A stretch of DNA of 64,000 nt from Streptomyces griseochromogenes (GTDB lineage Bacteria > Actinomycetota > Actinomycetes > Streptomycetales > Streptomycetaceae). Made by a program: the position numbers and the translations under genes. Below, one piece after another: positions 1 through 64,000 of this stretch. The notes under the pieces were generated by a model. The model made no database searches. It was not told where the DNA came from and worked only from the letters and a program-made list of their open reading frames with translations. Position 1 is the first letter of the stretch. Every line of letters starts with the position of its first letter. The DNA lies in contig NZ_CP016279.1 of assembly GCF_001542625.1 (NCBI RefSeq), positions 7,936,001 through 8,000,000 on the forward strand, written 5' to 3'.

Positions 1-3000
1 GAGGCGGAGGTCGAGGTCGACCAGGGGGCGCAGACCCAGCTTGTTGAGGGCGGCGACGTGGCCGGGCTCGGCGCTGCGGTGGCCGGCGATGCAGGCCGCG
101 AGGACCTCGGGCGCGATCGCGCGGGCGACGAGGGCCGCCGCGCCGGCGCTGACGCCGTCCAGGATCACCGGCGTACGCAGCGAGGCGCCGCCGAGGAGCA
201 GGCCGACCAGGGCCGCGTGCTCGAAGCCGCCGATGGCCGCGAGGACGCCGACGGGGTCGGCCGGGTCCGGCTGGTGGAGTTCCAGGACACGGCGGACGAC
301 CTCGGTCTTGCGGGCCAGGGTCTCGTCGTTGATGCCGGTGCCCCGGCCGGTGACCTCGGCCGGGTCGGCGCCGGTGAAGACGGCGATGAGCGCGGCGGAC
401 GCCGTCGTGTTGGCGATGCCCATCTCGCCCGTCAGCAGCGCCTTGTTGCCTGCCGCCACCAGGTCGCGGGAGGTCTCGATGCCCACCTCGATGGCCGCCT
501 TGGCCTCCTCGCGGGTCATCGCGGGGCCGGTGGTCATGTCGGAGGTGCCGCCGCGGATCTTGCGGGGCAGCAGACCGGGCGTGGCCGGCAGGTCGGCGGC
601 GACGCCGACGTCCACGACGCACACCTCGGCGCCGACCTGGCTCGCGAAGGCGTTGCAGACCGCTCCCCCGCCCAGGAAGTTGGCCACCATCTGGGCGGTG
701 ACCTCCTGCGGCCAGGGGGTGACGCCCTGGGCGTGCACCCCGTGGTCGCCGGCGAAGATCGCGACGGCCGCGGGCTCGGGGATGGGCGGCGGGCACTGCC
801 GGGACAGACCGGACAGCTGTGCGGAGATGATCTCCAGCATGCCCAGCGCGCCGGCCGGCTTGGTCATGCGCTTCTGGCGCTCCCAGGCCTCGCCGAGGGC
901 CTTGGCGTCGAGCGGGCGGATCTGTGCGACGGTCTCGGCAAGCAGGTCGTGGGGTTCCTCTCCGGGCAGGGCGCGGCGGCCGTACGTCTCCTCGTGCACC
1001 ACCCAGGACAGCGGGCGGCGCTTGGACCAGCCGGCCTGCATCAGCTCGGGCTCGTCCGGGAACTCGTCGACGTACCCGACGCACAGGTAGGCGATGACCT
1101 CCAGGTGCTCGGGCAGGCCGAGGGCGCGCACCATCTCGCGCTCGTCGAAGAAGCTGACCCAGCCGACGCCGAGGCCCTCGGCACGGGCGGCGAGCCAGAG
1201 GTTCTCCACGGCGAGCGCCGCGGAGTACGGCGCCATCTGGGGCTGGGTGTGCCGGCCGAGCGTGTGGCGGCCGCCGCGGGTCGGGTCGGCGGTGACGACG
1301 ATGTTGACCGGGGTGTCGAGGATGGCCTCGATCTTCAGTTCCTTGAACTGCTTCGCCCGGCCCTTGGGCAGCGACTTGGCGTATGCCTCGCGCTGACGCT
1401 GTGCCAGTTCGTGCATGGCGCTTCGGGTTTCGGCGGACCGGATGACGACGAAGTCCCAGGGCTGCGAGTGGCCCACGGACGGGGCCGTGTGGGCCGCTTC
1501 CAGGACACGCAGCAGCACCTCGTGCGGGATCGGGTCGCCGCGGAAGCCGTTGCGGATGTCGCGGCGCTCGCGCATCACCTTCAGGATGGCCTCGCGCTCG
1601 GCGTCGTCGTAGGCGGGCGCGGCCGGTCCGCTGGGCTGTCGTACCTCTTCCACTGCGGCCGTGCTCTCTTCCTGTTCGGCGGCCCTGGTCTCCAGGTCCT
1701 CCGCGTGCTGTACGACATCGGGGACGTGCTCGTCGTCCGGCGCGGCCGGTACGGCCGCGGGCTCGGCCTCGCGGGGCGCGGGGACGGTGACCACGGGCTC
1801 CTGCCGCTCCTGGGCGGGCAGCACGAGCGGCTGGGGCGGGGTCGGGGCCAGGTGCGGAGTGGTCGGCACCGAGCCCTCGACCGGCACGAACTGTCCGAGC
1901 GGCTGCTCGGGCTGCGGTTCCCCCGGGACGGCGGAGGGCTGGGAGTCCGCGGCGCCGGGCACCGGCTGCCCGGGGTCGCCCTGCTGTACGGCGGGCTCCC
2001 CCTGACCGGGCTGAAGCTGCGGGCCGGCCGGGGCGGCGGGCGCGGGGGGCTGGATCGGGGTGGCGCCGGGGGCGCCCTCGCCCTGGGCCGTCTGCTGAAC
2101 GTGCGACGGCTCCGGCGGCCGCTGAGCGGCGGCCACGGCCTCACCCTCGTTCGGGACGGGTCCGGCCAGCTGCGGTCCCTGCGCCTGGAGGGGGACCGGC
2201 TCGGGCACCTCGGTGGCGGCGGGCGTACCGGCGGCGGGCGTCGCGGTGCCGTCCGCGGCGGGCGGAGCCTGTACGGCGTCCTGCTCCGGGGAGACGACGG
2301 TCACGGCGTGCGGCTCGTCCGCGCCGGGAGCGACGGCGACGGGCTCGGCCTGCGCCTCCTCCACCCCGGGGGCGGCGGCGACTGCTTCGGTCTGTGGCCC
2401 GTCCGCCGCGGGGACGGCCGCGACGGACTCGGGGACCTGCGCGGGATCGGCGGCAGGGGGTGCCTGACCGGAGTCGGCGGCAGGCTCGATCGTGGGTACC
2501 TGCGCGGGATCGGCGGCGGCGGTGCCGGGTCCGGCGGGCGCGGCCTGGGCCGCCACGGCGCCGGAGACCTGCGGGTCCGCCTGCGCCGGAACGACTCCCG
2601 CGGGTTCGGTCACAGGCTGAGCGGCAGCGGGATCCGCAGCCTCGCGAACGGCGGGATCGGCCGCCTGCAGAACGGCGGGATCGGCAGCCTGGGGAACAGC
2701 CTGCGCGGCGACCTCATCGGTGCCGGCGACGACGCCCTGAACGGCGCCCGCATCGGCGACCGCATCGGCGACCGCGTCGGCGGCGTGGGCCACGACCTGG
2801 GCAACGCCCGCGTCGACGCCCTCCGTCCGGCCGTGGGCGGTGACCGCGTCGGCCTCCGCCGCCATACCCTGAGCCTGGACGGCGTCCGCTGCCTGAGGCA
2901 TCGCCTCGACCGGAACGGCACCCACAACCTGAGGCACGCCCTCGACCTGAACCGCAGCCACATCCTGAGGCACAGGTCCGGCCGCGACCGCGGCCTGTGG

Positions 3001-4404
3001 CACGCCCTCGGCCTGAAGGACACCCGAAGCCTGCGGCACAGCCCCGGGGGCAACGGAGTCCGCTGCCTGAGGCACAGCCCCAGCCGCAACCGCGTCCACT
3101 GTCTGAGGCAGAACCCCAGCCGCAACCGCGTCCGCATCCTGCGGCACGGCATCGACCGGCACGGCGCCGGTCGGCGCGTCCGTGCCCTCGGCGCCCTGTG
3201 TCTGCGTGGCGTCGGCGGGCTCGGCGCCTTCGACCGGCTGCGGCTGCACGTTCTCGCTCGGCGCGACGGGCTCGGCCACCCGGACCGCGTCCGGGGCCTG
3301 TACGACCGGCGCCGCCTGTACCGGTACGGCCTCCTCCTGCGCCTGCTGGACCGGGACAGGAGTCACCTGGGCACCGGCCGGAGTCTCCGCGCCGCCCACG
3401 GCCTCGGCACCCGGGTCGGCAGCTGCGGCCTGCGGGGCCGGTACGACGCCGTCCGCCTGCTGTCCGGCCTCGGGCGCCGTCGGCGTCCCGGTCACGGGCG
3501 CGGCCCCGCCGTCGGCGGCGGTCACGGCCTCGGCCGGCTCCTGCGCGACCGGCGCGGGCGGCGCGACCGGCGCCTCCTGCCCGGCCTCCGGCGGAACGTG
3601 GACGCCCTCGGGGGCCTGCCCCGCCGGGGCGGTGTACACACCGTCGTGGCCGTGCTGCACCGGCTGTGTGCCGTCATGGCCGTGGACGACCTCGGCCCGG
3701 GCCGGCTCCTGGACGCCCTCGCCCGGCGCCTGCGCCACCGCCTGTACCGCCAGAGGGGGCGCGGCGGCCTGGGCGGCGACGGCCGCGTCGGCGAAGGGAG
3801 TGACGGCCGGACTAACCGTTTCCGCAGCCTGGGCCCCTGCACCGACCTGGGCCACGGCCGCGGGTGCGGCGCCCCAGGGAGCCGCGCTCTGCGGGGCCAT
3901 GTCGCGCAGCGGCTGGGCGTCGAGGTACTCGGGCCCGGTCGTGGGCGGCCCCGGCTGCCGTACCGGCGCGCCCGCGGGACCGCGGTCGGCGAGGGAGCGG
4001 ACCGGGCTGGCGGAGGTGTCGGGGATCGGCGGCCCGAGGTGCAGCGGCCGACGCGGCTGGGCGGCCACCGCCGGATCGTGCGGGGCCGAGAGAATGGGAG
4101 ACGGAGGCACGGACGGCGGCGCCGGATTCGGCAGCCGGACACCGTTGAGGTCGACGGAACCGCTGTCCCGGCCGCCCGTCTCGTGCGCGCCCGGCTCGTG
4201 GATGGCCTCGACGACCGGTTCCGGGGCCGGCGGCTGCACTTCGTTGCCCCACGCGCCCTGGGCACCCGGCAGCAGCAGCTCTTCGTCCTCGGCGGGTGCT
4301 TCGGAGAGGTAGGTGTACGCGCCGTGCGCGGGGGCGCCCGGCTGTTCCACCATGCCTACGCTCTCCGGCTGCCCCTCGGCCGGGACCTGGCCGGTGTCGG
4401 TCAT
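1..4404 (-). CDS. cobT: BluB-CobT fusion with very long disordered N-terminus (C-terminus cut by window edge)
   Basis: This is an open minus-strand frame of 1468 codons with no stop before the window edge. Residues from about 930 to 1140 form a BluB nitroreductase-fold domain, with RRDIR near its start and GWVS (Ser1084) as in the FMN-cleaving 5,6-dimethylbenzimidazole synthase. From about residue 1150 a CobT domain follows (KPAGALG, FAGDHGV, EPGH), which transfers phosphoribose from nicotinate mononucleotide to DMB. The window ends just before the LGEG-type segment expected to carry the catalytic Glu. Residues about 70-930 are Ala/Pro/Val/Gln/Glu-rich and built from imperfect VPQAADAV-like units, with no recognisable fold. 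ATG 4404 has GAGGGG upstream. CobL lies upstream on the same strand. The two enzyme domains are clear; the role of the extension is unknown. Confidence 0.9.
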   Translation of the reverse strand, partial: MTDTGQVPAEGQPESVGMVEQPGAPAHGAYTYLSEAPAEDEELLLPGAQGAWGNEVQPPAPEPVVEAIHEPGAHETGGRDSGSVDLNGVRLPNPAPPSVPPSPILSAPHDPAVAAQPRRPLHLGPPIPDTSASPVRSLADRGPAGAPVRQPGPPTTGPEYLDAQPLRDMAPQSAAPWGAAPAAVAQVGAGAQAAETVSPAVTPFADAAVAAQAAAPPLAVQAVAQAPGEGVQEPARAEVVHGHDGTQPVQHGHDGVYTAPAGQAPEGVHVPPEAGQEAPVAPPAPVAQEPAEAVTAADGGAAPVTGTPTAPEAGQQADGVVPAPQAAAADPGAEAVGGAETPAGAQVTPVPVQQAQEEAVPVQAAPVVQAPDAVRVAEPVAPSENVQPQPVEGAEPADATQTQGAEGTDAPTGAVPVDAVPQDADAVAAGVLPQTVDAVAAGAVPQAADSVAPGAVPQASGVLQAEGVPQAAVAAGPVPQDVAAVQVEGVPQVVGAVPVEAMPQAADAVQAQGMAAEADAVTAHGRTEGVDAGVAQVVAHAADAVADAVADAGAVQGVVAGTDEVAAQAVPQAADPAVLQAADPAVREAADPAAAQPVTEPAGVVPAQADPQVSGAVAAQAAPAGPGTAAADPAQVPTIEPAADSGQAPPAADPAQVPESVAAVPAADGPQTEAVAAAPGVEEAQAEPVAVAPGADEPHAVTVVSPEQDAVQAPPAADGTATPAAGTPAATEVPEPVPLQAQGPQLAGPVPNEGEAVAAAQRPPEPSHVQQTAQGEGAPGATPIQPPAPAAPAGPQLQPGQGEPAVQQGDPGQPVPGAADSQPSAVPGEPQPEQPLGQFVPVEGSVPTTPHLAPTPPQPLVLPAQERQEPVVTVPAPREAEPAAVPAAPDDEHVPDVVQHAEDLETRAAEQEESTAAVEEVRQPSGPAAPAYDDAEREAILKVMRERRDIRNGFRGDPIPHEVLLRVLEAAHTAPSVGHSQPWDFVVIRSAETRSAMHELAQRQREAYAKSLPKGRAKQFKELKIEAILDTPVNIVVTADPTRGGRHTLGRHTQPQMAPYSAALAVENLWLAARAEGLGVGWVSFFDEREMVRALGLPEHLEVIAYLCVGYVDEFPDEPELMQAGWSKRRPLSWVVHEETYGRRALPGEEPHDLLAETVAQIRPLDAKALGEAWERQKRMTKPAGALGMLEIISAQLSGLSRQCPPPIPEPAAVAIFAGDHGVHAQGVTPWPQEVTAQMVANFLGGGAVCNAFASQVGAEVCVVDVGVAADLPATPGLLPRKIRGGTSDMTTGPAMTREEAKAAIEVGIETSRDLVAAGNKALLTGEMGIANTTASAALIAVFTGADPAEVTGRGTGINDETLARKTEVVRRVLELHQPDPADPVGVLAAIGGFEHAALVGLLLGGASLRTPVILDGVSAGAAALVARAIAPEVLAACIAGHRSAEPGHVAALNKLGLRPLVDLDLRL

Positions 4405-4798
4405 GCGTACCCCTCGCCCATCGGTTAGTGCTCCTACGACCTGCATCACCCGGGACGGCGCACCGACCGCCCCGTAGTGAAGAACGAGCGTGCGTGCCCA
4501 GCGGCACGAACGACCCGCCCCAAAAAGGCGACAAAGCCATTCGGTGGCATTGTCCCGGCCGTTCCGCCATCGCGACAGCATGATCCGCGACAGCCCGCTG
4601 TGGACTGCGCCACGTTGCGCGTCCTCGGGTTCCGCCGTACCACACCCACCCCAAAACGGGCGCGTTTTCCGGACATTGGCGAACGAAGTTCCGGGCCACC
4701 GGTGCGGTACAACGATCGGCCAGCCTACCGCGCGCGGTACGACAACAGGATCACGGGGCGCCATCCGGCAGGCCCTCCCGTCGCCCGGCCACCACCCC
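4405..4798. other. 394-bp intergenic region upstream of bluB-cobT
   Basis: This gap lies between two minus-strand cobalamin genes. I looked for a cobalamin riboswitch core and found none. No convincing promoter hexamers or strong hairpin were identified. It contains short runs that are AT-richer than the flanks, including a TTTTGGGG stretch on the minus strand, so a promoter for bluB-cobT is plausible but unproven. Confidence 0.4.
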
Positions 4799-6043
4799 TC
4801 AACGAGGCGCTTCGCGCCGCAGCAATTCCCCCGTGAGCAGGAACGCAACGTTCCGCTCGGTCTCCCTCCAGGCCCTGGTGTCGAGTTCCACGGACTGCAG
4901 CAGGGCGCACTCGACCCGGTATCCGTGTTCGCTCAGACCGCGGCCGACGAGTTCGGCCTCGTCGCGGGTCGCGGCGTGGGTGACGATGCGCTGCGGGCGC
5001 CGGTCGGCGACCGCGGAGACCACCGGCGCTCCCCCGCCGCCGACCCGTACGACGTCCGGTTCGGGCAGGTTCTCCAGGACATGCGGGGCGGTGCCCTCCA
5101 CGATCTGGAGCTGGACGCCGTAGCGGCGTGCGGCCGATTCGGTGCGTGCGCAGGCGCCGGGATCGCGGTCCACGGCGATGACGGCCGCTCCGGCGCGCGC
5201 GGCCTCGGTGGCGAACGCTCCGCTGCCCGAGCCGATGTCCCAGACGAGGTCGCCGATCCGGGGTCCGAGGCGGGCGAGTTGGGCGGCCCGCAGCAGCCCC
5301 GTCTCCCCTTCGCCGAGGCCGCCGCCGTATCCCGCGTGCTGGGCGTAGTCGGCGTCGGGCTGCACCCAGCCGCGGGGGCCGGCGCCCGGGTCGCGCCCGG
5401 CGATCCAGCCGCCGCCCTCGGCCCCGGCACCCGGTCCGGCGGGTCCGCCGATGACGATGACGACGTTCGGGTCGCGCCAGGTGTGGTCGGCGGCCTTGTC
5501 GGAGGTGACGACGGTGACCTGCTCGCGGTCGGTGCCCAGTTCCTCGCAGATGACGAAGGTCCGGTGGACCCCGTCCAGGAGCAGCCCGAGTTCGGCGGGC
5601 CCGGCGCCGGGTGAGGTGAGGACGGCGACCTTGGTGTGGGCTCGGCACACGTTCACGGCCCGGCGCAGGGTGCGCGGGTGGGCGACGACGACCTGGGCGT
5701 CGTCCCAGGGCATACCGGCGCGGGCGAAGGCGCCGGCGACGGAGGAGACGGCGGGGACGACCTCGACCTCCAGGCCGAACTCGGGTGCGCGCAGGGTCCG
5801 TACGACACCGAAGAAGCCGGGGTCGCCGTCGGCGAGCACGACCGCGGTGCCGCGGTGGGCGGCGATCCGGCGGGCGGCGAGCGCGAGGCTGCCGAGCCGG
5901 ATGCGTTCGGCGGCGGGCGGGACCTCGGGCAGCGCCAAGTGGTGGGCCGCGCCCGCCACGAGCGTGGCGGCGCCGAGGGCGGCGCGTGCCGCGTCGGTCG
6001 GCGGCGAGCCGTCCCAGCCGATCACCGTGACCCGGTCGGCCAT
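4799..6043 (-). CDS. cobL: Precorrin-6Y C5,15-methyltransferase (decarboxylating), CbiE-CbiT fusion
   Basis: The 414-residue protein fuses the two halves of CobL. Residues about 1-200 are a CbiE-type tetrapyrrole methylase that begins VTVIGWDG. Residues about 225-410 are a CbiT-type Rossmann methyltransferase with SAM motif I DIGSGSG followed by AVDRD. Together they methylate C5 and C15 and decarboxylate the C12 acetate of precorrin-6Y in corrin-ring synthesis. The length matches fused CobL proteins. The ATG at 6043 has GGAG about 10 nt upstream. It lies upstream of bluB-cobT on the same strand, which fits a cobalamin cluster continuing beyond the window. Confidence 0.93.
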   Translation of the reverse strand: MADRVTVIGWDGSPPTDAARAALGAATLVAGAAHHLALPEVPPAAERIRLGSLALAARRIAAHRGTAVVLADGDPGFFGVVRTLRAPEFGLEVEVVPAVSSVAGAFARAGMPWDDAQVVVAHPRTLRRAVNVCRAHTKVAVLTSPGAGPAELGLLLDGVHRTFVICEELGTDREQVTVVTSDKAADHTWRDPNVVIVIGGPAGPGAGAEGGGWIAGRDPGAGPRGWVQPDADYAQHAGYGGGLGEGETGLLRAAQLARLGPRIGDLVWDIGSGSGAFATEAARAGAAVIAVDRDPGACARTESAARRYGVQLQIVEGTAPHVLENLPEPDVVRVGGGGAPVVSAVADRRPQRIVTHAATRDEAELVGRGLSEHGYRVECALLQSVELDTRAWRETERNVAFLLTGELLRREAPR

Positions 6044-6179
6044 CGTCGTCAGTCTCCAGGTTTTCGCAGGTCGTCAGGGGTGCGGGTGCCTTGGGCGGGC
6101 TCCGTGAGCGTACCTGGTGAAGGTAGCGGGCGCGCGGTGGGGCGGGTCCGCGGAAGGTGCCGGGGGCGCCTCGCGGACG

Positions 6180-6818
6180 TCAGTTCCAGCTGGAGTACGA
6201 CCCGAAACCGCTGCTGTCGGCGAACTGCTCGTCGGCGCCCTCCAGGTCCTCCGGGAGCAGGCTCCACACGATGTAGTCGGTCCGCACGTCGGCCCAGGTG
6301 CCGTTCTCGGTGCGGTGGCGGACTATGCAGGCGTTGCGCAGCACTCCCTCGCTGATGCAGCCGATCTTCTGGGCGACCTGCTGGGAGGCGGTGTTGTCGG
6401 CGGCGGTACGGATCTCGACGCGCTCGAACTTCTGGTCGCCGAAGACCCAATGCGCGGTGGCGAGCGCGGCCTCGGAGGCGTAGCCCTCGCCGCGCGCCCA
6501 GGGGGCGATGATGTACGACAGCTCGGTGGACCGGATGTGCCAGTTGGTCTTGGCCAGCTGGACGACGCCGACCAGGCGTTGGGTGAGGAACTCGGTGACG
6601 GCGAGGTCCAGGCTCCGGCCGGCGGCGCGCTCGGTGGGCGCGTACTCGGTGATCCAGTGCCGGGCGGCGTCCTCGGTGAACGGCTGGGGGACCGAGGTCC
6701 AGGCGGCGACCTGCTCGTCGTTCATCATCTCGGCCAGGGCGGGCACGTCGTCCTCGTCGAGGGGACGCAGCACCAACCGCTCCGTGCTGATGGAGATGGT
6801 GGGGAAGGTGCTAGTCAT
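6180..6818 (-). CDS. GNAT-family N-acetyltransferase (RimJ/RimL-like)
   Basis: The 212-residue protein starts TERLVLRPLDEDD, typical of the RimJ/RimL-type branch that acetylates protein N-termini or small amines. The acetyl-CoA loop is the region around ARGEGYASEA and the C-terminal half carries the usual NxxSxxVxxKIG signature as NTASQQVAQKIG. The ATG at 6818 is preferred over an in-frame start at 6899 because CGGAG lies six bases upstream of it. The substrate is unknown. It stands alone between cobL and the methionine importer. Confidence 0.8.
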   Translation of the reverse strand: MTSTFPTISISTERLVLRPLDEDDVPALAEMMNDEQVAAWTSVPQPFTEDAARHWITEYAPTERAAGRSLDLAVTEFLTQRLVGVVQLAKTNWHIRSTELSYIIAPWARGEGYASEAALATAHWVFGDQKFERVEIRTAADNTASQQVAQKIGCISEGVLRNACIVRHRTENGTWADVRTDYIVWSLLPEDLEGADEQFADSSGFGSYSSWN

Positions 6819-6960
6819 GCGCCGCTCCGTAACCTTCGGAAAACCTTCAGGGCCTGCTGAACTGCCCAGCATGCAGCATGAAACCACTGAACGGCACAAC
6901 AGGGCCCACCCCCCGTGAGGGAGTGGACCCCGTGCGTGGCGATACGCGGTATACGCCCCG

Positions 6961-7791
6961 TCAGAAAGAGGGGATGACCGAGCCCTGGTACTTGTCCTCG
7001 ATGAACTTCTTGACCTCGGGCGAGGTGAGGAGCTTCGCGAGCTTCTTGACCCGCGGGTCCTTCTCGTTGCCCTTCTTCACGGCGAGGAAGTTGCCGTACG
7101 GGTTGTCCTTCGCGGACTCCAGGACGAGGGCGTCCTTCGCGGGCTTGAGGCCCGCGGAGATCGCGTAGTTGCCGTTGACGACGGCCGCGTCCACGTCGTC
7201 CAGGGAGCGCGGGGTCTGGGCCGCCTCGACCTCCTTGAACTTGAGGTTCTTGGGGTTCTTCGCGATGTCCTGCGGGGTCGCCTCGTTGCCCGCGCCGGAC
7301 TTGAGGGTGATGAGCCCGTTCGCGGCGAGCAGCTTGAGGGCGCGGGCCTCGTTGACGGCGTCGTTCGGGACGGCGACGGTCGCACCGCTCTTCAGCGCGT
7401 CGGCCTTCTTGACCTTGTGGGAGTAGAGGCCGAGCGGCTCCAGGTGCACCGTGACGACGGGCACGATGTGGGTGCCGCGCTTCTTGTTGAAGTCGTCCAG
7501 GTACGGCTGGTTCTGGAAGTAGTTGGCACCGACCGAGCCGTCCTCGGTCGCCGTGTTCGGCGTGATGTAGTCGGTGAACTCCTTGACCTCCAGGTCGAGG
7601 CCCGCCTTCTTCGCCAGGTTCTTCTTGACGAAGTTCAGGATCTCGGCGTGCGGGGTCGGGCTCGCGGCGACGACCAGCGGGCCGCTGTAGTCGTGGGAGC
7701 CGGAGGAGTTGCCGGAGCCGCAGGCGGTGAGCCCGAAGGTGAGGGCTCCGGCGGCGAGGACGGCGGTGGTGAGCTTGGCGGTGTTACGCAC
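6961..7791 (-). CDS. metQ: Methionine ABC transporter substrate-binding lipoprotein
   Basis: The 276-residue NlpA/MetQ-family lipoprotein begins with a type II signal peptide ending LTAC, so Cys24 would be lipidated and the protein anchored outside the membrane. The mature part has the family pattern VAASPTPHAEILNFV, DYITPNTA and the KxVDAAVVNGNYA-like region (DDVDAAVVNGNYA), which bind methionine or a related ligand. Translation starts at GTG 7791 with AAAGG upstream. It is the last gene of a metN-metI-metQ set on the minus strand, 59 bp after metI. Confidence 0.93.
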   Translation of the reverse strand: MRNTAKLTTAVLAAGALTFGLTACGSGNSSGSHDYSGPLVVAASPTPHAEILNFVKKNLAKKAGLDLEVKEFTDYITPNTATEDGSVGANYFQNQPYLDDFNKKRGTHIVPVVTVHLEPLGLYSHKVKKADALKSGATVAVPNDAVNEARALKLLAANGLITLKSGAGNEATPQDIAKNPKNLKFKEVEAAQTPRSLDDVDAAVVNGNYAISAGLKPAKDALVLESAKDNPYGNFLAVKKGNEKDPRVKKLAKLLTSPEVKKFIEDKYQGSVIPSF

Positions 7792-7850
7792 GAAAAGTGC
7801 CTTTCCTTAAAGGTGGTGCGACCCCGGATTACGGGGAGTCCTGGTGGCGC

Positions 7851-8579
7851 TCAGGCGGCCTTGCCGAGGTCGGTTTCCTCGGTCTTCAGCAGGCGCAGCT
7901 TCGGAGCGGGGCCGGAGCGGGCGCCGCGCTTGTGCAGGGAGCGGGCCGCGTAGTCGCCGGCGAACTGGATGAGGGAGATGACGACGGCGAGGACCGCGAC
8001 GGTGATCCACATCAGCTGGGTCTCGAACCGCTGGTAGCCGTAGCGGACGGCGAGGTCGCCGAGGCCGCCGCCGCCGACCGTGCCGGCCATGGCGGAGTAG
8101 CCGATGAGGGCGATGATCGTGGTGGTGGTGCTGGCGATCAGCGAGGGCAGCGCCTCGGGGACGAGGACCTTGCGGACGATGGTCCAGGTGTTGCCGCCCA
8201 TGGCCTGCACGGCCTCGACGAGACCGTTGTCCACTTCGCGGACGGCCGTCTCGACCAGGCGGGCGAAGAACGGGATGCCGCCGATGGCGAGCGGCACGAT
8301 CGCGGCGGTGGTGCCGATCGTCGTGCCGGTGACCCAGCGGGTGAAGCTCATCAGTGCGACCATCAGGATGATGAACGGCATCGACCGGCCGATGTTCACG
8401 ATCTGGCCGATCACCTTGTTGGCGACGACGTTCTGCAGCAGGCCGCCCCGGTCGGTGAGGACGAGGAGGATGCCGAGCGGAAGGCCGACGGCGACGGCTA
8501 TCAGGGTGGACCACAGCACCATCGAGAGCGTCTCGGAACACGCCTGCGACAGCAGCGGCTGCATCTCGGACCAGGTCAC
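7851..8579 (-). CDS. metI: Methionine ABC transporter permease
   Basis: The 242-residue MetI-type permease has five or six predicted membrane helices and the EAA loop ETAVREVDNGLVEAVQAMG, which contacts the ATPase. The start is GTG 8579, which overlaps the metN stop as GTGA and implies translational coupling. It forms the membrane channel with MetN and receives methionine from MetQ. The C-terminal tail of about 25 charged residues after the last helix is a little longer than usual. Confidence 0.92.
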   Translation of the reverse strand: MTWSEMQPLLSQACSETLSMVLWSTLIAVAVGLPLGILLVLTDRGGLLQNVVANKVIGQIVNIGRSMPFIILMVALMSFTRWVTGTTIGTTAAIVPLAIGGIPFFARLVETAVREVDNGLVEAVQAMGGNTWTIVRKVLVPEALPSLIASTTTTIIALIGYSAMAGTVGGGGLGDLAVRYGYQRFETQLMWITVAVLAVVISLIQFAGDYAARSLHKRGARSGPAPKLRLLKTEETDLGKAA

Positions 8580-9625
8580 TTGGCACCTTCCTTCACCAGC
8601 GGAGCCGCCTGGCCCACCACGTCGATCTGCAGGCCCTGTTCGCGCAGGAAGCCGATCGGCACCACGTTGTCCTCGTAGCGGCCGGGCAGTTCGATGCGCA
8701 TGCGGCCGATCTGGAGACCGCCGACGGTGTCGATGGCGGCGCCGAGGATCGAGATGTCGATGTTGTAGGTGCGGGAGAGCTGGGAGATGACCGGCTGGGT
8801 GGCGGCCTCGCCGTGGAAGGTGACGTCGAGGACGGTCCGGTCGTCGCCCGTGCGCTCGCCGCTCACCGGGAACAGCGCGGCGGCGAGCTCCGAGCCCGGG
8901 GTGGCCAGCAGTTCGCTGACCGTGCCGGACTCCACGATCCGGCCCTGCTCCATGAGGGCGGCGGAGTCGCAGACCGACTTCACCACGTCCATCTCGTGCG
9001 TGATGAGCAGGACGGTCAGGCCCAGCTGCCGGTTCAGGTCGCGCAGCAGCTGGAGGATGGAGCGGGTGGTCTCCGGGTCGAGGGCGCTGGTGGCCTCGTC
9101 GGAGAGCAGCACCTTGGGGTCGCCGGCGAGGGCACGGGCGATGCCGACGCGCTGCTTCTGGCCGCCGGAGAGCTGGGCGGGGTAGGCCCCCGCCTTGTCG
9201 GCGAGGCCGACCAGGTCGAGCAGTTCGAGCGCCTTGCGGGAGCGCTCCTTGCCGGACTTGCCGAGGATTTCGAGCGGCAGCTCGACGTTGTCCCGCACGG
9301 TCCGTGAGGAGAGCAGGTTGAAGTGCTGGAAGACCATGCCGATCCGGCTGCGCGCCTGCCGGAGTTCCCGGCCGGCGCGCGGGCCGCGCCCGGCGAGTGC
9401 GGTGAGGTCCTGTCCGGCGACGCTGACCGTCCCGGAGGTCGGACGCTCCAGCAGATTGACGCAGCGGATGAGCGAGGACTTGCCGGCGCCGGACTGGCCG
9501 ATGACGCCGTAGACCTCGCCTTCGCGGACGTGGAGATCGACGCCGTCGAGGGCGGCGACCTCGCGGCCGCGGGAGCGGTAGACCTTGGTGAGGCCCGATG
9601 TGGTGATCACTGGGGTTTCCGTCAC
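8576..9625 (-). CDS. metN: Methionine ABC transporter ATP-binding protein
   Basis: The protein has a Walker A motif GQSGAGKS, ABC signature LSGGQKQR, a Walker B region ending LLSDEATSALD, and H-loop LITHEMD. A C-terminal NIL/ACT-like domain of about 90 residues follows, the ligand-sensing domain that mediates methionine inhibition of this importer family. I place the start at GTG 9625 (349 residues). An in-frame ATG at 9676 and a GTG at 9610 are alternatives, and none has a clear Shine-Dalgarno sequence. It is the first gene of the operon. Confidence 0.9.
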   Translation of the reverse strand: MTETPVITTSGLTKVYRSRGREVAALDGVDLHVREGEVYGVIGQSGAGKSSLIRCVNLLERPTSGTVSVAGQDLTALAGRGPRAGRELRQARSRIGMVFQHFNLLSSRTVRDNVELPLEILGKSGKERSRKALELLDLVGLADKAGAYPAQLSGGQKQRVGIARALAGDPKVLLSDEATSALDPETTRSILQLLRDLNRQLGLTVLLITHEMDVVKSVCDSAALMEQGRIVESGTVSELLATPGSELAAALFPVSGERTGDDRTVLDVTFHGEAATQPVISQLSRTYNIDISILGAAIDTVGGLQIGRMRIELPGRYEDNVVPIGFLREQGLQIDVVGQAAPLVKEGAK

Positions 9626-9676
9626 TGTCGAGTGCGCGGGCGTGGGTGTGCCCGGGCACGGGTGCATGCGTTGCAT

Positions 9677-10000
9677 TCGTTCAGGGACGCGGCACGGTTC
9701 TCGCTGGGGCGGCGAACCGGGGAGAACGTCGTGTGCGCGGGGCGGCCGTCGGTCACAGAGGCCGGGGATCCGGCGTCGGACAGGCCACGGCTCTCGCTTC
9801 GGGGCGCGAGGCTCAGGTGGTGCTGGGGCCCTCTAGAAGGCGCACATTCGGCGCGGACACAGACAACGAGCACCGGGCGTCATGGTCGCCTCGGTCGTCG
9901 CAAGGGTGCGGCTGCTCGTCGTGGTCATGCGATCAGTAAAGCAGACCCATGGTGCTGACCGGCCGCCGCTGTCCGCATGCTGGACAGCGGCGGACAGTTC
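9677..10000. other. 324-bp leader/intergenic region upstream of metN
   Basis: The region should hold the promoter of the methionine importer. I looked for SAM-I, SAM-II, SAM-IV and SAH riboswitch core sequences on the minus strand and did not recognise one. A modest inverted repeat (GGTTC to GAACC, about 9696-9718) could form a hairpin near the start of metN. Nothing else was identified. Confidence 0.35.
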
Positions 10001-10651
10001 TCAGCCGCGAACGGAGATCTCCACTCCCGCGTCGGTGACCAGTGCGGACAAGCCCGACAGGTCGTCGACCACCAGGTCGGCGTCGAGCTCCTCGGCCCGG
10101 TGGGTTGTGGCCAACGCCACGGTGGTCATACCGGCCGCTCGGCCCGCCCGGAGTCCGGCCGGGGCGTCCTCGAAGACGACGCAGCGGGCCGGGTCCACAC
10201 CGAGCTGCCGGGCGGCGAGCAGATAGGGCTCGGGGTCGGGCTTGCCGCGGGTGATGTCGTCGGCGGTGATCAGGGTCTTGGGCAGGATGCCGACGGCGTC
10301 GAGGCGGGCCTCGGCGAGCCGGCGGGTGGCTGAGGTGACGACGGCCCAGCGGTCGGCCGGCAGCGCGTCGAGGAACTCCCGTGTCCCGGGCAGAAGCCGC
10401 ACGCCCCCGTCGGGTACGTCCTCCACCTCCAGCTGTTCGACCCGCGCGACCGCCTCGGGCACGAGGCGGGCGGGCAGCAGATCGGCGACTATCTCGGCCG
10501 CGGGCCGGCCGTGCAGTGCCACACGCCGGAACTCCTCGGCGGTGATGCCGTACTCCCGCGCCCAGCGCGTCCAGCAGCGCTCGACGGAGTCGAGGGAGGA
10601 GACGAGGGTGCCGTCGTTGTCGAACAGGAGGGCGTGCGCGTGGATCGTCAT
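10001..10651 (-). CDS. HAD-superfamily sugar-phosphatase / beta-phosphoglucomutase-like hydrolase
   Basis: The 216-residue HAD hydrolase has motif I FDNDGT with nucleophile Asp11 and general acid Asp13. Motif II lies in VVTSAT, motif III is the Lys in GKPDPEPY and motif IV is FEDAPAG. The small cap after motif I is of the beta-phosphoglucomutase/sugar-phosphatase type. The substrate cannot be read from sequence; 2-deoxyglucose-6-phosphatase-like or mannitol-1-phosphatase-like activity is possible. ATG 10651 has AGGG upstream. It diverges from the small membrane-protein pair. Confidence 0.85.
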   Translation of the reverse strand: MTIHAHALLFDNDGTLVSSLDSVERCWTRWAREYGITAEEFRRVALHGRPAAEIVADLLPARLVPEAVARVEQLEVEDVPDGGVRLLPGTREFLDALPADRWAVVTSATRRLAEARLDAVGILPKTLITADDITRGKPDPEPYLLAARQLGVDPARCVVFEDAPAGLRAGRAAGMTTVALATTHRAEELDADLVVDDLSGLSALVTDAGVEISVRG

Positions 10652-10720
10652 GGTCTAGACCCTACGGCGTACGGCGGGGTCGGCGGCGTCGGGCCATTTC
10701 GGCCGTAATAAGGTCACCGC

Positions 10721-11080
10721 ATGCTCAATGCCCTGACGCTGGTGACCGGGGTCGCCGCGCTGCTGCTCGCCGCCTGGTGCGGCTGGGCCGCCTACCGGGA
10801 CCAGCCGACCAAGGACTGGCACTTCATCGGCATGGCCGTGGTGTCGCTGCTGGCCGTGATCCAGCTGGTGGTCGGGATCGTGCAGCTGGCGCGGGGCGAG
10901 AAGCCGGAGCAGGGCACGACGATCTTCGTGGCGTATCTGCTGGGCGCGTTCGCGTGCGTGCCGACGGCGGGCTTCATGTCACTGGCCGAGCGCACGCGCT
11001 GGGGTTCGGTGACGGTGGCGGCCGGCGGTGTGGTGCTGGCCGTGCTGGAGGTGCGGCTCTATGACATCTGGGGAGGCTGA
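10721..11080 (+). CDS. Small four-helix membrane protein
   Basis: The 119-residue protein has four predicted transmembrane segments (about residues 5-22, 35-57, 66-84 and 92-112) with short loops and no known catalytic motif. AAGGT lies seven bases before ATG 10721. It is followed after one base by another small membrane protein, so the two are almost certainly co-translated. I do not recognise a function; the pair looks like a conserved Streptomyces integral membrane gene couple. Confidence 0.75.
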   Translation: MLNALTLVTGVAALLLAAWCGWAAYRDQPTKDWHFIGMAVVSLLAVIQLVVGIVQLARGEKPEQGTTIFVAYLLGAFACVPTAGFMSLAERTRWGSVTVAAGGVVLAVLEVRLYDIWGG

Positions 11081-11081
11081 G

Positions 11082-11501
11082 ATGACGGCGGTGGAGGAGA
11101 AGCCGACCCGGTTGATCAGCGGGCCGGGGATGCTGCTCGTCTGGTTCTACGGCGTGATGGTGGTGGGCGCGGTGTCGCGTTCCGCGTACCAGATCGCCAC
11201 GGACTTCCAGCGGGCGCCGCTGGCCTATGCGCTGTCGGCCGTGGCCGGTGTGGTGTACGGGTTCATCACGTACACGTTGATCCGGGGCGGGGAGACCGCC
11301 CGCAGGGCGGCACGAGTCTGCTGCGCGGCCGAACTGGTGGGAGTGCTGGTCGTCGGCACGTGGACCCTCGTGGAACCCTCGGCGTTCCCCGACGCAACCG
11401 TGTGGTCGGACTACGGCATGGGCTACATCTTCATTCCGGTTCTGCTGCCGCTTTCCGCGATGTACTGGTTGCGGAAGACGGCCACCGGGCGGGTCGCCTG
11501 A
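11082..11501 (+). CDS. Small four-helix membrane protein, partner of the preceding gene
   Basis: The 139-residue protein has a short cytoplasmic N-terminus (TAVEEKPTRLISGPG) and four predicted membrane helices. ATG 11082 is chosen because GGGAGG ends five bases upstream and the previous stop codon is only one base away. Reading from an earlier in-frame start would run back into the upstream gene. Function unknown. It converges on a GNAT gene across a hairpin-containing 95-bp gap. Confidence 0.75.
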   Translation: MTAVEEKPTRLISGPGMLLVWFYGVMVVGAVSRSAYQIATDFQRAPLAYALSAVAGVVYGFITYTLIRGGETARRAARVCCAAELVGVLVVGTWTLVEPSAFPDATVWSDYGMGYIFIPVLLPLSAMYWLRKTATGRVA

Positions 11502-11527
11502 GGCACGCCCGCGGGCGCGGGGGTGGC

Positions 11528-11591
11528 GTGGTTGCTCGCGCCCACACGGCGAAGCCGCATACGGGCGCTGCCCCGCGCCCCTTCAGGGCGC
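11528..11591. repeat. Streptomyces intergenic repeat with terminal hairpin
   Basis: The element reads CGCGCCCACACGGCGAAGCC and continues to a hairpin GCGCCC-CTTCA-GGGCGC at 11575-11591. A close relative lies at 15010-15054. It sits between two convergent genes and probably acts as a bidirectional terminator. Confidence 0.6.
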
Positions 11592-11596
11592 TTCCC

Positions 11597-12094
11597 TCAC
11601 GCCGTTTGAACGAACGCCCCCGCCTGCTTCTCCAGGACGATCATCTCCACGCCGTCGGCGCCCTTGGACCTGCCCACCGTCTGGTAGCCGACGCGGCGGT
11701 ACAGGCGGAGGTTGCCCTCGCTGCGGTGGCCGGTGAAGAGGCGGAACTTGGTGGCTCCCCGCTCCTCGGCCAACGCCGCTTCGGCCGCGCGCAGCAGCCG
11801 CGCGCCGATGCCGTGGCCCTGCAGGCGCGGGTGGACGCAGAGCCTGCCGATGGCGGCCGCTCCGTCCTCGGTCACCTTGCCGCGCACCGAGCCGACCACC
11901 TCCTCCCCGAGGCGGGCCACGAAGACACAGTCCGAACCGACCTCCTCGCGCACCGAGTCGAGGGTTTGGACGAGCGGGTCGATGCGGTAATTGCCGTACA
12001 GCGCCGCCTCGCTCTGGAAGCACAGGTACTGGAGCTTGAAGATCTGCTCCGCGTCCTGCTCGGTCGCCACCGAGATGGTCACGCTCATGCCCAT
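11597..12094 (-). CDS. GNAT-family N-acetyltransferase
   Basis: This is a 165-residue single-domain GNAT. The acetyl-CoA binding loop is LQGHGIGARLL, preceded by the beta-4 strand IGRLCVHP, and the C-terminal strand region is LYRRVGYQTVGR. ATG 12094 sits nine bases after GGGAGG; ATGs at 12115 and 12088 are in frame but less well placed. The substrate is unknown. It is followed upstream by a divergently independent sigma-like gene on the same strand. Confidence 0.82.
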   Translation of the reverse strand: MGMSVTISVATEQDAEQIFKLQYLCFQSEAALYGNYRIDPLVQTLDSVREEVGSDCVFVARLGEEVVGSVRGKVTEDGAAAIGRLCVHPRLQGHGIGARLLRAAEAALAEERGATKFRLFTGHRSEGNLRLYRRVGYQTVGRSKGADGVEMIVLEKQAGAFVQTA

Positions 12095-12139
12095 GTGCGC
12101 ATGCCTCCCGCTCACCTGATCGCCTGTTGTTCCCCACTC

Positions 12140-12646
12140 CTATCCCCGCGCTTCGCGAGCCGCAACCTCCGGTGTGAGCAAACGCCGCAGACATCCAAGA
12201 CATCTGGAACGTTCCGGTCCGAGACTGCCCTGTGAGATACCCAACTCCCCCGCGATCTCCCGGTATGTCAGGTCTTTCGGAGAGAGCAGCGCCTCCATGA
12301 GGCGGGGGCATCGGCCGGGCAGGCGCCGGACCGCCTCGCGCAGGGCGCGATGGCGAGCGGCGGTGAGGGCGAGCTGCTCGGGGCCGGGGCGGATGACATC
12401 GGCCGGCTCGGTGCCGTAGGGGCGTTCCAGGCGAGCGGTGCGGCGGCTGCGGCGGGCCTCCGCGCGGACGGCCTTGCGCAGCCAGCCCTGCGGATCCGGC
12501 GGCGGCCCCTCGGACGCCATCCGCTCCAGGAGGCGGAGCCAGACGGCCTGTTCCAGGTCGCCCGGCTCCCCTCCGGAGGCATATGCCTCGGCGGAGGCCT
12601 CGGCGGTGAGCAGCGGGTGCAGGTCGGCCACCAGGTCGTACGTCAT
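12140..12646 (-). CDS. Small sigma-70-family (ECF-like) sigma factor
   Basis: The 168-residue protein has a shortened region-2-like helix (LEQAVWLRLLERM to WLRKAVRAEARRSRR) and a clear region 4 helix-turn-helix (LTYREIAGELGISQGSLGPERSRCLGCLRRLL). This is the layout of a minimal ECF-type sigma factor. No anti-sigma gene is adjacent. The ATG at 12646 lacks a good ribosome binding site, so the start is provisional. A related protein near glpQ in other Streptomyces is, from memory, also annotated as a sigma factor. Confidence 0.72.
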   Translation of the reverse strand: MTYDLVADLHPLLTAEASAEAYASGGEPGDLEQAVWLRLLERMASEGPPPDPQGWLRKAVRAEARRSRRTARLERPYGTEPADVIRPGPEQLALTAARHRALREAVRRLPGRCPRLMEALLSPKDLTYREIAGELGISQGSLGPERSRCLGCLRRLLTPEVAAREARG

Positions 12647-12746
12647 ATGCGGAACGACGCGCCGCCCCGGCGGCGGGTTTCCGGGGCGGCGTCGAGTCAG
12701 CCCGAACGGGGTGCCGTACGGCCCCGCCGTTGACGGGCGGGCGGGC

Positions 12747-13922
12747 TCAGCCGGCCAGGAAGTCGGCGCGGGCGAGCACGCCGGTGTCGGCGTTGTCGGT
12801 GAAGACGCCGTCGATGCCGGTCGCGAAGTACGTCTTGAAGGCGCCGAAGACGTCGCCGTAGGCGTCCGCCGCGGTGCCCTTGCGGTACTCGGCCGGGAGG
12901 AAGGGGTTCTCGTTGCGCATGGTGTAGGGGTGCAGGATCAGGCCCACCTTGTGCGCGTCGGCGACGAGCGTGGTCGGCTCGGCCAGGGTGCCGTCGGCGT
13001 TCTTCGGTATGACGAGGTCCAGCGTCGGGCCGATGCCGTTCGCGTAGCCGGCCATCTCCCTGAGGCCCTTCGGCGTGATCAGGTCGGCGACCGTGCGCGG
13101 GTCGCCCGCCTCGACGAAGTCGTAGGGGCGGCTGTCCGCCGTGGAGAGCAGGACCACCAGCGGGTTGTCGATCAGCTGGTTCAGCTTCTGGATGCTGCTC
13201 GGCTCGAAGGACTGCAGGATGACCGGCGAGTTCCGCTCGTCCTTGCCGTACTTGCGCAGCAGCTTGGCCACCCGCTCCTCCAGGCCGAGGCCCAGCTTGC
13301 GGAAGTAGGTGGGGTGCTTGGTCTCGGGGTAGATCCAGACCTGCCGGCCGCGCTTGCGGGTCTGCTCGTCCTGCCACTTGAGGACCTCTTCGAACGTGGG
13401 GATCTCCCAGCGCCCGTTGTAGAGGGTGTTGTGCGGCCGGTTGGCCGGGATGCGCTCGACGGCGCGCAGCGTCTTCAGCTCGGCGAGGGTGAAGTCCTCG
13501 GTGAACCAGCCGGTGGTGGGGACGCCGTCCAGGACCTTGGTGGTCTTGCGGCCGGCGAACTCGGGGTGCGAGGCGACGTCCGTGGTGCCGCCGATCTCCG
13601 GCTCGTGGCGGCAGACGAGGTGGCCGTCCCTGGTGGGCACCAGGTCGCCCGCCTCGACGACGTCGGCGCCGAGGTCGAGGGCCAGGTTGTACGAGCCGAA
13701 GGTGTGCTCGGGACGGTAGCCGCTGGAGCCCCGGTGGCCGATGATCGTCGGCTTGGGCAGGCTCTTCAGCCCGCGCCCGCCGTGCGCGGCGGTGCGGGGC
13801 TCGGCGGCTCTGGCGGCGCCGGGCAGTCCGAGGACCGCTCCGCCCGCGCCGAGGACCGCGGCGCCGAGGAGCGCCCGCCGTCCCGTTCCCTGCGTCTGCC
13901 CGTTCACCTGGTCGCTTTCCAT
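12747..13922 (-). CDS. glpQ: Secreted glycerophosphodiester phosphodiesterase
   Basis: The 391-residue protein starts with a Tat-type signal (GRRALLGAAVLGAG) ending near ARA-AEP. The GDPD TIM barrel begins IIGHRGSSGYRPEHT, with the metal and catalytic residues in EAGDLVPTRDGHLV and HEPEIGGTTDV. It should release glycerol-3-phosphate from glycerophosphodiesters outside the cell. ATG 13922 has AGGAG seven bases upstream and excludes a longer non-signal extension. A PHO-box-like repeat lies about 250 bp upstream, and phosphate control of glpQ genes by PhoP is known in S. coelicolor. Confidence 0.9.
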   Translation of the reverse strand: MESDQVNGQTQGTGRRALLGAAVLGAGGAVLGLPGAARAAEPRTAAHGGRGLKSLPKPTIIGHRGSSGYRPEHTFGSYNLALDLGADVVEAGDLVPTRDGHLVCRHEPEIGGTTDVASHPEFAGRKTTKVLDGVPTTGWFTEDFTLAELKTLRAVERIPANRPHNTLYNGRWEIPTFEEVLKWQDEQTRKRGRQVWIYPETKHPTYFRKLGLGLEERVAKLLRKYGKDERNSPVILQSFEPSSIQKLNQLIDNPLVVLLSTADSRPYDFVEAGDPRTVADLITPKGLREMAGYANGIGPTLDLVIPKNADGTLAEPTTLVADAHKVGLILHPYTMRNENPFLPAEYRKGTAADAYGDVFGAFKTYFATGIDGVFTDNADTGVLARADFLAG

Positions 13923-14289
13923 CAGCGCTCTCCTGCCGTCTGCCCTTTCGATGCGCGTCGATCTTAGAGGGGTGCACATGACGGAGGAGAGACCCTGGCT
14001 CGAACACGCGGGTGACGCCGTATGGCTGATGCGGGGCGGGAGGTGACGATCCGTCGGCATGGGAGGGAGCGGGGCGGGCAGCCGGACCACGAGGGCCCCG
14101 CGCGATGTCCGTCACACCGCCGCCGGCCGTCACGGACCGGCTCCGGCACGTCACCGCAGGTAAAGCAATGTCAACAGTGTGTAAGACCTCGGTGAACCGG
14201 CCGCACCCGATGTGCGCACGCACCGGAGCCGCGAGTAATGTCCTCACCTGCACATACACATATCGCTTCCCTCGACATCGGAGGACCCG
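13923..14289. other. 367-bp divergent intergenic region glpQ / plsC
   Basis: The gap separates divergent glpQ (minus) and plsC (plus) and must carry both promoters. It contains a PHO-box-like array (14165-14197, listed separately) and an AT-richer stretch at about 14155-14275 that is unusual for the window. No small gene with a convincing ribosome binding site was seen. Confidence 0.5.
14165..14197 (-). promoter_or_regulatory. Candidate PHO box (PhoP direct-repeat array)
   Basis: On the minus strand three 11-nt units follow each other: GTTCACCGAGG, TCTTACACACT and GTTGACATTGC. The first starts with GTTCACC, the core of the Streptomyces PhoP repeat unit; the others match less well. It lies between glpQ and plsC. 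The distance to glpQ (about 240 bp) is larger than usual, which lowers confidence. Confidence 0.35.
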
Positions 14290-14961
14290 TTGTCCCGCTT
14301 CGCGCTCATCAAGGCAGTGCTCGGACCGATCATGCGCCTGATGTTCCGCCCACAGGTGGAGGGCGTGGAGCACATCCCCGGGGAGGGACCGGTCATCCTG
14401 GCCGGCAATCACCTGACCTTCATCGACTCGATGATCCTGCCCCTGGTCTGCGACCGTCAGGTCTTCTTCATCGGCAAGGACGAGTACGTCACCGGCAAGA
14501 GCCTCAAGGGCCGGCTCATGGCCTGGTTCTTCACGGGCGTCGGCATGATCCCGGTGGACCGCGACGGCGGTCGCGGCGGTGTGGCCGCGCTGATGACCGG
14601 CCGCCGCATCCTCGAAGAAGGCAAGATCTTCGGCATCTACCCGGAGGGCACCCGGTCTCCCGACGGCCGCCTCTACCGCGGCCGCACCGGTATCGCGCGC
14701 CTCACGCTGATGACGGGCGCGCCCGTGGTCCCCTTCGCGATGATCGGCACGGACAAGCTCCAGCCGGGCGGGGCGGGGATCCCCCGTCCCGGCCGCGTGA
14801 CCGTTCGGTTCGGCGAGGCCATGGAGTTCTCGCGGTACGAGGGCATGGACCGGGATCGGTATGTGCTGCGGGCTGTGACCGATTCCGTGATGGCCGAGGT
14901 GATGCGGCTGTCCGGACAGGAGTACGTGGACATGTACGCGACGAAGGCCAAGGCTGCCTAG
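14290..14961 (+). CDS. plsC: 1-acyl-sn-glycerol-3-phosphate acyltransferase
   Basis: The 223-residue PlsC-family enzyme acylates lysophosphatidate at the membrane to make phosphatidate. The catalytic HX4D motif is His41 to Asp46 (NHLTFID), and the glycerol-phosphate binding motif is YPEGTRSPDG. It starts with TTG at 14290; GGAGG lies seven bases before it and no ATG or GTG is available there. It diverges from glpQ, so both genes in this gap relate to glycerophospholipids. Confidence 0.9.
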   Translation: MSRFALIKAVLGPIMRLMFRPQVEGVEHIPGEGPVILAGNHLTFIDSMILPLVCDRQVFFIGKDEYVTGKSLKGRLMAWFFTGVGMIPVDRDGGRGGVAALMTGRRILEEGKIFGIYPEGTRSPDGRLYRGRTGIARLTLMTGAPVVPFAMIGTDKLQPGGAGIPRPGRVTVRFGEAMEFSRYEGMDRDRYVLRAVTDSVMAEVMRLSGQEYVDMYATKAKAA

Positions 14962-15003
14962 TGCCGCCGGCGGTTCGGCGGGTTTCCGGGTGCGGGTGCG
15001 TGA

Positions 15004-15060
15004 GGGCTGATCGCGCCCACGCGGCGGAGCCGCATATCGATACGCCCCGCACCCCTGGGT
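15004..15060. repeat. Streptomyces intergenic repeat, second copy
   Basis: The stretch CGCGCCCACGCGGCGGAGCC at about 15017 with the following GCATAT and GCCCCGCACCCCT matches the element at 11528-11591 at most positions. It fills the short gap between the convergent plsC and MFS genes, as expected for a shared transcription-end element. Confidence 0.5.
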
Positions 15061-15068
15061 GACTCACC

Positions 15069-16592
15069 TCACCCGGCGCTCTCCAGTTTCTGGCCCTTCA
15101 GCAGGAACCAGGCCACCAGCGCCGTTGTCAGCAGGACCGCCGCTCCCGCGCCGGAGGCCAGTTGCAGGCCGTGGACGAAGGAGCCCCGGGCCGCGTCGAG
15201 CAGGGCCTGAGCCGTGTGCGGGGGCAAACTCGCCGACGCCTCCACCGCCGCCCCCAGTGACTCATGGGCCCCTGCCGGGGTTCCGGCCGGGCCGGGGAAG
15301 TCGCGGTAGACACCCGTCACGATCGACCCCAGCAGGGCGATGCCGAGGGCCGCGCCGAGTTCGTACGCCGTCTCCGAGACGGCCGATGCCGCGCCCGCCT
15401 CGTCCTTGGGCACGCTGGAGAGGATCACGTCGGCCGTCACCGTGAAGGAGAGGCCGGCGCCGATGCCGACGACCAGCAGCGCGGCGCCCAGGACCGGGTA
15501 ACCCGTCGAGCGGCCCACGGTCGTGAGGACGGCGAGTGCGATGCCCACGGCCGCCAGACCGCCCGAGACCACGGCACGTACCGAGAAACGGCGGGCCGCG
15601 CGGCCCGCGACCAGACCGGCCGCCACCGCGCCGACGGCGGCGGGCAGTTCGGCCAGGCCCGCCTCGAACGGGCGCCTGCCCTGGACGAGTTGCAGGTACT
15701 GGGAGAGGAAGAACACCAGGCCGGACATGCCCAGCACGGTCAGCAGGTCGGCGAGGACCGCCCCGCTGAAGCCACGGCGCCTGAACAGGCGCATGTCCAG
15801 CAGCGGGGCCGGCATGGTGAGCTGGCGGCGCACGAAGCCGTAGAGGGCCGTCGCGCCCAGCAGGGCCGTGGCGAGCGTGGGCCAGGTGAAGCCGTGGGTG
15901 GCGGCCTCCTTGACCGCGTACACGAGGGCGATCATGCCGATGAGGGACAGGACGACGCTGATCAGGTCCCAGGGGCCGGGGTTCGGGTTGCGGGACTCGG
16001 GCAGCGTGCGGATGCCGACGAGAACCAGGACCGCCATCACCGGCAGGTTGATGAGGAAGACCGAGCCCCACCAGAAGTGTTCGAGCAGGAAGCCGCCCGT
16101 GATCGGGCCGACGGCCGTACCGGCGGAGGCCGTGGCGCCCCAGATGCCGACCGCGAGGCTGCGCTCGCGCGGGTCGTGGAAGATGTTGCGGATCAGGGCG
16201 AGGGTGGCGGGCATCAGGGTGGCGCCCGCGACACCGAGCAGCGCCCGCGCCAGGATCATCAGTTCGGGCGTCGTCGCGTAGGCGTTCAGAACGGATATCG
16301 CGCCGAACGCCGTGGCGCCGCCGAGGAGGATCCGCTTGCGGCCGATGCGGTCGCCGAGGCTGCCCATGGAGACCAGCAGACCGGCGATGACGAAGGAGTA
16401 GACGTCACCGATCCAGAGCAGCTGGGTGCCGGAGGGGTCGAGGTCTTCGCTGATGTAGGGGGTTGCCAGGCCGAGGACGGTGGCGTCGACGGCCACCAGC
16501 AGCACGGCCAGGACGAGGACGGAGAGCGCGAGCCAGCGGCCCGGGCGCTTCTCCACCTCCGCCGCACGAGCCGGCTGCAGGGTGCTGGTCAT
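15069..16592 (-). CDS. MFS drug-efflux transporter (DHA2 family, 14 TM)
   Basis: The 507-residue transporter has about 14 hydrophobic helices. Motif A is present as GSLGDRIGRKR and the helix-1 start LLVAVDATVLGLATPYI is typical of DHA2 proton-coupled drug exporters. The ATG at 16592 overlaps the stop of the upstream TetR gene as ATGA, so regulator and pump are translationally coupled. The substrate is unknown; related Streptomyces pumps export hydrophobic antibiotics or dyes. Expression is likely repressed by the neighbouring TetR protein through the dyad at 17168-17200. Confidence 0.9.
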   Translation of the reverse strand: MTSTLQPARAAEVEKRPGRWLALSVLVLAVLLVAVDATVLGLATPYISEDLDPSGTQLLWIGDVYSFVIAGLLVSMGSLGDRIGRKRILLGGATAFGAISVLNAYATTPELMILARALLGVAGATLMPATLALIRNIFHDPRERSLAVGIWGATASAGTAVGPITGGFLLEHFWWGSVFLINLPVMAVLVLVGIRTLPESRNPNPGPWDLISVVLSLIGMIALVYAVKEAATHGFTWPTLATALLGATALYGFVRRQLTMPAPLLDMRLFRRRGFSGAVLADLLTVLGMSGLVFFLSQYLQLVQGRRPFEAGLAELPAAVGAVAAGLVAGRAARRFSVRAVVSGGLAAVGIALAVLTTVGRSTGYPVLGAALLVVGIGAGLSFTVTADVILSSVPKDEAGAASAVSETAYELGAALGIALLGSIVTGVYRDFPGPAGTPAGAHESLGAAVEASASLPPHTAQALLDAARGSFVHGLQLASGAGAAVLLTTALVAWFLLKGQKLESAG

Positions 16593-17155
16593 GATTCCTC
16601 TCTCCGTGGTGCGTCTGTGCGCCGTGCGCCGCCGAGCAGCAGCTCGACGATCATGTAGGTGAAGTCCTTCGAGGCCACCCGGCCCTCCGCCACCGCCCAG
16701 GCGCCGGAGGCCAGCAGGCCGTACAGCGCCTCGGTGAGCCAGGCCGGGGTGAGGTCGATGCGGAACTCGCCGCTCTCCTGGCCGCGCCGGAACAGAGCCG
16801 TCAGGCGTTCGTCGATGCGAGCCCAGCCCTGGTTCTGCTGCTCGCCCTCGAACAGCTGGTTCTCGGTGTAGAGGAAGGCGAGCAGGGCGGCCGAGGGTTC
16901 GATCGCCCGGACCAGGCGGCGTACGGCCTCGCCCGCCGGGCCCTCGTCCAGGCGGGCCGTGTCCAGAGCCGCCTCGCACTCCGCGATGCCGAGCGCCTCC
17001 AGCGCCCGTACGAGCGCGTCACGTCCGGCGAAGTGGCGGTGCAGCGTGGCCCGGCTGATCCCGGCGGCCCTGGCGACCTCGTCCATGGTCGCCGTGGACT
17101 TGCGGGTCAGCAGGGCGGCTGCGCTGCGCAGCACGTGGTCACGATCCAAGGCCAT
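16589..17155 (-). CDS. TetR-family transcriptional repressor
   Basis: This is a 188-residue TetR regulator. Residues about 8-55 hold the helix-turn-helix (TMDEVARAAGISRATLHRHF) and the C-terminal part is the ligand-binding helical domain with several Trp and Tyr residues. ATG 17155 is chosen over an upstream in-frame start because it places the operator dyad just outside the gene. It overlaps the MFS gene by four bases. The simplest model is a repressor of its own pump operon released by the pump's substrate. Confidence 0.9.
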   Translation of the reverse strand: MALDRDHVLRSAAALLTRKSTATMDEVARAAGISRATLHRHFAGRDALVRALEALGIAECEAALDTARLDEGPAGEAVRRLVRAIEPSAALLAFLYTENQLFEGEQQNQGWARIDERLTALFRRGQESGEFRIDLTPAWLTEALYGLLASGAWAVAEGRVASKDFTYMIVELLLGGARRTDAPRREES

Positions 17156-17167
17156 GAGACAAGGATA

Positions 17168-17200
17168 GCCCATGTGAGACATCTCTGTCTCATCATGGGC
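17168..17200. promoter_or_regulatory. TetR operator: extended inverted repeat
   Basis: The core TGAGACATCTCTGTCTCA is a perfect 7-bp inverted repeat around TCTC (17175-17192). It is flanked by GCCCATG on the left and, after one base, CATGGGC on the right, adding another perfect 7-bp arm pair. The site begins 13 bp upstream of the tetR start codon, where autorepression would occur. Confidence 0.8.
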
Positions 17201-17238
17201 ACGAGTGACTCATCTCTGCTGGTCAGTGGGGGTGCCCG

Positions 17239-18210
17239 TCAGTGCCAGGGCAGCTGTCCGCGCCGCTCCCAGTAGGCGCGCGGCTCCTCGACCAGGGTGG
17301 CGAGGCGGGTCAGCTGGTCCACGTCCAGATCCACGACGGCCGCGTGGAGGTTGGAGGCGAGCTGGGTGACGGTCGCGGCACCGGAGAGAACGACGCCCGC
17401 CCAGGGCTGACGCAGGATCAGGGCGAGGGCGACGGCGTCGCAGCCGAGGCCCGCCTCGTCGGCGATGGCCTTCAGGACGTCCGGGGCGTGCGGCGCGGCC
17501 AGCCGGCCGTTGGCCATGCCCTCCTTGACGATCACGGTGAGCCCGGCGTCATGGGCCTCGGCGAGGGCGGGGGCGGCCGAGGTCTCCAGGGCGTTGTACG
17601 TCGACTGGACGGTACGGAAGAGGGGTGCGCCGTCGACGGTCACCTGGAGGGCGGCGCGGATCGCGTCGGCCTGGGCGGGGCCGCTCGTGGAGAAGCCGAT
17701 GCTGAGTCCCCCGGCGGCGGCCTCGGCGAGCTCGGCGTGCAGGTCCTTGTCGGTGAGAGCCGGGCTGTCCGGGGTCACCGAATGGATCTGGTAGAGGTCC
17801 AGCCGGTCGCCGAGCAGCGCGTCGGTCTCGGCGCGCTGGCGCTCGTAGGTCGCCAGGCCGTGGTCCTTCACCTCGTGCTGTTCGGCGTCGGTGGACCAGC
17901 CGGCCGTGTAGGTGTAGCCCCATTTGCTGCCGACGACCACGTCGTCGATGTCCGGGCGCGCGTTCAGCCAGTCGGCGAGGAACTCCTCGGAGCGGCCGTA
18001 GGAGCGGGCGACGTCGAAGTAGCGTACGCCCTGGGCGTAGGCGGCGTCGAGGAGTTCGTGGGTACGGCTTCGGAGCGCGTCGACGCTGCGGTTCTCTCCC
18101 AGGTCCTCGTCGCGGCCGAGGTTGATGTAGCCGGGGCGGCCGACGGCAGCCAGGCCGAGGCCGATGTGGCAGGTCGGCGTCGTGGCGTGCGCGAGACGGG
18201 CGAAGGGCAT
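17239..18210 (-). CDS. Aldo/keto reductase
   Basis: The 323-residue AKR-superfamily TIM-barrel oxidoreductase carries the family pattern YFDVARSYGRSEEFLADWL (catalytic Tyr), GSKWGY (catalytic Lys) and YQIHSV (catalytic His). NADPH-linked reduction of an aldehyde or ketone is expected; the substrate is unknown. The start ATG 18210 follows GGAG. It is separated from argH by 161 bp that include a repeat hairpin, so it is probably its own unit. Confidence 0.85.
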   Translation of the reverse strand: MPFARLAHATTPTCHIGLGLAAVGRPGYINLGRDEDLGENRSVDALRSRTHELLDAAYAQGVRYFDVARSYGRSEEFLADWLNARPDIDDVVVGSKWGYTYTAGWSTDAEQHEVKDHGLATYERQRAETDALLGDRLDLYQIHSVTPDSPALTDKDLHAELAEAAAGGLSIGFSTSGPAQADAIRAALQVTVDGAPLFRTVQSTYNALETSAAPALAEAHDAGLTVIVKEGMANGRLAAPHAPDVLKAIADEAGLGCDAVALALILRQPWAGVVLSGAATVTQLASNLHAAVVDLDVDQLTRLATLVEEPRAYWERRGQLPWH

Positions 18211-18329
18211 CGGGGGCTCCGTTCGGTCGGCTCCGATGGGGCTTTCGACCAACGTAACCCCGCGATGCCCTTCGCTCCCGCAGGAGATCCCGGGGCGTGC
18301 GGTGTGCCTGCGAGGGCGGATGCCTCGTG

Positions 18330-18366
18330 GCTGCCCGCGCAGTTTCCCGCGCCCCTTACGGGGCGC
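18330..18366. repeat. Intergenic repeat with perfect terminator-like hairpin downstream of argH
   Basis: The sequence GCGCAGTTTCCCGCGCCCC leads into a perfect hairpin GCGCCCC-TTAC-GGGGCGC (18349-18366). It is a member of the same Streptomyces element family seen at about 57572 and 63494. It lies just after the argH stop and probably ends argGH transcription. Confidence 0.6.
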
Positions 18367-18371
18367 CGCCC

Positions 18372-21102
<2,731 letters not shown>

Positions 21103-21130
21103 GGGTTTCTCCTCACGCTGCGTTCACTGA

Positions 21131-21167
21131 CATGCATGAGTATGCAGAACTCTGCATGATTCGTCAA
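21131..21167 (-). promoter_or_regulatory. argG promoter with overlapping ARG box
   Basis: On the minus strand TTGACG (21167-21162), a 17-nt spacer and CATACT (21144-21139) form a good vegetative promoter. The spacer and -10 region contain the palindrome-rich sequence ATCATGCAGAGTTCTGCATA and then CTCATGCATG, matching the tandem ARG-box style of Streptomyces ArgR sites. ArgR bound here would block RNA polymerase. Confidence 0.75.
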
Positions 21168-21269
21168 TCGCCCTCCGGTCGGGACGGAGATTCCGCGGTG
21201 TCGGGTCCAGACCTACAGGTCCGACATTTCCTTAGACGGGCGAACGGCTTTCGTCGATAATCGTTAGAC

Positions 21270-21857
21270 ATGGGAAAGATCTATGAGCGCATAGACGGCA
21301 GGCTCCGGACGTTCATCGAGGAGCAGCCCCTCTTCTTCACCGCGACCGCGCCGCTCTCCGGCGACGGTACGGTCAACCTCTCCCCCAAGGGCCTCAAGGG
21401 CTCCTTCGCCGTGCTCGACGAACTCACCGTGGCGTACCTCGACTTCGCCGGGTCCAACGCCGAGACCATCGCGCACCTGCGGGAGAACGGGCGGATCACC
21501 CTCATGTGGTGCGCCTTCCAGGGGCCGCCGAACATCGTGCGGGTGCACGGCCGGGGCGAGCCGGTCTTCCGGGACGACCCGCGCTTCAGGGAGCTGCTCT
21601 CCCACTTCCCGGACATCGACCCGAGCCCGCACGGCCTGCGCGCGATCATCGTGGTCCACACCGAACTGGTGCGGGACACCTGCGGCTACGCGGTCCCCTA
21701 CATGGCCTACGAGGAGGACCGCGACCTGCACGGCAAGCGCTTCGCGCGCGAGGACGACACCTCGCTGAGCACGTACTTCACGAAGAAGGAGCATGTCGCG
21801 GCGAGCCTGGATGGACTACCCGGGCTGCCGTTGCCGCTGCCGCCCTCTAGCTTCTGA
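21270..21857 (+). CDS. Pyridoxamine 5'-phosphate oxidase-like FMN-binding split-barrel protein
   Basis: The 195-residue protein belongs to the PPOx-like split-barrel group that binds FMN or F420. The N-terminal half (FFTATAPLSGDGTVNLSPKG) is typical of this group. The C-terminus ends in a proline/leucine-rich tail (LPGLPLPLPPSSF). The role is unknown; such proteins often reduce small molecules or handle flavin. It diverges from argG and precedes the L,D-transpeptidase by three bases, so the two may share a transcript. Confidence 0.78.
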   Translation: MGKIYERIDGRLRTFIEEQPLFFTATAPLSGDGTVNLSPKGLKGSFAVLDELTVAYLDFAGSNAETIAHLRENGRITLMWCAFQGPPNIVRVHGRGEPVFRDDPRFRELLSHFPDIDPSPHGLRAIIVVHTELVRDTCGYAVPYMAYEEDRDLHGKRFAREDDTSLSTYFTKKEHVAASLDGLPGLPLPLPPSSF

Positions 21858-21860
21858 GTC

Positions 21861-22562
21861 ATGCGCCCCGTTGTCGCCCTCGCCCTCGTGTCCGCGTCCG
21901 TCTGCCTGCTCGGTGCCGCGCCCGGTCGCGAGCCCGACCCGTTGCCCGCGCGGATGGCGGACACCGGGGGCGGTACCCAGCTGATCACCGCCGAGGCCCC
22001 GGCCACCGACGCGACGTCGGGGACTCTCACCTGGTGGGACCTGCGGGACGGGCAGTGGGTCGAGGCCGGCTCCGCACCGGCGCGGTTCGGGGCGAACGGG
22101 CTGGTGGAGGGGGGTACGCGCAAGCAGGGGACGAACACGACGCCGACCGGGCTGTACGACCTTCCGTTCGGGTTCGGGATCAAGGCGGCGCCCAGCGGGA
22201 CGCGCGTCGAGTACCGGACGGTGAAAGAGAGTTCCTGGTGGTGCGAGGACAACAACTCCTCGGCGTACAACCGGTGGGTGGACCCGCTGCCCGCCGACTG
22301 CCGTGCCACCGAGTCCGAGCAGATGTTCTCCTACACGGATCAGTATGCGTACGGGCTCGTCATCGGGTTCAACTACGAACGGCCGGTGCACGGGCACGGA
22401 GCCGGGATCTTCCTGCACGTCAACGGGAAGGCGGCCACGGCCGGTTGTGTGTCGGTACCGGAGGACGCGATGCGCGCCGTCCTCGCGTGGGCCGACCCGG
22501 CGGCCAAGCCGCACATCGCGATCGGAACGGCGAGCGGAGCGACGGCGACGACGCGCTACTGA
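21861..22562 (+). CDS. Secreted L,D-transpeptidase (YkuD fold)
   Basis: The 233-residue protein has an N-terminal signal peptide (hydrophobic VVALALVSASVCLLGAA). The catalytic region HVNGKAATAGCVSV matches the HX(n)[S/T]xGC motif with the nucleophilic cysteine. L,D-transpeptidases make 3-3 cross-links in peptidoglycan or attach proteins to it, which would place the enzyme in the cell wall. The sequence is compact, with no LysM or Ig-like domain. The start is ATG 21861, right after the PPOx gene. Confidence 0.82.
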   Translation: MRPVVALALVSASVCLLGAAPGREPDPLPARMADTGGGTQLITAEAPATDATSGTLTWWDLRDGQWVEAGSAPARFGANGLVEGGTRKQGTNTTPTGLYDLPFGFGIKAAPSGTRVEYRTVKESSWWCEDNNSSAYNRWVDPLPADCRATESEQMFSYTDQYAYGLVIGFNYERPVHGHGAGIFLHVNGKAATAGCVSVPEDAMRAVLAWADPAAKPHIAIGTASGATATTRY

Positions 22563-22577
22563 CGGTCTCGCGGCTCG

Positions 22578-23235
22578 GTGGCCGCCAGGTGGGAGCCGGC
22601 GCTCTCCGACGCCGAGAACGAGCTGGGACGGTGGACGGATCGCCTCCGCCTGGCGTTCCGCCGGCGCTACGACGGGTCCTGCGAGGCGGGTTGCGTCGTG
22701 CGGATTGGGTCTCCGAGACCTGTCGTATGTACAACGGCTGCGGGCGGACCGGAAGAAGCCGGCCCACGCGGCCGAAGTCCGGGCCGGGCCGAGGGCAGCG
22801 CCCTTCTCGACCGGGCACAAGACGACATCGAAGAGGAGTGGACCGACCCCCCGCGGTGGAAGGCCCTTACGGCCGAGGATCTCGCGGCCTACGCCCTGTC
22901 CCAGCGGGTGAGCGCACTGTCCGCGTACCAACTCCTCGCACCCTTGCGGGAACTGGGCGCTCTCATCCCCGAACTCACCCCCTCCGAAGTGACCCGCCTC
23001 CCCTCCGGGATCCCGGACGCCCGGGACCTCGTCGCCCTCAATGCCGAGCACCGCGTCTCCGCCCCGGGGGCCGGTGGGCGCGGCGCACATACGGTTCGCG
23101 GCGCATGCCGTCGACGCGGACGAGGAGTGGGTGCGGGAGCGGCTCGCGTTGTACGCGGAGTTCTTCCGGCTGGAACCGTCCGGAACGGTGACGACCGTCC
23201 CGGCGGCTACCGGGCGGCCGGCAGCCGGACCGTGA
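22578..23235 (+). pseudogene. Frame-disrupted hypothetical gene
   Basis: Protein-like coding sequence runs across three frame changes. Frame A from GTG 22578 encodes a stretch ending DGSCEAGC. Around 22695 the plausible reading moves to the frame giving LRDLSYVQRLRADRKKPAH. Around 22785 it returns to frame A (LLDRAQDDIEEEWTDPPRW, then LSAYQLLAPLRELG). Near the G/C run at 23070-23085 it moves to the frame giving IRFAAHAVDADEEWVRERL and stops at 23235. The acidic, helical composition looks like one soluble protein of about 215 residues. It is either a decayed gene or one hit by indel errors in GC homopolymers. Function unknown. Its end overlaps the histidine kinase gene by 29 bp. Confidence 0.55.
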
Positions 23236-24676
23236 ACGTCGTCGACCCGGGCTCGCTCCGCAGGCCCACGCTCCCCCCGTGCGCCTCCACCACGCCCGCC
23301 ACGATCGACAGCCCCAGCCCGGCACCGCCGCCGGAGGCGTCCGCCCGGCGGCGGTGTTCCGCCCGGGTGAAGCGTTCGAAGGCGCCCGGCTGGACGTCCT
23401 CGGGGATGCCGGGACCGTCGTCGTGGACCAAAAGGCGGGCCGAACCGTCCTCGGTCGCCAGGGTCACCGTCACCTTGGTGCCGACGGGCGTGTGCAAACG
23501 CGCGTTCGCCAACAGGTTGGCCAACACCTGTTGGAGGCGGTGGGCGTCGCCCGGGACCGTCACCGGGTCCTCGGGCAGGTCGAGGGTCCAGCCGTGCTCG
23601 GGGCCCGCGGCACGGGCGTCGGTGACCGCGTCCAGGACCAGGTGCGTCAGGTCGACCGGCCGGCTCTCCAGCGGGCGGCCCGCGTCGAGCCGGGCCAGCA
23701 GGAGCAGGTCGTCGACCATCTCGCCCATGCGGGAGGACTCGGCGGCGATGCGCTCCAGGGCGCGGTTCACCTCCGGCGGCACCGGGCCGGGGTGGAGCAG
23801 GGCCAGTTCCGCGTGTCCGCGGACCGAGGCGACCGGGGTGCGCAGCTCGTGGCTGGCGTCGGCGGCGAAGCGGCGCAGCCGCTCCTCACTGGCGTGGCGC
23901 TTGGTCAGGGCGTCCTCGACATGGCCCAGCATGCGGTTGAAGGCCGCCGCCACCCGGCCGACCTCGCTGCGGGCGTCGGGTTCCGGGGCGCGGGGCGGCA
24001 GGGCCACCTCGCCGCTGGCCAGGGGGAGCTCGCTGACCCGGGTGGCGGTGGCCGCGACCCTGCTGAGCGGCCGTAGCGACCAGCGGACCCAGAAGGCCCC
24101 CGCCACGCCGGTCACCACCAGGGCCAGGCCGAAGACGACGGCGGCCACCAGTTCGAGGCGGCGGACGGTCGCCTGCACGGGCTCCAGCGGGAGGCCGACG
24201 ATCAGGACGTCCCCGTCCCGGCCCGGGGAGGCGACGACCCGGTAGTCGTCCAGGGCGGAGAGGCCGATGGTGTGGGGCCTGCCGTCGGCCCGCACACCGG
24301 CCAGCCGCTTGCGGTCCGCGGCGGACAGGTCGACGTTCAGCTCCGCGGACGGGTCGCCGGAGCGGATGAGGCCCTTGTTGGTGACGGCGCCGTTCAGCAG
24401 GCGGGCGCCGAAGGTGCCGGTGGCCAGGCGGCGGGTGTCGCCGTGTTCGTCGCCGTCGTGATCGTCGGGCACCGACCCGTTGTGCTCCAGGCTCTCCGGG
24501 AACCGGGTGCCGACCTGGACGAGCTGTTCGTCGAGGCGCTGGGTGAGGAAGCCGTTCAGTTCGACGACCGCGGCGAGTCCCACGGCCGCGCAGCTCACCG
24601 CGAGCAGGACCACCAGGCCGAAGGTGAGGCGGGCGCGCAGCGTGCGGGGCCGGGGCAGGCGTCGTACGGGACTCAC
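23207..24676 (-). CDS. Two-component sensor histidine kinase
   Basis: The 489-residue membrane kinase has a first helix at about residues 18-40, an extracytoplasmic sensor region to about 165, a second helix, a HAMP domain, a HisKA domain with the phosphorylated His in ASHELRTP, and an HATPase domain (VLANLLANARLHTP, HDDGPGIPE). The sensor loop holds the acidic/His patch DDHDGDEHGD at residues 71-80, which could bind a metal. Its ATG overlaps the response-regulator stop as ATGA. The pair diverges from the flavocytochrome operon and probably controls it. Confidence 0.93.
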   Translation of the reverse strand: MSPVRRLPRPRTLRARLTFGLVVLLAVSCAAVGLAAVVELNGFLTQRLDEQLVQVGTRFPESLEHNGSVPDDHDGDEHGDTRRLATGTFGARLLNGAVTNKGLIRSGDPSAELNVDLSAADRKRLAGVRADGRPHTIGLSALDDYRVVASPGRDGDVLIVGLPLEPVQATVRRLELVAAVVFGLALVVTGVAGAFWVRWSLRPLSRVAATATRVSELPLASGEVALPPRAPEPDARSEVGRVAAAFNRMLGHVEDALTKRHASEERLRRFAADASHELRTPVASVRGHAELALLHPGPVPPEVNRALERIAAESSRMGEMVDDLLLLARLDAGRPLESRPVDLTHLVLDAVTDARAAGPEHGWTLDLPEDPVTVPGDAHRLQQVLANLLANARLHTPVGTKVTVTLATEDGSARLLVHDDGPGIPEDVQPGAFERFTRAEHRRRADASGGGAGLGLSIVAGVVEAHGGSVGLRSEPGSTTFTVRLPAAR

Positions 24677-25413
24677 CTGGACACCGGCTTCAGGACGTAG
24701 CCCGCGCCGCGCACCGTGTGGATCATGGGTTCGCGGCCCGCGTCCACCTTCTTGCGCAGGTAGGAGATGTACAGCTCGACCACATGGGCCCGGCCGCCGA
24801 AGTCGTAGGACCAGACCCGGTCGAGGATCTGGGCCTTGCTGAGGACGCGGCGCGGGTTGCGCATGAGGAAGCGGAGGAGTTCGAACTCGGTCGGTGAGAG
24901 TTCGATCAGCTCGCCGGCCCGGGTCACCTCGCGGGCCTCCTCGTCCATGACCAGGTCGCCCACGGTCAGCCGCGGCCCCTCCTCCTGCTGCCGGGCCATG
25001 CCCGCGCGACGCAGCAGTCCGCGCAGCCGGGCGACGACCTCCTCCAGGCTGAAGGGCTTGGTGACATAGTCGTCGCCGCCCGCCGTGATGCCGGCGATGC
25101 GGTCCTCGACCGCGTCACGGGCCGTGAGGAAGAGCACACACACGTCCGGCTTCACCTCGTGCAGCCGGCGCAGCACCGCGAAGCCGTCGGTGTCCGGGAG
25201 CATCACGTCCAGGACGACGGCGTCGGGCAGCAGCTCACGCGCGGCCGAGAGCGCGGAGGCGCCGTCGCCGGCCGCGCGCACCTCCCAGCCCTCGTAGCGC
25301 AGGGCGCCGGTGAGCACCTCCGCGAGGTCGGGGTCGTCGTCCACGACGAGGACGCGCAGCGGAGTGCCGTCGGGGCGGGTGACGGCGGGGCGGCCGGAGC
25401 GGGTGGTGTTCAT
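24673..25413 (-). CDS. OmpR-family response regulator
   Basis: The 246-residue protein has a receiver domain (VLVVDDDPDLAEVL, phospho-acceptor Asp in VLDVMLPDTDG, switch Thr in FLTARD, Lys in YVTKPF) and a winged-helix DNA-binding domain (SPTEFELLRFLM to VRGAGYVLKP). ATG 25413 is the working start; an ATG 18 nt upstream is also possible. The two 9-bp direct repeats with an 11-bp period at 25462-25481, between this gene and the divergent operon, are a candidate binding site. Confidence 0.93.
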   Translation of the reverse strand: MNTTRSGRPAVTRPDGTPLRVLVVDDDPDLAEVLTGALRYEGWEVRAAGDGASALSAARELLPDAVVLDVMLPDTDGFAVLRRLHEVKPDVCVLFLTARDAVEDRIAGITAGGDDYVTKPFSLEEVVARLRGLLRRAGMARQQEEGPRLTVGDLVMDEEAREVTRAGELIELSPTEFELLRFLMRNPRRVLSKAQILDRVWSYDFGGRAHVVELYISYLRKKVDAGREPMIHTVRGAGYVLKPVSR

Positions 25414-25461
25414 CGCATCTACCAGCATCGCTCGTGCCGCGGGTGGCGGGCCGCCCGGGCA

Positions 25462-25481
25462 CCTCTGAGTTTCCTCTGAGT
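25462..25481. promoter_or_regulatory. Direct-repeat site, likely bound by the adjacent response regulator
   Basis: CCTCTGAGT occurs twice, at 25462 and 25473, exactly 11 bp (about one helical turn) apart. A weaker third half (CCCTGAGAG) follows at about 25510. This geometry is normal for tandem OmpR-type dimers. The site lies between the regulator gene and the flavocytochrome operon. Confidence 0.6.
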
Positions 25482-25567
25482 CGGCCGGGCGGGGCGGCCG
25501 CTCAAAGGTCCCTGAGAGCTTCGGCACGCACAGTGGCCGGGTACGGCAGACGAAGGGACGGCCATTC

Positions 25568-26914
25568 ATGACCACCGTGGACTCGAGCCCGGCGGCCCCG
25601 CCTCGGCCCGCACGGCGCTCCCCCGCCGGCCTGGTGCTCGCAGTGCTGTGGGCGGGGGCGGCGGCCGTGGTCGCGCTCTGGTGGGCGGACACGGGGTCCG
25701 TGGTCGCCGCGGCGGGCTGGCTGACCGGGGCCGGGCGCATCGCCGGACTGCTGTGCGGGTACGCCTGCGCGGTGCTGGTCGGCCTGATGGCGCGGGTGCC
25801 GCTGCTGGAGGCGCGGATCGGATCGGACCGGGTGGCGCGCTGGCACGCGATGGCCGGCCGGTACACGGTCTGCCTGCTGCTCGCGCACATCGTGCTGATC
25901 CTGGCCGGGTACGCCGCCCAGGACCGGGTCTCGCCGTGGCACGAGGCGGTCACCGTCGTCCTGGACTACCCGGAGATGCTCAAGGCGACCGCCGGCACGC
26001 TGCTCCTGCTCGCGGTCGGTGTCACCTCGGCGCGGGCCGTGCGCCGCCGGACCAGCTACGAGTTCTGGTACTACGTCCACCTCTTCACGTACGCGGCCGT
26101 CTTCCTGGCCTTCGGGCACCAGGTGGCCCTCGGCGACCAGTTCAGCGGCGATCCGGCGGCCACCGCCGTGTGGTACGCGCTGTACCTGGGCGTGGCCGCC
26201 CTGGTGGTGTGGTTCCGGATCCTCGTGCCGGTCCGGCTGAACCTGCGGCACCGGCTGCGTGTGGAGTCGGTGCACCCGGAGGCGCCGGGCGTGTACTCGG
26301 TCGTCGTACGCGGGCTGCGCCTGGACGAACTGGGCGCGCGGCCGGGGCAGTTCTTGCGCTGGCGGTTCCTCGGCGAGGGCATGGGCTGGACGTCGACGCC
26401 GTACTCCCTGTCGGCGCCGCCGCGCCCGGACCTGCTGCGGATCACCGTCAAGGCGCTCGGCGACCACAGCGCGGCCGTCGCGCTGCTGCGGCCGGGCACC
26501 CGGGTGTGGGCGGAGGGACCGTACGGCTCCCTGACCGCCGACCGGGCCGGCGGCCACCGGTCCCTGCTGATCGCGGCCGGCGTCGGCATCACCCCGCTGC
26601 GCGCGCTGTTCGAGACGCTGCCCGGCGAGGTCACCCTGCTCTACCGGGCGCGCGGCGCGGAGCACCTGGCGCTGGGCGGCGAGCTGGAGGCGATCGCCGG
26701 ATGGCGGGGCGCGCGGGTGCTGTACGCGCTCGACGGGCCGCGCGGGGAGCGGCCGGGCATCACGGCACAGTCGCTGCGCGCGACGTTCCCGGGGCTCGCG
26801 GGCCACGACGTGTACCTCTGCGGCCCGCACGGCTTCGCCCAGGACGTGTACGGGGCGCTGCGGGCGGCCGGGGTGCCGGACCGTCGTATCCACCACGAGT
26901 CGTTCGAGCTGTGA
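25568..26914 (+). CDS. Ferric-reductase-like transmembrane flavocytochrome (copy 1)
   Basis: The 448-residue protein combines a six-helix ferric-reductase-type heme domain with a cytoplasmic ferredoxin-reductase domain. His93/His107 and His171/His184 are spaced to ligate two stacked b hemes. The FAD site is TSTPYSLS and the NAD(P)H site is AAGVGITPLRALF, ending CGPHGF and the aromatic/acidic tail ESFEL. It should move electrons from cytosolic NAD(P)H across the membrane. The likely acceptors are the FMN-binding proteins encoded next, the first of which overlaps or abuts its stop. AAGGGACGG precedes ATG 25568. Confidence 0.9.
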   Translation: MTTVDSSPAAPPRPARRSPAGLVLAVLWAGAAAVVALWWADTGSVVAAAGWLTGAGRIAGLLCGYACAVLVGLMARVPLLEARIGSDRVARWHAMAGRYTVCLLLAHIVLILAGYAAQDRVSPWHEAVTVVLDYPEMLKATAGTLLLLAVGVTSARAVRRRTSYEFWYYVHLFTYAAVFLAFGHQVALGDQFSGDPAATAVWYALYLGVAALVVWFRILVPVRLNLRHRLRVESVHPEAPGVYSVVVRGLRLDELGARPGQFLRWRFLGEGMGWTSTPYSLSAPPRPDLLRITVKALGDHSAAVALLRPGTRVWAEGPYGSLTADRAGGHRSLLIAAGVGITPLRALFETLPGEVTLLYRARGAEHLALGGELEAIAGWRGARVLYALDGPRGERPGITAQSLRATFPGLAGHDVYLCGPHGFAQDVYGALRAAGVPDRRIHHESFEL

Positions 26915-26922
26915 GGCTTTCT

Positions 26923-27372
26923 GTGCACGCGTTGAAGAAGAATCGTCCCCTCCGCCGCATCGTGCTGGCGAGTGCCGCCACCGTCTCGGGGATGGTGCTG
27001 CTGCTGTCGCTGAAGCCGCACACGAATTCCGTGGTGGCGGCGAGCGCCGAGTCGCACGCGCCGTCGAGCGGTTCGAGCACGGCACCGGGCACCGGCACGA
27101 GGACCGTCACCGGCGACACCGTCCAGACGCGGTGGGGACCGGTCCGGGTGCGGGTCACGATCGAGGGCGGAAGGCTCACCGACGTCACCGCGCTCAGCTA
27201 CCCGCAGGACAACCCGCGCGACCAGGAGATCAGCGGCTACGCCCTCCCCCAGCTGCGGAGCGAGGCGCTGGCCGCCCAGAGCGCGCGGATCGACACGGTC
27301 TCCGGAGCCACGTACACCAGTGGCGGCTACCGCCGGTCGCTGCAGTCCGCGCTGGACTCCGCGGGCCTCTGA
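26923..27372 (+). CDS. Membrane-anchored FMN-binding protein, single domain
   Basis: The 149-residue protein has a twin-arginine-containing N-terminal helix (LRRIVLASAATVSGMVLLLSL), a Ser/Thr-rich linker and one FMN-binding domain. The DTVSGAT motif ends at Thr130, the residue expected to carry FMN through a phosphoester bond made by ApbE. The domain lies outside the membrane. GTG 26923 is chosen because GAGG precedes it by six bases; a GTG at 26911 overlaps the upstream stop as GTGA. It probably accepts electrons from the flavocytochrome before it. Confidence 0.87.
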   Translation: MHALKKNRPLRRIVLASAATVSGMVLLLSLKPHTNSVVAASAESHAPSSGSSTAPGTGTRTVTGDTVQTRWGPVRVRVTIEGGRLTDVTALSYPQDNPRDQEISGYALPQLRSEALAAQSARIDTVSGATYTSGGYRRSLQSALDSAGL

Positions 27373-27431
27373 ACACTCAGCGCATGCGCCACGTATCTCT
27401 GGGCCAAGGGTCAAGTCCCCACGGAGGAACC

Positions 27432-28814
27432 GTGACCACCACGCTCGCAGGCGGACGTGCCGCCCGCCGCCAGACGATGCGCCGCATCCGCCCGCGCCGC
27501 TCCCCGGCCGTACCGCTGCTGCTCGCGGTCTGGGCGGGCGCGGTGGCCGTGCTGTGGCTCTGGTGGCACAACACCCCGTCCATCGCCGACGACAACGGCA
27601 AGATCCTCAACGCGGGCCGGATCACCGGTCTGCTGGCCGGCTACCTGATGGCGCTGGTCGTGCTCCAGATGGCGCGCGTACCGGCGCTGGAACGCCGCGT
27701 CGGCTCCGACCGGGTGGCTCGCTGGCACGCGATGAGCGGCCGTTACACGCTCTGTCTGGTCCTGGCGCACGTCTTCCTCACCATGTGGGGGTACGCGCTG
27801 CAGGCCGGCAAGTCGCTCGGCGACATCGTGCAGCAGACCATCGACTCCATCAACCAGCTGCCGGACATGGGCAAGGCCGCCATCGGCATGGCCCTGTTCC
27901 TGCTCATCGGCCTGACGTCGATCGGCCCGGTCCGCCGCCGGCTGCCGTACGACACCTGGTACCACGTCCACCTGCTCACGTACGCGGCGGTGTTCCTGAC
28001 GTTCTGGCACCAGATCACCACCGGCAACGACTTCGCGGTCGAGCCCACCGCCAAGACCTTCTGGTACGTGCTGTACGGGTCGGTCACCGCGCTGGTGCTC
28101 TGGTACCGGATCCTCACCCCGATCCGGCTGAACCTCCGTCACCGCATGCGGGTGGAAGCGGTGATCGAGGAGACGCCGGGCATCGTGTCGGTGCTGATCG
28201 GCGGGCGGAAGCTGCACCGGATGGGCGCGGAGGCGGGGCAGTTCTTCCGCTGGCGGTTCCTCGCCCCGGGAATGCGGTTCAGCTCGCACCCGTACTCGCT
28301 GTCGGCGGCGCCCCGCCCCGACATGCTGCGGATCACGGTGAAGGCGATCGGCGACCACAGCGAGCGGCTGCGCGAGCTGACGCCCGGCACCCGGGTGTGG
28401 GCGGAGGGCCCGTACGGCGCGCTGACCGCGCAGCGGCGCAGCGCGGGGAAGGTGCTGCTGGTCGCGGGCGGGGTCGGCATCACGCCGATGCGGGCGCTGT
28501 TCGAGACGCTGCCCGGGGCGGCCGGTGACATCACCCTGCTGTACCGGGCCAACACCACCCAGGACCTGGCGCTGTGGGACGAGCTGGCCGCGATCGCCAA
28601 GGAGCGGGGCGCCCGGCTGATGTACGCGGTCAACAGCCCCGAGGGCGAGCGTCCGGACATCTCCGCGGAGAACCTCCAGCGGAAGATCCCGGACATCGAT
28701 CGCCACGATGTGTTCATGTGCGGCCCGCCCGGGTTCGCGCAGTCGGTGTTCGAGGCACTGCGCGACGCGGGAGTCCCCGCGCGGCGTATCCACCACGAGT
28801 CGTTCGAGATGTGA
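27432..28814 (+). CDS. Ferric-reductase-like transmembrane flavocytochrome (copy 2)
   Basis: The 460-residue paralog of the gene at 25568 has the same architecture. Heme-ligand candidates are His99/His113 and His180/His193, with FAD motif SSHPYSLS, NAD(P)H motif AGGVGITPMRALF, CGPPGF and an ESFEM tail. An extra His178 gives HVH. GTG 27432 has a strong GGAGG upstream. Two flavocytochrome/FMN-protein pairs in tandem suggest an old duplication of the unit, perhaps with different acceptors. Confidence 0.9.
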   Translation: MTTTLAGGRAARRQTMRRIRPRRSPAVPLLLAVWAGAVAVLWLWWHNTPSIADDNGKILNAGRITGLLAGYLMALVVLQMARVPALERRVGSDRVARWHAMSGRYTLCLVLAHVFLTMWGYALQAGKSLGDIVQQTIDSINQLPDMGKAAIGMALFLLIGLTSIGPVRRRLPYDTWYHVHLLTYAAVFLTFWHQITTGNDFAVEPTAKTFWYVLYGSVTALVLWYRILTPIRLNLRHRMRVEAVIEETPGIVSVLIGGRKLHRMGAEAGQFFRWRFLAPGMRFSSHPYSLSAAPRPDMLRITVKAIGDHSERLRELTPGTRVWAEGPYGALTAQRRSAGKVLLVAGGVGITPMRALFETLPGAAGDITLLYRANTTQDLALWDELAAIAKERGARLMYAVNSPEGERPDISAENLQRKIPDIDRHDVFMCGPPGFAQSVFEALRDAGVPARRIHHESFEM

Positions 28815-28831
28815 GCGGGAGCTGCGAAGCG

Positions 28832-29641
28832 ATGAGGAAGAGCCACCCCATTCGGCGCGTCGTGCTGGCCACCGCCGCCACCGTGTCCGGTGTCGTGCTG
28901 CTGCTGTCGCTGAAGCCCGCGTCGGATCCGGCCGCGGCCTCGGCGGCGGGCGCGGCCCCGCAGCAGACCGCGGCGGGGCAGGAGTCGCCGCAGGGCGGTC
29001 AGCAGGGCGGTGGGCAGTCCGCCGGGACGGTGACCGGTGACGCGGCCCAGACCCAGTACGGGACCGTACAGGTACGGCTGACCGTCGCGAACGGGAAGAT
29101 CACCAAGGCGGAGGCGGTGCAGGCGCCCAAGGGCGGCCTCAGCGACCAGAAGACCGCCCTCTCCGTGCCCAAGCTCAACCAGGAGGCCGTCACGGCGCAG
29201 AGTGCGCAGATCGACGCGGTCTCCGGGGCGACGTACACGAGCACGGGGTACAAGAAGTCGCTGCAGTCGGCGCTGGACAAGGTGAAGGCGTCGTCGGCCG
29301 CGTCCGGCGGTTCGTCCTCCGGTTCCGGTTCGTCCTCGGGCGCCGGTTCCTCGTCCGGGTCGGCCCAGGCCCGTACCGTCACCGGCAAGGCCGTCCAGAC
29401 CCAGTACGGCACGGTCCAGGTCCGGATCACGGTCAGCGACGGGAAGATCACCAAGGCGGACGCGGTGCAGGCGCCCAAGGGCGGCCTCAGCGACCAGAAG
29501 ACCGCCCTCTCCGTGCCCAAGCTCAACCAGGAGGCGGTGGCGGCCGGGAACGCGAACATCGACGCGGTCTCCGGGGCCACCTACACCAGCACCGGCTACA
29601 AGCAGTCGCTGCAGTCGGCGCTGGACCAGGCCGGTGGCTGA
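28832..29641 (+). CDS. Membrane-anchored FMN-binding protein with two tandem FMN domains
   Basis: This 269-residue protein has the same RR-containing N-terminal helix as the single-domain paralog, a Gln/Gly-rich linker, and two FMN-binding domains 116 residues apart. Each has DAVSGATYTSTGY, giving predicted covalent FMN at Thr134 and Thr250. A Ser/Gly-rich linker joins the domains. A 74-bp stretch is identical in both (29114-29187 and 29462-29535), so the duplication is young or kept alike by gene conversion. Two flavins in a row would extend electron transfer into the wall space. It overlaps apbE by eight bases. Confidence 0.9.
   Translation: MRKSHPIRRVVLATAATVSGVVLLLSLKPASDPAAASAAGAAPQQTAAGQESPQGGQQGGGQSAGTVTGDAAQTQYGTVQVRLTVANGKITKAEAVQAPKGGLSDQKTALSVPKLNQEAVTAQSAQIDAVSGATYTSTGYKKSLQSALDKVKASSAASGGSSSGSGSSSGAGSSSGSAQARTVTGKAVQTQYGTVQVRITVSDGKITKADAVQAPKGGLSDQKTALSVPKLNQEAVAAGNANIDAVSGATYTSTGYKQSLQSALDQAGG
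29114..29187 (+). repeat. 74-bp exact direct repeat, copy 1 (in FMN domain 1)
   Basis: This stretch, starting GCGGTGCAGGCGCCCAAGGG, is identical base for base to 29462-29535, 348 bp (116 codons) downstream in the same frame. Synonymous sites are identical too, pointing to recent duplication or conversion. Confidence 0.9.
29462..29535 (+). repeat. 74-bp exact direct repeat, copy 2 (in FMN domain 2)
   Basis: This is the second copy of the 29114-29187 repeat. Recombination between the copies would delete one complete FMN domain and leave a single-domain protein in frame. Confidence 0.9.
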
Positions 29642-30437
29642 CACGGTGACCGAGCCGGCGAAGGCTCCCGCCGCGGTGCGTCATGCGGAGGAGGTCATGG
29701 GGACCGTCTTCTCCTTCGACGTCCGCGGCGGGGAACGCGATGCGGTACGGCAGGCCCTTCAGGAGGCGGTCGCGGGCCTGCACCGGGCCGACGCGCTCTT
29801 CTCCACGTACCGCGAGGACAGCGAGGTGTCCCGGCTGGCCCGGGGCGAGCTGACCGTGGAGCGGTGCGCTCCCGAGATGGCCGAGGTGCTGGACCTGGCG
29901 GCCGAGGCCGAGCGGGCGAGCGGGGGATGGTTCAGCACCCGGTACCGGGGCTCGCTGGACCCGACCGGCATCGTGAAGGGCTGGTCCGCCGAGCGGGCCG
30001 CGCTGCAGCTGGCCGCCGTGGAGGGGGTGTGCGGCGTCAGCGTGAACGGCGGTGGTGACGTCCAGATGCTGGGCGCGCCGGAGCCGCAGCGGCCGTGGCG
30101 GGTGGGGGTGGCCGATCCGCTGCGCCCGGGCGGTCTTGCGGCGGTGATCTCGGCGGCCGGGGTGGACGAGCTGTCGGTGGCCACCTCGGGTACGGCCGAG
30201 CGCGGGGCGCACATCGTGGATCCCCGTACGGGCCGGCCGGCGGTGACGGACCTGGTGGCGGTGACGGTGGTGGGGCCGCGGCTGACCTGGGTGGACTGCT
30301 GGGCCACGGCGGCGTTCGCGATGGGGTCGCGGGCGGGGCTGGACTGGCTGGAGTCGCTGCCGGACGTCGAGGGGCTGCTGATCACCGCGGGCGACGAGGT
30401 GCGGTGCACCGGGGGCCTGGCCGCGCGACTGGGCTGA
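29634..30437 (+). CDS. apbE: FAD:protein FMN transferase (ApbE family)
   Basis: The 267-residue enzyme covalently attaches FMN from FAD to Thr in [S/T]GAT motifs. Family marks are the start EEVMGTVFSF, FSTYREDSEVSRL, LDPTGIVKGW, the flavin-site NGGGDV, and ATSGTAERGAHIVDP with downstream WVDCWATAAFAMG. The targets are clearly the two FMN-binding proteins encoded upstream. It is shorter than typical exported ApbE and shows no signal peptide or lipobox, so it may act in the cytoplasm. GTG 29634 overlaps the previous gene; GTG 29646 is an alternative start. Confidence 0.93.
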   Translation: MADTVTEPAKAPAAVRHAEEVMGTVFSFDVRGGERDAVRQALQEAVAGLHRADALFSTYREDSEVSRLARGELTVERCAPEMAEVLDLAAEAERASGGWFSTRYRGSLDPTGIVKGWSAERAALQLAAVEGVCGVSVNGGGDVQMLGAPEPQRPWRVGVADPLRPGGLAAVISAAGVDELSVATSGTAERGAHIVDPRTGRPAVTDLVAVTVVGPRLTWVDCWATAAFAMGSRAGLDWLESLPDVEGLLITAGDEVRCTGGLAARLG

Positions 30438-30542
30438 GGGAAACGATGCCGCAGTGGGAGTTTTCCCCCTTTTGCCCAAAAATGCCATCCAAGTTCCACC
30501 CTGAGCCGTATCTCCTGTGAAGCAAGTTGAAGGAGGAACGGC

Positions 30543-30737
30543 ATGGCCATCTTCAGCAGTCTCATGCCCGCCATGCGCCGGGACCATGGTGACCGCTCGT
30601 CGGAGCACGACCACGGTCACGACCATGACCACGGCCACGACCACGGTCACGACCACGGCGGCCACGGGGGCCACGGAGGTCACGGTGACCATGGCGGCCA
30701 CGGCGGCCACGGCGGCCACGGTCACGGCGGCTACTGA
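30543..30737 (+). CDS. 64-residue His/Gly/Asp-rich peptide
   Basis: The small gene has an excellent ribosome binding site (AAGGAGG seven bases before ATG). The first 13 residues (MAIFSSLMPAMRR) are ordinary, then 18 histidines alternate with Gly and Asp as HDHGHDHG-like and HGGHGG-like units up to a terminal GGY. Such a tail should bind Ni, Zn, Cu or Fe. It lies between apbE and an ABC exporter, and a hairpin (30763-30782) separates it from the exporter as if to keep peptide mRNA in excess. No family is recognised. It could be an exported metal-binding peptide, a cytosolic metal store or a modified precursor. Confidence 0.75.
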   Translation: MAIFSSLMPAMRRDHGDRSSEHDHGHDHDHGHDHGHDHGGHGGHGGHGDHGGHGGHGGHGHGGY

Positions 30738-30762
30738 TCACACCCGAGGGCTGAGCGGACCG

Positions 30763-30782
30763 GGGCCGGGGGGACCCGGCCC
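30763..30782. terminator. Hairpin between His-rich peptide gene and ABC exporter
   Basis: GGGCCGGG-GGGA-CCCGGCCC is a perfect 8-bp GC stem with a four-base loop 25 bp after the peptide stop codon, with no T-run. It could partly terminate transcription or protect the peptide mRNA 3' end. Confidence 0.5.
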
Positions 30783-30811
30783 GCTTCGCCGATCCCCGAG
30801 GAACGCATGCC

Positions 30812-32647
30812 ATGGCGCATGTCCTGCGTCGTCTGCTGTCGGTGGGCGAGACCTCCGACGCCGTGGTCGCGCCCGCGCCCGCTGTGGCCCCCAGCGCGGT
30901 GTTCCGGCGGTTCTGGCCGTACACCCGCGGCGCCCGACGCTGGCTGGCGCCGGTCGTCTTCTTCAGCGTGGCCGGCCCGGTCGTGGACGCCACGGAGATC
31001 TGGCTGTTCAAGATCGTCGTGGACGATGTGCTCGTCCCGCGGGACCTCAGGCCGTTTCTGTGGATCGCCCCGGCCTATCTGGGGCTCGTTCTGTGCTCCG
31101 GCGTTCTGGGGTTCGCCGACGACGTGACGTCCACCTGGGTGAGCGAACGCTTCCTGCTCTCCTTGCGCGCCGATGTGTTCCGGCACGTCCAGGGGCTCTC
31201 ACTCGGCTTCTTCGAACGCCGGCGGCTCGGGGACGTGCTCTCCCGGGTCACGGGCGATGTCGACGCGGTCGAGACGTTCCTGCTCTCCGGCGTGGCCGAC
31301 GCGCTCTACTACGTGATCCGGCTGAGCCTCTTCCTCGGCCTGCTGTTCTACCTGCGGTGGGACCTCACCCTGCTCGCCCTCGCCATCGTGCCGCTGTTCT
31401 GGGGCACCGGCCGGCACTTCTCACGACTGATCAAGGAGGCGTCGCGGGAGCGCAGGCGGCTCAGCGGCTCGATCAGCGCGATCGCCGAGGAGTCACTGGG
31501 CAACGTCGCCCTCGTGCAGGCGTACAACCGGCAGGGGTGGGAGGAGCGCCGGTTCGAGCGGGAGAGCGCCGGCCGCTTCCGGGCCGCGATGGCCTCGGCG
31601 CGGATCCGTGCCGTCTACGGACCCGTCGTCGAGATCATCGAGGTGACCGGCGGCCTCGCGGTCATGGGTCTCGGCACCTGGAAGGTGGCCCAGGGACAGC
31701 TCACCCTCGGCGGGCTGCTGGTCTTCGTCGCGCTGATCGGCGAGATGTACGGCCCGGTCCGCGGCCTGTCCCGGCTCGGCACCACCTTCTACGCGGCGTC
31801 CGCCTCGGCCGAGCGGATCATCGAGTTGCTGGACCAGCGGCCACAGGTGGCCGAGGCCCCGCATGCCCGGCGGATCGGCCGGACGCGGGGTGAGGTGGAG
31901 TTCGACGGCGTCTGGTTCCGCTATCCCGGCACCGCCGGCCGGGCGCTGTCGGACGTGTCCTTCCATGTGGCACCCGGCGAGACGGTGGCGCTGGTCGGGG
32001 CCAGCGGGGCCGGCAAGTCGACGGTGGCCAAACTCCAGCTGCGCTTCTACGACCCCGACCGGGGAGCGGTCCGCCTCGACGGGGCCGATCTGCGCTCCCT
32101 GCGCCTGCCTGACGTACGGGAGAACGTCGCGGTGGTGCTGCAGGAGACGCTCGTCTTCCACGGCACCGTGCGGGAGAACATCGCCTACGGCCGGCCGGAG
32201 GCGAGTGAGGCGGACATCGTGGCGGCGGCGCGCGCCGCGGACGCGCACGAGTTCATCGCCTCGCTCCCGGACGGCTACGACACCCTGGTCGGCCAGCGCG
32301 GCCGGACCCTGTCCGGCGGGCAGGGCCAGCGCCTGGCGATCGCCCGCGCGATGATCAGGGACGCGCCGGTGCTGCTGCTCGACGAGCCGACCACCGGGCT
32401 GGACGTCCGGTCGGGCCTGCGGATCATGGACCCGCTGCGCCGGCTCATGGCCGGGCGGACGACCGTCGTCATCTCGCACAACCTGCTGACCGTGCGCGAC
32501 GCCACCCGGATCGTGGTGCTCGATCACGGCCGGGTCGTCGAGCAGGGCACCCACGGCGATCTGCTCGACCGCGACGGGACCTATGCCCGGCTCCACCGAC
32601 TGCACGGCACGGCCGGATCCACGACCCCGGGGACGGTGCCGTCGTGA
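30812..32647 (+). CDS. ABC exporter (fused transmembrane and ATPase domains)
   Basis: The 611-residue type IV ABC exporter half-transporter has six membrane helices in residues about 40-330. The ATPase domain has Walker A GASGAGKST (from residue 396), signature LSGGQ (500-504), Walker B VLLLDEP (Asp524) and H-loop VISHN. There is no N-terminal C39 peptidase domain. It most resembles MsbA/lipid-peptide exporters. The gene between a His-rich peptide and a kinase suggests the peptide, or something it binds, as cargo; this is inference. Its stop overlaps the kinase start as GTGA. Confidence 0.88.
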   Translation: MAHVLRRLLSVGETSDAVVAPAPAVAPSAVFRRFWPYTRGARRWLAPVVFFSVAGPVVDATEIWLFKIVVDDVLVPRDLRPFLWIAPAYLGLVLCSGVLGFADDVTSTWVSERFLLSLRADVFRHVQGLSLGFFERRRLGDVLSRVTGDVDAVETFLLSGVADALYYVIRLSLFLGLLFYLRWDLTLLALAIVPLFWGTGRHFSRLIKEASRERRRLSGSISAIAEESLGNVALVQAYNRQGWEERRFERESAGRFRAAMASARIRAVYGPVVEIIEVTGGLAVMGLGTWKVAQGQLTLGGLLVFVALIGEMYGPVRGLSRLGTTFYAASASAERIIELLDQRPQVAEAPHARRIGRTRGEVEFDGVWFRYPGTAGRALSDVSFHVAPGETVALVGASGAGKSTVAKLQLRFYDPDRGAVRLDGADLRSLRLPDVRENVAVVLQETLVFHGTVRENIAYGRPEASEADIVAAARAADAHEFIASLPDGYDTLVGQRGRTLSGGQGQRLAIARAMIRDAPVLLLDEPTTGLDVRSGLRIMDPLRRLMAGRTTVVISHNLLTVRDATRIVVLDHGRVVEQGTHGDLLDRDGTYARLHRLHGTAGSTTPGTVPS

Positions 32648-33570
32648 GTGCCTCCGCTGCCCGGTCGGCCCCGCCGCTGGCACCGGGCAGCAGACCGGTC
32701 CCGGGCTACGAGGTGCTGGCGCATCTGACGCGCACCGGCTGGCTCGACGTCTACGACGCCTGGAGCGAGGAACGCGCCTGCCGTTGTGCGATCAAGACGG
32801 TGCGTCCCGACCGCCGGGGCGAGCGGCGCCTCGGCGAGCGGCTGCTGCGCGAGGGCCGGTGGCTGCGCGACTTCACCCATCCCCATCTGGTCCGTGCCTA
32901 CGAGACCGTCGAGTCGCCCGAGCCGCTCGTCGTCCTGGAGACCCTGACCGGTGAGACGCTCTCCCACCTCCTGGACCGGTTGCGGCGCCGGCCGGCCGCC
33001 GCCGACGTGGCGCTGCTCGGGACGCAGCTGTGTTCCGCGGTGCACTACCTCCACCGTCAGGGCCTGCTGCACCTGGATCTGAAGCCGTCCAACGTGGTGG
33101 TGGACTGCGGTCATGCGAAGGTGCTGGACCTGAGCGTGGCGCGGCCGCCCGGGCCCGCGCCCGCGGGAGTGGGCACCCGCTGCTACCTCGCTCCGGAGCA
33201 GGCCCGCGGCGGGCCGCTCACGGCCGCGGCCGACGTGTGGGGCATCGGCATCACCTTGTTCGAGGCGGCCTGCGGTGACCGGCCGTTCGACCGGGGCGGG
33301 ACCGGGGACGAGGAGCCCCGCGACGGGGAGCCCCGCGACGGGGAGAGGGCGGGCGAGGGCGGTTCCGGTGGCCCGGCCGGCCGGTATCCGCAGCTGGAGC
33401 GCAGCGCCCCGGCCGTCGGGTCCCGGCGGCGCCTGCCGCCCGCGCTCGCGGCCGCCGTCGACCGCTGCCTGCGGACCGACCCGTCGTCGCGGCCCACGGT
33501 CGCCGGACTGGCCGCCGCCCTGGCGGAGGCGCTGCCCGGCCCGCCGCGTCCCGCCTCCTCCCGGGTCTGA
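32644..33570 (+). CDS. Ser/Thr protein kinase-like protein with degenerate motifs
   Basis: The 308-residue protein is a single soluble kinase domain with no membrane helix or PASTA repeat. The VAIK lysine is Lys51 (CAIKTV). The catalytic loop is HLDLKPSN (Asp145, Lys147, Asn150), with Leu replacing the usual Arg of HRD. The DFG motif is DLS (Asp162), and the glycine loop is poor (LTRTGWLDVY). Catalytic Asp and Lys are kept, so weak or atypical activity is possible. An acidic linker with a repeated EPRDG unit (about residues 220-240) interrupts the C-lobe. It is coupled to the ABC exporter by GTGA. Confidence 0.85.
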   Translation: MSASAARSAPPLAPGSRPVPGYEVLAHLTRTGWLDVYDAWSEERACRCAIKTVRPDRRGERRLGERLLREGRWLRDFTHPHLVRAYETVESPEPLVVLETLTGETLSHLLDRLRRRPAAADVALLGTQLCSAVHYLHRQGLLHLDLKPSNVVVDCGHAKVLDLSVARPPGPAPAGVGTRCYLAPEQARGGPLTAAADVWGIGITLFEAACGDRPFDRGGTGDEEPRDGEPRDGERAGEGGSGGPAGRYPQLERSAPAVGSRRRLPPALAAAVDRCLRTDPSSRPTVAGLAAALAEALPGPPRPASSRV

Positions 33571-33597
33571 GGCCGGGCGCCGGATTCCCTCCTGCCG

Positions 33598-33634
33598 GGT
33601 CACGACTCCCCGGTCACGACTCCCGGGTCACGAC
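33598..33634. repeat. 14-bp tandem repeat at the 3' end of the anti-sigma gene
   Basis: GGTCACGACTCCC occurs at 33598 and 33612, with a partial third copy GGTCACGAC at 33626, a 14-bp period. The anti-sigma stop codon lies in the middle copy, so replication slippage here would change the protein's C-terminus. Confidence 0.8.
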
Positions 33635-34384
33635 CTGACCCGTCTGCAACTGGGCCTTGGCGAGGACGGTGCCGTCGGGGGACTCGACGCGGGCGCCGGA
33701 GACGGCCTTGGCGTCGATGGGGGTCGCCCCGCCCCAGGAGCCGCGTCCGTCGCGCAGCTCGAAGGAGCCGACACGGACGGCCGTGCCGTCGGAGCGTTCG
33801 AGCAGGCAGGCGACCCTGCCGTTGAACAGGGTGCCGGGACGGGAGAGGGCGACGGACATGAAGATCCAGCCGTCGGCCCCCGGGTGGGCGTAGACCTCGC
33901 CGACGGGATGCCGGCCGCCTCCGGGCACGGTCATGTCGCCGACCAGCACGGGCTCGGTCTCCACGGCGGCCGGGGGCGAGGCCGTGACCTCCTGGACGAC
34001 GGTGCCGATCCCCCAGCCGGCGAACCCGACGGCGACCAGGAGCGCGGAGGCGACCGCCGCGATCCGCAGCCGGGCCCGGCGGGCGCGTCCGCGCAGGCCC
34101 TGGTGCGCGAGGCCGGACTCGCGGCCGTGCGCGCCCGCCTCGTGCGCCGCGTGCTGGGCGAGCCCGCGGGCCACCCGGGTCTCGAACCCGGGCGGCGGCT
34201 CGCGCTCCGGCAGCAGGCCGATCAGCCGGTCGCCGACCAGGGTCAGCTGTTCGACGTACTCCCGGCAGTCGGCGCACCGGTCCAGATGCGCGACCGCCAT
34301 GGCGCGCTCACGTCCGGGCAGCACTCCCAGCGCGAGCTCGGCGCCGATCTCGCGCAGCTTCTCGCAGTTCACGTCACTGGACAT
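33614..34384 (-). CDS. Anti-sigma factor, RskA type with zinc-binding N-terminus
   Basis: The 256-residue membrane protein has a cytoplasmic N-terminal anti-sigma domain with the ZAS-type motif HLDRCADC (HX3CX2C), one membrane helix at about residues 108-130 and an extracytoplasmic RskA-like domain (GWIFMSVALSRPGTLFNG) to the C-terminus. It should hold the adjacent sigma factor until the outer domain is cleaved or zinc/redox state changes. Its start overlaps the sigma gene by 11 bases, the normal coupling for such pairs. Confidence 0.9.
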   Translation of the reverse strand: MSSDVNCEKLREIGAELALGVLPGRERAMAVAHLDRCADCREYVEQLTLVGDRLIGLLPEREPPPGFETRVARGLAQHAAHEAGAHGRESGLAHQGLRGRARRARLRIAAVASALLVAVGFAGWGIGTVVQEVTASPPAAVETEPVLVGDMTVPGGGRHPVGEVYAHPGADGWIFMSVALSRPGTLFNGRVACLLERSDGTAVRVGSFELRDGRGSWGGATPIDAKAVSGARVESPDGTVLAKAQLQTGQVVTRES

Positions 34385-35018
34385 GGTCGCCTCGGTTCGG
34401 AGACGCGAGCGTGGTCCGCAGTTTCGCCATCGCCGTCCGGATCCGCGTCTTGGCGGTGCCCAGCGGGACGTGCTCCCAGTCGGCGATCTGCTGGGCGGTC
34501 ATGCCGTAGATGCCGGCCATCACCAGGGCACGGGCCTGCTCCCGCGGCAGCCGCGCCAGGGCGCCCCGGAGCTGGGACGAGGCCTCGTCGGCCAGCGCCC
34601 ACTGCTCGGGGGTCTCCGTGACGACGCCGAGCAGGCCGTCGAGGTTCTCGGGCGCCATCGGCTCCGTCCGCCGCGCGCGGACGGCGTCGATCGCGAGGTT
34701 GTGCGCGATGGTGGTGAGCCAGGTCGTGACCGAACCTCGGCGCGAGTCGTAGATCTGCGCATGACGCCACGCACGCTCGAACGTCTGCTGAGCGATGTCC
34801 TCGGCGAGCTGCGGATCCCCGGTGACGGCCATGGCGACTCCGAAGACCTTGTGCTGGAATCTCCGTACGAAGGTGACGGCGACTTCCGGATCACCGGTGG
34901 CCAGCCCGGACAGCAGTGCTTCGTCCGGGAGGCGGTCCACAGGAGACCGGAAACCCGACACACCTCTGTATACGCTCGGCCGCCGCCCGGAGATTGCCCG
35001 CCCGCCGCGGAAGATCAC
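34374..35018 (-). CDS. ECF RNA polymerase sigma factor, SigK-like
   Basis: The 214-residue ECF sigma factor has region 2 from FVRRFQHKVFGVAMAV to TIAHNLAIDAVRARR and region 4 PREQARALVMAGIYGMTAQQIADWEHVPLGTAKTRIRTAMAKLR. Pairing with an RskA-type anti-sigma factor matches the SigK/RskA group of actinobacteria. The GTG at 35018 is the longest start; internal GTGs at about 34958 or 34940 would trim an N-terminus not needed for the fold. It lies 39 bp after argR on the same strand, so some readthrough from the arg operon is possible. Confidence 0.9.
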   Translation of the reverse strand: MIFRGGRAISGRRPSVYRGVSGFRSPVDRLPDEALLSGLATGDPEVAVTFVRRFQHKVFGVAMAVTGDPQLAEDIAQQTFERAWRHAQIYDSRRGSVTTWLTTIAHNLAIDAVRARRTEPMAPENLDGLLGVVTETPEQWALADEASSQLRGALARLPREQARALVMAGIYGMTAQQIADWEHVPLGTAKTRIRTAMAKLRTTLASPNRGDHVQ

Positions 35019-35057
35019 ATTCCTATTCTGCGCCGCGGGGCCGGGCCCTGCATGCGG

Positions 35058-35603
35058 TCAGTGCCCGTTCTGCGCCAGCCGCAGCAGATGGTCCGCCAGC
35101 GCCTGTCCCCCGGTCGGCTCCCGGCTGATCAGCAGCAGGGTGTCGTCACCGGCGATGGTCCCCAGGATGTCGTGCAGTTCGGCCTGGTCGATGGCCGAGG
35201 CGAGGAACTGGGCGGCACCCGGCGGGGTGCGCAGGACCACGAGGTTGGCGGAGGCCTCCGCGGAGATCAGCAGCTCCTGGGACAGGCGCCGCATCCGCTC
35301 CTCCTTCGCCGACTCGCCGAGCGGCGCGCGGGGCGTGCGGAAACCGCCCTCGCTCGGCACCGCGTAGATCAGGTCGCCGTCGTTGTTGCGGATCTTCACC
35401 GCGTTCAGCTCGTCGAGATCCCGGGACAGCGTCGCCTGGGTGACGTTCAGCCCGTCGTCGGCGAGCAGCTTCGCCAGCTGGCTCTGCGACCGCACCGGCT
35501 GCCGGTTGAGGATGTCCACGATCCGGCGGTGCCGTGCGGTGCGGGTCTGCGGTACGGCGGCCCCTGCGCCCGCCGCCTGCTCGTGGTCCTGCGCCTGGCT
35601 CAT
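35058..35603 (-). CDS. argR: Arginine repressor
   Basis: The 181-residue ArgR has a winged-helix N-terminus ([33 protein letters not shown], with the SR core that contacts ARG boxes) and a C-terminal hexamerisation/arginine-binding domain ([12 protein letters not shown]). It is the last gene of argCJBDR and starts eight bases after the argD stop. It should repress the operon and argGH when arginine is plentiful; ARG-box promoters are visible upstream of argC and argG. Confidence 0.95.
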
Positions 35604-35610
35604 CGTCGTC

Positions 35611-36828
35611 TCATTCTCCGGATCGTCCGACCCCATCCACTGGGTTCGCTGCCTGGAGGATGCCGGGCAGCGCCTGGAGGAAGGCGCCTGCCTCGTCGTC
35701 GCGGAGGTTGAGCGGCGGCATGAGCCGTACGACGTCGGGAGCGGGCGCGTTCACCAGGAACCCGGCCTCCTGGGCCGCCTGCTGCACACGGGGTGCGTGC
35801 GGCCCGGTGAGCACGATACCGAGCAGAAGGCCCGCGCCCCGGACATAGTCGATCAACGGGTGGTTCAGGGCCTGGATTCCGTCCCGCAGCAGCTCGCTCT
35901 GCCGCTTGACGTTCTCCAGCAGTCCGTCGTCCGTGATGGTGTCGAGGACGGCGAGTCCGGCCGCGCAGGCGACCGGGTTGCCGCCGAAGGTCGTGCCGTG
36001 CTGGCCGGGCCGGAGCAGTTCGGCGGCCCGGCCGAAGGCCACGGTGGCGCCGAGCGGCAGCCCGCCGCCGAGTCCCTTGGCGAGCGTGACGACATCGGGC
36101 AGGACGCCTTCGTGGGCCTGGTACTCGAACCAGTTCCCGGTGCGGCCGATGCCGGTCTGCACCTCGTCCAGCACCAGCAGGGCCCCCGTGGCGGCGGTGA
36201 TCGCCCGGGCCGCCTTGAGGTAGTCGGCCGGGGGCACCACGACGCCGTTCTCGCCCTGGACCGGCTCGATGACGACGAGAGCCGTCTCCTCGGTCACGGC
36301 CCGTGCCAGCGCCTGCGCGTCGCCGTACGGGACGTGGGTGACGTCGCCGGGCAGCGGCTGGAAGGGCGCCTGCTTGCCCGGCTGGCCGGTGAGCGCGAGG
36401 GCGCCCATGGTGCGGCCGTGGAATCCGCCCTGGGTGGCGACCATGTGGGTGCGGCCGGTCAGCCGGCCGATCTTGAACGCGCCCTCGTTGGCCTCGGCGC
36501 CGGAGTTGCAGAAGAAGACCTTGCCGTCGCGGCCGAAGAGCTGCAGCAGCCGTTCGGCGAGGGCGACGGGCGGCTCGGCGATGAACAGGTTGGAGACATG
36601 GCCGAGGGAGGCGATCTGCTTGCTGACGGCCTCGACGACGGCCGGGTGGGCGTGGCCGAGGGCGTTGACCGCGATACCGCCGACGAAGTCGAGGTACTCC
36701 TTGCCGTCGGCGTCCCACAGCCGGGCGCCGGCACCGCGCACGAGGGGCAGCCGCGGGGTGCCGTAGTTGTTCATGAGCGCGCCCTGCCAGCGCGTGGTCA
36801 GCTCTGCGTTGGTCGCGGTACCCGTCAT
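35611..36828 (-). CDS. argD: Acetylornithine aminotransferase
   Basis: The 405-residue class III PLP aminotransferase converts N-acetylglutamate semialdehyde to N-acetylornithine. Marks are [38 protein letters not shown] and the Schiff-base lysine in TLAKGLGGG. Its ATG overlaps the argB stop as ATGA. The length and gene order are normal for Streptomyces argCJBDR. Confidence 0.96.
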
Positions 36829-37751
36829 GACTGCTCCCCCTCGGCTTCGTCGGGCACGACCATGGTGCCGATGCCCTCGTCGGTGAAGATCTCCAGCAGG
36901 ATCGAGTGCTGCACCCGGCCGTCGATGACGCGGGCGGTGCGCACCCCGTTGCGTACGGCGTGCAGGCAGCCCCGCATCTTCGGCACCATGCCCGCGGACA
37001 GGTCCGGCAGCAGCTTCTCCAGCTGGGACGCGGTGAGGCGGCTGATCACCTCGTCGGAGTTCGGCCAGTCCTCGTAGAGGCCCTCGACGTCGGTGAGGAC
37101 CATGAGGGTCTCGGCCCCCAGTGCCGCAGCGAGTGCCGCAGCCGCCGTATCAGCATTGACGTTGTAGACTTGGCCCCCTTTGTCGAAGGCGTCCTGACTG
37201 CGGGCGATCGAGGAGACGACCGGAATACGGCCGTCGGCGAGCAGGCTCTCGATCACGCCCGTGTCGATCTCGGTGATCTCGCCGACCCGCCCGATGTCGA
37301 CCGGCTCGCCGTCGATCTCGGGCTGGTGCTTGGTGGCGGTGATGGTGTGGGCGTCCTCGCCCGTCAGGCCCACGGCGAGTGGTCCGTGCTGGTTGAGCAG
37401 GCCGACCAGCTCGCGCTGCACCTGCCCGGCGAGCACCATGCGTACGACGTCCATGGCGTCCTCGGTGGTGACGCGCAGGCCCGCCTTGAACTCGCTGACG
37501 ATGCCGTGTCTGTCGAGGGCGGCGCTGATCTGCGGGCCGCCGCCGTGGACGACGACCGGCTTGAGGCCGGCGTGCCGCAGGAAGACGACGTCCTGGGCGA
37601 AGGCGGCCTTCAGCTCCTCGTTCACCATGGCGTTGCCGCCGAACTTGATGACGACGGTCTTGCCGTGGTGCCGGGTCAGCCAGGGCAGCGCCTCGGTGAG
37701 GGTCTGGGCCTTCGGCAGGGCCGTGTGCTTGCGCGTGGTTCCGGTGCTCAT
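36825..37751 (-). CDS. argB: Acetylglutamate kinase
   Basis: The 308-residue amino-acid kinase phosphorylates N-acetylglutamate, the arginine-inhibited step of the pathway. The nucleotide and substrate sites are [27 protein letters not shown] and GMVPKM. The N-terminal helix of about 20 residues ([12 protein letters not shown]) is the one linked in other organisms to hexamer formation and arginine inhibition. Start and stop overlap argJ and argD by four bases each, giving tight coupling. Confidence 0.96.
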
Positions 37752-38899
37752 GACGAGTAGGCGCTGTTCTCGTGGACGTAGTCGGCGGTGAGGTCGTTGG
37801 TCCAGATGGTGGCGGTCTCGGAGCCGGCCGCGAGGTCGGCGACGATGTGCACCTCGCGGTAGCGCATGTCGACCTTCTCGCGGTCCTCGCCGACGCCGCC
37901 GTTCTTGCACACCCAGACGCCGTTGATGGCGACGCCCAGCCGGTCGGGCTCGAAGACCGCCCGCGTCGTACCGATGGCCGACAGCACCCGGCCCCAGTTG
38001 GGGTCCTCGCCGTGGATCGCGCACTTGAGGAGGTTGTTGCGGGCGATGGAGCGGCCCACCTCGACGGCGTCGTCCTCGGTCGCCGCGTTGATCACCTCGA
38101 CCTTGATGTCCTTGCTGGCGCCTTCGGCGTCGCGGATCAGCTGCTGCCCGAGGTCGGCGCAGACCTGCCGTACGGCCTCGGCGAACTCCTCGTACTCCGG
38201 GGTGACGCCGGCCGCCCCGGAGGCGAGCAGCAGCACCGTGTCGTTGGTGGACATGCAGCCGTCGGAGTCGACGCGGTCGAAGGTGACCTTGGTCGCGGCG
38301 CGCAGGGCCCGGTCCAGCGCCTCGCTGTCGAGGCCGGCGTCGGTGGTGAGCACGACCAGCATGGTGGCGAGGCCCGGGGCGAGCATGCCCGCGCCCTTGG
38401 CCATGCCGCCGACGGTCCAGCCGTCCTTGGTGACGACGGAGGTCTTGTGGACGGTGTCGGTGGTCTTGATGGCGATGGCGGCCTTCTCGCCGCCGTGCTC
38501 GGAGAGCTGGGCCGCGGCCGTCTCGACGCCCGGGAGCAGCTTGTCCATGGGCAGCAGCACGCCGATGAGGCCGGTGGAGCAGACGGCGACCTCGATGGCA
38601 CCGCGGCCGAGCACCTCGGCCGCCTTCTCGGCGGTCGCGTGGGTGTCCTGGAAGCCCTTGGGGCCGGTGCAGGCGTTGGCCCCGCCGGAGTTGAGGACGA
38701 CGGCCGAGACCTGGCCGCTCCTGAGGACCTGCTCGGACCACAGCACCGGTGCGGCCTTCACACGGTTGGACGTGAAGACACCGGCGGCGGCGCGGCGCGG
38801 ACCGTCGTTGACCACGAGGGCCAGGTCCGGGTTGCCGTTCTCCTTGATCCCGGCGGCGATGCCCGCCGCCCTGAATCCCTTGGCTGCCGTCACGCTCAC
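37748..38899 (-). CDS. argJ: Bifunctional glutamate N-acetyltransferase / ornithine acetyltransferase
   Basis: The 383-residue ArgJ recycles the acetyl group from acetylornithine to glutamate, and may also use acetyl-CoA. The autoprocessing site is [10 protein letters not shown]; cleavage before Thr179 makes the alpha and beta chains and frees the nucleophile. STGLIG is the oxyanion region. GTG 38899 is the start. Presence of ArgJ indicates the cyclic arginine pathway. It lies between argC and argB. Confidence 0.95.
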
Positions 38900-38987
38900 G
38901 GTGTCTCCCAGTTCGCTTCTCCGCCCGCGCAGCGCGGCGGTGCGGCCTTCGTCGTCGTCTGCGGCCCGGTGGCTGCACGCGCGTCGC

Positions 38988-40071
<1,084 letters not shown>

Positions 40072-40072
40072 G

Positions 40073-40456
40073 CTATGCGGTCGGCTCGGCCTCGGCGCCG
40101 GGCAGCATCACCCAGCGGGACACGACGAAGGTGACCGGGATCGCCGCCGCCGAGGCGAGCAGCGGAGCGAAGCGGCTGCCGGCGTGCAGGACGTCGACGA
40201 TCACATAGACCCCGACGGTCGTGATCAGGAAATTGGTGACGTTGGTCAGCGGGAACAGCAGGAATTTCCGCCAGGTGGGCCGCGTGCGATAGGTGAAGCG
40301 CGCGTTCAGAAAAAAGGATCCGACCATACTGATCAGGAATGCCAGAATGTGCGCGGCAAGATAGGGAAGCCAGGTGAGAAACGACAGGTAAAGACAGTAG
40401 TAGGTGGCCGTATTCACGGCACCGACCACAGCGAAGGTGAGGATCTGCCTCGACAT
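40073..40456 (-). CDS. GtrA-family small membrane protein (lipid-linked sugar flippase)
   Basis: The 127-residue GtrA-family protein has four predicted helices (ILTFAVVGAVNTATYYCLYL is the typical start). These proteins are thought to flip polyprenyl-phosphate-linked sugars across the membrane. Its start overlaps the stop of the upstream glycosyltransferase as TGATG, so the two are coupled. Parts of the gene are clearly AT-richer than the arg genes beside it, for example the A/T-rich runs around 40230-40400. Confidence 0.88.
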   Translation of the reverse strand: MSRQILTFAVVGAVNTATYYCLYLSFLTWLPYLAAHILAFLISMVGSFFLNARFTYRTRPTWRKFLLFPLTNVTNFLITTVGVYVIVDVLHAGSRFAPLLASAAAIPVTFVVSRWVMLPGAEAEPTA

Positions 40457-41406
40457 CAGGGGATGAGATCTTTCGTCCGTTCCACATTGGTCGCCTTCAC
40501 CAGGAAGTGCGGACGCCCCTTCACCTCGTAGTAGATGCGGCCGGTGTACTCCCCGATGACTCCCAGCATGACCATCTGAACGCCCGCCAGGGCCGTGACA
40601 GCGGTGATGATGGTCACATACCCCGGTGTCTGCACTCCGTTGACGAGCGCTGCACCCACGATCCAGGCGGTGTACAGCCCCGCGCACAGCAGCAGGCCCA
40701 TGCCGAGCCAGAGGGCGGCGCGCAGCGGCCGGTTGTTGAAGGACAGCAGGCCGTCCAGGCCGTAGTTGAGCAGGCTGCGGAAGGACCAGGAGCTGCTGCC
40801 CGCCTCACGCGTGGCGTTCTCGTACTCGAAGGTGGTGCTCGGGAAACCCACCCAGGCGAACAGGCCCTTGGAGAATCGGTTGTACTCGGTGAGGTTCACG
40901 ATCGCGTCCACCACGCGGCGCGAGAGCAGGCGGAAGTCGCCCACGCCGTCGACGAGTTCGACGTCGACCATGCGGTTGATGAGCCGGTAGTACAGGCGGG
41001 CGGTGAGCGTGCGGGTGAAGTGGTCGCCCGTGCGGGTGCGCTTGGCGATGACCTGGTCGTAGCCCTGGGCGCGCAGCCGCACCATCCGTTTGATCAGCTC
41101 CGGCGGGTGCTGCAGGTCGGCGTCCATGACGACGATCGAGTCGCCCGAAGCGTGCCTGAGGCCGGCGAGCAGAGCCGCCTCCTTGCCGAAGTTGCGGCTG
41201 AAGGAGACGTAGCGCACCCGGGAGTCACGGACGGAGAGGCTTTCCAGGACGGCGAGGGTGCGGTCGCGGCTGCCGTCGTCGACGTACACGAACTCCATGT
41301 CGTGGCCGAGCGGCAGCAGTTCGTCCGCGATCTTCTGGACCTCCTCGTGGAAGCGTTCGAGGACGTCTTCCTCGTTGTAGCAGGGCGCGACGATCGATAT
41401 CAGCAT
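40456..41406 (-). CDS. Polyprenyl-phosphate glycosyltransferase (GT2, CsbB/GtrB-like)
   Basis: The 316-residue enzyme has an N-terminal GT2 domain (ISIVAPCYNEEDVL, VDDGSRDRT, DADLQHPPEL) and two C-terminal membrane helices (about residues 232-255 and 268-290). It should load a sugar from a nucleotide donor onto undecaprenyl or decaprenyl phosphate on the inner face of the membrane. The GtrA gene downstream would flip it and the YfhO-like protein upstream would transfer it. The sugar is unknown. Confidence 0.9.
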   Translation of the reverse strand: MLISIVAPCYNEEDVLERFHEEVQKIADELLPLGHDMEFVYVDDGSRDRTLAVLESLSVRDSRVRYVSFSRNFGKEAALLAGLRHASGDSIVVMDADLQHPPELIKRMVRLRAQGYDQVIAKRTRTGDHFTRTLTARLYYRLINRMVDVELVDGVGDFRLLSRRVVDAIVNLTEYNRFSKGLFAWVGFPSTTFEYENATREAGSSSWSFRSLLNYGLDGLLSFNNRPLRAALWLGMGLLLCAGLYTAWIVGAALVNGVQTPGYVTIITAVTALAGVQMVMLGVIGEYTGRIYYEVKGRPHFLVKATNVERTKDLIP

Positions 41407-41427
41407 GGCGGTCCCCCAGGGGCGCGG

Positions 41428-44043
41428 TCAGAGAGCAGCGGTCACGCGCTCGCGTCGTGGTGTGGTCGTGGACGGTGCCGGGACACGTCGGCGGCGGACG
41501 GCGGTGAGGGTGCCGAGCACGGCGAGCGTGAGGAGCGAAACGCCCCCGACGGCCGAGCCCAGCCGCAGGCCGGGTGGGTGGAAGGTGCAGGTGAGGCTGG
41601 TCGCGGAGCCGCCCAGGGGTACGGCGATCAGGCCGTGGTACTCCCCCGCGGGGGCGGCGGGGGCATCACCCGCGCCGCAGCGCCAGCCCGCGATCCGGGG
41701 GGCCGCGACGACGGCGGTTCCGCTGCTGCCGGGCGGGAGTTCGGCCCGGATCGTGCCGTCGGAGACGGTCACCCGGATGGCACCGGTGGCCTTGAGCCGT
41801 TCGACCGCGGTGTGCAGCCGGGCGGTGTCCAGGCAGCCGACCGCGCCGTCCGGGACGACGCTCGTCCTGTCCGGGGACAGTTCGATCCGCAGGCGGCCGG
41901 AGGCCGGGACCGTGCCGAGCCGCTGCATGGGCGCGATCTTGGTGACGGGGTGGTCGGACCGGAACCGTCCGATGGGGGCCCCGGCCGCGGCACCGGCGAG
42001 CCGCGCGGTGCCCGAGAGGTGCGGCGCCCACAGGTACACCTCGCCGCCGGCCGGGCACCGGGCCGTGATGACCGGCTTGCGCGCGGCACTCCCGGCGGGC
42101 GGCACGCCGATGCGCAGGCCCGGGCGGTCGTCGTCGCTGCGGCTCGGCTCCCGGCCCGCGCTGGTGCGTACGGTCAGGCGGGGCACGGTGTAGACGCGGG
42201 TGCCCAGCAGCAGTTCCTGGTTGCGGTACGGCGACGGACCGAACGCGGAGAGACCGGCGTGAGCGGCGGTACCGGCCGGGCGGACCGTCACCAGGGGCGG
42301 TACGTCCTCGCGGGAGACGGTCACCTTGCTGCCGTCCTGCGGGAACCAGTTCTGGTGCGGATCGGGCGGGGAGTGCACCCGCGCGCCCACCGAGAAGATC
42401 GCGTCGGTGACGGCGTTGTCGAGGCTCTGGAGGCTGCGGCCGCGCGAGGTCCAGCCGTCCCCGAGGGCGGTGAGCATGCGGCTGAGCACGTCGGAGGTCA
42501 GGCTGCTGTAGTACTGGGCGCCCTGGCCACCGACCAGCATCGGGTCGTTGCCGACGCTCTGCTCGCGTCCGGGGTCGGTGCGGTGGCGGGGCCAGCCGTC
42601 GGCCTCGGAGACCGCCGACGCCTGCCGCTGCTGGCGCTGCCCCCAGGGCGCGTAGTCGTCCATGTGCGCGAGGCGCATCCGGGTGGCCACGGCGGAGGTG
42701 GCGGCCATCTCGCCGATCTGCCCGCCGACCAGGAGGACGACGGCCAGTCCGGCCAGCCGTGTGCGCCGCCCGGCGTCGGCGCGGCCCAGCAGGGCCAGTC
42801 CGCCGAGCGCGCCGGCGACGGCGAGCAGCAGTACCGGCCAGGCGAAGATCCGCACCAGATGGCTGCCGCTCGCGACGAGGGTGATCAGGGCGAGGAGCCC
42901 GGCGGCCGCCGCGAGCGCGCGCCGGTCGGGCAGGCCGTACGACAGCGCGTGCCAGGCGGCGATCACCAGCAGCCCGCACAGCACGAACGCCTGGCGGTAG
43001 GCGCTGCCCTGCGGGGTGGCGAAGGCGTGCCAGACCAGATGGGTGGGCGCCCACTGCATGGACAGGGTCACCGCGCCGACGAGGAGCGTCCAGCCCGTGC
43101 GCACCCGGGCGGGTACCGCGCGGTGGAAGGGCAGGGCGAGGGCGAGCAGCAGGGCCGTGATGCCGACGTAGACGGCCGGGGAGCCGAAACCGTACGTCGC
43201 CGGCAGCAGCCGCGCGAACAGGTCCTCGCTCGGTGCCGGGACGAACTGGCGGACGCGGCCCGGGTAGGCGTGCTTGGTGCCGAAGTAGACGACCGTGACC
43301 AGCGGGGCGGCGAGGCCCACGCCGAGGGCGACGGTGAGGACGGCGCGGCCCGCCGCGGCGAGCGCGCGCCGGCGGGGCAGGTCCGCCAGCAGCAGCCGGA
43401 GCAGCAGGACGAGCCCGGCGCCGAGGGTGGCCATGTAGGCGGTGTAGAAGTTGGCGGTCCAGGCGAGGGCCACGACGAGGACACCGACGTAGCGACGGCG
43501 TCCGGCGATGGCCCACTCTCCGACCAGGCAGAACAGGGGCAGGGCGATGAGACCGTCGAGCCACATCGGGTTGTAGGAGGCGTCGGCGACGCTCCAGCCG
43601 CACAGGGCGTAGGAGACGCCCAGCAGACCTGCGGCCCACCAGCGCCCGGGCCGCAGGGTGAGCAGCAGAACCGCCATGGCGGCCGCGGCCGAGGCGGTCT
43701 TCAGGACGGTGATCACATAGACCGCGAGGTCGATCTCGTCCCGCGGGAAGAGGGCGACGAGCAGGGCGAACGGGCTGCTGAGGTAGGTGCCGAGGTCGGG
43801 CAGGAAGCTGGAGCCGTAGCCGGACTGCCAGTTGACGAGGAGGCCACCGTCGGCCCTGCCGTGCAGCAGGTCCCACAGATGGGCGTGGAAGGGCACGAAC
43901 TGGTTGCCCAGGTCGTTGACGCTGCGGGTGCGGGGACCGAAGGGGTAGCTGCGGGCGAGGATGTCGGCGGCGCAGAGCGCCACGACCGTGACGGCCGCGG
44001 CGAGCAGGGCGGCGGCCTGCCTCGGTCGGGTTGTCGCTTTCAC
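41428..44043 (-). CDS. YfhO-family large membrane glycosyltransferase
   Basis: The 871-residue protein has about 12-13 membrane helices in its first 470 residues, followed by an extracytoplasmic beta-rich domain of about 350 residues and a final helix near 845 with a basic tail. Early residues SVNDLGNQFVPFHAHLWDLL match the YfhO (DUF6541-like GT-C) pattern with acidic residues in the first loop. In Firmicutes YfhO proteins take sugars from CsbB-made lipid carriers and decorate lipoteichoic acid. The start is GTG 44043 with only a weak AGGG. The glycosyltransferase gene follows after 21 bp. Confidence 0.85.
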   Translation of the reverse strand: MKATTRPRQAAALLAAAVTVVALCAADILARSYPFGPRTRSVNDLGNQFVPFHAHLWDLLHGRADGGLLVNWQSGYGSSFLPDLGTYLSSPFALLVALFPRDEIDLAVYVITVLKTASAAAAMAVLLLTLRPGRWWAAGLLGVSYALCGWSVADASYNPMWLDGLIALPLFCLVGEWAIAGRRRYVGVLVVALAWTANFYTAYMATLGAGLVLLLRLLLADLPRRRALAAAGRAVLTVALGVGLAAPLVTVVYFGTKHAYPGRVRQFVPAPSEDLFARLLPATYGFGSPAVYVGITALLLALALPFHRAVPARVRTGWTLLVGAVTLSMQWAPTHLVWHAFATPQGSAYRQAFVLCGLLVIAAWHALSYGLPDRRALAAAAGLLALITLVASGSHLVRIFAWPVLLLAVAGALGGLALLGRADAGRRTRLAGLAVVLLVGGQIGEMAATSAVATRMRLAHMDDYAPWGQRQQRQASAVSEADGWPRHRTDPGREQSVGNDPMLVGGQGAQYYSSLTSDVLSRMLTALGDGWTSRGRSLQSLDNAVTDAIFSVGARVHSPPDPHQNWFPQDGSKVTVSREDVPPLVTVRPAGTAAHAGLSAFGPSPYRNQELLLGTRVYTVPRLTVRTSAGREPSRSDDDRPGLRIGVPPAGSAARKPVITARCPAGGEVYLWAPHLSGTARLAGAAAGAPIGRFRSDHPVTKIAPMQRLGTVPASGRLRIELSPDRTSVVPDGAVGCLDTARLHTAVERLKATGAIRVTVSDGTIRAELPPGSSGTAVVAAPRIAGWRCGAGDAPAAPAGEYHGLIAVPLGGSATSLTCTFHPPGLRLGSAVGGVSLLTLAVLGTLTAVRRRRVPAPSTTTPRRERVTAAL

Positions 44044-44291
44044 ACCCTGTCCCTGTCCGGGAGTCGCCGCGCGTTGCTGTGAGCAGCGCCACTTTTACCG
44101 GGCGAAGTCGAGCAATGCATTTCTGGCGGTCCCCCACGGAATGTGTACCTCATCGATTCGCCGACTTAGACGGGGCACGTTTCCGATTGGTTGTGCGTGC
44201 ACCGAAAACTGAGGCGACTTCTTCCGAATACGGGAAACACCGCGTGAATTTGATGACGACCAGGAAAACAGGGGCTTTCCGAAAGGTGTTT
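44044..44291. other. AT-rich intergenic region upstream of the YfhO-like gene
   Basis: This 248-bp gap has noticeably lower GC than its surroundings, with runs such as CCGAAAACTGAGG and GTGAATTTGATGACG. No convincing gene is inside it. It probably carries the promoter of the glycosylation operon and could be a binding region for an AT-preferring silencer such as Lsr2 (inference). Confidence 0.4.
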
Positions 44292-44894
44292 CTAAAGTGA
44301 ATCGGCCTTGCGGGCCGCGTAGGCCCGCGCCGCCCGCACCCGGTTGCCGCACTTGGTGGTGCACCAGCGCCGGGCACCGTGGGAGCGCAGGAACCAACGG
44401 GCGCAGCCCTGGGCGGCGCACTCGGTGAGCAGACCGGTGTCGGCGCCGGTGAGCAGGTCGACGGCGTCCTCGGCGAGCAGGGAGAGGGCGGCGGCGACCG
44501 GGTTGCCGGCGTCGGGGACGTCGGCACGGCGAGGGCCGTCGGCCGTCCAGGCGAGACAGGGCGTCGGCGGTGCGGCGGCGAGGGCGGCATTGAGGGTGCC
44601 GAGGGCGTCGGGGGGCGGCTGCTCGCCGGAGCCGTGCGCCTCGAACAGGGTGCGCAGTGCCTCGCGCAGGGTGCGCAGCCGGGCGGACTGCCGGCCGCCG
44701 AGCGCCACCCGGTCGTCCAGCACCTCGTGCCGGACGAGCCACAGATGCGCGGCCTCGGCGTCCTCCAGGAGGTCGACCGGGCCGTGGCTGACCTTGAACC
44801 GCGTGTTGACCAGCGCCACGGAGAGGTAGCGGTCCTCTCCCGGAACCGGGAGCCGATGCAGGTAGACGGGGGCCTCGTGATCCACGGCCCTCAT
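44292..44894 (-). CDS. CGNR zinc-finger transcriptional regulator
   Basis: The 200-residue protein has an ABATE-type stress-sensing N-terminal domain (YLHRLPVPGEDRYLSVALVNT) and a C-terminal CGNR zinc finger with cysteines in CAAQGCARWF, RRWCTTKCGNRVRAARAY. Such proteins bind DNA. ATG 44894 has AAGGAT upstream. It diverges from a SufS-like desulfurase across a gap holding a perfect 12-bp inverted repeat, so it probably controls itself and that gene. Confidence 0.85.
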   Translation of the reverse strand: MRAVDHEAPVYLHRLPVPGEDRYLSVALVNTRFKVSHGPVDLLEDAEAAHLWLVRHEVLDDRVALGGRQSARLRTLREALRTLFEAHGSGEQPPPDALGTLNAALAAAPPTPCLAWTADGPRRADVPDAGNPVAAALSLLAEDAVDLLTGADTGLLTECAAQGCARWFLRSHGARRWCTTKCGNRVRAARAYAARKADSL

Positions 44895-44907
44895 GGTAAT
44901 CCTTGCG

Positions 44908-44946
44908 ATTCTCCGTGAGGGGGACTTAGCGTGTCTCACGGAGAAT
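44908..44946. promoter_or_regulatory. Perfect 12-bp inverted repeat between CGNR regulator and sufS-like gene
   Basis: ATTCTCCGTGAG (44908-44919) and CTCACGGAGAAT (44935-44946) are exact complements with a 15-bp spacer. The site overlaps a possible plus-strand promoter TTGCGA-17-TTAGCG (44903-44931). It is a strong candidate operator for the divergent pair. Confidence 0.75.
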
Positions 44947-44970
44947 GAATCACAAAACCGTGAGAGGTGA

Positions 44971-46209
<1,239 letters not shown>

Positions 46210-46222
46210 TCGCGAACCGGGC

Positions 46223-46253
46223 TTGACCTGGAGCGCGCTCCAGGTTCTACCGT
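46223..46253 (+). promoter_or_regulatory. MerR-type promoter with 19-bp spacer and 20-bp palindrome
   Basis: TTGACC (46223-46228) and TACCGT (46248-46253) are separated by 19 bp, the over-long spacing that MerR proteins correct by twisting DNA. The perfect palindrome ACCTGGAGCGCGCTCCAGGT (46226-46245) fills the spacer. The start site should fall at about 46260, next to the ATG, so the mRNA is probably leaderless. Confidence 0.88.
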
Positions 46254-46260
46254 TCTTGTC

Positions 46261-46686
46261 ATGACCAGCGGACAGCCCCTCCCGCGGGACCCGGAACCCT
46301 CGTTGACCATCGCCCAGGTGGCCGAGCGCACCGGCCTCACGCACGACACCCTGCGCTACTACGAGAAGGCGGGACTGATCGAGCGGATCGGCCGGACCAC
46401 CGGTAACCAGCGCCGCTACCAGGCGACGGACCTGGCCTGGCTGGAGTTCCTGCTGCGGCTGCGCGAGACCGGCATGTCGATCGCCGACATGCAGCGCTTC
46501 GCGCGGTTGCGGTCCGAGGGGGACCCGACGGTCGCCGACCGGCTGGCGATGCTCCGCGAGCACCGCGCCGAACTGGCCGACCGCATCCGGGCGCTCAGGC
46601 GCAACGCCGCCGCGCTGGACGACAAGATCGATCACTACGAACGGCTGCTGGACGAGCGGCGGCCGGGGACGGACGAGCCGACATGA
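46261..46686 (+). CDS. MerR-family transcriptional regulator
   Basis: The 141-residue regulator has the MerR winged helix (LTIAQVAERTGLTHDTLRYYEKAGLI) and a C-terminal dimerisation coiled coil. There are no cysteines that would mark a metal sensor, so an organic inducer or redox signal is likelier. It probably activates its own promoter and the CMD gene coupled to it by ATGA. No Shine-Dalgarno sequence lies before ATG 46261, which agrees with a leaderless transcript. Confidence 0.9.
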   Translation: MTSGQPLPRDPEPSLTIAQVAERTGLTHDTLRYYEKAGLIERIGRTTGNQRRYQATDLAWLEFLLRLRETGMSIADMQRFARLRSEGDPTVADRLAMLREHRAELADRIRALRRNAAALDDKIDHYERLLDERRPGTDEPT

Positions 46687-47126
46687 GCGAGAGCACCACC
46701 CGTGACGAGCGTTTCACCCATGGCCTGGAGGTTCTGAAGAAGGTCGACGGCGAGGCCGGGCAGCGGGTCGTCGACTCGCTCGCCGACATCAACCCGGAGC
46801 TGGGGCACCAGATCGTCGCCTGGGCCTTCGGGGAGATCTACGACCGGCCCGGCCTCGCCCCGCGCGACCGCCAGCTGGTCACCCTGGGCATGCTCACCGC
46901 GCTCGGCGGCTGCGAGGCCCAGCTGGACGTGCACGTGAACGCGGCCCTGAACGTGGGCCTCACGCCCGAGCAGATCACGGAGGCGCTGCTGCACTCCGCC
47001 GTCTACTGCGGCATGCCGAAGGCGCTCAACGCCACCTTCGCCGCGAAGAAGGTCTTCGCCGACCGCGGGCTGCTGCCGCTCGGACGGCAGCCCGCCGAGA
47101 CGGCCCCGGTGTCCACGTCCGCTTGA
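46683..47126 (+). CDS. Carboxymuconolactone decarboxylase-family protein
   Basis: The 147-residue single CMD domain has the typical TLGMLTALGG and LNVGLTPEQITEALLHSAVYCGMPKALNA segments. It lacks the CxxC pair of AhpD peroxidases, so it is closer to the gamma-CMD decarboxylase group. ATG overlaps the merR stop. Because its only partner is a MerR regulator, it may act in detoxification of a small aromatic or quinone-like compound; the substrate is unknown. Confidence 0.88.
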   Translation: MSESTTRDERFTHGLEVLKKVDGEAGQRVVDSLADINPELGHQIVAWAFGEIYDRPGLAPRDRQLVTLGMLTALGGCEAQLDVHVNAALNVGLTPEQITEALLHSAVYCGMPKALNATFAAKKVFADRGLLPLGRQPAETAPVSTSA

Positions 47127-47247
47127 CCCTCGGGAAGGTGACCGAGTTCGCCGGGAAGGTCGGCCGACGGGAGAGCGCTTGCCGCGAGGCCGGGTCTCAG
47201 CCCGGTGCGGGTGGTGCGTGACCTGGATACTCCGCGGCTCTCACATT

Positions 47248-47284
47248 CGTTCGAAATATCAGATGATGGTCAGCACTTCGAACG
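47248..47284. promoter_or_regulatory. Inverted repeat upstream of the DUF6314 gene
   Basis: CGTTCGAA (47248-47255) and TTCGAACG (47277-47284) are exact complements with a 21-bp spacer in a locally AT-rich stretch 52 bp before the gene. This may be an operator or part of the promoter. Confidence 0.4.
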
Positions 47285-47336
47285 GCAAGATGGGGAAGGG
47301 GTATCAGCGCGTCGACGGGGCGGACAGACAGGGGTG

Positions 47337-47783
47337 ATGATGGGCGAGTTCTGGCCCGTGGCCGACGTCCTCGCCCACCTGGCCGGAGCCTGGCGGGTGG
47401 AGCGAACCGTGCGGGATCTGGCGAGCGGGGCCGAGGGGCGCTTCGCGGGCGTGACCGTCTTCGTCCCGCTCGACGGCGGCGGGCTGCTGCACGAGGAGTC
47501 GGGCACTTTCACCTGGCAGGGCGCGACGAGGGCCGCGACGCGGACCCTGCGGTTCCTGCCGGGGAGCGTGCGGGGCACGGCGGACGTACGGTTCGCCGAC
47601 GGGCGGCCCTTCCACGATCTCGATCTGCGGTCGGGGCGGCACGTCACCGATCACCCCTGCTCGGCCGACCTCTACCGGGGCGAGTTCACGGTCGCGGACC
47701 CCGACCACTGGCGCACGGTGTGGCGGGTCGGCGGGCCCGCGAAGGACCTGCTGCTCACCACCGACTACGTGCGCGAGGGCTGA
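47337..47783 (+). CDS. DUF6314-family protein
   Basis: The 148-residue soluble protein is of the DUF6314 type, with LAGAWRVERTVRD near the start, HEESGTFTWQGAT in the middle and the Asp/His-rich FHDLDLRSGRHVTDHPCSADLYRG towards the end. The fold is probably a lipocalin-like barrel; function unknown. ATG 47337 or 47340 follows AGGGG. Its end overlaps the convergent phosphatase-like gene by 19 bp. Confidence 0.75.
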   Translation: MMGEFWPVADVLAHLAGAWRVERTVRDLASGAEGRFAGVTVFVPLDGGGLLHEESGTFTWQGATRAATRTLRFLPGSVRGTADVRFADGRPFHDLDLRSGRHVTDHPCSADLYRGEFTVADPDHWRTVWRVGGPAKDLLLTTDYVREG

Positions 47784-48358
47784 GCGAAGACGCCGTCCAG
47801 GCGGAGGTTCCAGCGGCCCGCGCGGCCCGTCACCGTGGTCGCCGACAGCGGGCGCACATCGATGTTCCAGTACGTCGAGGGCGGAGCCTTCAGCACGTAC
47901 ACCAGGGCGGCACGGATCACGGAGGGCTCGGCGACGGCGACGATCCGGCCGCCGTCGCCCACCGGGCGTGTGTCGAGCCAGCCGGCGACCCGGGTGATGA
48001 AGGCCAGCAGCGACTCACCGCCGTGCGGGGTCGAGCGCGGGTCGGCGAGCCAGGCGTCCACGGCGTCCGGTTCACGGGCCATCGCCTCGCCCAGCGTCAG
48101 CCCGCGCCAACGGCCCATGTCGCAGTCGCGCAGGGCGAGCTGGACCAGCGGGGCGTACCCGAGGGCGTCGCCGGTGGCACGGCTGCGCGGGGTCGGGGAG
48201 CAGTAGCGCAGCTCGGCCGCCGCCAGCGGCAGCAGGTCCCCGGCGACGCTCTGCACCTCGTCCCAGCCGGCCTGGTCCAGCGGCCGGTCGTCCTGGAAGC
48301 GCTCCGCGAGCAGGGGGGAACTGCGCGCGGCCGCGACGAACGTGACCCGAAGTGGCAT
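47765..48358 (-). CDS. Histidine-phosphatase-fold protein lacking both catalytic histidines
   Basis: The 197-residue protein follows the phosphoglycerate-mutase/histidine-phosphatase layout. The usual RHG motif is replaced by VAAARSS, and the second catalytic His, normally in a SHGGVIRA-like motif, is replaced by VAVAEPSVIRA. The middle SPTPRSRATGDALG (conserved Arg) and GLTLGEA are kept. It should therefore bind a phospho-ligand or partner without turning it over. A cobalamin, sugar-phosphate or regulatory role cannot be chosen from sequence. Confidence 0.8.
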   Translation of the reverse strand: MPLRVTFVAAARSSPLLAERFQDDRPLDQAGWDEVQSVAGDLLPLAAAELRYCSPTPRSRATGDALGYAPLVQLALRDCDMGRWRGLTLGEAMAREPDAVDAWLADPRSTPHGGESLLAFITRVAGWLDTRPVGDGGRIVAVAEPSVIRAALVYVLKAPPSTYWNIDVRPLSATTVTGRAGRWNLRLDGVFAQPSRT

Positions 48359-48431
48359 GCGGTGATGGTGGGCCCCGGGTGTGCGCGGGTCAAGGGCTGC
48401 CGACTGTGAGCTACCCGGGGTGTGCGAGCGC

Positions 48432-48869
48432 TTACTCGAAACCGTGCAGCATCCACTGGTCCGGGCGGTCCAGCGGCCTGAAGCCCAGCTTCTCGTACAC
48501 GCCGTGCGCATCCTCCGTGGCCAGCAGGATGCGGCGCAGCCCGAAGGGACGCAGATGGTCCCGGACGCGGCCGACGAACGCCGTGCCGACGCCCTTGCCG
48601 CGCACCGACGGGTCGACGTACACATCGGCGAGCCAGGCGAACAGCGCTCGGTCGGTCACCACGCGCGCGTACGCCACCTGCTCGCCCGAGGCGATGGCGT
48701 ACACCCCGAAGTTGATCGAGGACGCCATCGCCCGCTCGTGCTTCTCCCGGGGCCGGCCGATCGCCCAGTACGCGTCGGTCGACAGCCAGCCGTGGACGCG
48801 GTCGACGTCGACACGGTCGGTGTCGGCGGAGAACTCGTAGCCGTCGGGGAGATCGGGTGCGTCGCTCAT
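48432..48869 (-). CDS. GNAT-family N-acetyltransferase
   Basis: This 145-residue GNAT has the acetyl-CoA loop PSVRGKGVGTAFVGRV preceded by WLADVYVD, and the C-terminal EKLGFRPLDRPDQWM. The start YEFSADTDRVDVDRVHGWLSTDAYWAIGR is typical of a common bacterial GNAT subgroup of unknown substrate. It stands alone between the phosphatase-like gene and the MocR gene. Confidence 0.85.
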   Translation of the reverse strand: MSDAPDLPDGYEFSADTDRVDVDRVHGWLSTDAYWAIGRPREKHERAMASSINFGVYAIASGEQVAYARVVTDRALFAWLADVYVDPSVRGKGVGTAFVGRVRDHLRPFGLRRILLATEDAHGVYEKLGFRPLDRPDQWMLHGFE

Positions 48870-48915
48870 GCGGTGATCATCACAGCGCGGCGGAGCGGCG
48901 TCGACCCGGTTTTCC

Positions 48916-50373
48916 CTACCGGGCGGTCACGGGCCCGCACCGCAGCGCCTCGTCACACGCGACCCGCAGGCGCCGCACTCCCTCCACGATCTCCCCCGTG
49001 CCCGCCACCGCCGCGAAGCTCAGCCGGAGGTGGGCCGCGGGCGGTTCGGCGCTGAAGTAGGGGCGGCCCGGGATGAGGGCGACGCCGGCGCGCAGCGCGG
49101 CGGCGGTCACGGACGCCTCGTCGGCGCCGTCGGGCAGGCGGAGCCAGAGGTGGTAGCCGCCGGCCGGGATGTGCGGCAGGACCAGTTCGGGCAGGTGGCG
49201 GGCGAGTTCGGCGGTCATGACGTCACGGCGGGTCTTCAGCGCGGCCGACAGGGCCCGCAGATGGCGGGGCCAGGCCGGGGAGCCGACGAGTTCCAGGGCG
49301 GCCTCCTGCAGCGGCCGGGGGACGAAGAAGCTGTCCACGACCTGGATGGCGCGCAGCCGTTCCAGCACGGGACCGCGCGCGGCCAGCGCGCTCACCCGGA
49401 AGCTGGGCGAGGTCGCCTTGGTCAGCGAGCCGACGTGGACGACGACGCCGTCGGGGTCGTCGGCGGCCAGCGGGCGGGGCAGCGGGCCCGAGTCCGCGTG
49501 CACCATGCGCCGCACGTAGTCGTCCTCGATGACGAACGCACCGGCGGCGCGGGCGATGCGCAGCACCTCGGCGCGCCGGTCGGGGGCCAGGACGGCGCCG
49601 GTCGGATTCTGGAACAGGGGCTGGCAGACGAAGACCCGGGCGCCGGTGGCCCGGAAGGCGTCGGCGAGCAGGCCGGGCCGGACGCCGTCGGAGTCGACCG
49701 GAACCGGGACCGGGCGCAGGCCGGCCGCCCGGGCCAGGGCCAGCATGCCCGGGTAGGTGGGCGACTCCACGAGGACCTGGGCACCGGGCGGGGCGAGCGC
49801 TCGCAGGGCCGTGGCCAGCGCGGACTGGCCGCCTGCGGCGATCAGCACCTCGGCGGCCGTGACGGACCCGCCGATGCCCCGCGCGAACCACTCCCGCAGC
49901 TCCGGCAGGCCCTCCAGCGGGGGCCTGCCCCAGGCGCCCGGCCGCCGTCCGGCCCGGGCGAGGGCCGCGGCCATGGCCCGCTCGGGCTGGAGGGAGGGGT
50001 GGGGGTATCCGCCGTTGAACTCCAGCACGCCCGGGGGCGGTGCGGCGAGGCAGACCGTGACCCCGGAGGCGTCCACGGTGCGCGGTACGAGGTCGGCGGC
50101 ACCGTCGGCGCTCAGCGCGACCTCCTGCCAGGAGGTGTCCCCGGCGGGATCGGCGGCGGGCCGCGGCCGGGCACGGAAGGCGCCGGCGCCGGGCCGGGTG
50201 ATCACCAGTCCCTCGGCGGCCAGCTGGGCCAGGGCTCGGGAGACGGTCACCGGGCTCACCCGGAACCGCTCGACCAGCGCCCTGCTAGATGGGAGCTTTC
50301 CACCTGGGGAGTAGCGGTCCAGCTCCCGTCGCAGCTGTTCCGCCAGTTCACCCACACTGCTACGCTCGTGCAT
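48916..50373 (-). CDS. MocR-type GntR/aminotransferase regulator
   Basis: The 485-residue protein fuses a GntR winged helix (residues about 5-70, SSRALVERFRVSPVTVSRALAQL) to a fold-I aminotransferase domain. The PLP lysine lies in SLTKATSPSFR. MocR proteins bind PLP-linked ligands and regulate neighbours rather than catalyse. ATG 50373 shares bases with the divergent EamA start codon. It probably controls that transporter and itself through the palindrome at 50384-50395. Confidence 0.9.
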   Translation of the reverse strand: MHERSSVGELAEQLRRELDRYSPGGKLPSSRALVERFRVSPVTVSRALAQLAAEGLVITRPGAGAFRARPRPAADPAGDTSWQEVALSADGAADLVPRTVDASGVTVCLAAPPPGVLEFNGGYPHPSLQPERAMAAALARAGRRPGAWGRPPLEGLPELREWFARGIGGSVTAAEVLIAAGGQSALATALRALAPPGAQVLVESPTYPGMLALARAAGLRPVPVPVDSDGVRPGLLADAFRATGARVFVCQPLFQNPTGAVLAPDRRAEVLRIARAAGAFVIEDDYVRRMVHADSGPLPRPLAADDPDGVVVHVGSLTKATSPSFRVSALAARGPVLERLRAIQVVDSFFVPRPLQEAALELVGSPAWPRHLRALSAALKTRRDVMTAELARHLPELVLPHIPAGGYHLWLRLPDGADEASVTAAALRAGVALIPGRPYFSAEPPAAHLRLSFAAVAGTGEIVEGVRRLRVACDEALRCGPVTAR

Positions 50374-51283
50374 GAGAGCACAGAGTAGCGCTACTAGCAC
50401 GACGGCGATAGCGGTCCCCGCCTCCCGCGACCACCGGACCCTCGGCACCGGGCAGGCCGCCCTCGGCGTGATCGCCTTCTCCCTCACCTTTCCGTCCACC
50501 GCATGGGGCCTGCAGAGCTTCGGCCCCTGGTCGCTGGTGGCCGTGCGCAGCGTCCTGGCGGCGCTCGTCGCGGGTGGCTGTCTGCTGGCGGCCGGGGTGC
50601 CGCTGCCCGAACGGCGGCACCTGCCGGGTCTCGCGGTCGTCGCCGGCGGGGTGGTGCTCGGCTTCCCGCTGCTGAGCACGCTCGCCCTGCGGACCTCGAC
50701 CACCTCCCACGCCGCCGTCGTGGTGGGCCTGCTGCCGCTGACCACCGCCGTCTGCTCGGCCCTGCGCATGGGCCACCGGCCCCCGCGGCGGTTCTGGCTG
50801 GCGGCGCTGACGGGTGCGGCGGCCGTGCTCGCCTTCACCCTCGGTCAGGGCGGCGGCGGGCTCACGGCCGCCGACGGCTTCCTGTTCGGCGCGCTGCTGG
50901 TGTGCGCGGCCGGGTACACCGAGGGCGGGCGGCTGGCCCGGGTCATGCCGGGCTGGCAGGTCATCGGCTGGGCGCTGGTGCTGTGTCTGCCGCTGAGCGT
51001 GCCGGCCGCCGCGCTGGCGCTGTCGTACGAGCCGGTGCGGCTGACCGGGCACGGTGTGGCGGGTGTGCTGTGGGTCTCGGTGGTCTCGCAGTTCCTCGGG
51101 CTCGTCGTCTGGTACCGCGGCATGGCGGCCATCGGCATTCCGAAGGCCAGCCAGTTGCAGTTGGCCCAACCCCTGCTCACACTGGTGTGGTCGGCGCTGC
51201 TGCTGGGCGAACACCTCACGGCGGCCGCTCCGCTGACCGCCGTCGCCGTGCTCGTCTGCATCGCCGTCACTCAGCGGTCGTGA
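50372..51283 (+). CDS. EamA/DMT-family transporter
   Basis: The 303-residue protein has ten predicted membrane helices in two EamA repeats, typical of exporters for amino acids or metabolites. The second repeat shows the conserved PLLTLVWSALLLGEHL. ATG 50372 overlaps the MocR ATG on the other strand by two bases and has no Shine-Dalgarno sequence, so the message may be leaderless. The cargo may be an amino acid or amine sensed by the PLP regulator next to it. Confidence 0.88.
   Translation: MRAQSSATSTTAIAVPASRDHRTLGTGQAALGVIAFSLTFPSTAWGLQSFGPWSLVAVRSVLAALVAGGCLLAAGVPLPERRHLPGLAVVAGGVVLGFPLLSTLALRTSTTSHAAVVVGLLPLTTAVCSALRMGHRPPRRFWLAALTGAAAVLAFTLGQGGGGLTAADGFLFGALLVCAAGYTEGGRLARVMPGWQVIGWALVLCLPLSVPAAALALSYEPVRLTGHGVAGVLWVSVVSQFLGLVVWYRGMAAIGIPKASQLQLAQPLLTLVWSALLLGEHLTAAAPLTAVAVLVCIAVTQRS
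50384..50395. promoter_or_regulatory. Palindrome at the MocR/EamA divergent start
   Basis: AGTAGCGCTACT is a perfect 12-bp palindrome 11 bp upstream of the MocR start codon. GCTAC also occurs at about 50360, giving a looser dyad across both start codons. It is a candidate site for the MocR protein and overlaps where both promoters must be. Confidence 0.55.
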
Positions 51284-51299
51284 CCGTGAGGAGGGCCTG

Positions 51300-51497
51300 A
51301 TGCGCGCAACCGTGGGCGACCAGCTTGTCCAGCACGGCAGGGTGGTCGGTGAACACGACAAGATCGGCGAGATCGTCGAAGTGATGGGCCAGAAGGGCGA
51401 GCCGCCGTACCGGGTCCGCTTCGAGGACGGGCACGTGGGCGTCTGCTCCCCCGGCCCCGACACCGAGATCCGGCACAAGGAGATCCGACCCTCGTAA
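51300..51497 (+). CDS. DUF1918-family small protein
   Basis: This 65-residue protein begins VGDQLVQHGRVVGEHDKIGEIVEV and has the DUF1918 pattern (YRVRFEDGHVGVCSPGPD). It is a compact SH3-like beta barrel with no known biochemical role. GAGGAGG lies before ATG 51300. It follows the EamA gene by 16 bp and may share its transcript. Confidence 0.82.
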   Translation: MRATVGDQLVQHGRVVGEHDKIGEIVEVMGQKGEPPYRVRFEDGHVGVCSPGPDTEIRHKEIRPS

Positions 51498-51499
51498 GC

Positions 51500-52744
51500 T
51501 CAGCGCGGTGGCTTCGCCGGCTGCCCGTAGTGGTCGGCGACCACCCGCGCCATCGCTCCGATCGGATCCGCCGCCACGTCCTTGGCGGCGAAGAACACGT
51601 GCCCGCGCACCTGCGGACGGGTCGCGGCCAGGGTGAGGTGCCGGGACAGCTCGACCGGGTCCCGCCAGGCCGACGGCTGCCCCTGGGCCCCCGCCCGGTA
51701 GAGCGCCTCCCCGATGTACAGATGGGTCTTGGTGCCCTCCGCGACCTGCGCCCACCAGGCGACCAGGGTCGCGTAGTCGGCGGCGGCGAAGCCGATGTGC
51801 CAGTACAGCTGCGGCACGATGTAGTCGATCCAGTGGTTGCGGACCCAGGTGCGGGTGTCCGCGTGCAGATCGTCGTACGTCTGCACGCCCGCCCGGGTGT
51901 CCGAGCCGCGGGAGTCGGTCGTGGCGTTGCGCCACACCCCGAAGGGGCTGATCCCGAACCGGGTGCCGGGGCGGACCTGCTGGATGCCCGCCGCCATCTC
52001 CTTCACCAGCTGGTCGATGTTGTCGCGGCGCCAGGCGGCCCGGCCGGAGAAATCGCCGCCGTACCGGTCGTAGGCGGCGTCGTCGTCGAAGGTCTGGCCC
52101 GCGACCGGGTACGGGTAGAAGTAGTCGTCGAAGTGGACGGCGTCCACCGGGTACCGGGCGACCGCGTCGAGCATGGCTCGCCGCACGAAGGCCCGGACCT
52201 CGGGCAGGCCGGGGTTGTAGTAGAGCTTCCCGCCGTAGGGCACCACCCAGTCCGGGTGCCGGCGCGCCGGGTGCCCGTCGGCCAGGCGGGCCGGGTCGGC
52301 GTGGTTCGCAATCCGGTACGGGTTGAACCAGGCGTGCAGTTCCAGGCCGCGGGCGTGGGCCTCCCGTACGGCCGTGCCGAGCGGGTCCCAGCCCGGGTCC
52401 TGCCCCTGGGTGCCGGTGAGGTACTCGGTCCAGGGCTCGTACGGCGAGGCCCACAGGGCGTCCGCGGTGGGCCGTACCTGCAGAATCACCGTGTTGAGCC
52501 GGTCACGGGCCGCGTGGTCGAGGTGAGCGATCAGCTCCGCGCGCTGCTCGGCGGGCGTGAGGCCCGCCCGCGAGGGCCAGTCGCGGTTGGCCACGGTCGC
52601 CAGCCACACGCCCCGCATCTCGGTGGCCGCGCGTCGCCGCGAGCGCCCCGGATCCGGCCGGCCGGGCGCCGCCGCGGCGCCCTGGGCCGTCGCCAGGGTC
52701 GACAGCGCCGCCCACGCGAACGCACGACGCGACATTCGCCCCAT
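51500..52744 (-). CDS. Secreted glycoside-hydrolase-like protein (GHL10 / YddW family)
   Basis: The 414-residue protein has a Tat-like signal (MSRRAFAWAALSTLA) and a TIM-barrel domain of the GHL10 group: MRGVWLATVANRDWPS, LNTVILQVRPTADALW, LELHAWFNPYR and VDAVHFDDYFYPYP with acidic catalytic candidates. Relatives are cell-envelope lipoproteins thought to cut denuded peptidoglycan glycan. ATG 52744 has GGGGG about seven bases upstream; a GTG at 52750 is also in frame. It diverges from the dehydrogenase gene. Confidence 0.85.
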   Translation of the reverse strand: MGRMSRRAFAWAALSTLATAQGAAAAPGRPDPGRSRRRAATEMRGVWLATVANRDWPSRAGLTPAEQRAELIAHLDHAARDRLNTVILQVRPTADALWASPYEPWTEYLTGTQGQDPGWDPLGTAVREAHARGLELHAWFNPYRIANHADPARLADGHPARRHPDWVVPYGGKLYYNPGLPEVRAFVRRAMLDAVARYPVDAVHFDDYFYPYPVAGQTFDDDAAYDRYGGDFSGRAAWRRDNIDQLVKEMAAGIQQVRPGTRFGISPFGVWRNATTDSRGSDTRAGVQTYDDLHADTRTWVRNHWIDYIVPQLYWHIGFAAADYATLVAWWAQVAEGTKTHLYIGEALYRAGAQGQPSAWRDPVELSRHLTLAATRPQVRGHVFFAAKDVAADPIGAMARVVADHYGQPAKPPR

Positions 52745-52766
52745 CTGCACACCCCCATACGCTCCG

Positions 52767-52786
52767 GATCCGTGTCGTCACGGATC
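52767..52786. promoter_or_regulatory. Hairpin/inverted repeat between divergent GHL10 and dehydrogenase genes
   Basis: GATCCGTG-TCGT-CACGGATC is a perfect 8-bp inverted repeat 23 bp upstream of the glycosidase start codon. It could be an operator or an mRNA leader hairpin of that gene. Confidence 0.4.
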
Positions 52787-52914
52787 GTTCCGGGCCCAGG
52801 ATGCCCCCACCCGGGCGATCGATCATCGATACTTGGCGGTAACGTGCACGATCGGAGCAGGCGCCGAAACCCGGAGGTCCTGCCGAGGCGGAGAACACCA
52901 GCGAAGGGGACGAT

Positions 52915-53790
52915 GTGACGGGCATCCCAGGTGGAGACATTGCACGCGTCGGAATCGTGGGCTGCGGCCAGATGGGCGCGGGCATCGCCGAAGTCTGCGC
53001 CCGCGCGGGACTGGACGTGAGGGTCGCCGAGACCACCGGCGAGGCCCTGGAGATCGGCCGTACCCGGCTGCACAACTCCCTGGCCAAGGCCGCCCAGCGC
53101 GGCAAGATCAGCGAGGAGGAGCGGGACGCCACGCAGGCGCGGCTGAGCTTCACCACCGACCTCGGCGAGTTCGCCGACCGCGATCTGGTGATCGAGGCCG
53201 TCGTGGAGAACGAGCAGGTCAAGACGGAGATCTTCCAGGTCCTCGACCAGGTGGTGACCCGCGCGGACGCGATCTTGGCCTCCAACACCTCCTCCATCCC
53301 TCTGGTGAAGCTGGCGGTCGCCACCTCGCGCCCCGACCATGTGGTCGGCATCCACTTCTTCAACCCGGCCCCGGTGCAGAAGCTGGTCGAGCTGATCCCG
53401 GCGCTCACCACCTCCGAGGGCACGCTCAGCCGCGCCCAGCTGTTCGCCGAGAAGGTGCTCGGCAAGCACGCCATCCGCGCCCAGGACCGCTCCGGGTTCG
53501 TCGTGAACGCGCTGCTGGTTCCCTACCTGCTGTCCGCGATCCGGATGTTCGAGTCGGGCATCGCGAGCCGCGAGGACATCGACAACGGCATGGAGATGGG
53601 CTGCGCCCACCCGATGGGCCCGCTCAAGCTGTCCGACCTGATCGGCCTGGACACCATCGTCTCCATCGCCAACTCGATGTACGCCGAGTACAAGGAGCCG
53701 CTGTACGCCGCTCCCCCGCTGCTGCAGCGCATGGTCGAGGCGGGCCGGCTCGGCCGGAAGACCGGCTCGGGCTTCTACACCTACGGCTGA
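52915..53790 (+). CDS. 3-hydroxyacyl-CoA (3-hydroxybutyryl-CoA) dehydrogenase
   Basis: The 291-residue single-function dehydrogenase has the NAD site GIVGCGQMGAGIA, the catalytic His in IHFFNPAP with the earlier SNTSS, and the C-terminal helical domain with HPMGPLKLSDLIGLD. It oxidises (S)-3-hydroxybutyryl-CoA with NAD(P), in butyryl-CoA supply or fatty-acid breakdown. GTG 52915 follows AAGGGG. A strong hairpin lies 22 bp after the stop. Confidence 0.92.
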   Translation: MTGIPGGDIARVGIVGCGQMGAGIAEVCARAGLDVRVAETTGEALEIGRTRLHNSLAKAAQRGKISEEERDATQARLSFTTDLGEFADRDLVIEAVVENEQVKTEIFQVLDQVVTRADAILASNTSSIPLVKLAVATSRPDHVVGIHFFNPAPVQKLVELIPALTTSEGTLSRAQLFAEKVLGKHAIRAQDRSGFVVNALLVPYLLSAIRMFESGIASREDIDNGMEMGCAHPMGPLKLSDLIGLDTIVSIANSMYAEYKEPLYAAPPLLQRMVEAGRLGRKTGSGFYTYG

Positions 53791-53811
53791 TTACGAAGAG
53801 CGACGCCCTAC

Positions 53812-53841
53812 GGGCCCGGCACCGACATCGGTGCCGGGCCC
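53812..53841 (+). terminator. Strong terminator-like hairpin after the dehydrogenase gene
   Basis: GGGCCCGGCACCGA and TCGGTGCCGGGCCC form a perfect 14-base inverted repeat (about 13 bp of stem once a loop is allowed), followed by ATCTGTTTC. It is the best terminator in the window. Confidence 0.85.
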
Positions 53842-53984
53842 ATCTGTTTCACACACCGTGTGCACGCCGGGCACGCATATGCCCTTCGCACACTCTCCCC
53901 ACGCGCCCACCAGGCGAGTTGACTCCTCATGCGCATGCAAGGGATGCGGAACAACCACATCCGACTACGGAAAGGAGTGGACCC

Positions 53985-54242
53985 GTGACCGCCGATCCAG
54001 AGCATCCCGTGGTCCATGGAGAACTCGCAGAGTTACGGCGCCGCCTCGACGTGGCGTACGCCCAAGTCGAGGGAGGACTCGCCCTGCTCAGTCACCGCGC
54101 CAAGGAGACCGCCAAGGAAGTGGACGAGCTGCACACCCGCTTGAGTTCACTGGAACACGCACGCTGGCCACTGCCCTCGGTCGCCGCGCTCACGGCTCTG
54201 GGAGCGCTCGTCGTGACGGTCTGGCAGGCGCTGGCCCACTAG
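53985..54242 (+). CDS. 85-residue tail-anchored coiled-coil protein
   Basis: The small protein has an acidic/basic heptad-rich helix (LAELRRRLDVAYAQVEGGLA to TAKEVDELHTRLSSLE) followed by one C-terminal membrane helix (about residues 63-83) and a three-residue tail. GTG 53985 has AAGGAG ten bases before it. There is no signal peptide, so it should sit on the inner membrane face. The family is not recognised; proteins with this plan often act as small scaffolds. Its stop overlaps the NUDIX stop on the other strand by four bases. Confidence 0.72.
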   Translation: MTADPEHPVVHGELAELRRRLDVAYAQVEGGLALLSHRAKETAKEVDELHTRLSSLEHARWPLPSVAALTALGALVVTVWQALAH

Positions 54243-54775
54243 GCATCGGCGAGCCTCAGGTGGTGCAGCAGGAGTAACGCGGCCGCCATGTTGGCGGCCG
54301 GGACCTCCCCTCGGGCGATCAGGTCGGGGACGACTTTGAGCGGGACCCATTCACGGCGGTCCGACTCGAAGTCGTCCACGGGATGTCCGATGTACTCGCC
54401 CCGGTCGGACCAGTAGATGTGGTGCCGGGCGTCGGTGAGGCCGTTGGACGGCTCCACGCTCATGAGGTGGTGCAGGGGTCCCGGCCGCCAGCCGGTCTCC
54501 TCCTCCAGTTCCCTGGCGGCCGCGCTCGCGATGTCCTCGCCGTCCTCCACCACACCCGCGGCCAGTTCCCAGCCCCAGCTGTCGGTGATGAACCGGTGGC
54601 GCCACAGGAGCAGGACCTCGTTGGCCTCGTTGACCACCGTGGCGACGGCGACCGGCCGCAGCCGGATCAGGAAGTGGTCGAGGTGCCGGCCGTCCGGCAG
54701 CTCGACATCTGCGAGATTGACGCTGAACCAGCGGTTTTCATACACAGTTTGTTCGTTCTGTTTCGTCCACTGCAC
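54239..54775 (-). CDS. NUDIX hydrolase
   Basis: The 178-residue NUDIX protein has the box GVVEDGEDIASAAARELEEETGW, agreeing with GX5EX7REUXEEXGU. The surrounding sequence resembles ADP-ribose/ADP-sugar pyrophosphatases. GTG 54775 follows AAGGTGG. Substrate not known. It is the downstream neighbour of an NsdA-like regulator on the same strand, 65 bp apart. Confidence 0.87.
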   Translation of the reverse strand: MQWTKQNEQTVYENRWFSVNLADVELPDGRHLDHFLIRLRPVAVATVVNEANEVLLLWRHRFITDSWGWELAAGVVEDGEDIASAAARELEEETGWRPGPLHHLMSVEPSNGLTDARHHIYWSDRGEYIGHPVDDFESDRREWVPLKVVPDLIARGEVPAANMAAALLLLHHLRLADA

Positions 54776-54840
54776 GGTTCTGCCACCTTCCGCCGAGTAA
54801 GTGGCAATATCGCAGCAGGGACTGCGTACCTACAGTGCGC

Positions 54841-56181
54841 CTACAGCGGTACGCGCAGTGCACCGTCGATGAGTTCGGCGGCCTCGGCGGTTCCGGCCGA
54901 GCCGCAGCGCACCAGGTGCTCGCGTACCGCGCGGAGTCTGTCGCGCAGGCGCTGGGACTCCATCCCGCGGGCCTGCTCGGCCATCTGCACGGCGGTGGCC
55001 ACCGCGTTGTCGGCGTTGCCCTGCCGCAGTTCGATCGTGCTGAGCATGGCGAGCCGGTGCACCCGTCCTCGGTCATGGGCGGGGTTGTCGACCGCGGCCG
55101 CCGCATGCTCCCGCGCTGCGGCGAGTTCACCGAGACTGAGCAGCGCCTCGGCGACCTGGACGTTGACCAGGCCGGGCTGGACGTAGCCGGTCTCGTCGGG
55201 CTCGTACCCGCGCCGGATGCGGTCGGCGGCCGTCTCGGCCCGGCGGATGCAGGACAGCGCGCTGCTGCTGTCGCCGAGGTGGGCGTACGCCTTGGCCTGC
55301 ATCGCGTACAGGTCGGAGGCGAGGGCCGGGGTGATGTGCCTGCCCGCGGCGCGCAGCGCGGCCTCGGCGAAGGCCACGGCCTGCCGGTACTCCCGCATGA
55401 ACAGCGCCTGGTTGACCAGCAGCGCGATCACGTAGGCCCCGAGGCCCCGGTCCCCGCTGGCCTTGGCCAGCCTGAGCGCCTGGTGGAAGTAGCGCTGGGC
55501 GAGACCGTGCGCGTCGGAGTCGTACGCGCAGATGCCCGCGATCGCCACCAACCCGCCGGTGGCGCGGTGCAGTTGGCGGCCGGTGGCGTCGGTGTAGCTG
55601 CCGCGCAGCAACGGCGCGGCCTCGGCGTTGAGGAAGCCGACGATGCGGGTGCGGGTCGCGATGCCGCCGGCCTTGCGGTACATCTGCTCGTAGTGGGTGC
55701 GGGCGGCGCGCAGCATCTCGATGTCGGCCGCCGTGACCCGGTGCCGGCCGCCCCGGGAGACGTCCACGTCCTCGGGCGGGTTCTCCCACTCCCACACCGG
55801 CATGACGGCGGGGGTACCGGTGACCGCGGGGGCGCCGAGCACATGTGGGCGCTGCTGTTCGTCGGAGCGCCACAGCGCGGTGGCCCGTTCCACGAAGCCG
55901 GAGAGCGAGCCGGCGTGCGGGGTGCTGGGCTCGCCCGGCACCCCGAGTCCGATGTCGTCCAGGGTGACCGGGCGGCGCAGTCGTCCGGCCAGCACCTCGC
56001 AGATCAGGTCGGGCACCTGGCCGCGTGGCCGTTGACCCTTCAACCACCTTGCCACGGCGGTGTGTTCGTAGCGGAGCGTCAGACCCCGCTTCCGGCCCGC
56101 CTGGTTCACATGGGCGGCGAGACCGGCGTGCGAGATCCCCGCCTCGTCCAGGATCGCGTCGAGCAGAGTGTTGGGCTGCAT
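54841..56181 (-). CDS. NsdA-like regulator with helix-turn-helix and TPR-like repeats
   Basis: The 446-residue protein has an N-terminal DNA-binding-like region (LAAHVNQAGRKRG to TAVARWLKGQRPRGQVPDLI) and a long C-terminal all-helical TPR-like domain from about residue 160. The same plan occurs in the Streptomyces NsdA family, negative regulators of sporulation and antibiotic production. GGGGGG lies seven bases before ATG 56181. Targets are unknown. Similarity is judged by motif only, so orthology to NsdA itself is not claimed. Confidence 0.72.
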   Translation of the reverse strand: MQPNTLLDAILDEAGISHAGLAAHVNQAGRKRGLTLRYEHTAVARWLKGQRPRGQVPDLICEVLAGRLRRPVTLDDIGLGVPGEPSTPHAGSLSGFVERATALWRSDEQQRPHVLGAPAVTGTPAVMPVWEWENPPEDVDVSRGGRHRVTAADIEMLRAARTHYEQMYRKAGGIATRTRIVGFLNAEAAPLLRGSYTDATGRQLHRATGGLVAIAGICAYDSDAHGLAQRYFHQALRLAKASGDRGLGAYVIALLVNQALFMREYRQAVAFAEAALRAAGRHITPALASDLYAMQAKAYAHLGDSSSALSCIRRAETAADRIRRGYEPDETGYVQPGLVNVQVAEALLSLGELAAAREHAAAAVDNPAHDRGRVHRLAMLSTIELRQGNADNAVATAVQMAEQARGMESQRLRDRLRAVREHLVRCGSAGTAEAAELIDGALRVPL

Positions 56182-56347
56182 GGGATTGCCCCCCGGGTGG
56201 CCTGGTGCCGACAGCGTAGTGCGTCCGCTTTCACACGGGGTGTGAACGGAGTGCCCGCATCCGCAGTGTGTGCACGCTGTCGCGGAGAGTGGTGTGCCGG
56301 TTGACTGAAATCCCTCGCAAGAGGCCGGCCAAGCCGTCGGCTCCCCC

Positions 56348-57394
56348 TCAGAAAGCGGCGGCTTGGCCGTTTCCGTCCCGCGCCCCTGACAGTTCGGCGC
56401 TTCTTCGGCCGTTCCGCAGGACCAGTACCGCCACGTCGTCCGATGGCCGGCCCGCCGTATGGCGCAGGAGGGCCGTGAAGACCGTGCGGAGGACCTTCTG
56501 AGCCGTCACCGGGTGATCGTGTACGGCCTCGCCCAGTGCCGTGGGCAGGGAGAAGAAACGGCCGTGGGCATCTCGGGCGTCCTCGGCTCCGTCGGTGAAC
56601 AGGACCAGGGAGTCTCCGGGGAGCAACTGCCCGCAGGGGTGCGTCTCCAGCTCGGCCGGCAGCGGGAAGGGGCCCAGCGGCGGGAGTGGATCGGCTCGGG
56701 TGAGCGGCTCCACCCGGGTGCCGCTGAGCAGATACGGCCAGGGATGCCCGCAGTTGAGGGCGCGCAGTTCGCCCTCGTCGCCGATTTCCAGGAGCAGAAC
56801 GGTGACGAACTCCTCGGCGACCGGATTGTCGGGCTCCTGGGTGCCGCTCGACGGGTGTTCGGCACGGGCCCGCTCGCGCAGGTGGCGGGCCAGGGCGCGC
56901 TCCAGTCTGCGCAGCACGGCGCCGAGTTCGGGCTCGTCGTGCGCCGCCTCGCGGAAGCTGCCGAGCACGGCGGCAGCGGTGCCGAGGGCGCCGATGCCGT
57001 GGCCGCGTACGTCGCCCATCACCACCCGGACCCCGTGTTCGGTGGCGACCGCCTCGTACAGATCGCCGCCGATCGTCGCGCCGTGGTCGGCGGACAGCTG
57101 GGCCGCGGCGACGTTCAGACCGTCGACGCGAGCCGGCAGGGGCCTGAGGACCACGCTCTGCGCGGCGCCGGCGACCCGGCGGGCCTGCCTCAGTTCGCGC
57201 AGCAGGGCGCGACGGACATGGACCATCAGTCCGGTGCCGACGGCGAAGAACACGGCGCTGGTGACGATGCGCGCGCCGAGCCCGTGCTGCTGGGCGAGCG
57301 GGCAGCCGAACTTGTAGCCGACCGCCGTGGCTCCCCAGACCGTGGGCAGTACGGCTCCCCGCGCGGTGGGTGCCCGCGCCTTGATGCGGATCAT
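56348..57394 (-). CDS. PP2C/SpoIIE-type serine phosphatase with membrane helix
   Basis: The 348-residue protein has a hydrophobic segment near residues 40-60 and a PP2C-like SpoIIE domain from about 95 (GGDLYEAVATEHGVRVVMGDVRGHG, LNCGHPWPYLL, LVLFTDGAEDARD, SDDVAVLVL) with the metal-binding aspartates. Such phosphatases usually act on phosphorylated anti-sigma-factor antagonists. No antagonist gene is next to it. ATG 57394 has AGAGG close upstream. Confidence 0.88.
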   Translation of the reverse strand: MIRIKARAPTARGAVLPTVWGATAVGYKFGCPLAQQHGLGARIVTSAVFFAVGTGLMVHVRRALLRELRQARRVAGAAQSVVLRPLPARVDGLNVAAAQLSADHGATIGGDLYEAVATEHGVRVVMGDVRGHGIGALGTAAAVLGSFREAAHDEPELGAVLRRLERALARHLRERARAEHPSSGTQEPDNPVAEEFVTVLLLEIGDEGELRALNCGHPWPYLLSGTRVEPLTRADPLPPLGPFPLPAELETHPCGQLLPGDSLVLFTDGAEDARDAHGRFFSLPTALGEAVHDHPVTAQKVLRTVFTALLRHTAGRPSDDVAVLVLRNGRRSAELSGARDGNGQAAAF

Positions 57395-57430
57395 GCCTCT
57401 GGTCCCCCAAGTGGGCCCTGACAGAGCAGA

Positions 57431-57456
57431 CGGACCGACCCCGAAAGGCCGGTCCG
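57431..57456. terminator. Hairpin upstream of the PP2C gene, downstream of pheT
   Basis: CGGACCG and CGGTCCG pair perfectly, and the interior CC...GG around CCGAAA extends the stem. Read on the minus strand it comes about 190 nt after the pheT stop and just before the phosphatase gene. It may end the pheST transcript or be a leader structure of the phosphatase mRNA. Confidence 0.45.
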
Positions 57457-57569
57457 ATTCTGTCCAGAGGCATGGCCCGGAAGGGCCAGATCACCTCTGA
57501 TTCCCACCCGAACGAGTGAGCACACCCCGGCCAACCCGCATTTATGCAGCTGACGGCAGGGTCGGCATC

Positions 57570-57625
57570 CTGGGGGCGCGGGAAACCGCGCGGCCGGCCA
57601 CGACGAAGCCGCAGCCGGCCGACAG
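57570..57625. repeat. Streptomyces intergenic repeat downstream of pheT
   Basis: GGGGGCGCGGGAAACCGCGC followed by GGCCGGCCACGACGAAGCCG matches, in reverse orientation, the element type at 63494-63545 and 18330-18366. GGCCGGC and GCCGGCC can fold. Together with the pheT stop 18 bp away it is a likely transcript end. Confidence 0.5.
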
Positions 57626-57643
57626 CAGAACCCCCGAGGGCGA

Positions 57644-60156
57644 CTAGCCCCTCAGAACCGCACCGGTCCGCTCGCCCGCAAGGGCAACAGCAGCATCCCG
57701 GGCAGCCGAGGCCTCGTCCACGGTCAACGTACGATCCCCCGCCCGGAAGCGGAGCGCGTACGCCAGCGACTTCTTCCCCTCGCCAAGCTGCGCGGCATTC
57801 TCGTACACGTCGAACAGCCGGATGGACTCGAGCAGTTCGCCCGCGCCCTCACGCAGCGCCGCCTCGACCTGAGCGGCCGGCACCGGCTTGTCGACCACGA
57901 GGGCGACATCCTGCGTGGCGACCGGGAAGGCGGAGATGCTCGGCGCCTGCGGGACACCGTCGCCCACCGCCTCCAGCGCGTCCAGGTCCAGCTCCATCGC
58001 GCAGGTGCGCTCGGGCAGCCCCAGGGCCTTGAGGACACGCGGGTGCAGTTCTCCCGCGTGGCCCACGACCTGCTCCGTGCCGTCGGCGACGACCACCAGC
58101 TCGGCACAGCGGCCGGGGTGCCAGGGACCGTACTGTCCCTTGCGCACCACCAGGTCCGCGCCGGCCTCCTGGGCGACGGTCCGCGCCGCCTGGACCGCGT
58201 CGGCCCACCCGGCCGGACGGCCACCGCCCCACCAGCCGGCCTGCTCGCGAGCGCCCGTGAGGACGGCGGCCACGTGCCGGGGCTGCTCGGGCAGCGCCCC
58301 GTTCAGCGAAGCGATCTCCTCGTCGGTGGGACGCCGGTCGACGGGCAGGTGCCCGCCGGCGCGCCGCTCCTCGCGCGGCTGGAAGACCAGGCCCGTCTCG
58401 AAGAGCGCCAGGTCGTGCGAGCCACGGCCGTCGTTGCGCCGCAGCGCACCCAGCAGGCCCGGCAGCAGCGTCGTACGGAGCGCGGGCTCCTCGTCGTTGA
58501 GCGGGTTGACCAGCTTCACGACGCGGCGGGCCGGGTCGTCGGCCTCCAGGCCGAGCTGGTCGAAGACCTGCTCGCCGACGAACGGGTAGTTCGGCGCCTC
58601 GACATAGCCCGCGCCTGCCAGGGCCCGGCCGACCCGGCGGTGCAGCCGCTGGCGGTGGGTCAGGCCGCGGCCCGAGGGGAGCTTGGGCAGCGTGGAGGGC
58701 AGGTTCTCGTAGCCCTCCAGACGGATGACCTCTTCGGCGAGGTCGTTGGGGTCGGTCAGGTCGGGCCGCCAGGACGGGACGGTGACGATCAGCTCGTCCT
58801 GTCCGTAGACGTCGCAGCCGATCTCCTGGAGGCGCCGGACGACGGTCTCGCGGCCGTAGTCCACACCCGCGACCTTGTCCGGGTGGTCGGCCGGGACGGT
58901 GATCGTGTGCGGGGCGGAGGGCGCGATGATCTCGGTGACGCCGGCCTCGGCGGTACCGCCCGCGAGCAGCACGAGCAGGTCGACGGTGCGCTGGGCCGCG
59001 GCGGAGGCGGCCTGCCGGTCGACGCCCCGCTCGAAGCGGCGGGAGGCCTCGGACGACAGCTTGTGACGACGGGCCGTACGGGCGATCGAGACCTCGTCGA
59101 AGTGGGCCGCCTCGATGACCACGCCGGTCGTGGCGTTCTCGACATCGTCGTGGTCGGCGATCTCCGTGTTCGCGCCGCCCATGACACCCGCGAGGCCGAT
59201 CGGGCCCCGCTCGTCGGTGATGACGAGGTCCTCGGCGTGCAGCCCCCGCTCGACGCCGTCGAGGGTGACGAGCTTCTCGCCCTCCGCGGCGCGGCGCACG
59301 CCGATGGTGCCCTGGACCAGGTTCCGGTCGTAGGCGTGCAGCGGCTGGCCCAGCTCCATCATCACGTAGTTCGTGACGTCGACGGCGAGCGAGATCGGGC
59401 GCATGCCGACCTTCTGCAGCCGGCGCCGCAGCCAGATCGGGGAGCGCGCCTCGGGGCTCAGACCGGTGACGGTGCGGGCGGTGAAGCGGTCGCAGCCCAT
59501 CGGGTCGGAGACCTGGACCGGGTAGCCGAAGGCGTTCGGGGCCGGTACGTCGATCAGGGCCGGGTCGCGCAGCGGCAGGCCGTAGGCGATCGCGGTCTCG
59601 CGGGCGACGCCGCGGATGGACAGGCAGTCGCCGCGGTTGGCGGTGACGGCGATGTCGATGACCTCGTCGACCAGCTCCAGCAGCTCGATGGCGTTCCTGC
59701 CGACCTCGGTCTCCGGCGGCAGCACGATGATGCCGTGGTTGCCGTCGTCGCCCATGCCCAGCTCGTCGCTGGAGCAGATCATGCCGTGGGACGTCTTGCC
59801 GTAGGTCTTGCGGGCGGCGATCGAGAAACCACCGGGCAGCGTGGCGCCCGGGAGGACCACGACGACCTTGTCGCCGACCGCGAAGTTGCGGGCGCCGCAG
59901 ACGATCTCCTGGGGCTCGCCGGTGCCGTTGGCCTGGCCGACGTCGACGGTGCAGAAGCGGATCGGCTTCTTGAACTCCGTCAGCTCCTCGATGGTCAGCA
60001 CCCGGCCGACGACCAGCGGGCCCTTGAGGTCGGCGCCGAGCTGCTCGACGGTCTCGACCTCGAGCCCGGCCGAGACGAGCTTCTCCTGGACGTCGCGGCC
60101 GGATTCCGTCGCCGGCAGGTCGACGTACTCCCGCAGCCAAGAAAGCGGGACCCGCA

Positions 60157-60157
<1 letters not shown>
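57644..60157 (-). CDS. pheT: Phenylalanyl-tRNA synthetase beta subunit
   Basis: The 837-residue beta chain of the (alpha-beta)2 enzyme includes a tRNA-binding EMAP/OB domain at residues about 40-150, the B3/B4 region, the B5 domain (about 405-475), a synthetase-like fold and the FDX-ACB anticodon-binding domain at the C-terminus. It starts [14 protein letters not shown], the normal beginning of PheT. Its ATG overlaps the pheS stop by one base (TGATG), fixing 1:1 translation of the two chains. Confidence 0.97.
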
Positions 60158-61317
<1,160 letters not shown>

Positions 61318-61406
61318 TCACCGACTCGCGAGGGCCGCGTGAAGGACACAAAGGTGCCAAAGGCCGAGTCTAACGGGGCGGAGGTGTACGAAGAGCCCGT
61401 GGGCCG

Positions 61407-62552
61407 CTAGGCGAGATACGCCGGGGCCGCCACGGGCAACGTAAATCGGAACTCGGCGCCGCCGCTGGACGCGCGGCCGACCGTGATGGTGCCGCCGTGG
61501 GCCTCGACGATGCCCTTGACGATATAGAGCCCGAGGCCCGTGCCGCCGCGCTTGCTGCCCCGCCAGAAGCGGGTGAAGACGCGGTTCATGGATTCCTCCG
61601 GGATGCCGGGCCCTTCGTCGCTCACCGTGACCGACGTGCCGGTTTCCTCGCCTTCGCGCGGGGATGCCGAGGGCGTGATGTCAATGGTGACAGTTCCCTC
61701 GCCGTGGCGCACGGCATTTTCGACGAGGTTGCTGAGCACCTGGTCGACCTTGTCGGGGTCGGCCCACAGGGCGGGCAGCGGCTGCTCGATGCGCAGCAGG
61801 AAACGGTCGGCGGGCTGTCCGGCGGCGACGTAGGCCTGGATGTGCCGGCCGACGGCCGCGCCGATGTCGACGGGCTGGCGGCGCACCTCCAGGCGCCCGG
61901 AGTCGATGCGGGAGATGTCGAGCAGCTCGGCGATGAGCCGGGTGACGCGGTCCGCGTCGGCGTCGACGGTCTCCAGCATCAGCCGCTTCTGGTCGTCGGT
62001 GAAGCGCTCCCACTTGGCGAGGAGCGTGGCGGTGAAGCCCTTGACGGAGGTCAGCGGCGAGCGCAGCTCGTGGGCGACGGTGGCGATCAGCTCGGCGTGG
62101 CTGCGTTCGGTGCGGCGGCGGGCCTCGGTGTCGCGCAGGGAGACGATGACGCGGTGCACGGGTCCGAGGGGCGCGGTGCGCACGTACCGCGCGCAGACCA
62201 GTACCTCCCGCCCCCCGGGGAGCAGCAGGTTGCGCTCGGGCTGCCGGACCCGGATGGCGAGGCCGCCGTAAGGGTCGGTGAGCTGCCACCAGCGCCTGCC
62301 CTCCAGGTCCTCCAGGGGCAGCGCCTTCTCCAGGTGCTGCCCGAGGGCGTCGGCGGCGCTCAGGGCGGTGATGCGTGCGGCGGCGGCGTTGAAGCAGATG
62401 ACCCGGCCGTGCTCGTCGGCGACGACGAGGCCGTCGGGCAGCTGGTCGGGGTCGAGGCCGAGGCCGGTCTCGGTGCGGTCGCCGTGCCGGGGCGCGGGTG
62501 TGCGGCGCACGTCCCGCCCGTCCGGCGCAGTGCTCGTGCCGACCACGCTCAT
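61407..62552 (-). CDS. PAS-domain sensor histidine kinase without adjacent response regulator
   Basis: The 381-residue soluble kinase has a PAS domain at residues about 35-150 (GLVVADEHGRVICFNAAAARI), a HisKA domain with the phospho-His in AHELRSPLTSVKG, and an HATPase domain (LSNLVENAVRHG, SDEGPGIPEES, GTGLGLYIVKGIVEAHGG). There are no membrane helices. No response regulator is adjacent, so it is an orphan. The start ATG 62552 follows a G-rich sequence. Confidence 0.9.
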   Translation of the reverse strand: MSVVGTSTAPDGRDVRRTPAPRHGDRTETGLGLDPDQLPDGLVVADEHGRVICFNAAAARITALSAADALGQHLEKALPLEDLEGRRWWQLTDPYGGLAIRVRQPERNLLLPGGREVLVCARYVRTAPLGPVHRVIVSLRDTEARRRTERSHAELIATVAHELRSPLTSVKGFTATLLAKWERFTDDQKRLMLETVDADADRVTRLIAELLDISRIDSGRLEVRRQPVDIGAAVGRHIQAYVAAGQPADRFLLRIEQPLPALWADPDKVDQVLSNLVENAVRHGEGTVTIDITPSASPREGEETGTSVTVSDEGPGIPEESMNRVFTRFWRGSKRGGTGLGLYIVKGIVEAHGGTITVGRASSGGAEFRFTLPVAAPAYLA

Positions 62553-62602
62553 CCCCGTACCCCACCTCTCAGCCGGCGCAGGGCCCCGAGCTGGTCACCC
62601 TA

Positions 62603-63463
62603 CTAGCTCTCGGTGACGGAACGGCACCCTGTGCGGGCGCGCTGTGCACGGGCCGATGCATACAGACATACGGCGGCGGCCGTGGCGAGGTTCAGGCTCT
62701 CGGCCTTCCCGTGGATGGGGACGCGTACGACGGCGTCGGCGAGGTCGCGGGTCTCCTCCGGGAGCCCCCAGGCCTCGTTGCCGAACACCCAGGCGGTCGG
62801 CCCGCCCATGGTCTGCTCGTCCAGCTCCTCGTCCAGGTCCCGGTCGCCGGCCCCGTCGGCCGCGAGGATCCGCACTCCGGCGTCCTTCAGCCCCGCCACG
62901 GCCTGCTCGACGGGCACGCCGACGGCGACGGGCAGATGGAACAGGGAGCCCACGGAGGCGCGTACGGCCTTGGGGTTGTACAGGTCCACGGAGGCGTCGG
63001 TGAGGACGACGGCCTCGGCGCCCGCGGCGTCGGCGCAGCGCAGCACGGTCCCCGCGTTGCCCGGGTCGCGGACGTGGGCGAGCACGGCGACGAGCCTCGG
63101 CCGGGCGGCGAGGATGTCCTCGAAGGGCGTGTCCAGGAACCGGCAGACCCCGACCAGTCCCTGCGGGGTGACCGTGGTCGAGATGTCGGCGATGACCTCT
63201 TCGGAGGCGAGGTGGACACGGGCGCCCGCTTGCCGCGCCTCGCCGATGATGTCGGCGTAGCGCTCGGCGGCCTCCACGGTGGCGAACAGCTCGACGAGGG
63301 TCGCCTGCCCTCCGGCCCGATGCCCGGCGGCCTCCCGCACGGCCTGCGGCCCCTCCGCGAGAAACAGCCGGTCCTTGCCCCGGAAGTTCCGCTTGGCGAG
63401 CCGCCGGGCGGCGGCGACACGGGCGGACCGGGGGGAGATCAGCTCGGGAGTGACGGGGGGCAT
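62603..63463 (-). CDS. SpoU-family 2'-O-ribose RNA methyltransferase
   Basis: The 286-residue SPOUT enzyme has a substrate-binding N-terminus (RNFRGKDRLFLAEGPQAVREA) and a knotted catalytic domain with motif 1 HVRDPGNAGTVLR, motif 2 VFGNEAWGLPEE and motif 3 VPIHGKAESLNLATAAAV. It methylates a ribose in rRNA or tRNA. Position next to rplT and pheST is conserved in Streptomyces (from memory). ATG 63463 follows AAGGTG. Confidence 0.92.
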   Translation of the reverse strand: MPPVTPELISPRSARVAAARRLAKRNFRGKDRLFLAEGPQAVREAAGHRAGGQATLVELFATVEAAERYADIIGEARQAGARVHLASEEVIADISTTVTPQGLVGVCRFLDTPFEDILAARPRLVAVLAHVRDPGNAGTVLRCADAAGAEAVVLTDASVDLYNPKAVRASVGSLFHLPVAVGVPVEQAVAGLKDAGVRILAADGAGDRDLDEELDEQTMGGPTAWVFGNEAWGLPEETRDLADAVVRVPIHGKAESLNLATAAAVCLYASARAQRARTGCRSVTES

Positions 63464-63493
63464 CTTCTTCACCTTCGGGAGAGCTTCAGTTTC

Positions 63494-63530
63494 GCGCCCC
63501 GAAGGGGCGCGGGGAACTGCGCGGCCAGCC
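63494..63530. repeat. Intergenic repeat with perfect hairpin between rplT and the methyltransferase gene
   Basis: GCGCCCC-GAA-GGGGCGC (63494-63510) runs into GGGGAACTGCGCGGCCAG. It belongs to the same element family as 57570 and 18330. Its position just before the methyltransferase start makes it part of that gene's leader or the end of the ribosomal transcript. Confidence 0.6.
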
Positions 63531-63574
63531 CCCACCGGCCCACAGCCGAAACGAAGGCTGAGGGCCCCAACAAC

Positions 63575-63607
63575 AGGACCCGCAAGCCATGACAGCCTGC
63601 GGGTCCT
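63575..63607 (-). terminator. Terminator hairpin downstream of rplT
   Basis: On the minus strand AGGACCCGCA and TGCGGGTCCT form a perfect 10-bp stem with a 13-nt loop, followed by GTTGTTGG. It starts about 32 bp after the rplT stop and should end the infC-rpmI-rplT transcript. Confidence 0.75.
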
Positions 63608-63638
63608 TCAGTCACGTCGGCCTAGAGCCAGCGCGGCG

Positions 63639-64000
63639 TCACGCAGCCTTGGGCGCGTTGACGTCCGCCGGCAGCGCCTTCTGCGCGACCTCGACGAGCG
63701 CGGCGAACGCACCGGCGTCGTTCACGGCCAGCTCGGCCAGGATCTTGCGGTCGACCTCGACGTTCGCGGCCTTCAGACCCTGGATGAAGCGGTTGTAGGT
63801 GATGCCGTTCGCGCGGGCAGCGGCGTTGATGCGCTGGATCCACAGCTGACGGAAGTCGCCCTTGCGCTTCTTGCGGTCGTTGTAGTTGTAGACCAGCGAG
63901 TGGGTGACCTGCTCCTTGGCCTTGCGGTAGAGGCGCGAACGCTGACCGCGGTAGCCGGAGGCCTGCTCGAGGATCGCCCGGCGCTTCTTGTGGGCGTTGA
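63639..64000 (-). CDS. rplT: 50S ribosomal protein L20 (5' end beyond window)
   Basis: The last 119 codons are present, reading in from the window edge as [20 protein letters not shown] and ending [13 protein letters not shown] before [23 protein letters not shown] and [18 protein letters not shown] are the family signatures. L20 binds 23S rRNA early in 50S assembly. In most bacteria it closes infC-rpmI-rplT; those genes would lie just past the edge. Confidence 0.97.

Follow-up and report, generated by a model that had tools for sequence, protein, structure and literature searches.

A two-module flavocytochrome and FMN-binding protein locus with a leaderless ApbE in Streptomyces griseochromogenes, a probable route for surface electron export

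Where is FMN attached to proteins held outside the membrane, when the ApbE encoded beside them has no leader? This question is raised by five consecutive genes on the plus strand of a 64,000-nucleotide stretch of the Streptomyces griseochromogenes genome (the window). Two flavocytochromes (FC1 and FC2), each followed by an anchored FMN-binding protein (FMN1 and FMN2), and a final ApbE have here the position and order claimed in the preliminary description of this DNA (Table 1). The intergenic gaps are 8 nt (FC1/FMN1), 59 nt (FMN1/FC2) and 17 nt (FC2/FMN2), whereas FMN2 and ApbE share 8 nt; a promoter and terminator scan found neither type, an outcome of little weight with 0.1 and 0.8 expected by chance. 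We consider it probable that this is a self-contained locus for surface electron export, composed of two joined modules that the leaderless ApbE would flavinylate in the cytoplasm.

Table 1. Genes of the locus and the divergent regulators, in positions of the window.
Product	Positions	Strand	Details
FC1, bis-heme flavocytochrome with cytosolic FAD/NAD(P)H domain	25568-26914	+	448 aa; Ferric_reduct and NAD_binding_1
FMN1, N-terminally anchored, one FMN_bind domain	26923-27372	+	149 aa, GTG start; SGAT Thr130
FC2, bis-heme flavocytochrome, predicted NADPH-oxidase-like fold	27432-28814	+	460 aa, GTG start
FMN2, anchored, two FMN_bind domains	28832-29641	+	269 aa; Thr134, Thr250; relative of SaFMN3 (PDB 8p2a)
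ApbE, FAD:protein FMN transferase without leader	29634-30437	+	267 aa, GTG start
Response regulator, winged-helix output domain, divergent from FC1	24676-25416	-	
Sensor histidine kinase, divergent from FC1	23210-24676	-	

Flavocytochromes and FMN-binding proteins

Ferric_reduct and NAD_binding_1 exceeded their curated Pfam cut-offs in both flavocytochromes, and FAD_binding_8 did so in FC2 only. As FAD motif, FC2 has HPYSLSA and FC1 has TPYSLSA. The FAD and NAD(P)H domains attributed earlier to both proteins are confirmed. The same holds for the four histidines proposed to carry two b-hemes in each protein, which were invariant in all 50 aligned flavocytochromes (His99, 113, 180 and 193 in FC2). 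The structure model of FC2 (pLDDT 85.7) contains long helices compatible with six, and its nearest PDB folds were SpNOX and then DUOX/NOX. FC2 is therefore predicted to fold like SpNOX of Streptococcus pneumoniae (PDB 8qt6, 8qta, 8qq7), with which it shares the transmembrane and FAD/NAD(P)H domains, although the identity is 18-19%. This modelled NOX-type fold and the four-histidine pattern occur together in FC2.

FMN1 has one FMN_bind domain above the Pfam cut-off and FMN2 has two, which are 85% identical to each other, and inspection of the sequence placed the SGAT threonines exactly where they had been claimed. FMN2 shows the SaFMN3-type pattern, that is, tandem FMN_bind domains, a Dxx[ST]GA[ST]-like motif and an N-terminal anchor, and matches SaFMN3-D2 with E 5e-37, although it has two such domains and SaFMN3 three. 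Covalent FMN has been demonstrated in SaFMN3 of Streptomyces azureus, which is oxidised by O2 and whose natural electron donor is stated as unknown by its authors (PMC10339131); in the window, by contrast, a flavocytochrome gene lies directly 5' of FMN2.

We have also compared the N-termini of the FMN proteins. Mean hydropathy was at least 1.78 in 47 anchors, 45 of the 49 anchors had a more positive N-side, and no lipobox appeared in any of the 49. The pattern RRxPhiPhi, with Ala allowed as Phi, was present in 45/49 leaders of the genus, the window included. Outside the genus, RR was counted by eye in 10/16 and RRxPhiPhi in 9/16; of the 20 loci outside the genus, L111, L112, L115 and L116 gave no FMN protein by pattern, and an extra row for L120 (end 4538), a wrong-frame match, was left out. 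In most cases RR is preceded by a hydrophobic residue or by the initiator. Many of these leaders, but not all, have the twin-arginine pattern.

A single, leaderless ApbE

ApbE scored 149.7 bits, above the curated Pfam cut-off, its model (pLDDT 92.5) had ApbE, Ftp or FmnB proteins as its best 39 structure matches, and 27 columns were invariant in an alignment of 38 sequences, so domain, fold and conserved residues are those of an FAD:protein FMN transferase. D221 and T225 we take to be the metal site. A search of the 10.76 Mb genome gave no second ApbE match; indeed all ApbE, FMN_bind and Ferric_reduct matches (E <= 0.001) of this genome are confined to the locus, which agrees with the earlier view that the enzyme is dedicated to it.

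Neither a signal peptide nor a lipoprotein leader was found in ApbE, in which the first usual in-frame start (29634) leaves 21 non-hydrophobic residues before the core. The same absence of a leader from the usual start codon was seen in 60/60 flavocytochrome-linked loci, 59 of them unambiguous; L112 is doubtful because a hydrophobic in-frame stretch (1.73) directly precedes its first usual start. The sample was not random, since its 40 loci of the genus were chosen among the best ApbE matches listed and its 20 loci of other families were taken from the shorter-scoring matches listed. In the 40 genus loci, the mean hydropathy of the 16 residues upstream of the core did not exceed 1.01, compared with the 1.78 or more of the 47 FMN anchors. 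From a set of 50 loci, L085, L098, L101 and L105 were dropped because the window ApbE matched nothing in them, and the other 26 in the range L076-L105 were excluded from the leader count for unclear core positions. Two of these 26, L094 and L097, also have a flavocytochrome match and a seemingly leaderless ApbE.

Within the genus, 181 of 295 genomes had a match to the window ApbE at E <= 0.001, and a flavocytochrome lay upstream of ApbE in all of the examined loci (40/40 in the genus, 20/20 in other families). That such a locus is unusual in an obligate aerobe, as had been suggested, is not supported, because it belongs to a known class that has been described as conserved widely across Actinobacteria (PMC8238504), FMN2 has a relative in SaFMN3 of Streptomyces azureus, and the predicted FC2 fold is SpNOX-like.

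Two modules brought together

The class to which the locus belongs is that of the MsrQ-like flavinylation systems (Meheust 2021). They have in common with it the clustering of a PF01794 flavocytochrome, an FMN_bind gene and apbE, together with a C-terminal NAD-binding domain; PF00175 occupies this place in FC1 and FC2, as in 1437 of the 1797 clusters surveyed (PMC8238504). The window differs in having two unlike tandem modules with one apbE, a two-component system, and a leaderless ApbE, a feature that we did not find mentioned in the survey text.

The locus had been described as duplicated. FC1 and FC2 do share fold and motifs (57.6% identity) and the anchors of FMN1 and FMN2 are nearly identical, as a plain tandem duplication yielding two redundant copies of one pathway would predict. 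However, in the flavocytochrome tree, whose root was drawn at midpoint, FC1 falls together with stand-alone loci of its own type and FC2 with the other such loci (support 100/99), and one genome (G009) carries the two types apart from each other, an ApbE accompanying each. We have therefore rejected a recent tandem copy, which we regard as very improbable; what stands of the claim is that two old paralogous modules were brought together. Separate loci of FC1 type own an apbE each, and most have a divergent two-component system as well. The window reads as an FC1-type module joined to a second module, with one apbE in total.

A divergent two-component system also accompanies the FC1 half in the window and probably controls at least FC1-FMN1. 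Its sensor kinase resembles the heavy-metal sensor family below the cut-off (194.5 vs 292.55 bits). Forms of DDHDGDEHGD occur in the kinase loop of the window and of joined loci; we dropped their reading as a metal-sensing motif because stand-alone two-component loci do not have them.

Electron path, acceptor and site of flavinylation

Domains and motifs support, as the best reading, the path proposed earlier from NAD(P)H to anchored FMN. In each flavocytochrome, NAD(P)H would reduce the FAD of the cytosolic domain; two stacked b-hemes would then carry the electrons across the membrane to FMN bound as a phosphoester to Thr130 of FMN1 or to Thr134 and Thr250 of FMN2, the two modules presumably operating jointly. 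A single N-terminal helix with a flexible linker would tether the FMN domains outside the membrane. The electrons probably end on a soluble external oxidant, such as O2, ferric iron or a quinone.

The main task could instead be the secretion of oxidants, in the manner of an NADPH oxidase, with external FMN reducing O2 to superoxide or hydrogen peroxide that would serve in signalling or act against competitors, which we find rather unlikely. The nearest folds of the FC2 model are in its favour, but a Pfam scan of nine window proteins showed no catalase or similar protein among them. Reaction with O2 is common to most reduced flavins and may thus be a side reaction here. Reduced SaFMN3 does react readily with O2, and its authors propose oxidase roles (PMC10339131). 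An assimilatory ferric (or copper) reductase feeding metal uptake, suggested by the Pfam name of the flavocytochrome domain (ferric reductase-like), by the resemblance of the sensor kinase and by the VIT1 iron transporter in 153/1797 MsrQ-like clusters (PMC8238504), we consider unlikely. We have examined the neighbouring genes, in flanks of about 13 kb in all (40 loci) or about 7 kb in all (20 loci). Gene clustering gave 31 clusters recurring in at least 3 of 60 loci, counts that are lower bounds because L112, L115, L118 and L121 gave no genes. The Pfam scan covered 20 representatives; of the other 11 clusters, five were small and six corresponded to the locus, its regulators and the ABC exporter. 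None of the 20 was an iron transporter, so that iron as acceptor, part of the preliminary description, gains no support from the classified neighbours. Arginine genes, a sigma factor, YkuD, PNPOx-like, TetR and similar genes, the recurring neighbours to which a name could be given, had no evident redox link and were set aside as a guide to function.

As to flavinylation, ApbE would attach all three FMN groups with FAD as source, and most likely in the cytoplasm, because it is leaderless and the genome search gave no second ApbE. The family PF07456, which we take to be that of the FAD exporter subunit EetB of Listeria, had no match in this genome, in a search confined to that exporter family. 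The Listeria system (FmnB, FmnA, EetB, PplA) likewise sends electrons outward through a surface protein flavinylated by an ApbE-type transferase, but FmnB is extracytosolic and requires FAD outside the cytosol (PMC9973259). The literature that we consulted on exported targets describes such extracytosolic enzymes, and we found cytosolic ApbE named only for non-exported targets. It would follow this precedent if the leaderless ApbE acted outside, through non-classical release or by hitch-hiking with an exported partner, on FAD supplied there by a putative exporter, and the twin-arginine pattern is not invariant; the 60/60 loci with no hydrophobic N-terminus (L112 doubtful) and the missing PF07456 speak against this, and we judge it quite improbable.

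Our data rather suggest that FMN is loaded in the cytoplasm ahead of export, for which Tat may be the route, in contrast to the usual extracytosolic picture. We extend this to actinomycetes only tentatively, at a little under even confidence: leaderless ApbE would flavinylate the domains inside, and the folded domains would then be exported, probably by Tat, and anchored. No FAD exporter would be needed, since FMN would already be attached inside. The MsrQ-like class in Actinobacteria is already known; we did not find a leaderless actinomycete ApbE paired with anchored FMN proteins, or cytoplasmic flavinylation of exported proteins, in the article texts, supplementary leader tables aside, of a literature that included PMC8238504, PMC12052999, PMC11334425, PMC10339131 and PMC9973259.

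The pairing of leaderless ApbE with anchored FMN proteins in actinomycete loci points to a gap in the accepted picture. SaFMN3-like surface flavoproteins gain a specific candidate electron donor, the flavocytochrome of the locus. The single ApbE of this genome makes the question of cytoplasmic flavinylation testable genetically and, if true, cytoplasmic loading would add a second route of maturation to the one that relies on extracytosolic ApbE.

Genes and domains of the locus

Gene calls and Pfam confirmed the five genes previously described at 25568-30437, two flavocytochromes (FC1 and FC2), each followed by an anchored FMN-binding protein (FMN1 and FMN2), and ApbE, the FAD:protein FMN transferase. 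Both flavocytochromes contain Ferric_reduct and NAD_binding_1, and FAD_binding_8 was reported for FC2 only. The four spaced heme histidines of the preliminary description are invariant in all 50 aligned flavocytochromes (two from the window and 48 from 40 loci), and its SGAT threonines stand as Thr130, Thr134 and Thr250. Within FMN2, the FMN domains share 85% identity with each other. The nearest structures to the FC2 model were SpNOX and then DUOX/NOX, those to the ApbE model were Ftp, FmnB and other ApbE, and, searched by sequence, FMN2 matched one PDB entry only (E <= 0.001), 8p2a, the domain structure of SaFMN3. Since FMN_bind, ApbE and Ferric_reduct matched nowhere else in the 10.76 Mb genome (E <= 0.001), the system looks self-contained.

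From the domains we infer an electron relay for which NAD(P)H would be the donor. The locus has the features of the MsrQ-like system, defined in the available part of a survey (PMC8238504) by PF01794 within a flavinylation cluster. There, 1797 such clusters are counted in 1468 genomes, PF00175 is present in 1437 of them and NAD(P)H is proposed to be the donor in at least some. The class is broad in Actinobacteria, so that a system thought unusual in an obligate aerobe is actually of an ordinary kind for actinomycetes.

Two modules joined

We have compared 40 loci from 38 genomes of the genus, Streptomyces as judged from how the closest ApbE proteins are named; the loci were chosen among the ApbE matches listed. 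Eight had the same arrangement as the window, FC1-FMN1-FC2-FMN2-ApbE with a divergent two-component system (response regulator and sensor histidine kinase), 25 had a single FC2-type flavocytochrome with an FMN protein and ApbE, and seven a single FC1-type flavocytochrome with its own ApbE. The divergent two-component system accompanied six of these seven, and none was found at the other (L062). In a midpoint-rooted tree, the FC1 sequences of the joined loci clustered with those of the FC1-type stand-alone loci (100/99), and their FC2 sequences with the remaining ones. G009 has the two types in one genome, far from each other (L047 and L066). The pair had been described as duplicated; as a recent copy this does not hold, FC1 and FC2 being two separate modules. 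ApbE from the eight joined loci compared shares 80-91% identity with that of the window. For the 25 FC2-type loci the figure is 70-90% in 16 and 53-60% in the other nine, and for the seven FC1-type loci 52-56%. By these pairwise identities, the joined locus seems to have retained the FC2-side enzyme.

The frequency of joining was drawn from two genus-wide searches (295 and 291 genomes), counting FC1 at 74% identity or more. Among the 58 genomes with FC1, the window's included, 48 have it on the contig of the best ApbE at a distance of 2.5-3.3 kb, seven have it elsewhere, and one (G077) has it 0.5 kb before ApbE; in two (G242, G139) contigs were too broken for placement. G264, one of three with FC1 and ApbE on different contigs, was scored as elsewhere because 214 kb of contig lie upstream of its ApbE.

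In L038, one of the eight joined loci, FMN2 lacks the SGAT end of its second FMN domain, which runs on in frame into apbE (around 7264-7520). The domain is either damaged or joined to apbE, and this could reflect a genuine fusion or a collapse of the repeat during assembly. Among the FC2-type FMN proteins (L036-L075) the domains vary from one to three, consistent with gain and loss between near-identical repeats.

Regulator, acceptor and neighbours

A homologous response regulator, falling in the same cluster, was found in 7 of the 20 loci from other families. Three of these loci have it divergently oriented on the upstream side, together with a kinase match. The other four have it downstream and in the same orientation; the ORF that follows, which is cut off, had no Pfam match, so that a kinase is unproven there. 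That the link is conserved across different arrangements argues for function.

As for the acceptor, in SaFMN3 of S. azureus three FMN are attached to Thr, the potential is -184 mV and the protein reacts with O2 when reduced (available part of PMC10339131); by analogy, O2 is chemically possible. VIT1 neighbours suggest iron for some relatives (PMC8238504, in part), but Pfam showed no iron transporter among the 20 recurring neighbour families that were scanned. The situation of the locus inside the arginine region looks positional. The 63-codon product is possibly a metal-binding peptide associated with the exporter.

Features around the flavocytochrome locus (recurrence among 60 clustered loci, as lower bounds)
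Feature	Position	Strand	Remarks
Split arginine region, left	18381-21168		argininosuccinate synthase, lyase
PNPOx-like gene	21231-21806	+	upstream of locus; at least 11/60
YkuD (L,D-transpeptidase) gene	21861-22562	+	upstream of locus; at least 17/60
63-codon ORF	30543-30734	+	preceded by AGGAGG site; His/Gly/Asp-rich peptide
ABC exporter	30812-32647		after 63-codon ORF
Ser/Thr kinase	32644-33570		after ABC exporter
Split arginine region, right	35061-39806		arginine repressor (at least 27/60), class-III aminotransferase (at least 20/60), amino acid kinase, ArgJ, semialdehyde dehydrogenase

Site of flavin attachment

In the window, the first usual start codon in frame with ApbE (29634) lies 21 residues ahead of the core MGT. 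Within the 70 residues before the core, the maximum 16-residue mean hydropathy was 1.01 in the 40 genus loci, and the anchors of 47 FMN proteins reach at least 1.78. For the 20 loci of other families, taking the most distant usual start as the N-terminus and leaving shorter extensions unscored, the maximum was 0.88. When the entire open frame was scanned, 19 of them stayed at or below 0.88, and L112 gave 1.73 ahead of its first usual start, where a leader from an unusual start may exist. By usual starts, ApbE lacks a leader in all 60 loci (59 unambiguous), each with a flavocytochrome upstream.

The FMN proteins have a hydrophobic N-terminal anchor with the N-side more positive in 45 of 49, so the FMN domain is predicted to be outside. 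PF07456, which we take to be the family of EetB, had zero matches in the own genome, where two TatC are encoded. The available part of PMC9973259 gives two options, cofactor loading in the cytosol with folded Tat export, or unfolded export with cofactor supplied outside, and states that an extracytosolic ApbE requires extracytosolic FAD. On these grounds, loading in the cytoplasm is favoured. Export of the folded proteins might then be by Tat. RRxPhiPhi (Ala allowed as Phi) is found in 45 of 49 FMN leaders of the genus, but it speaks against Tat that, of 16 outside the genus, 10 have RR and nine RRxPhiPhi, and that the position preceding RR is mostly occupied by a hydrophobic residue or the initiator, differing there from the twin-arginine consensus. 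The available part of PMC12052999 names a cytosolic ApbE for non-exported targets only, and the literature searched, supplementary tables aside, gave no report of cytoplasmic flavinylation before export via a leaderless ApbE. What is worth a look in this locus is the modular joining and, mainly, where the flavin gets attached.
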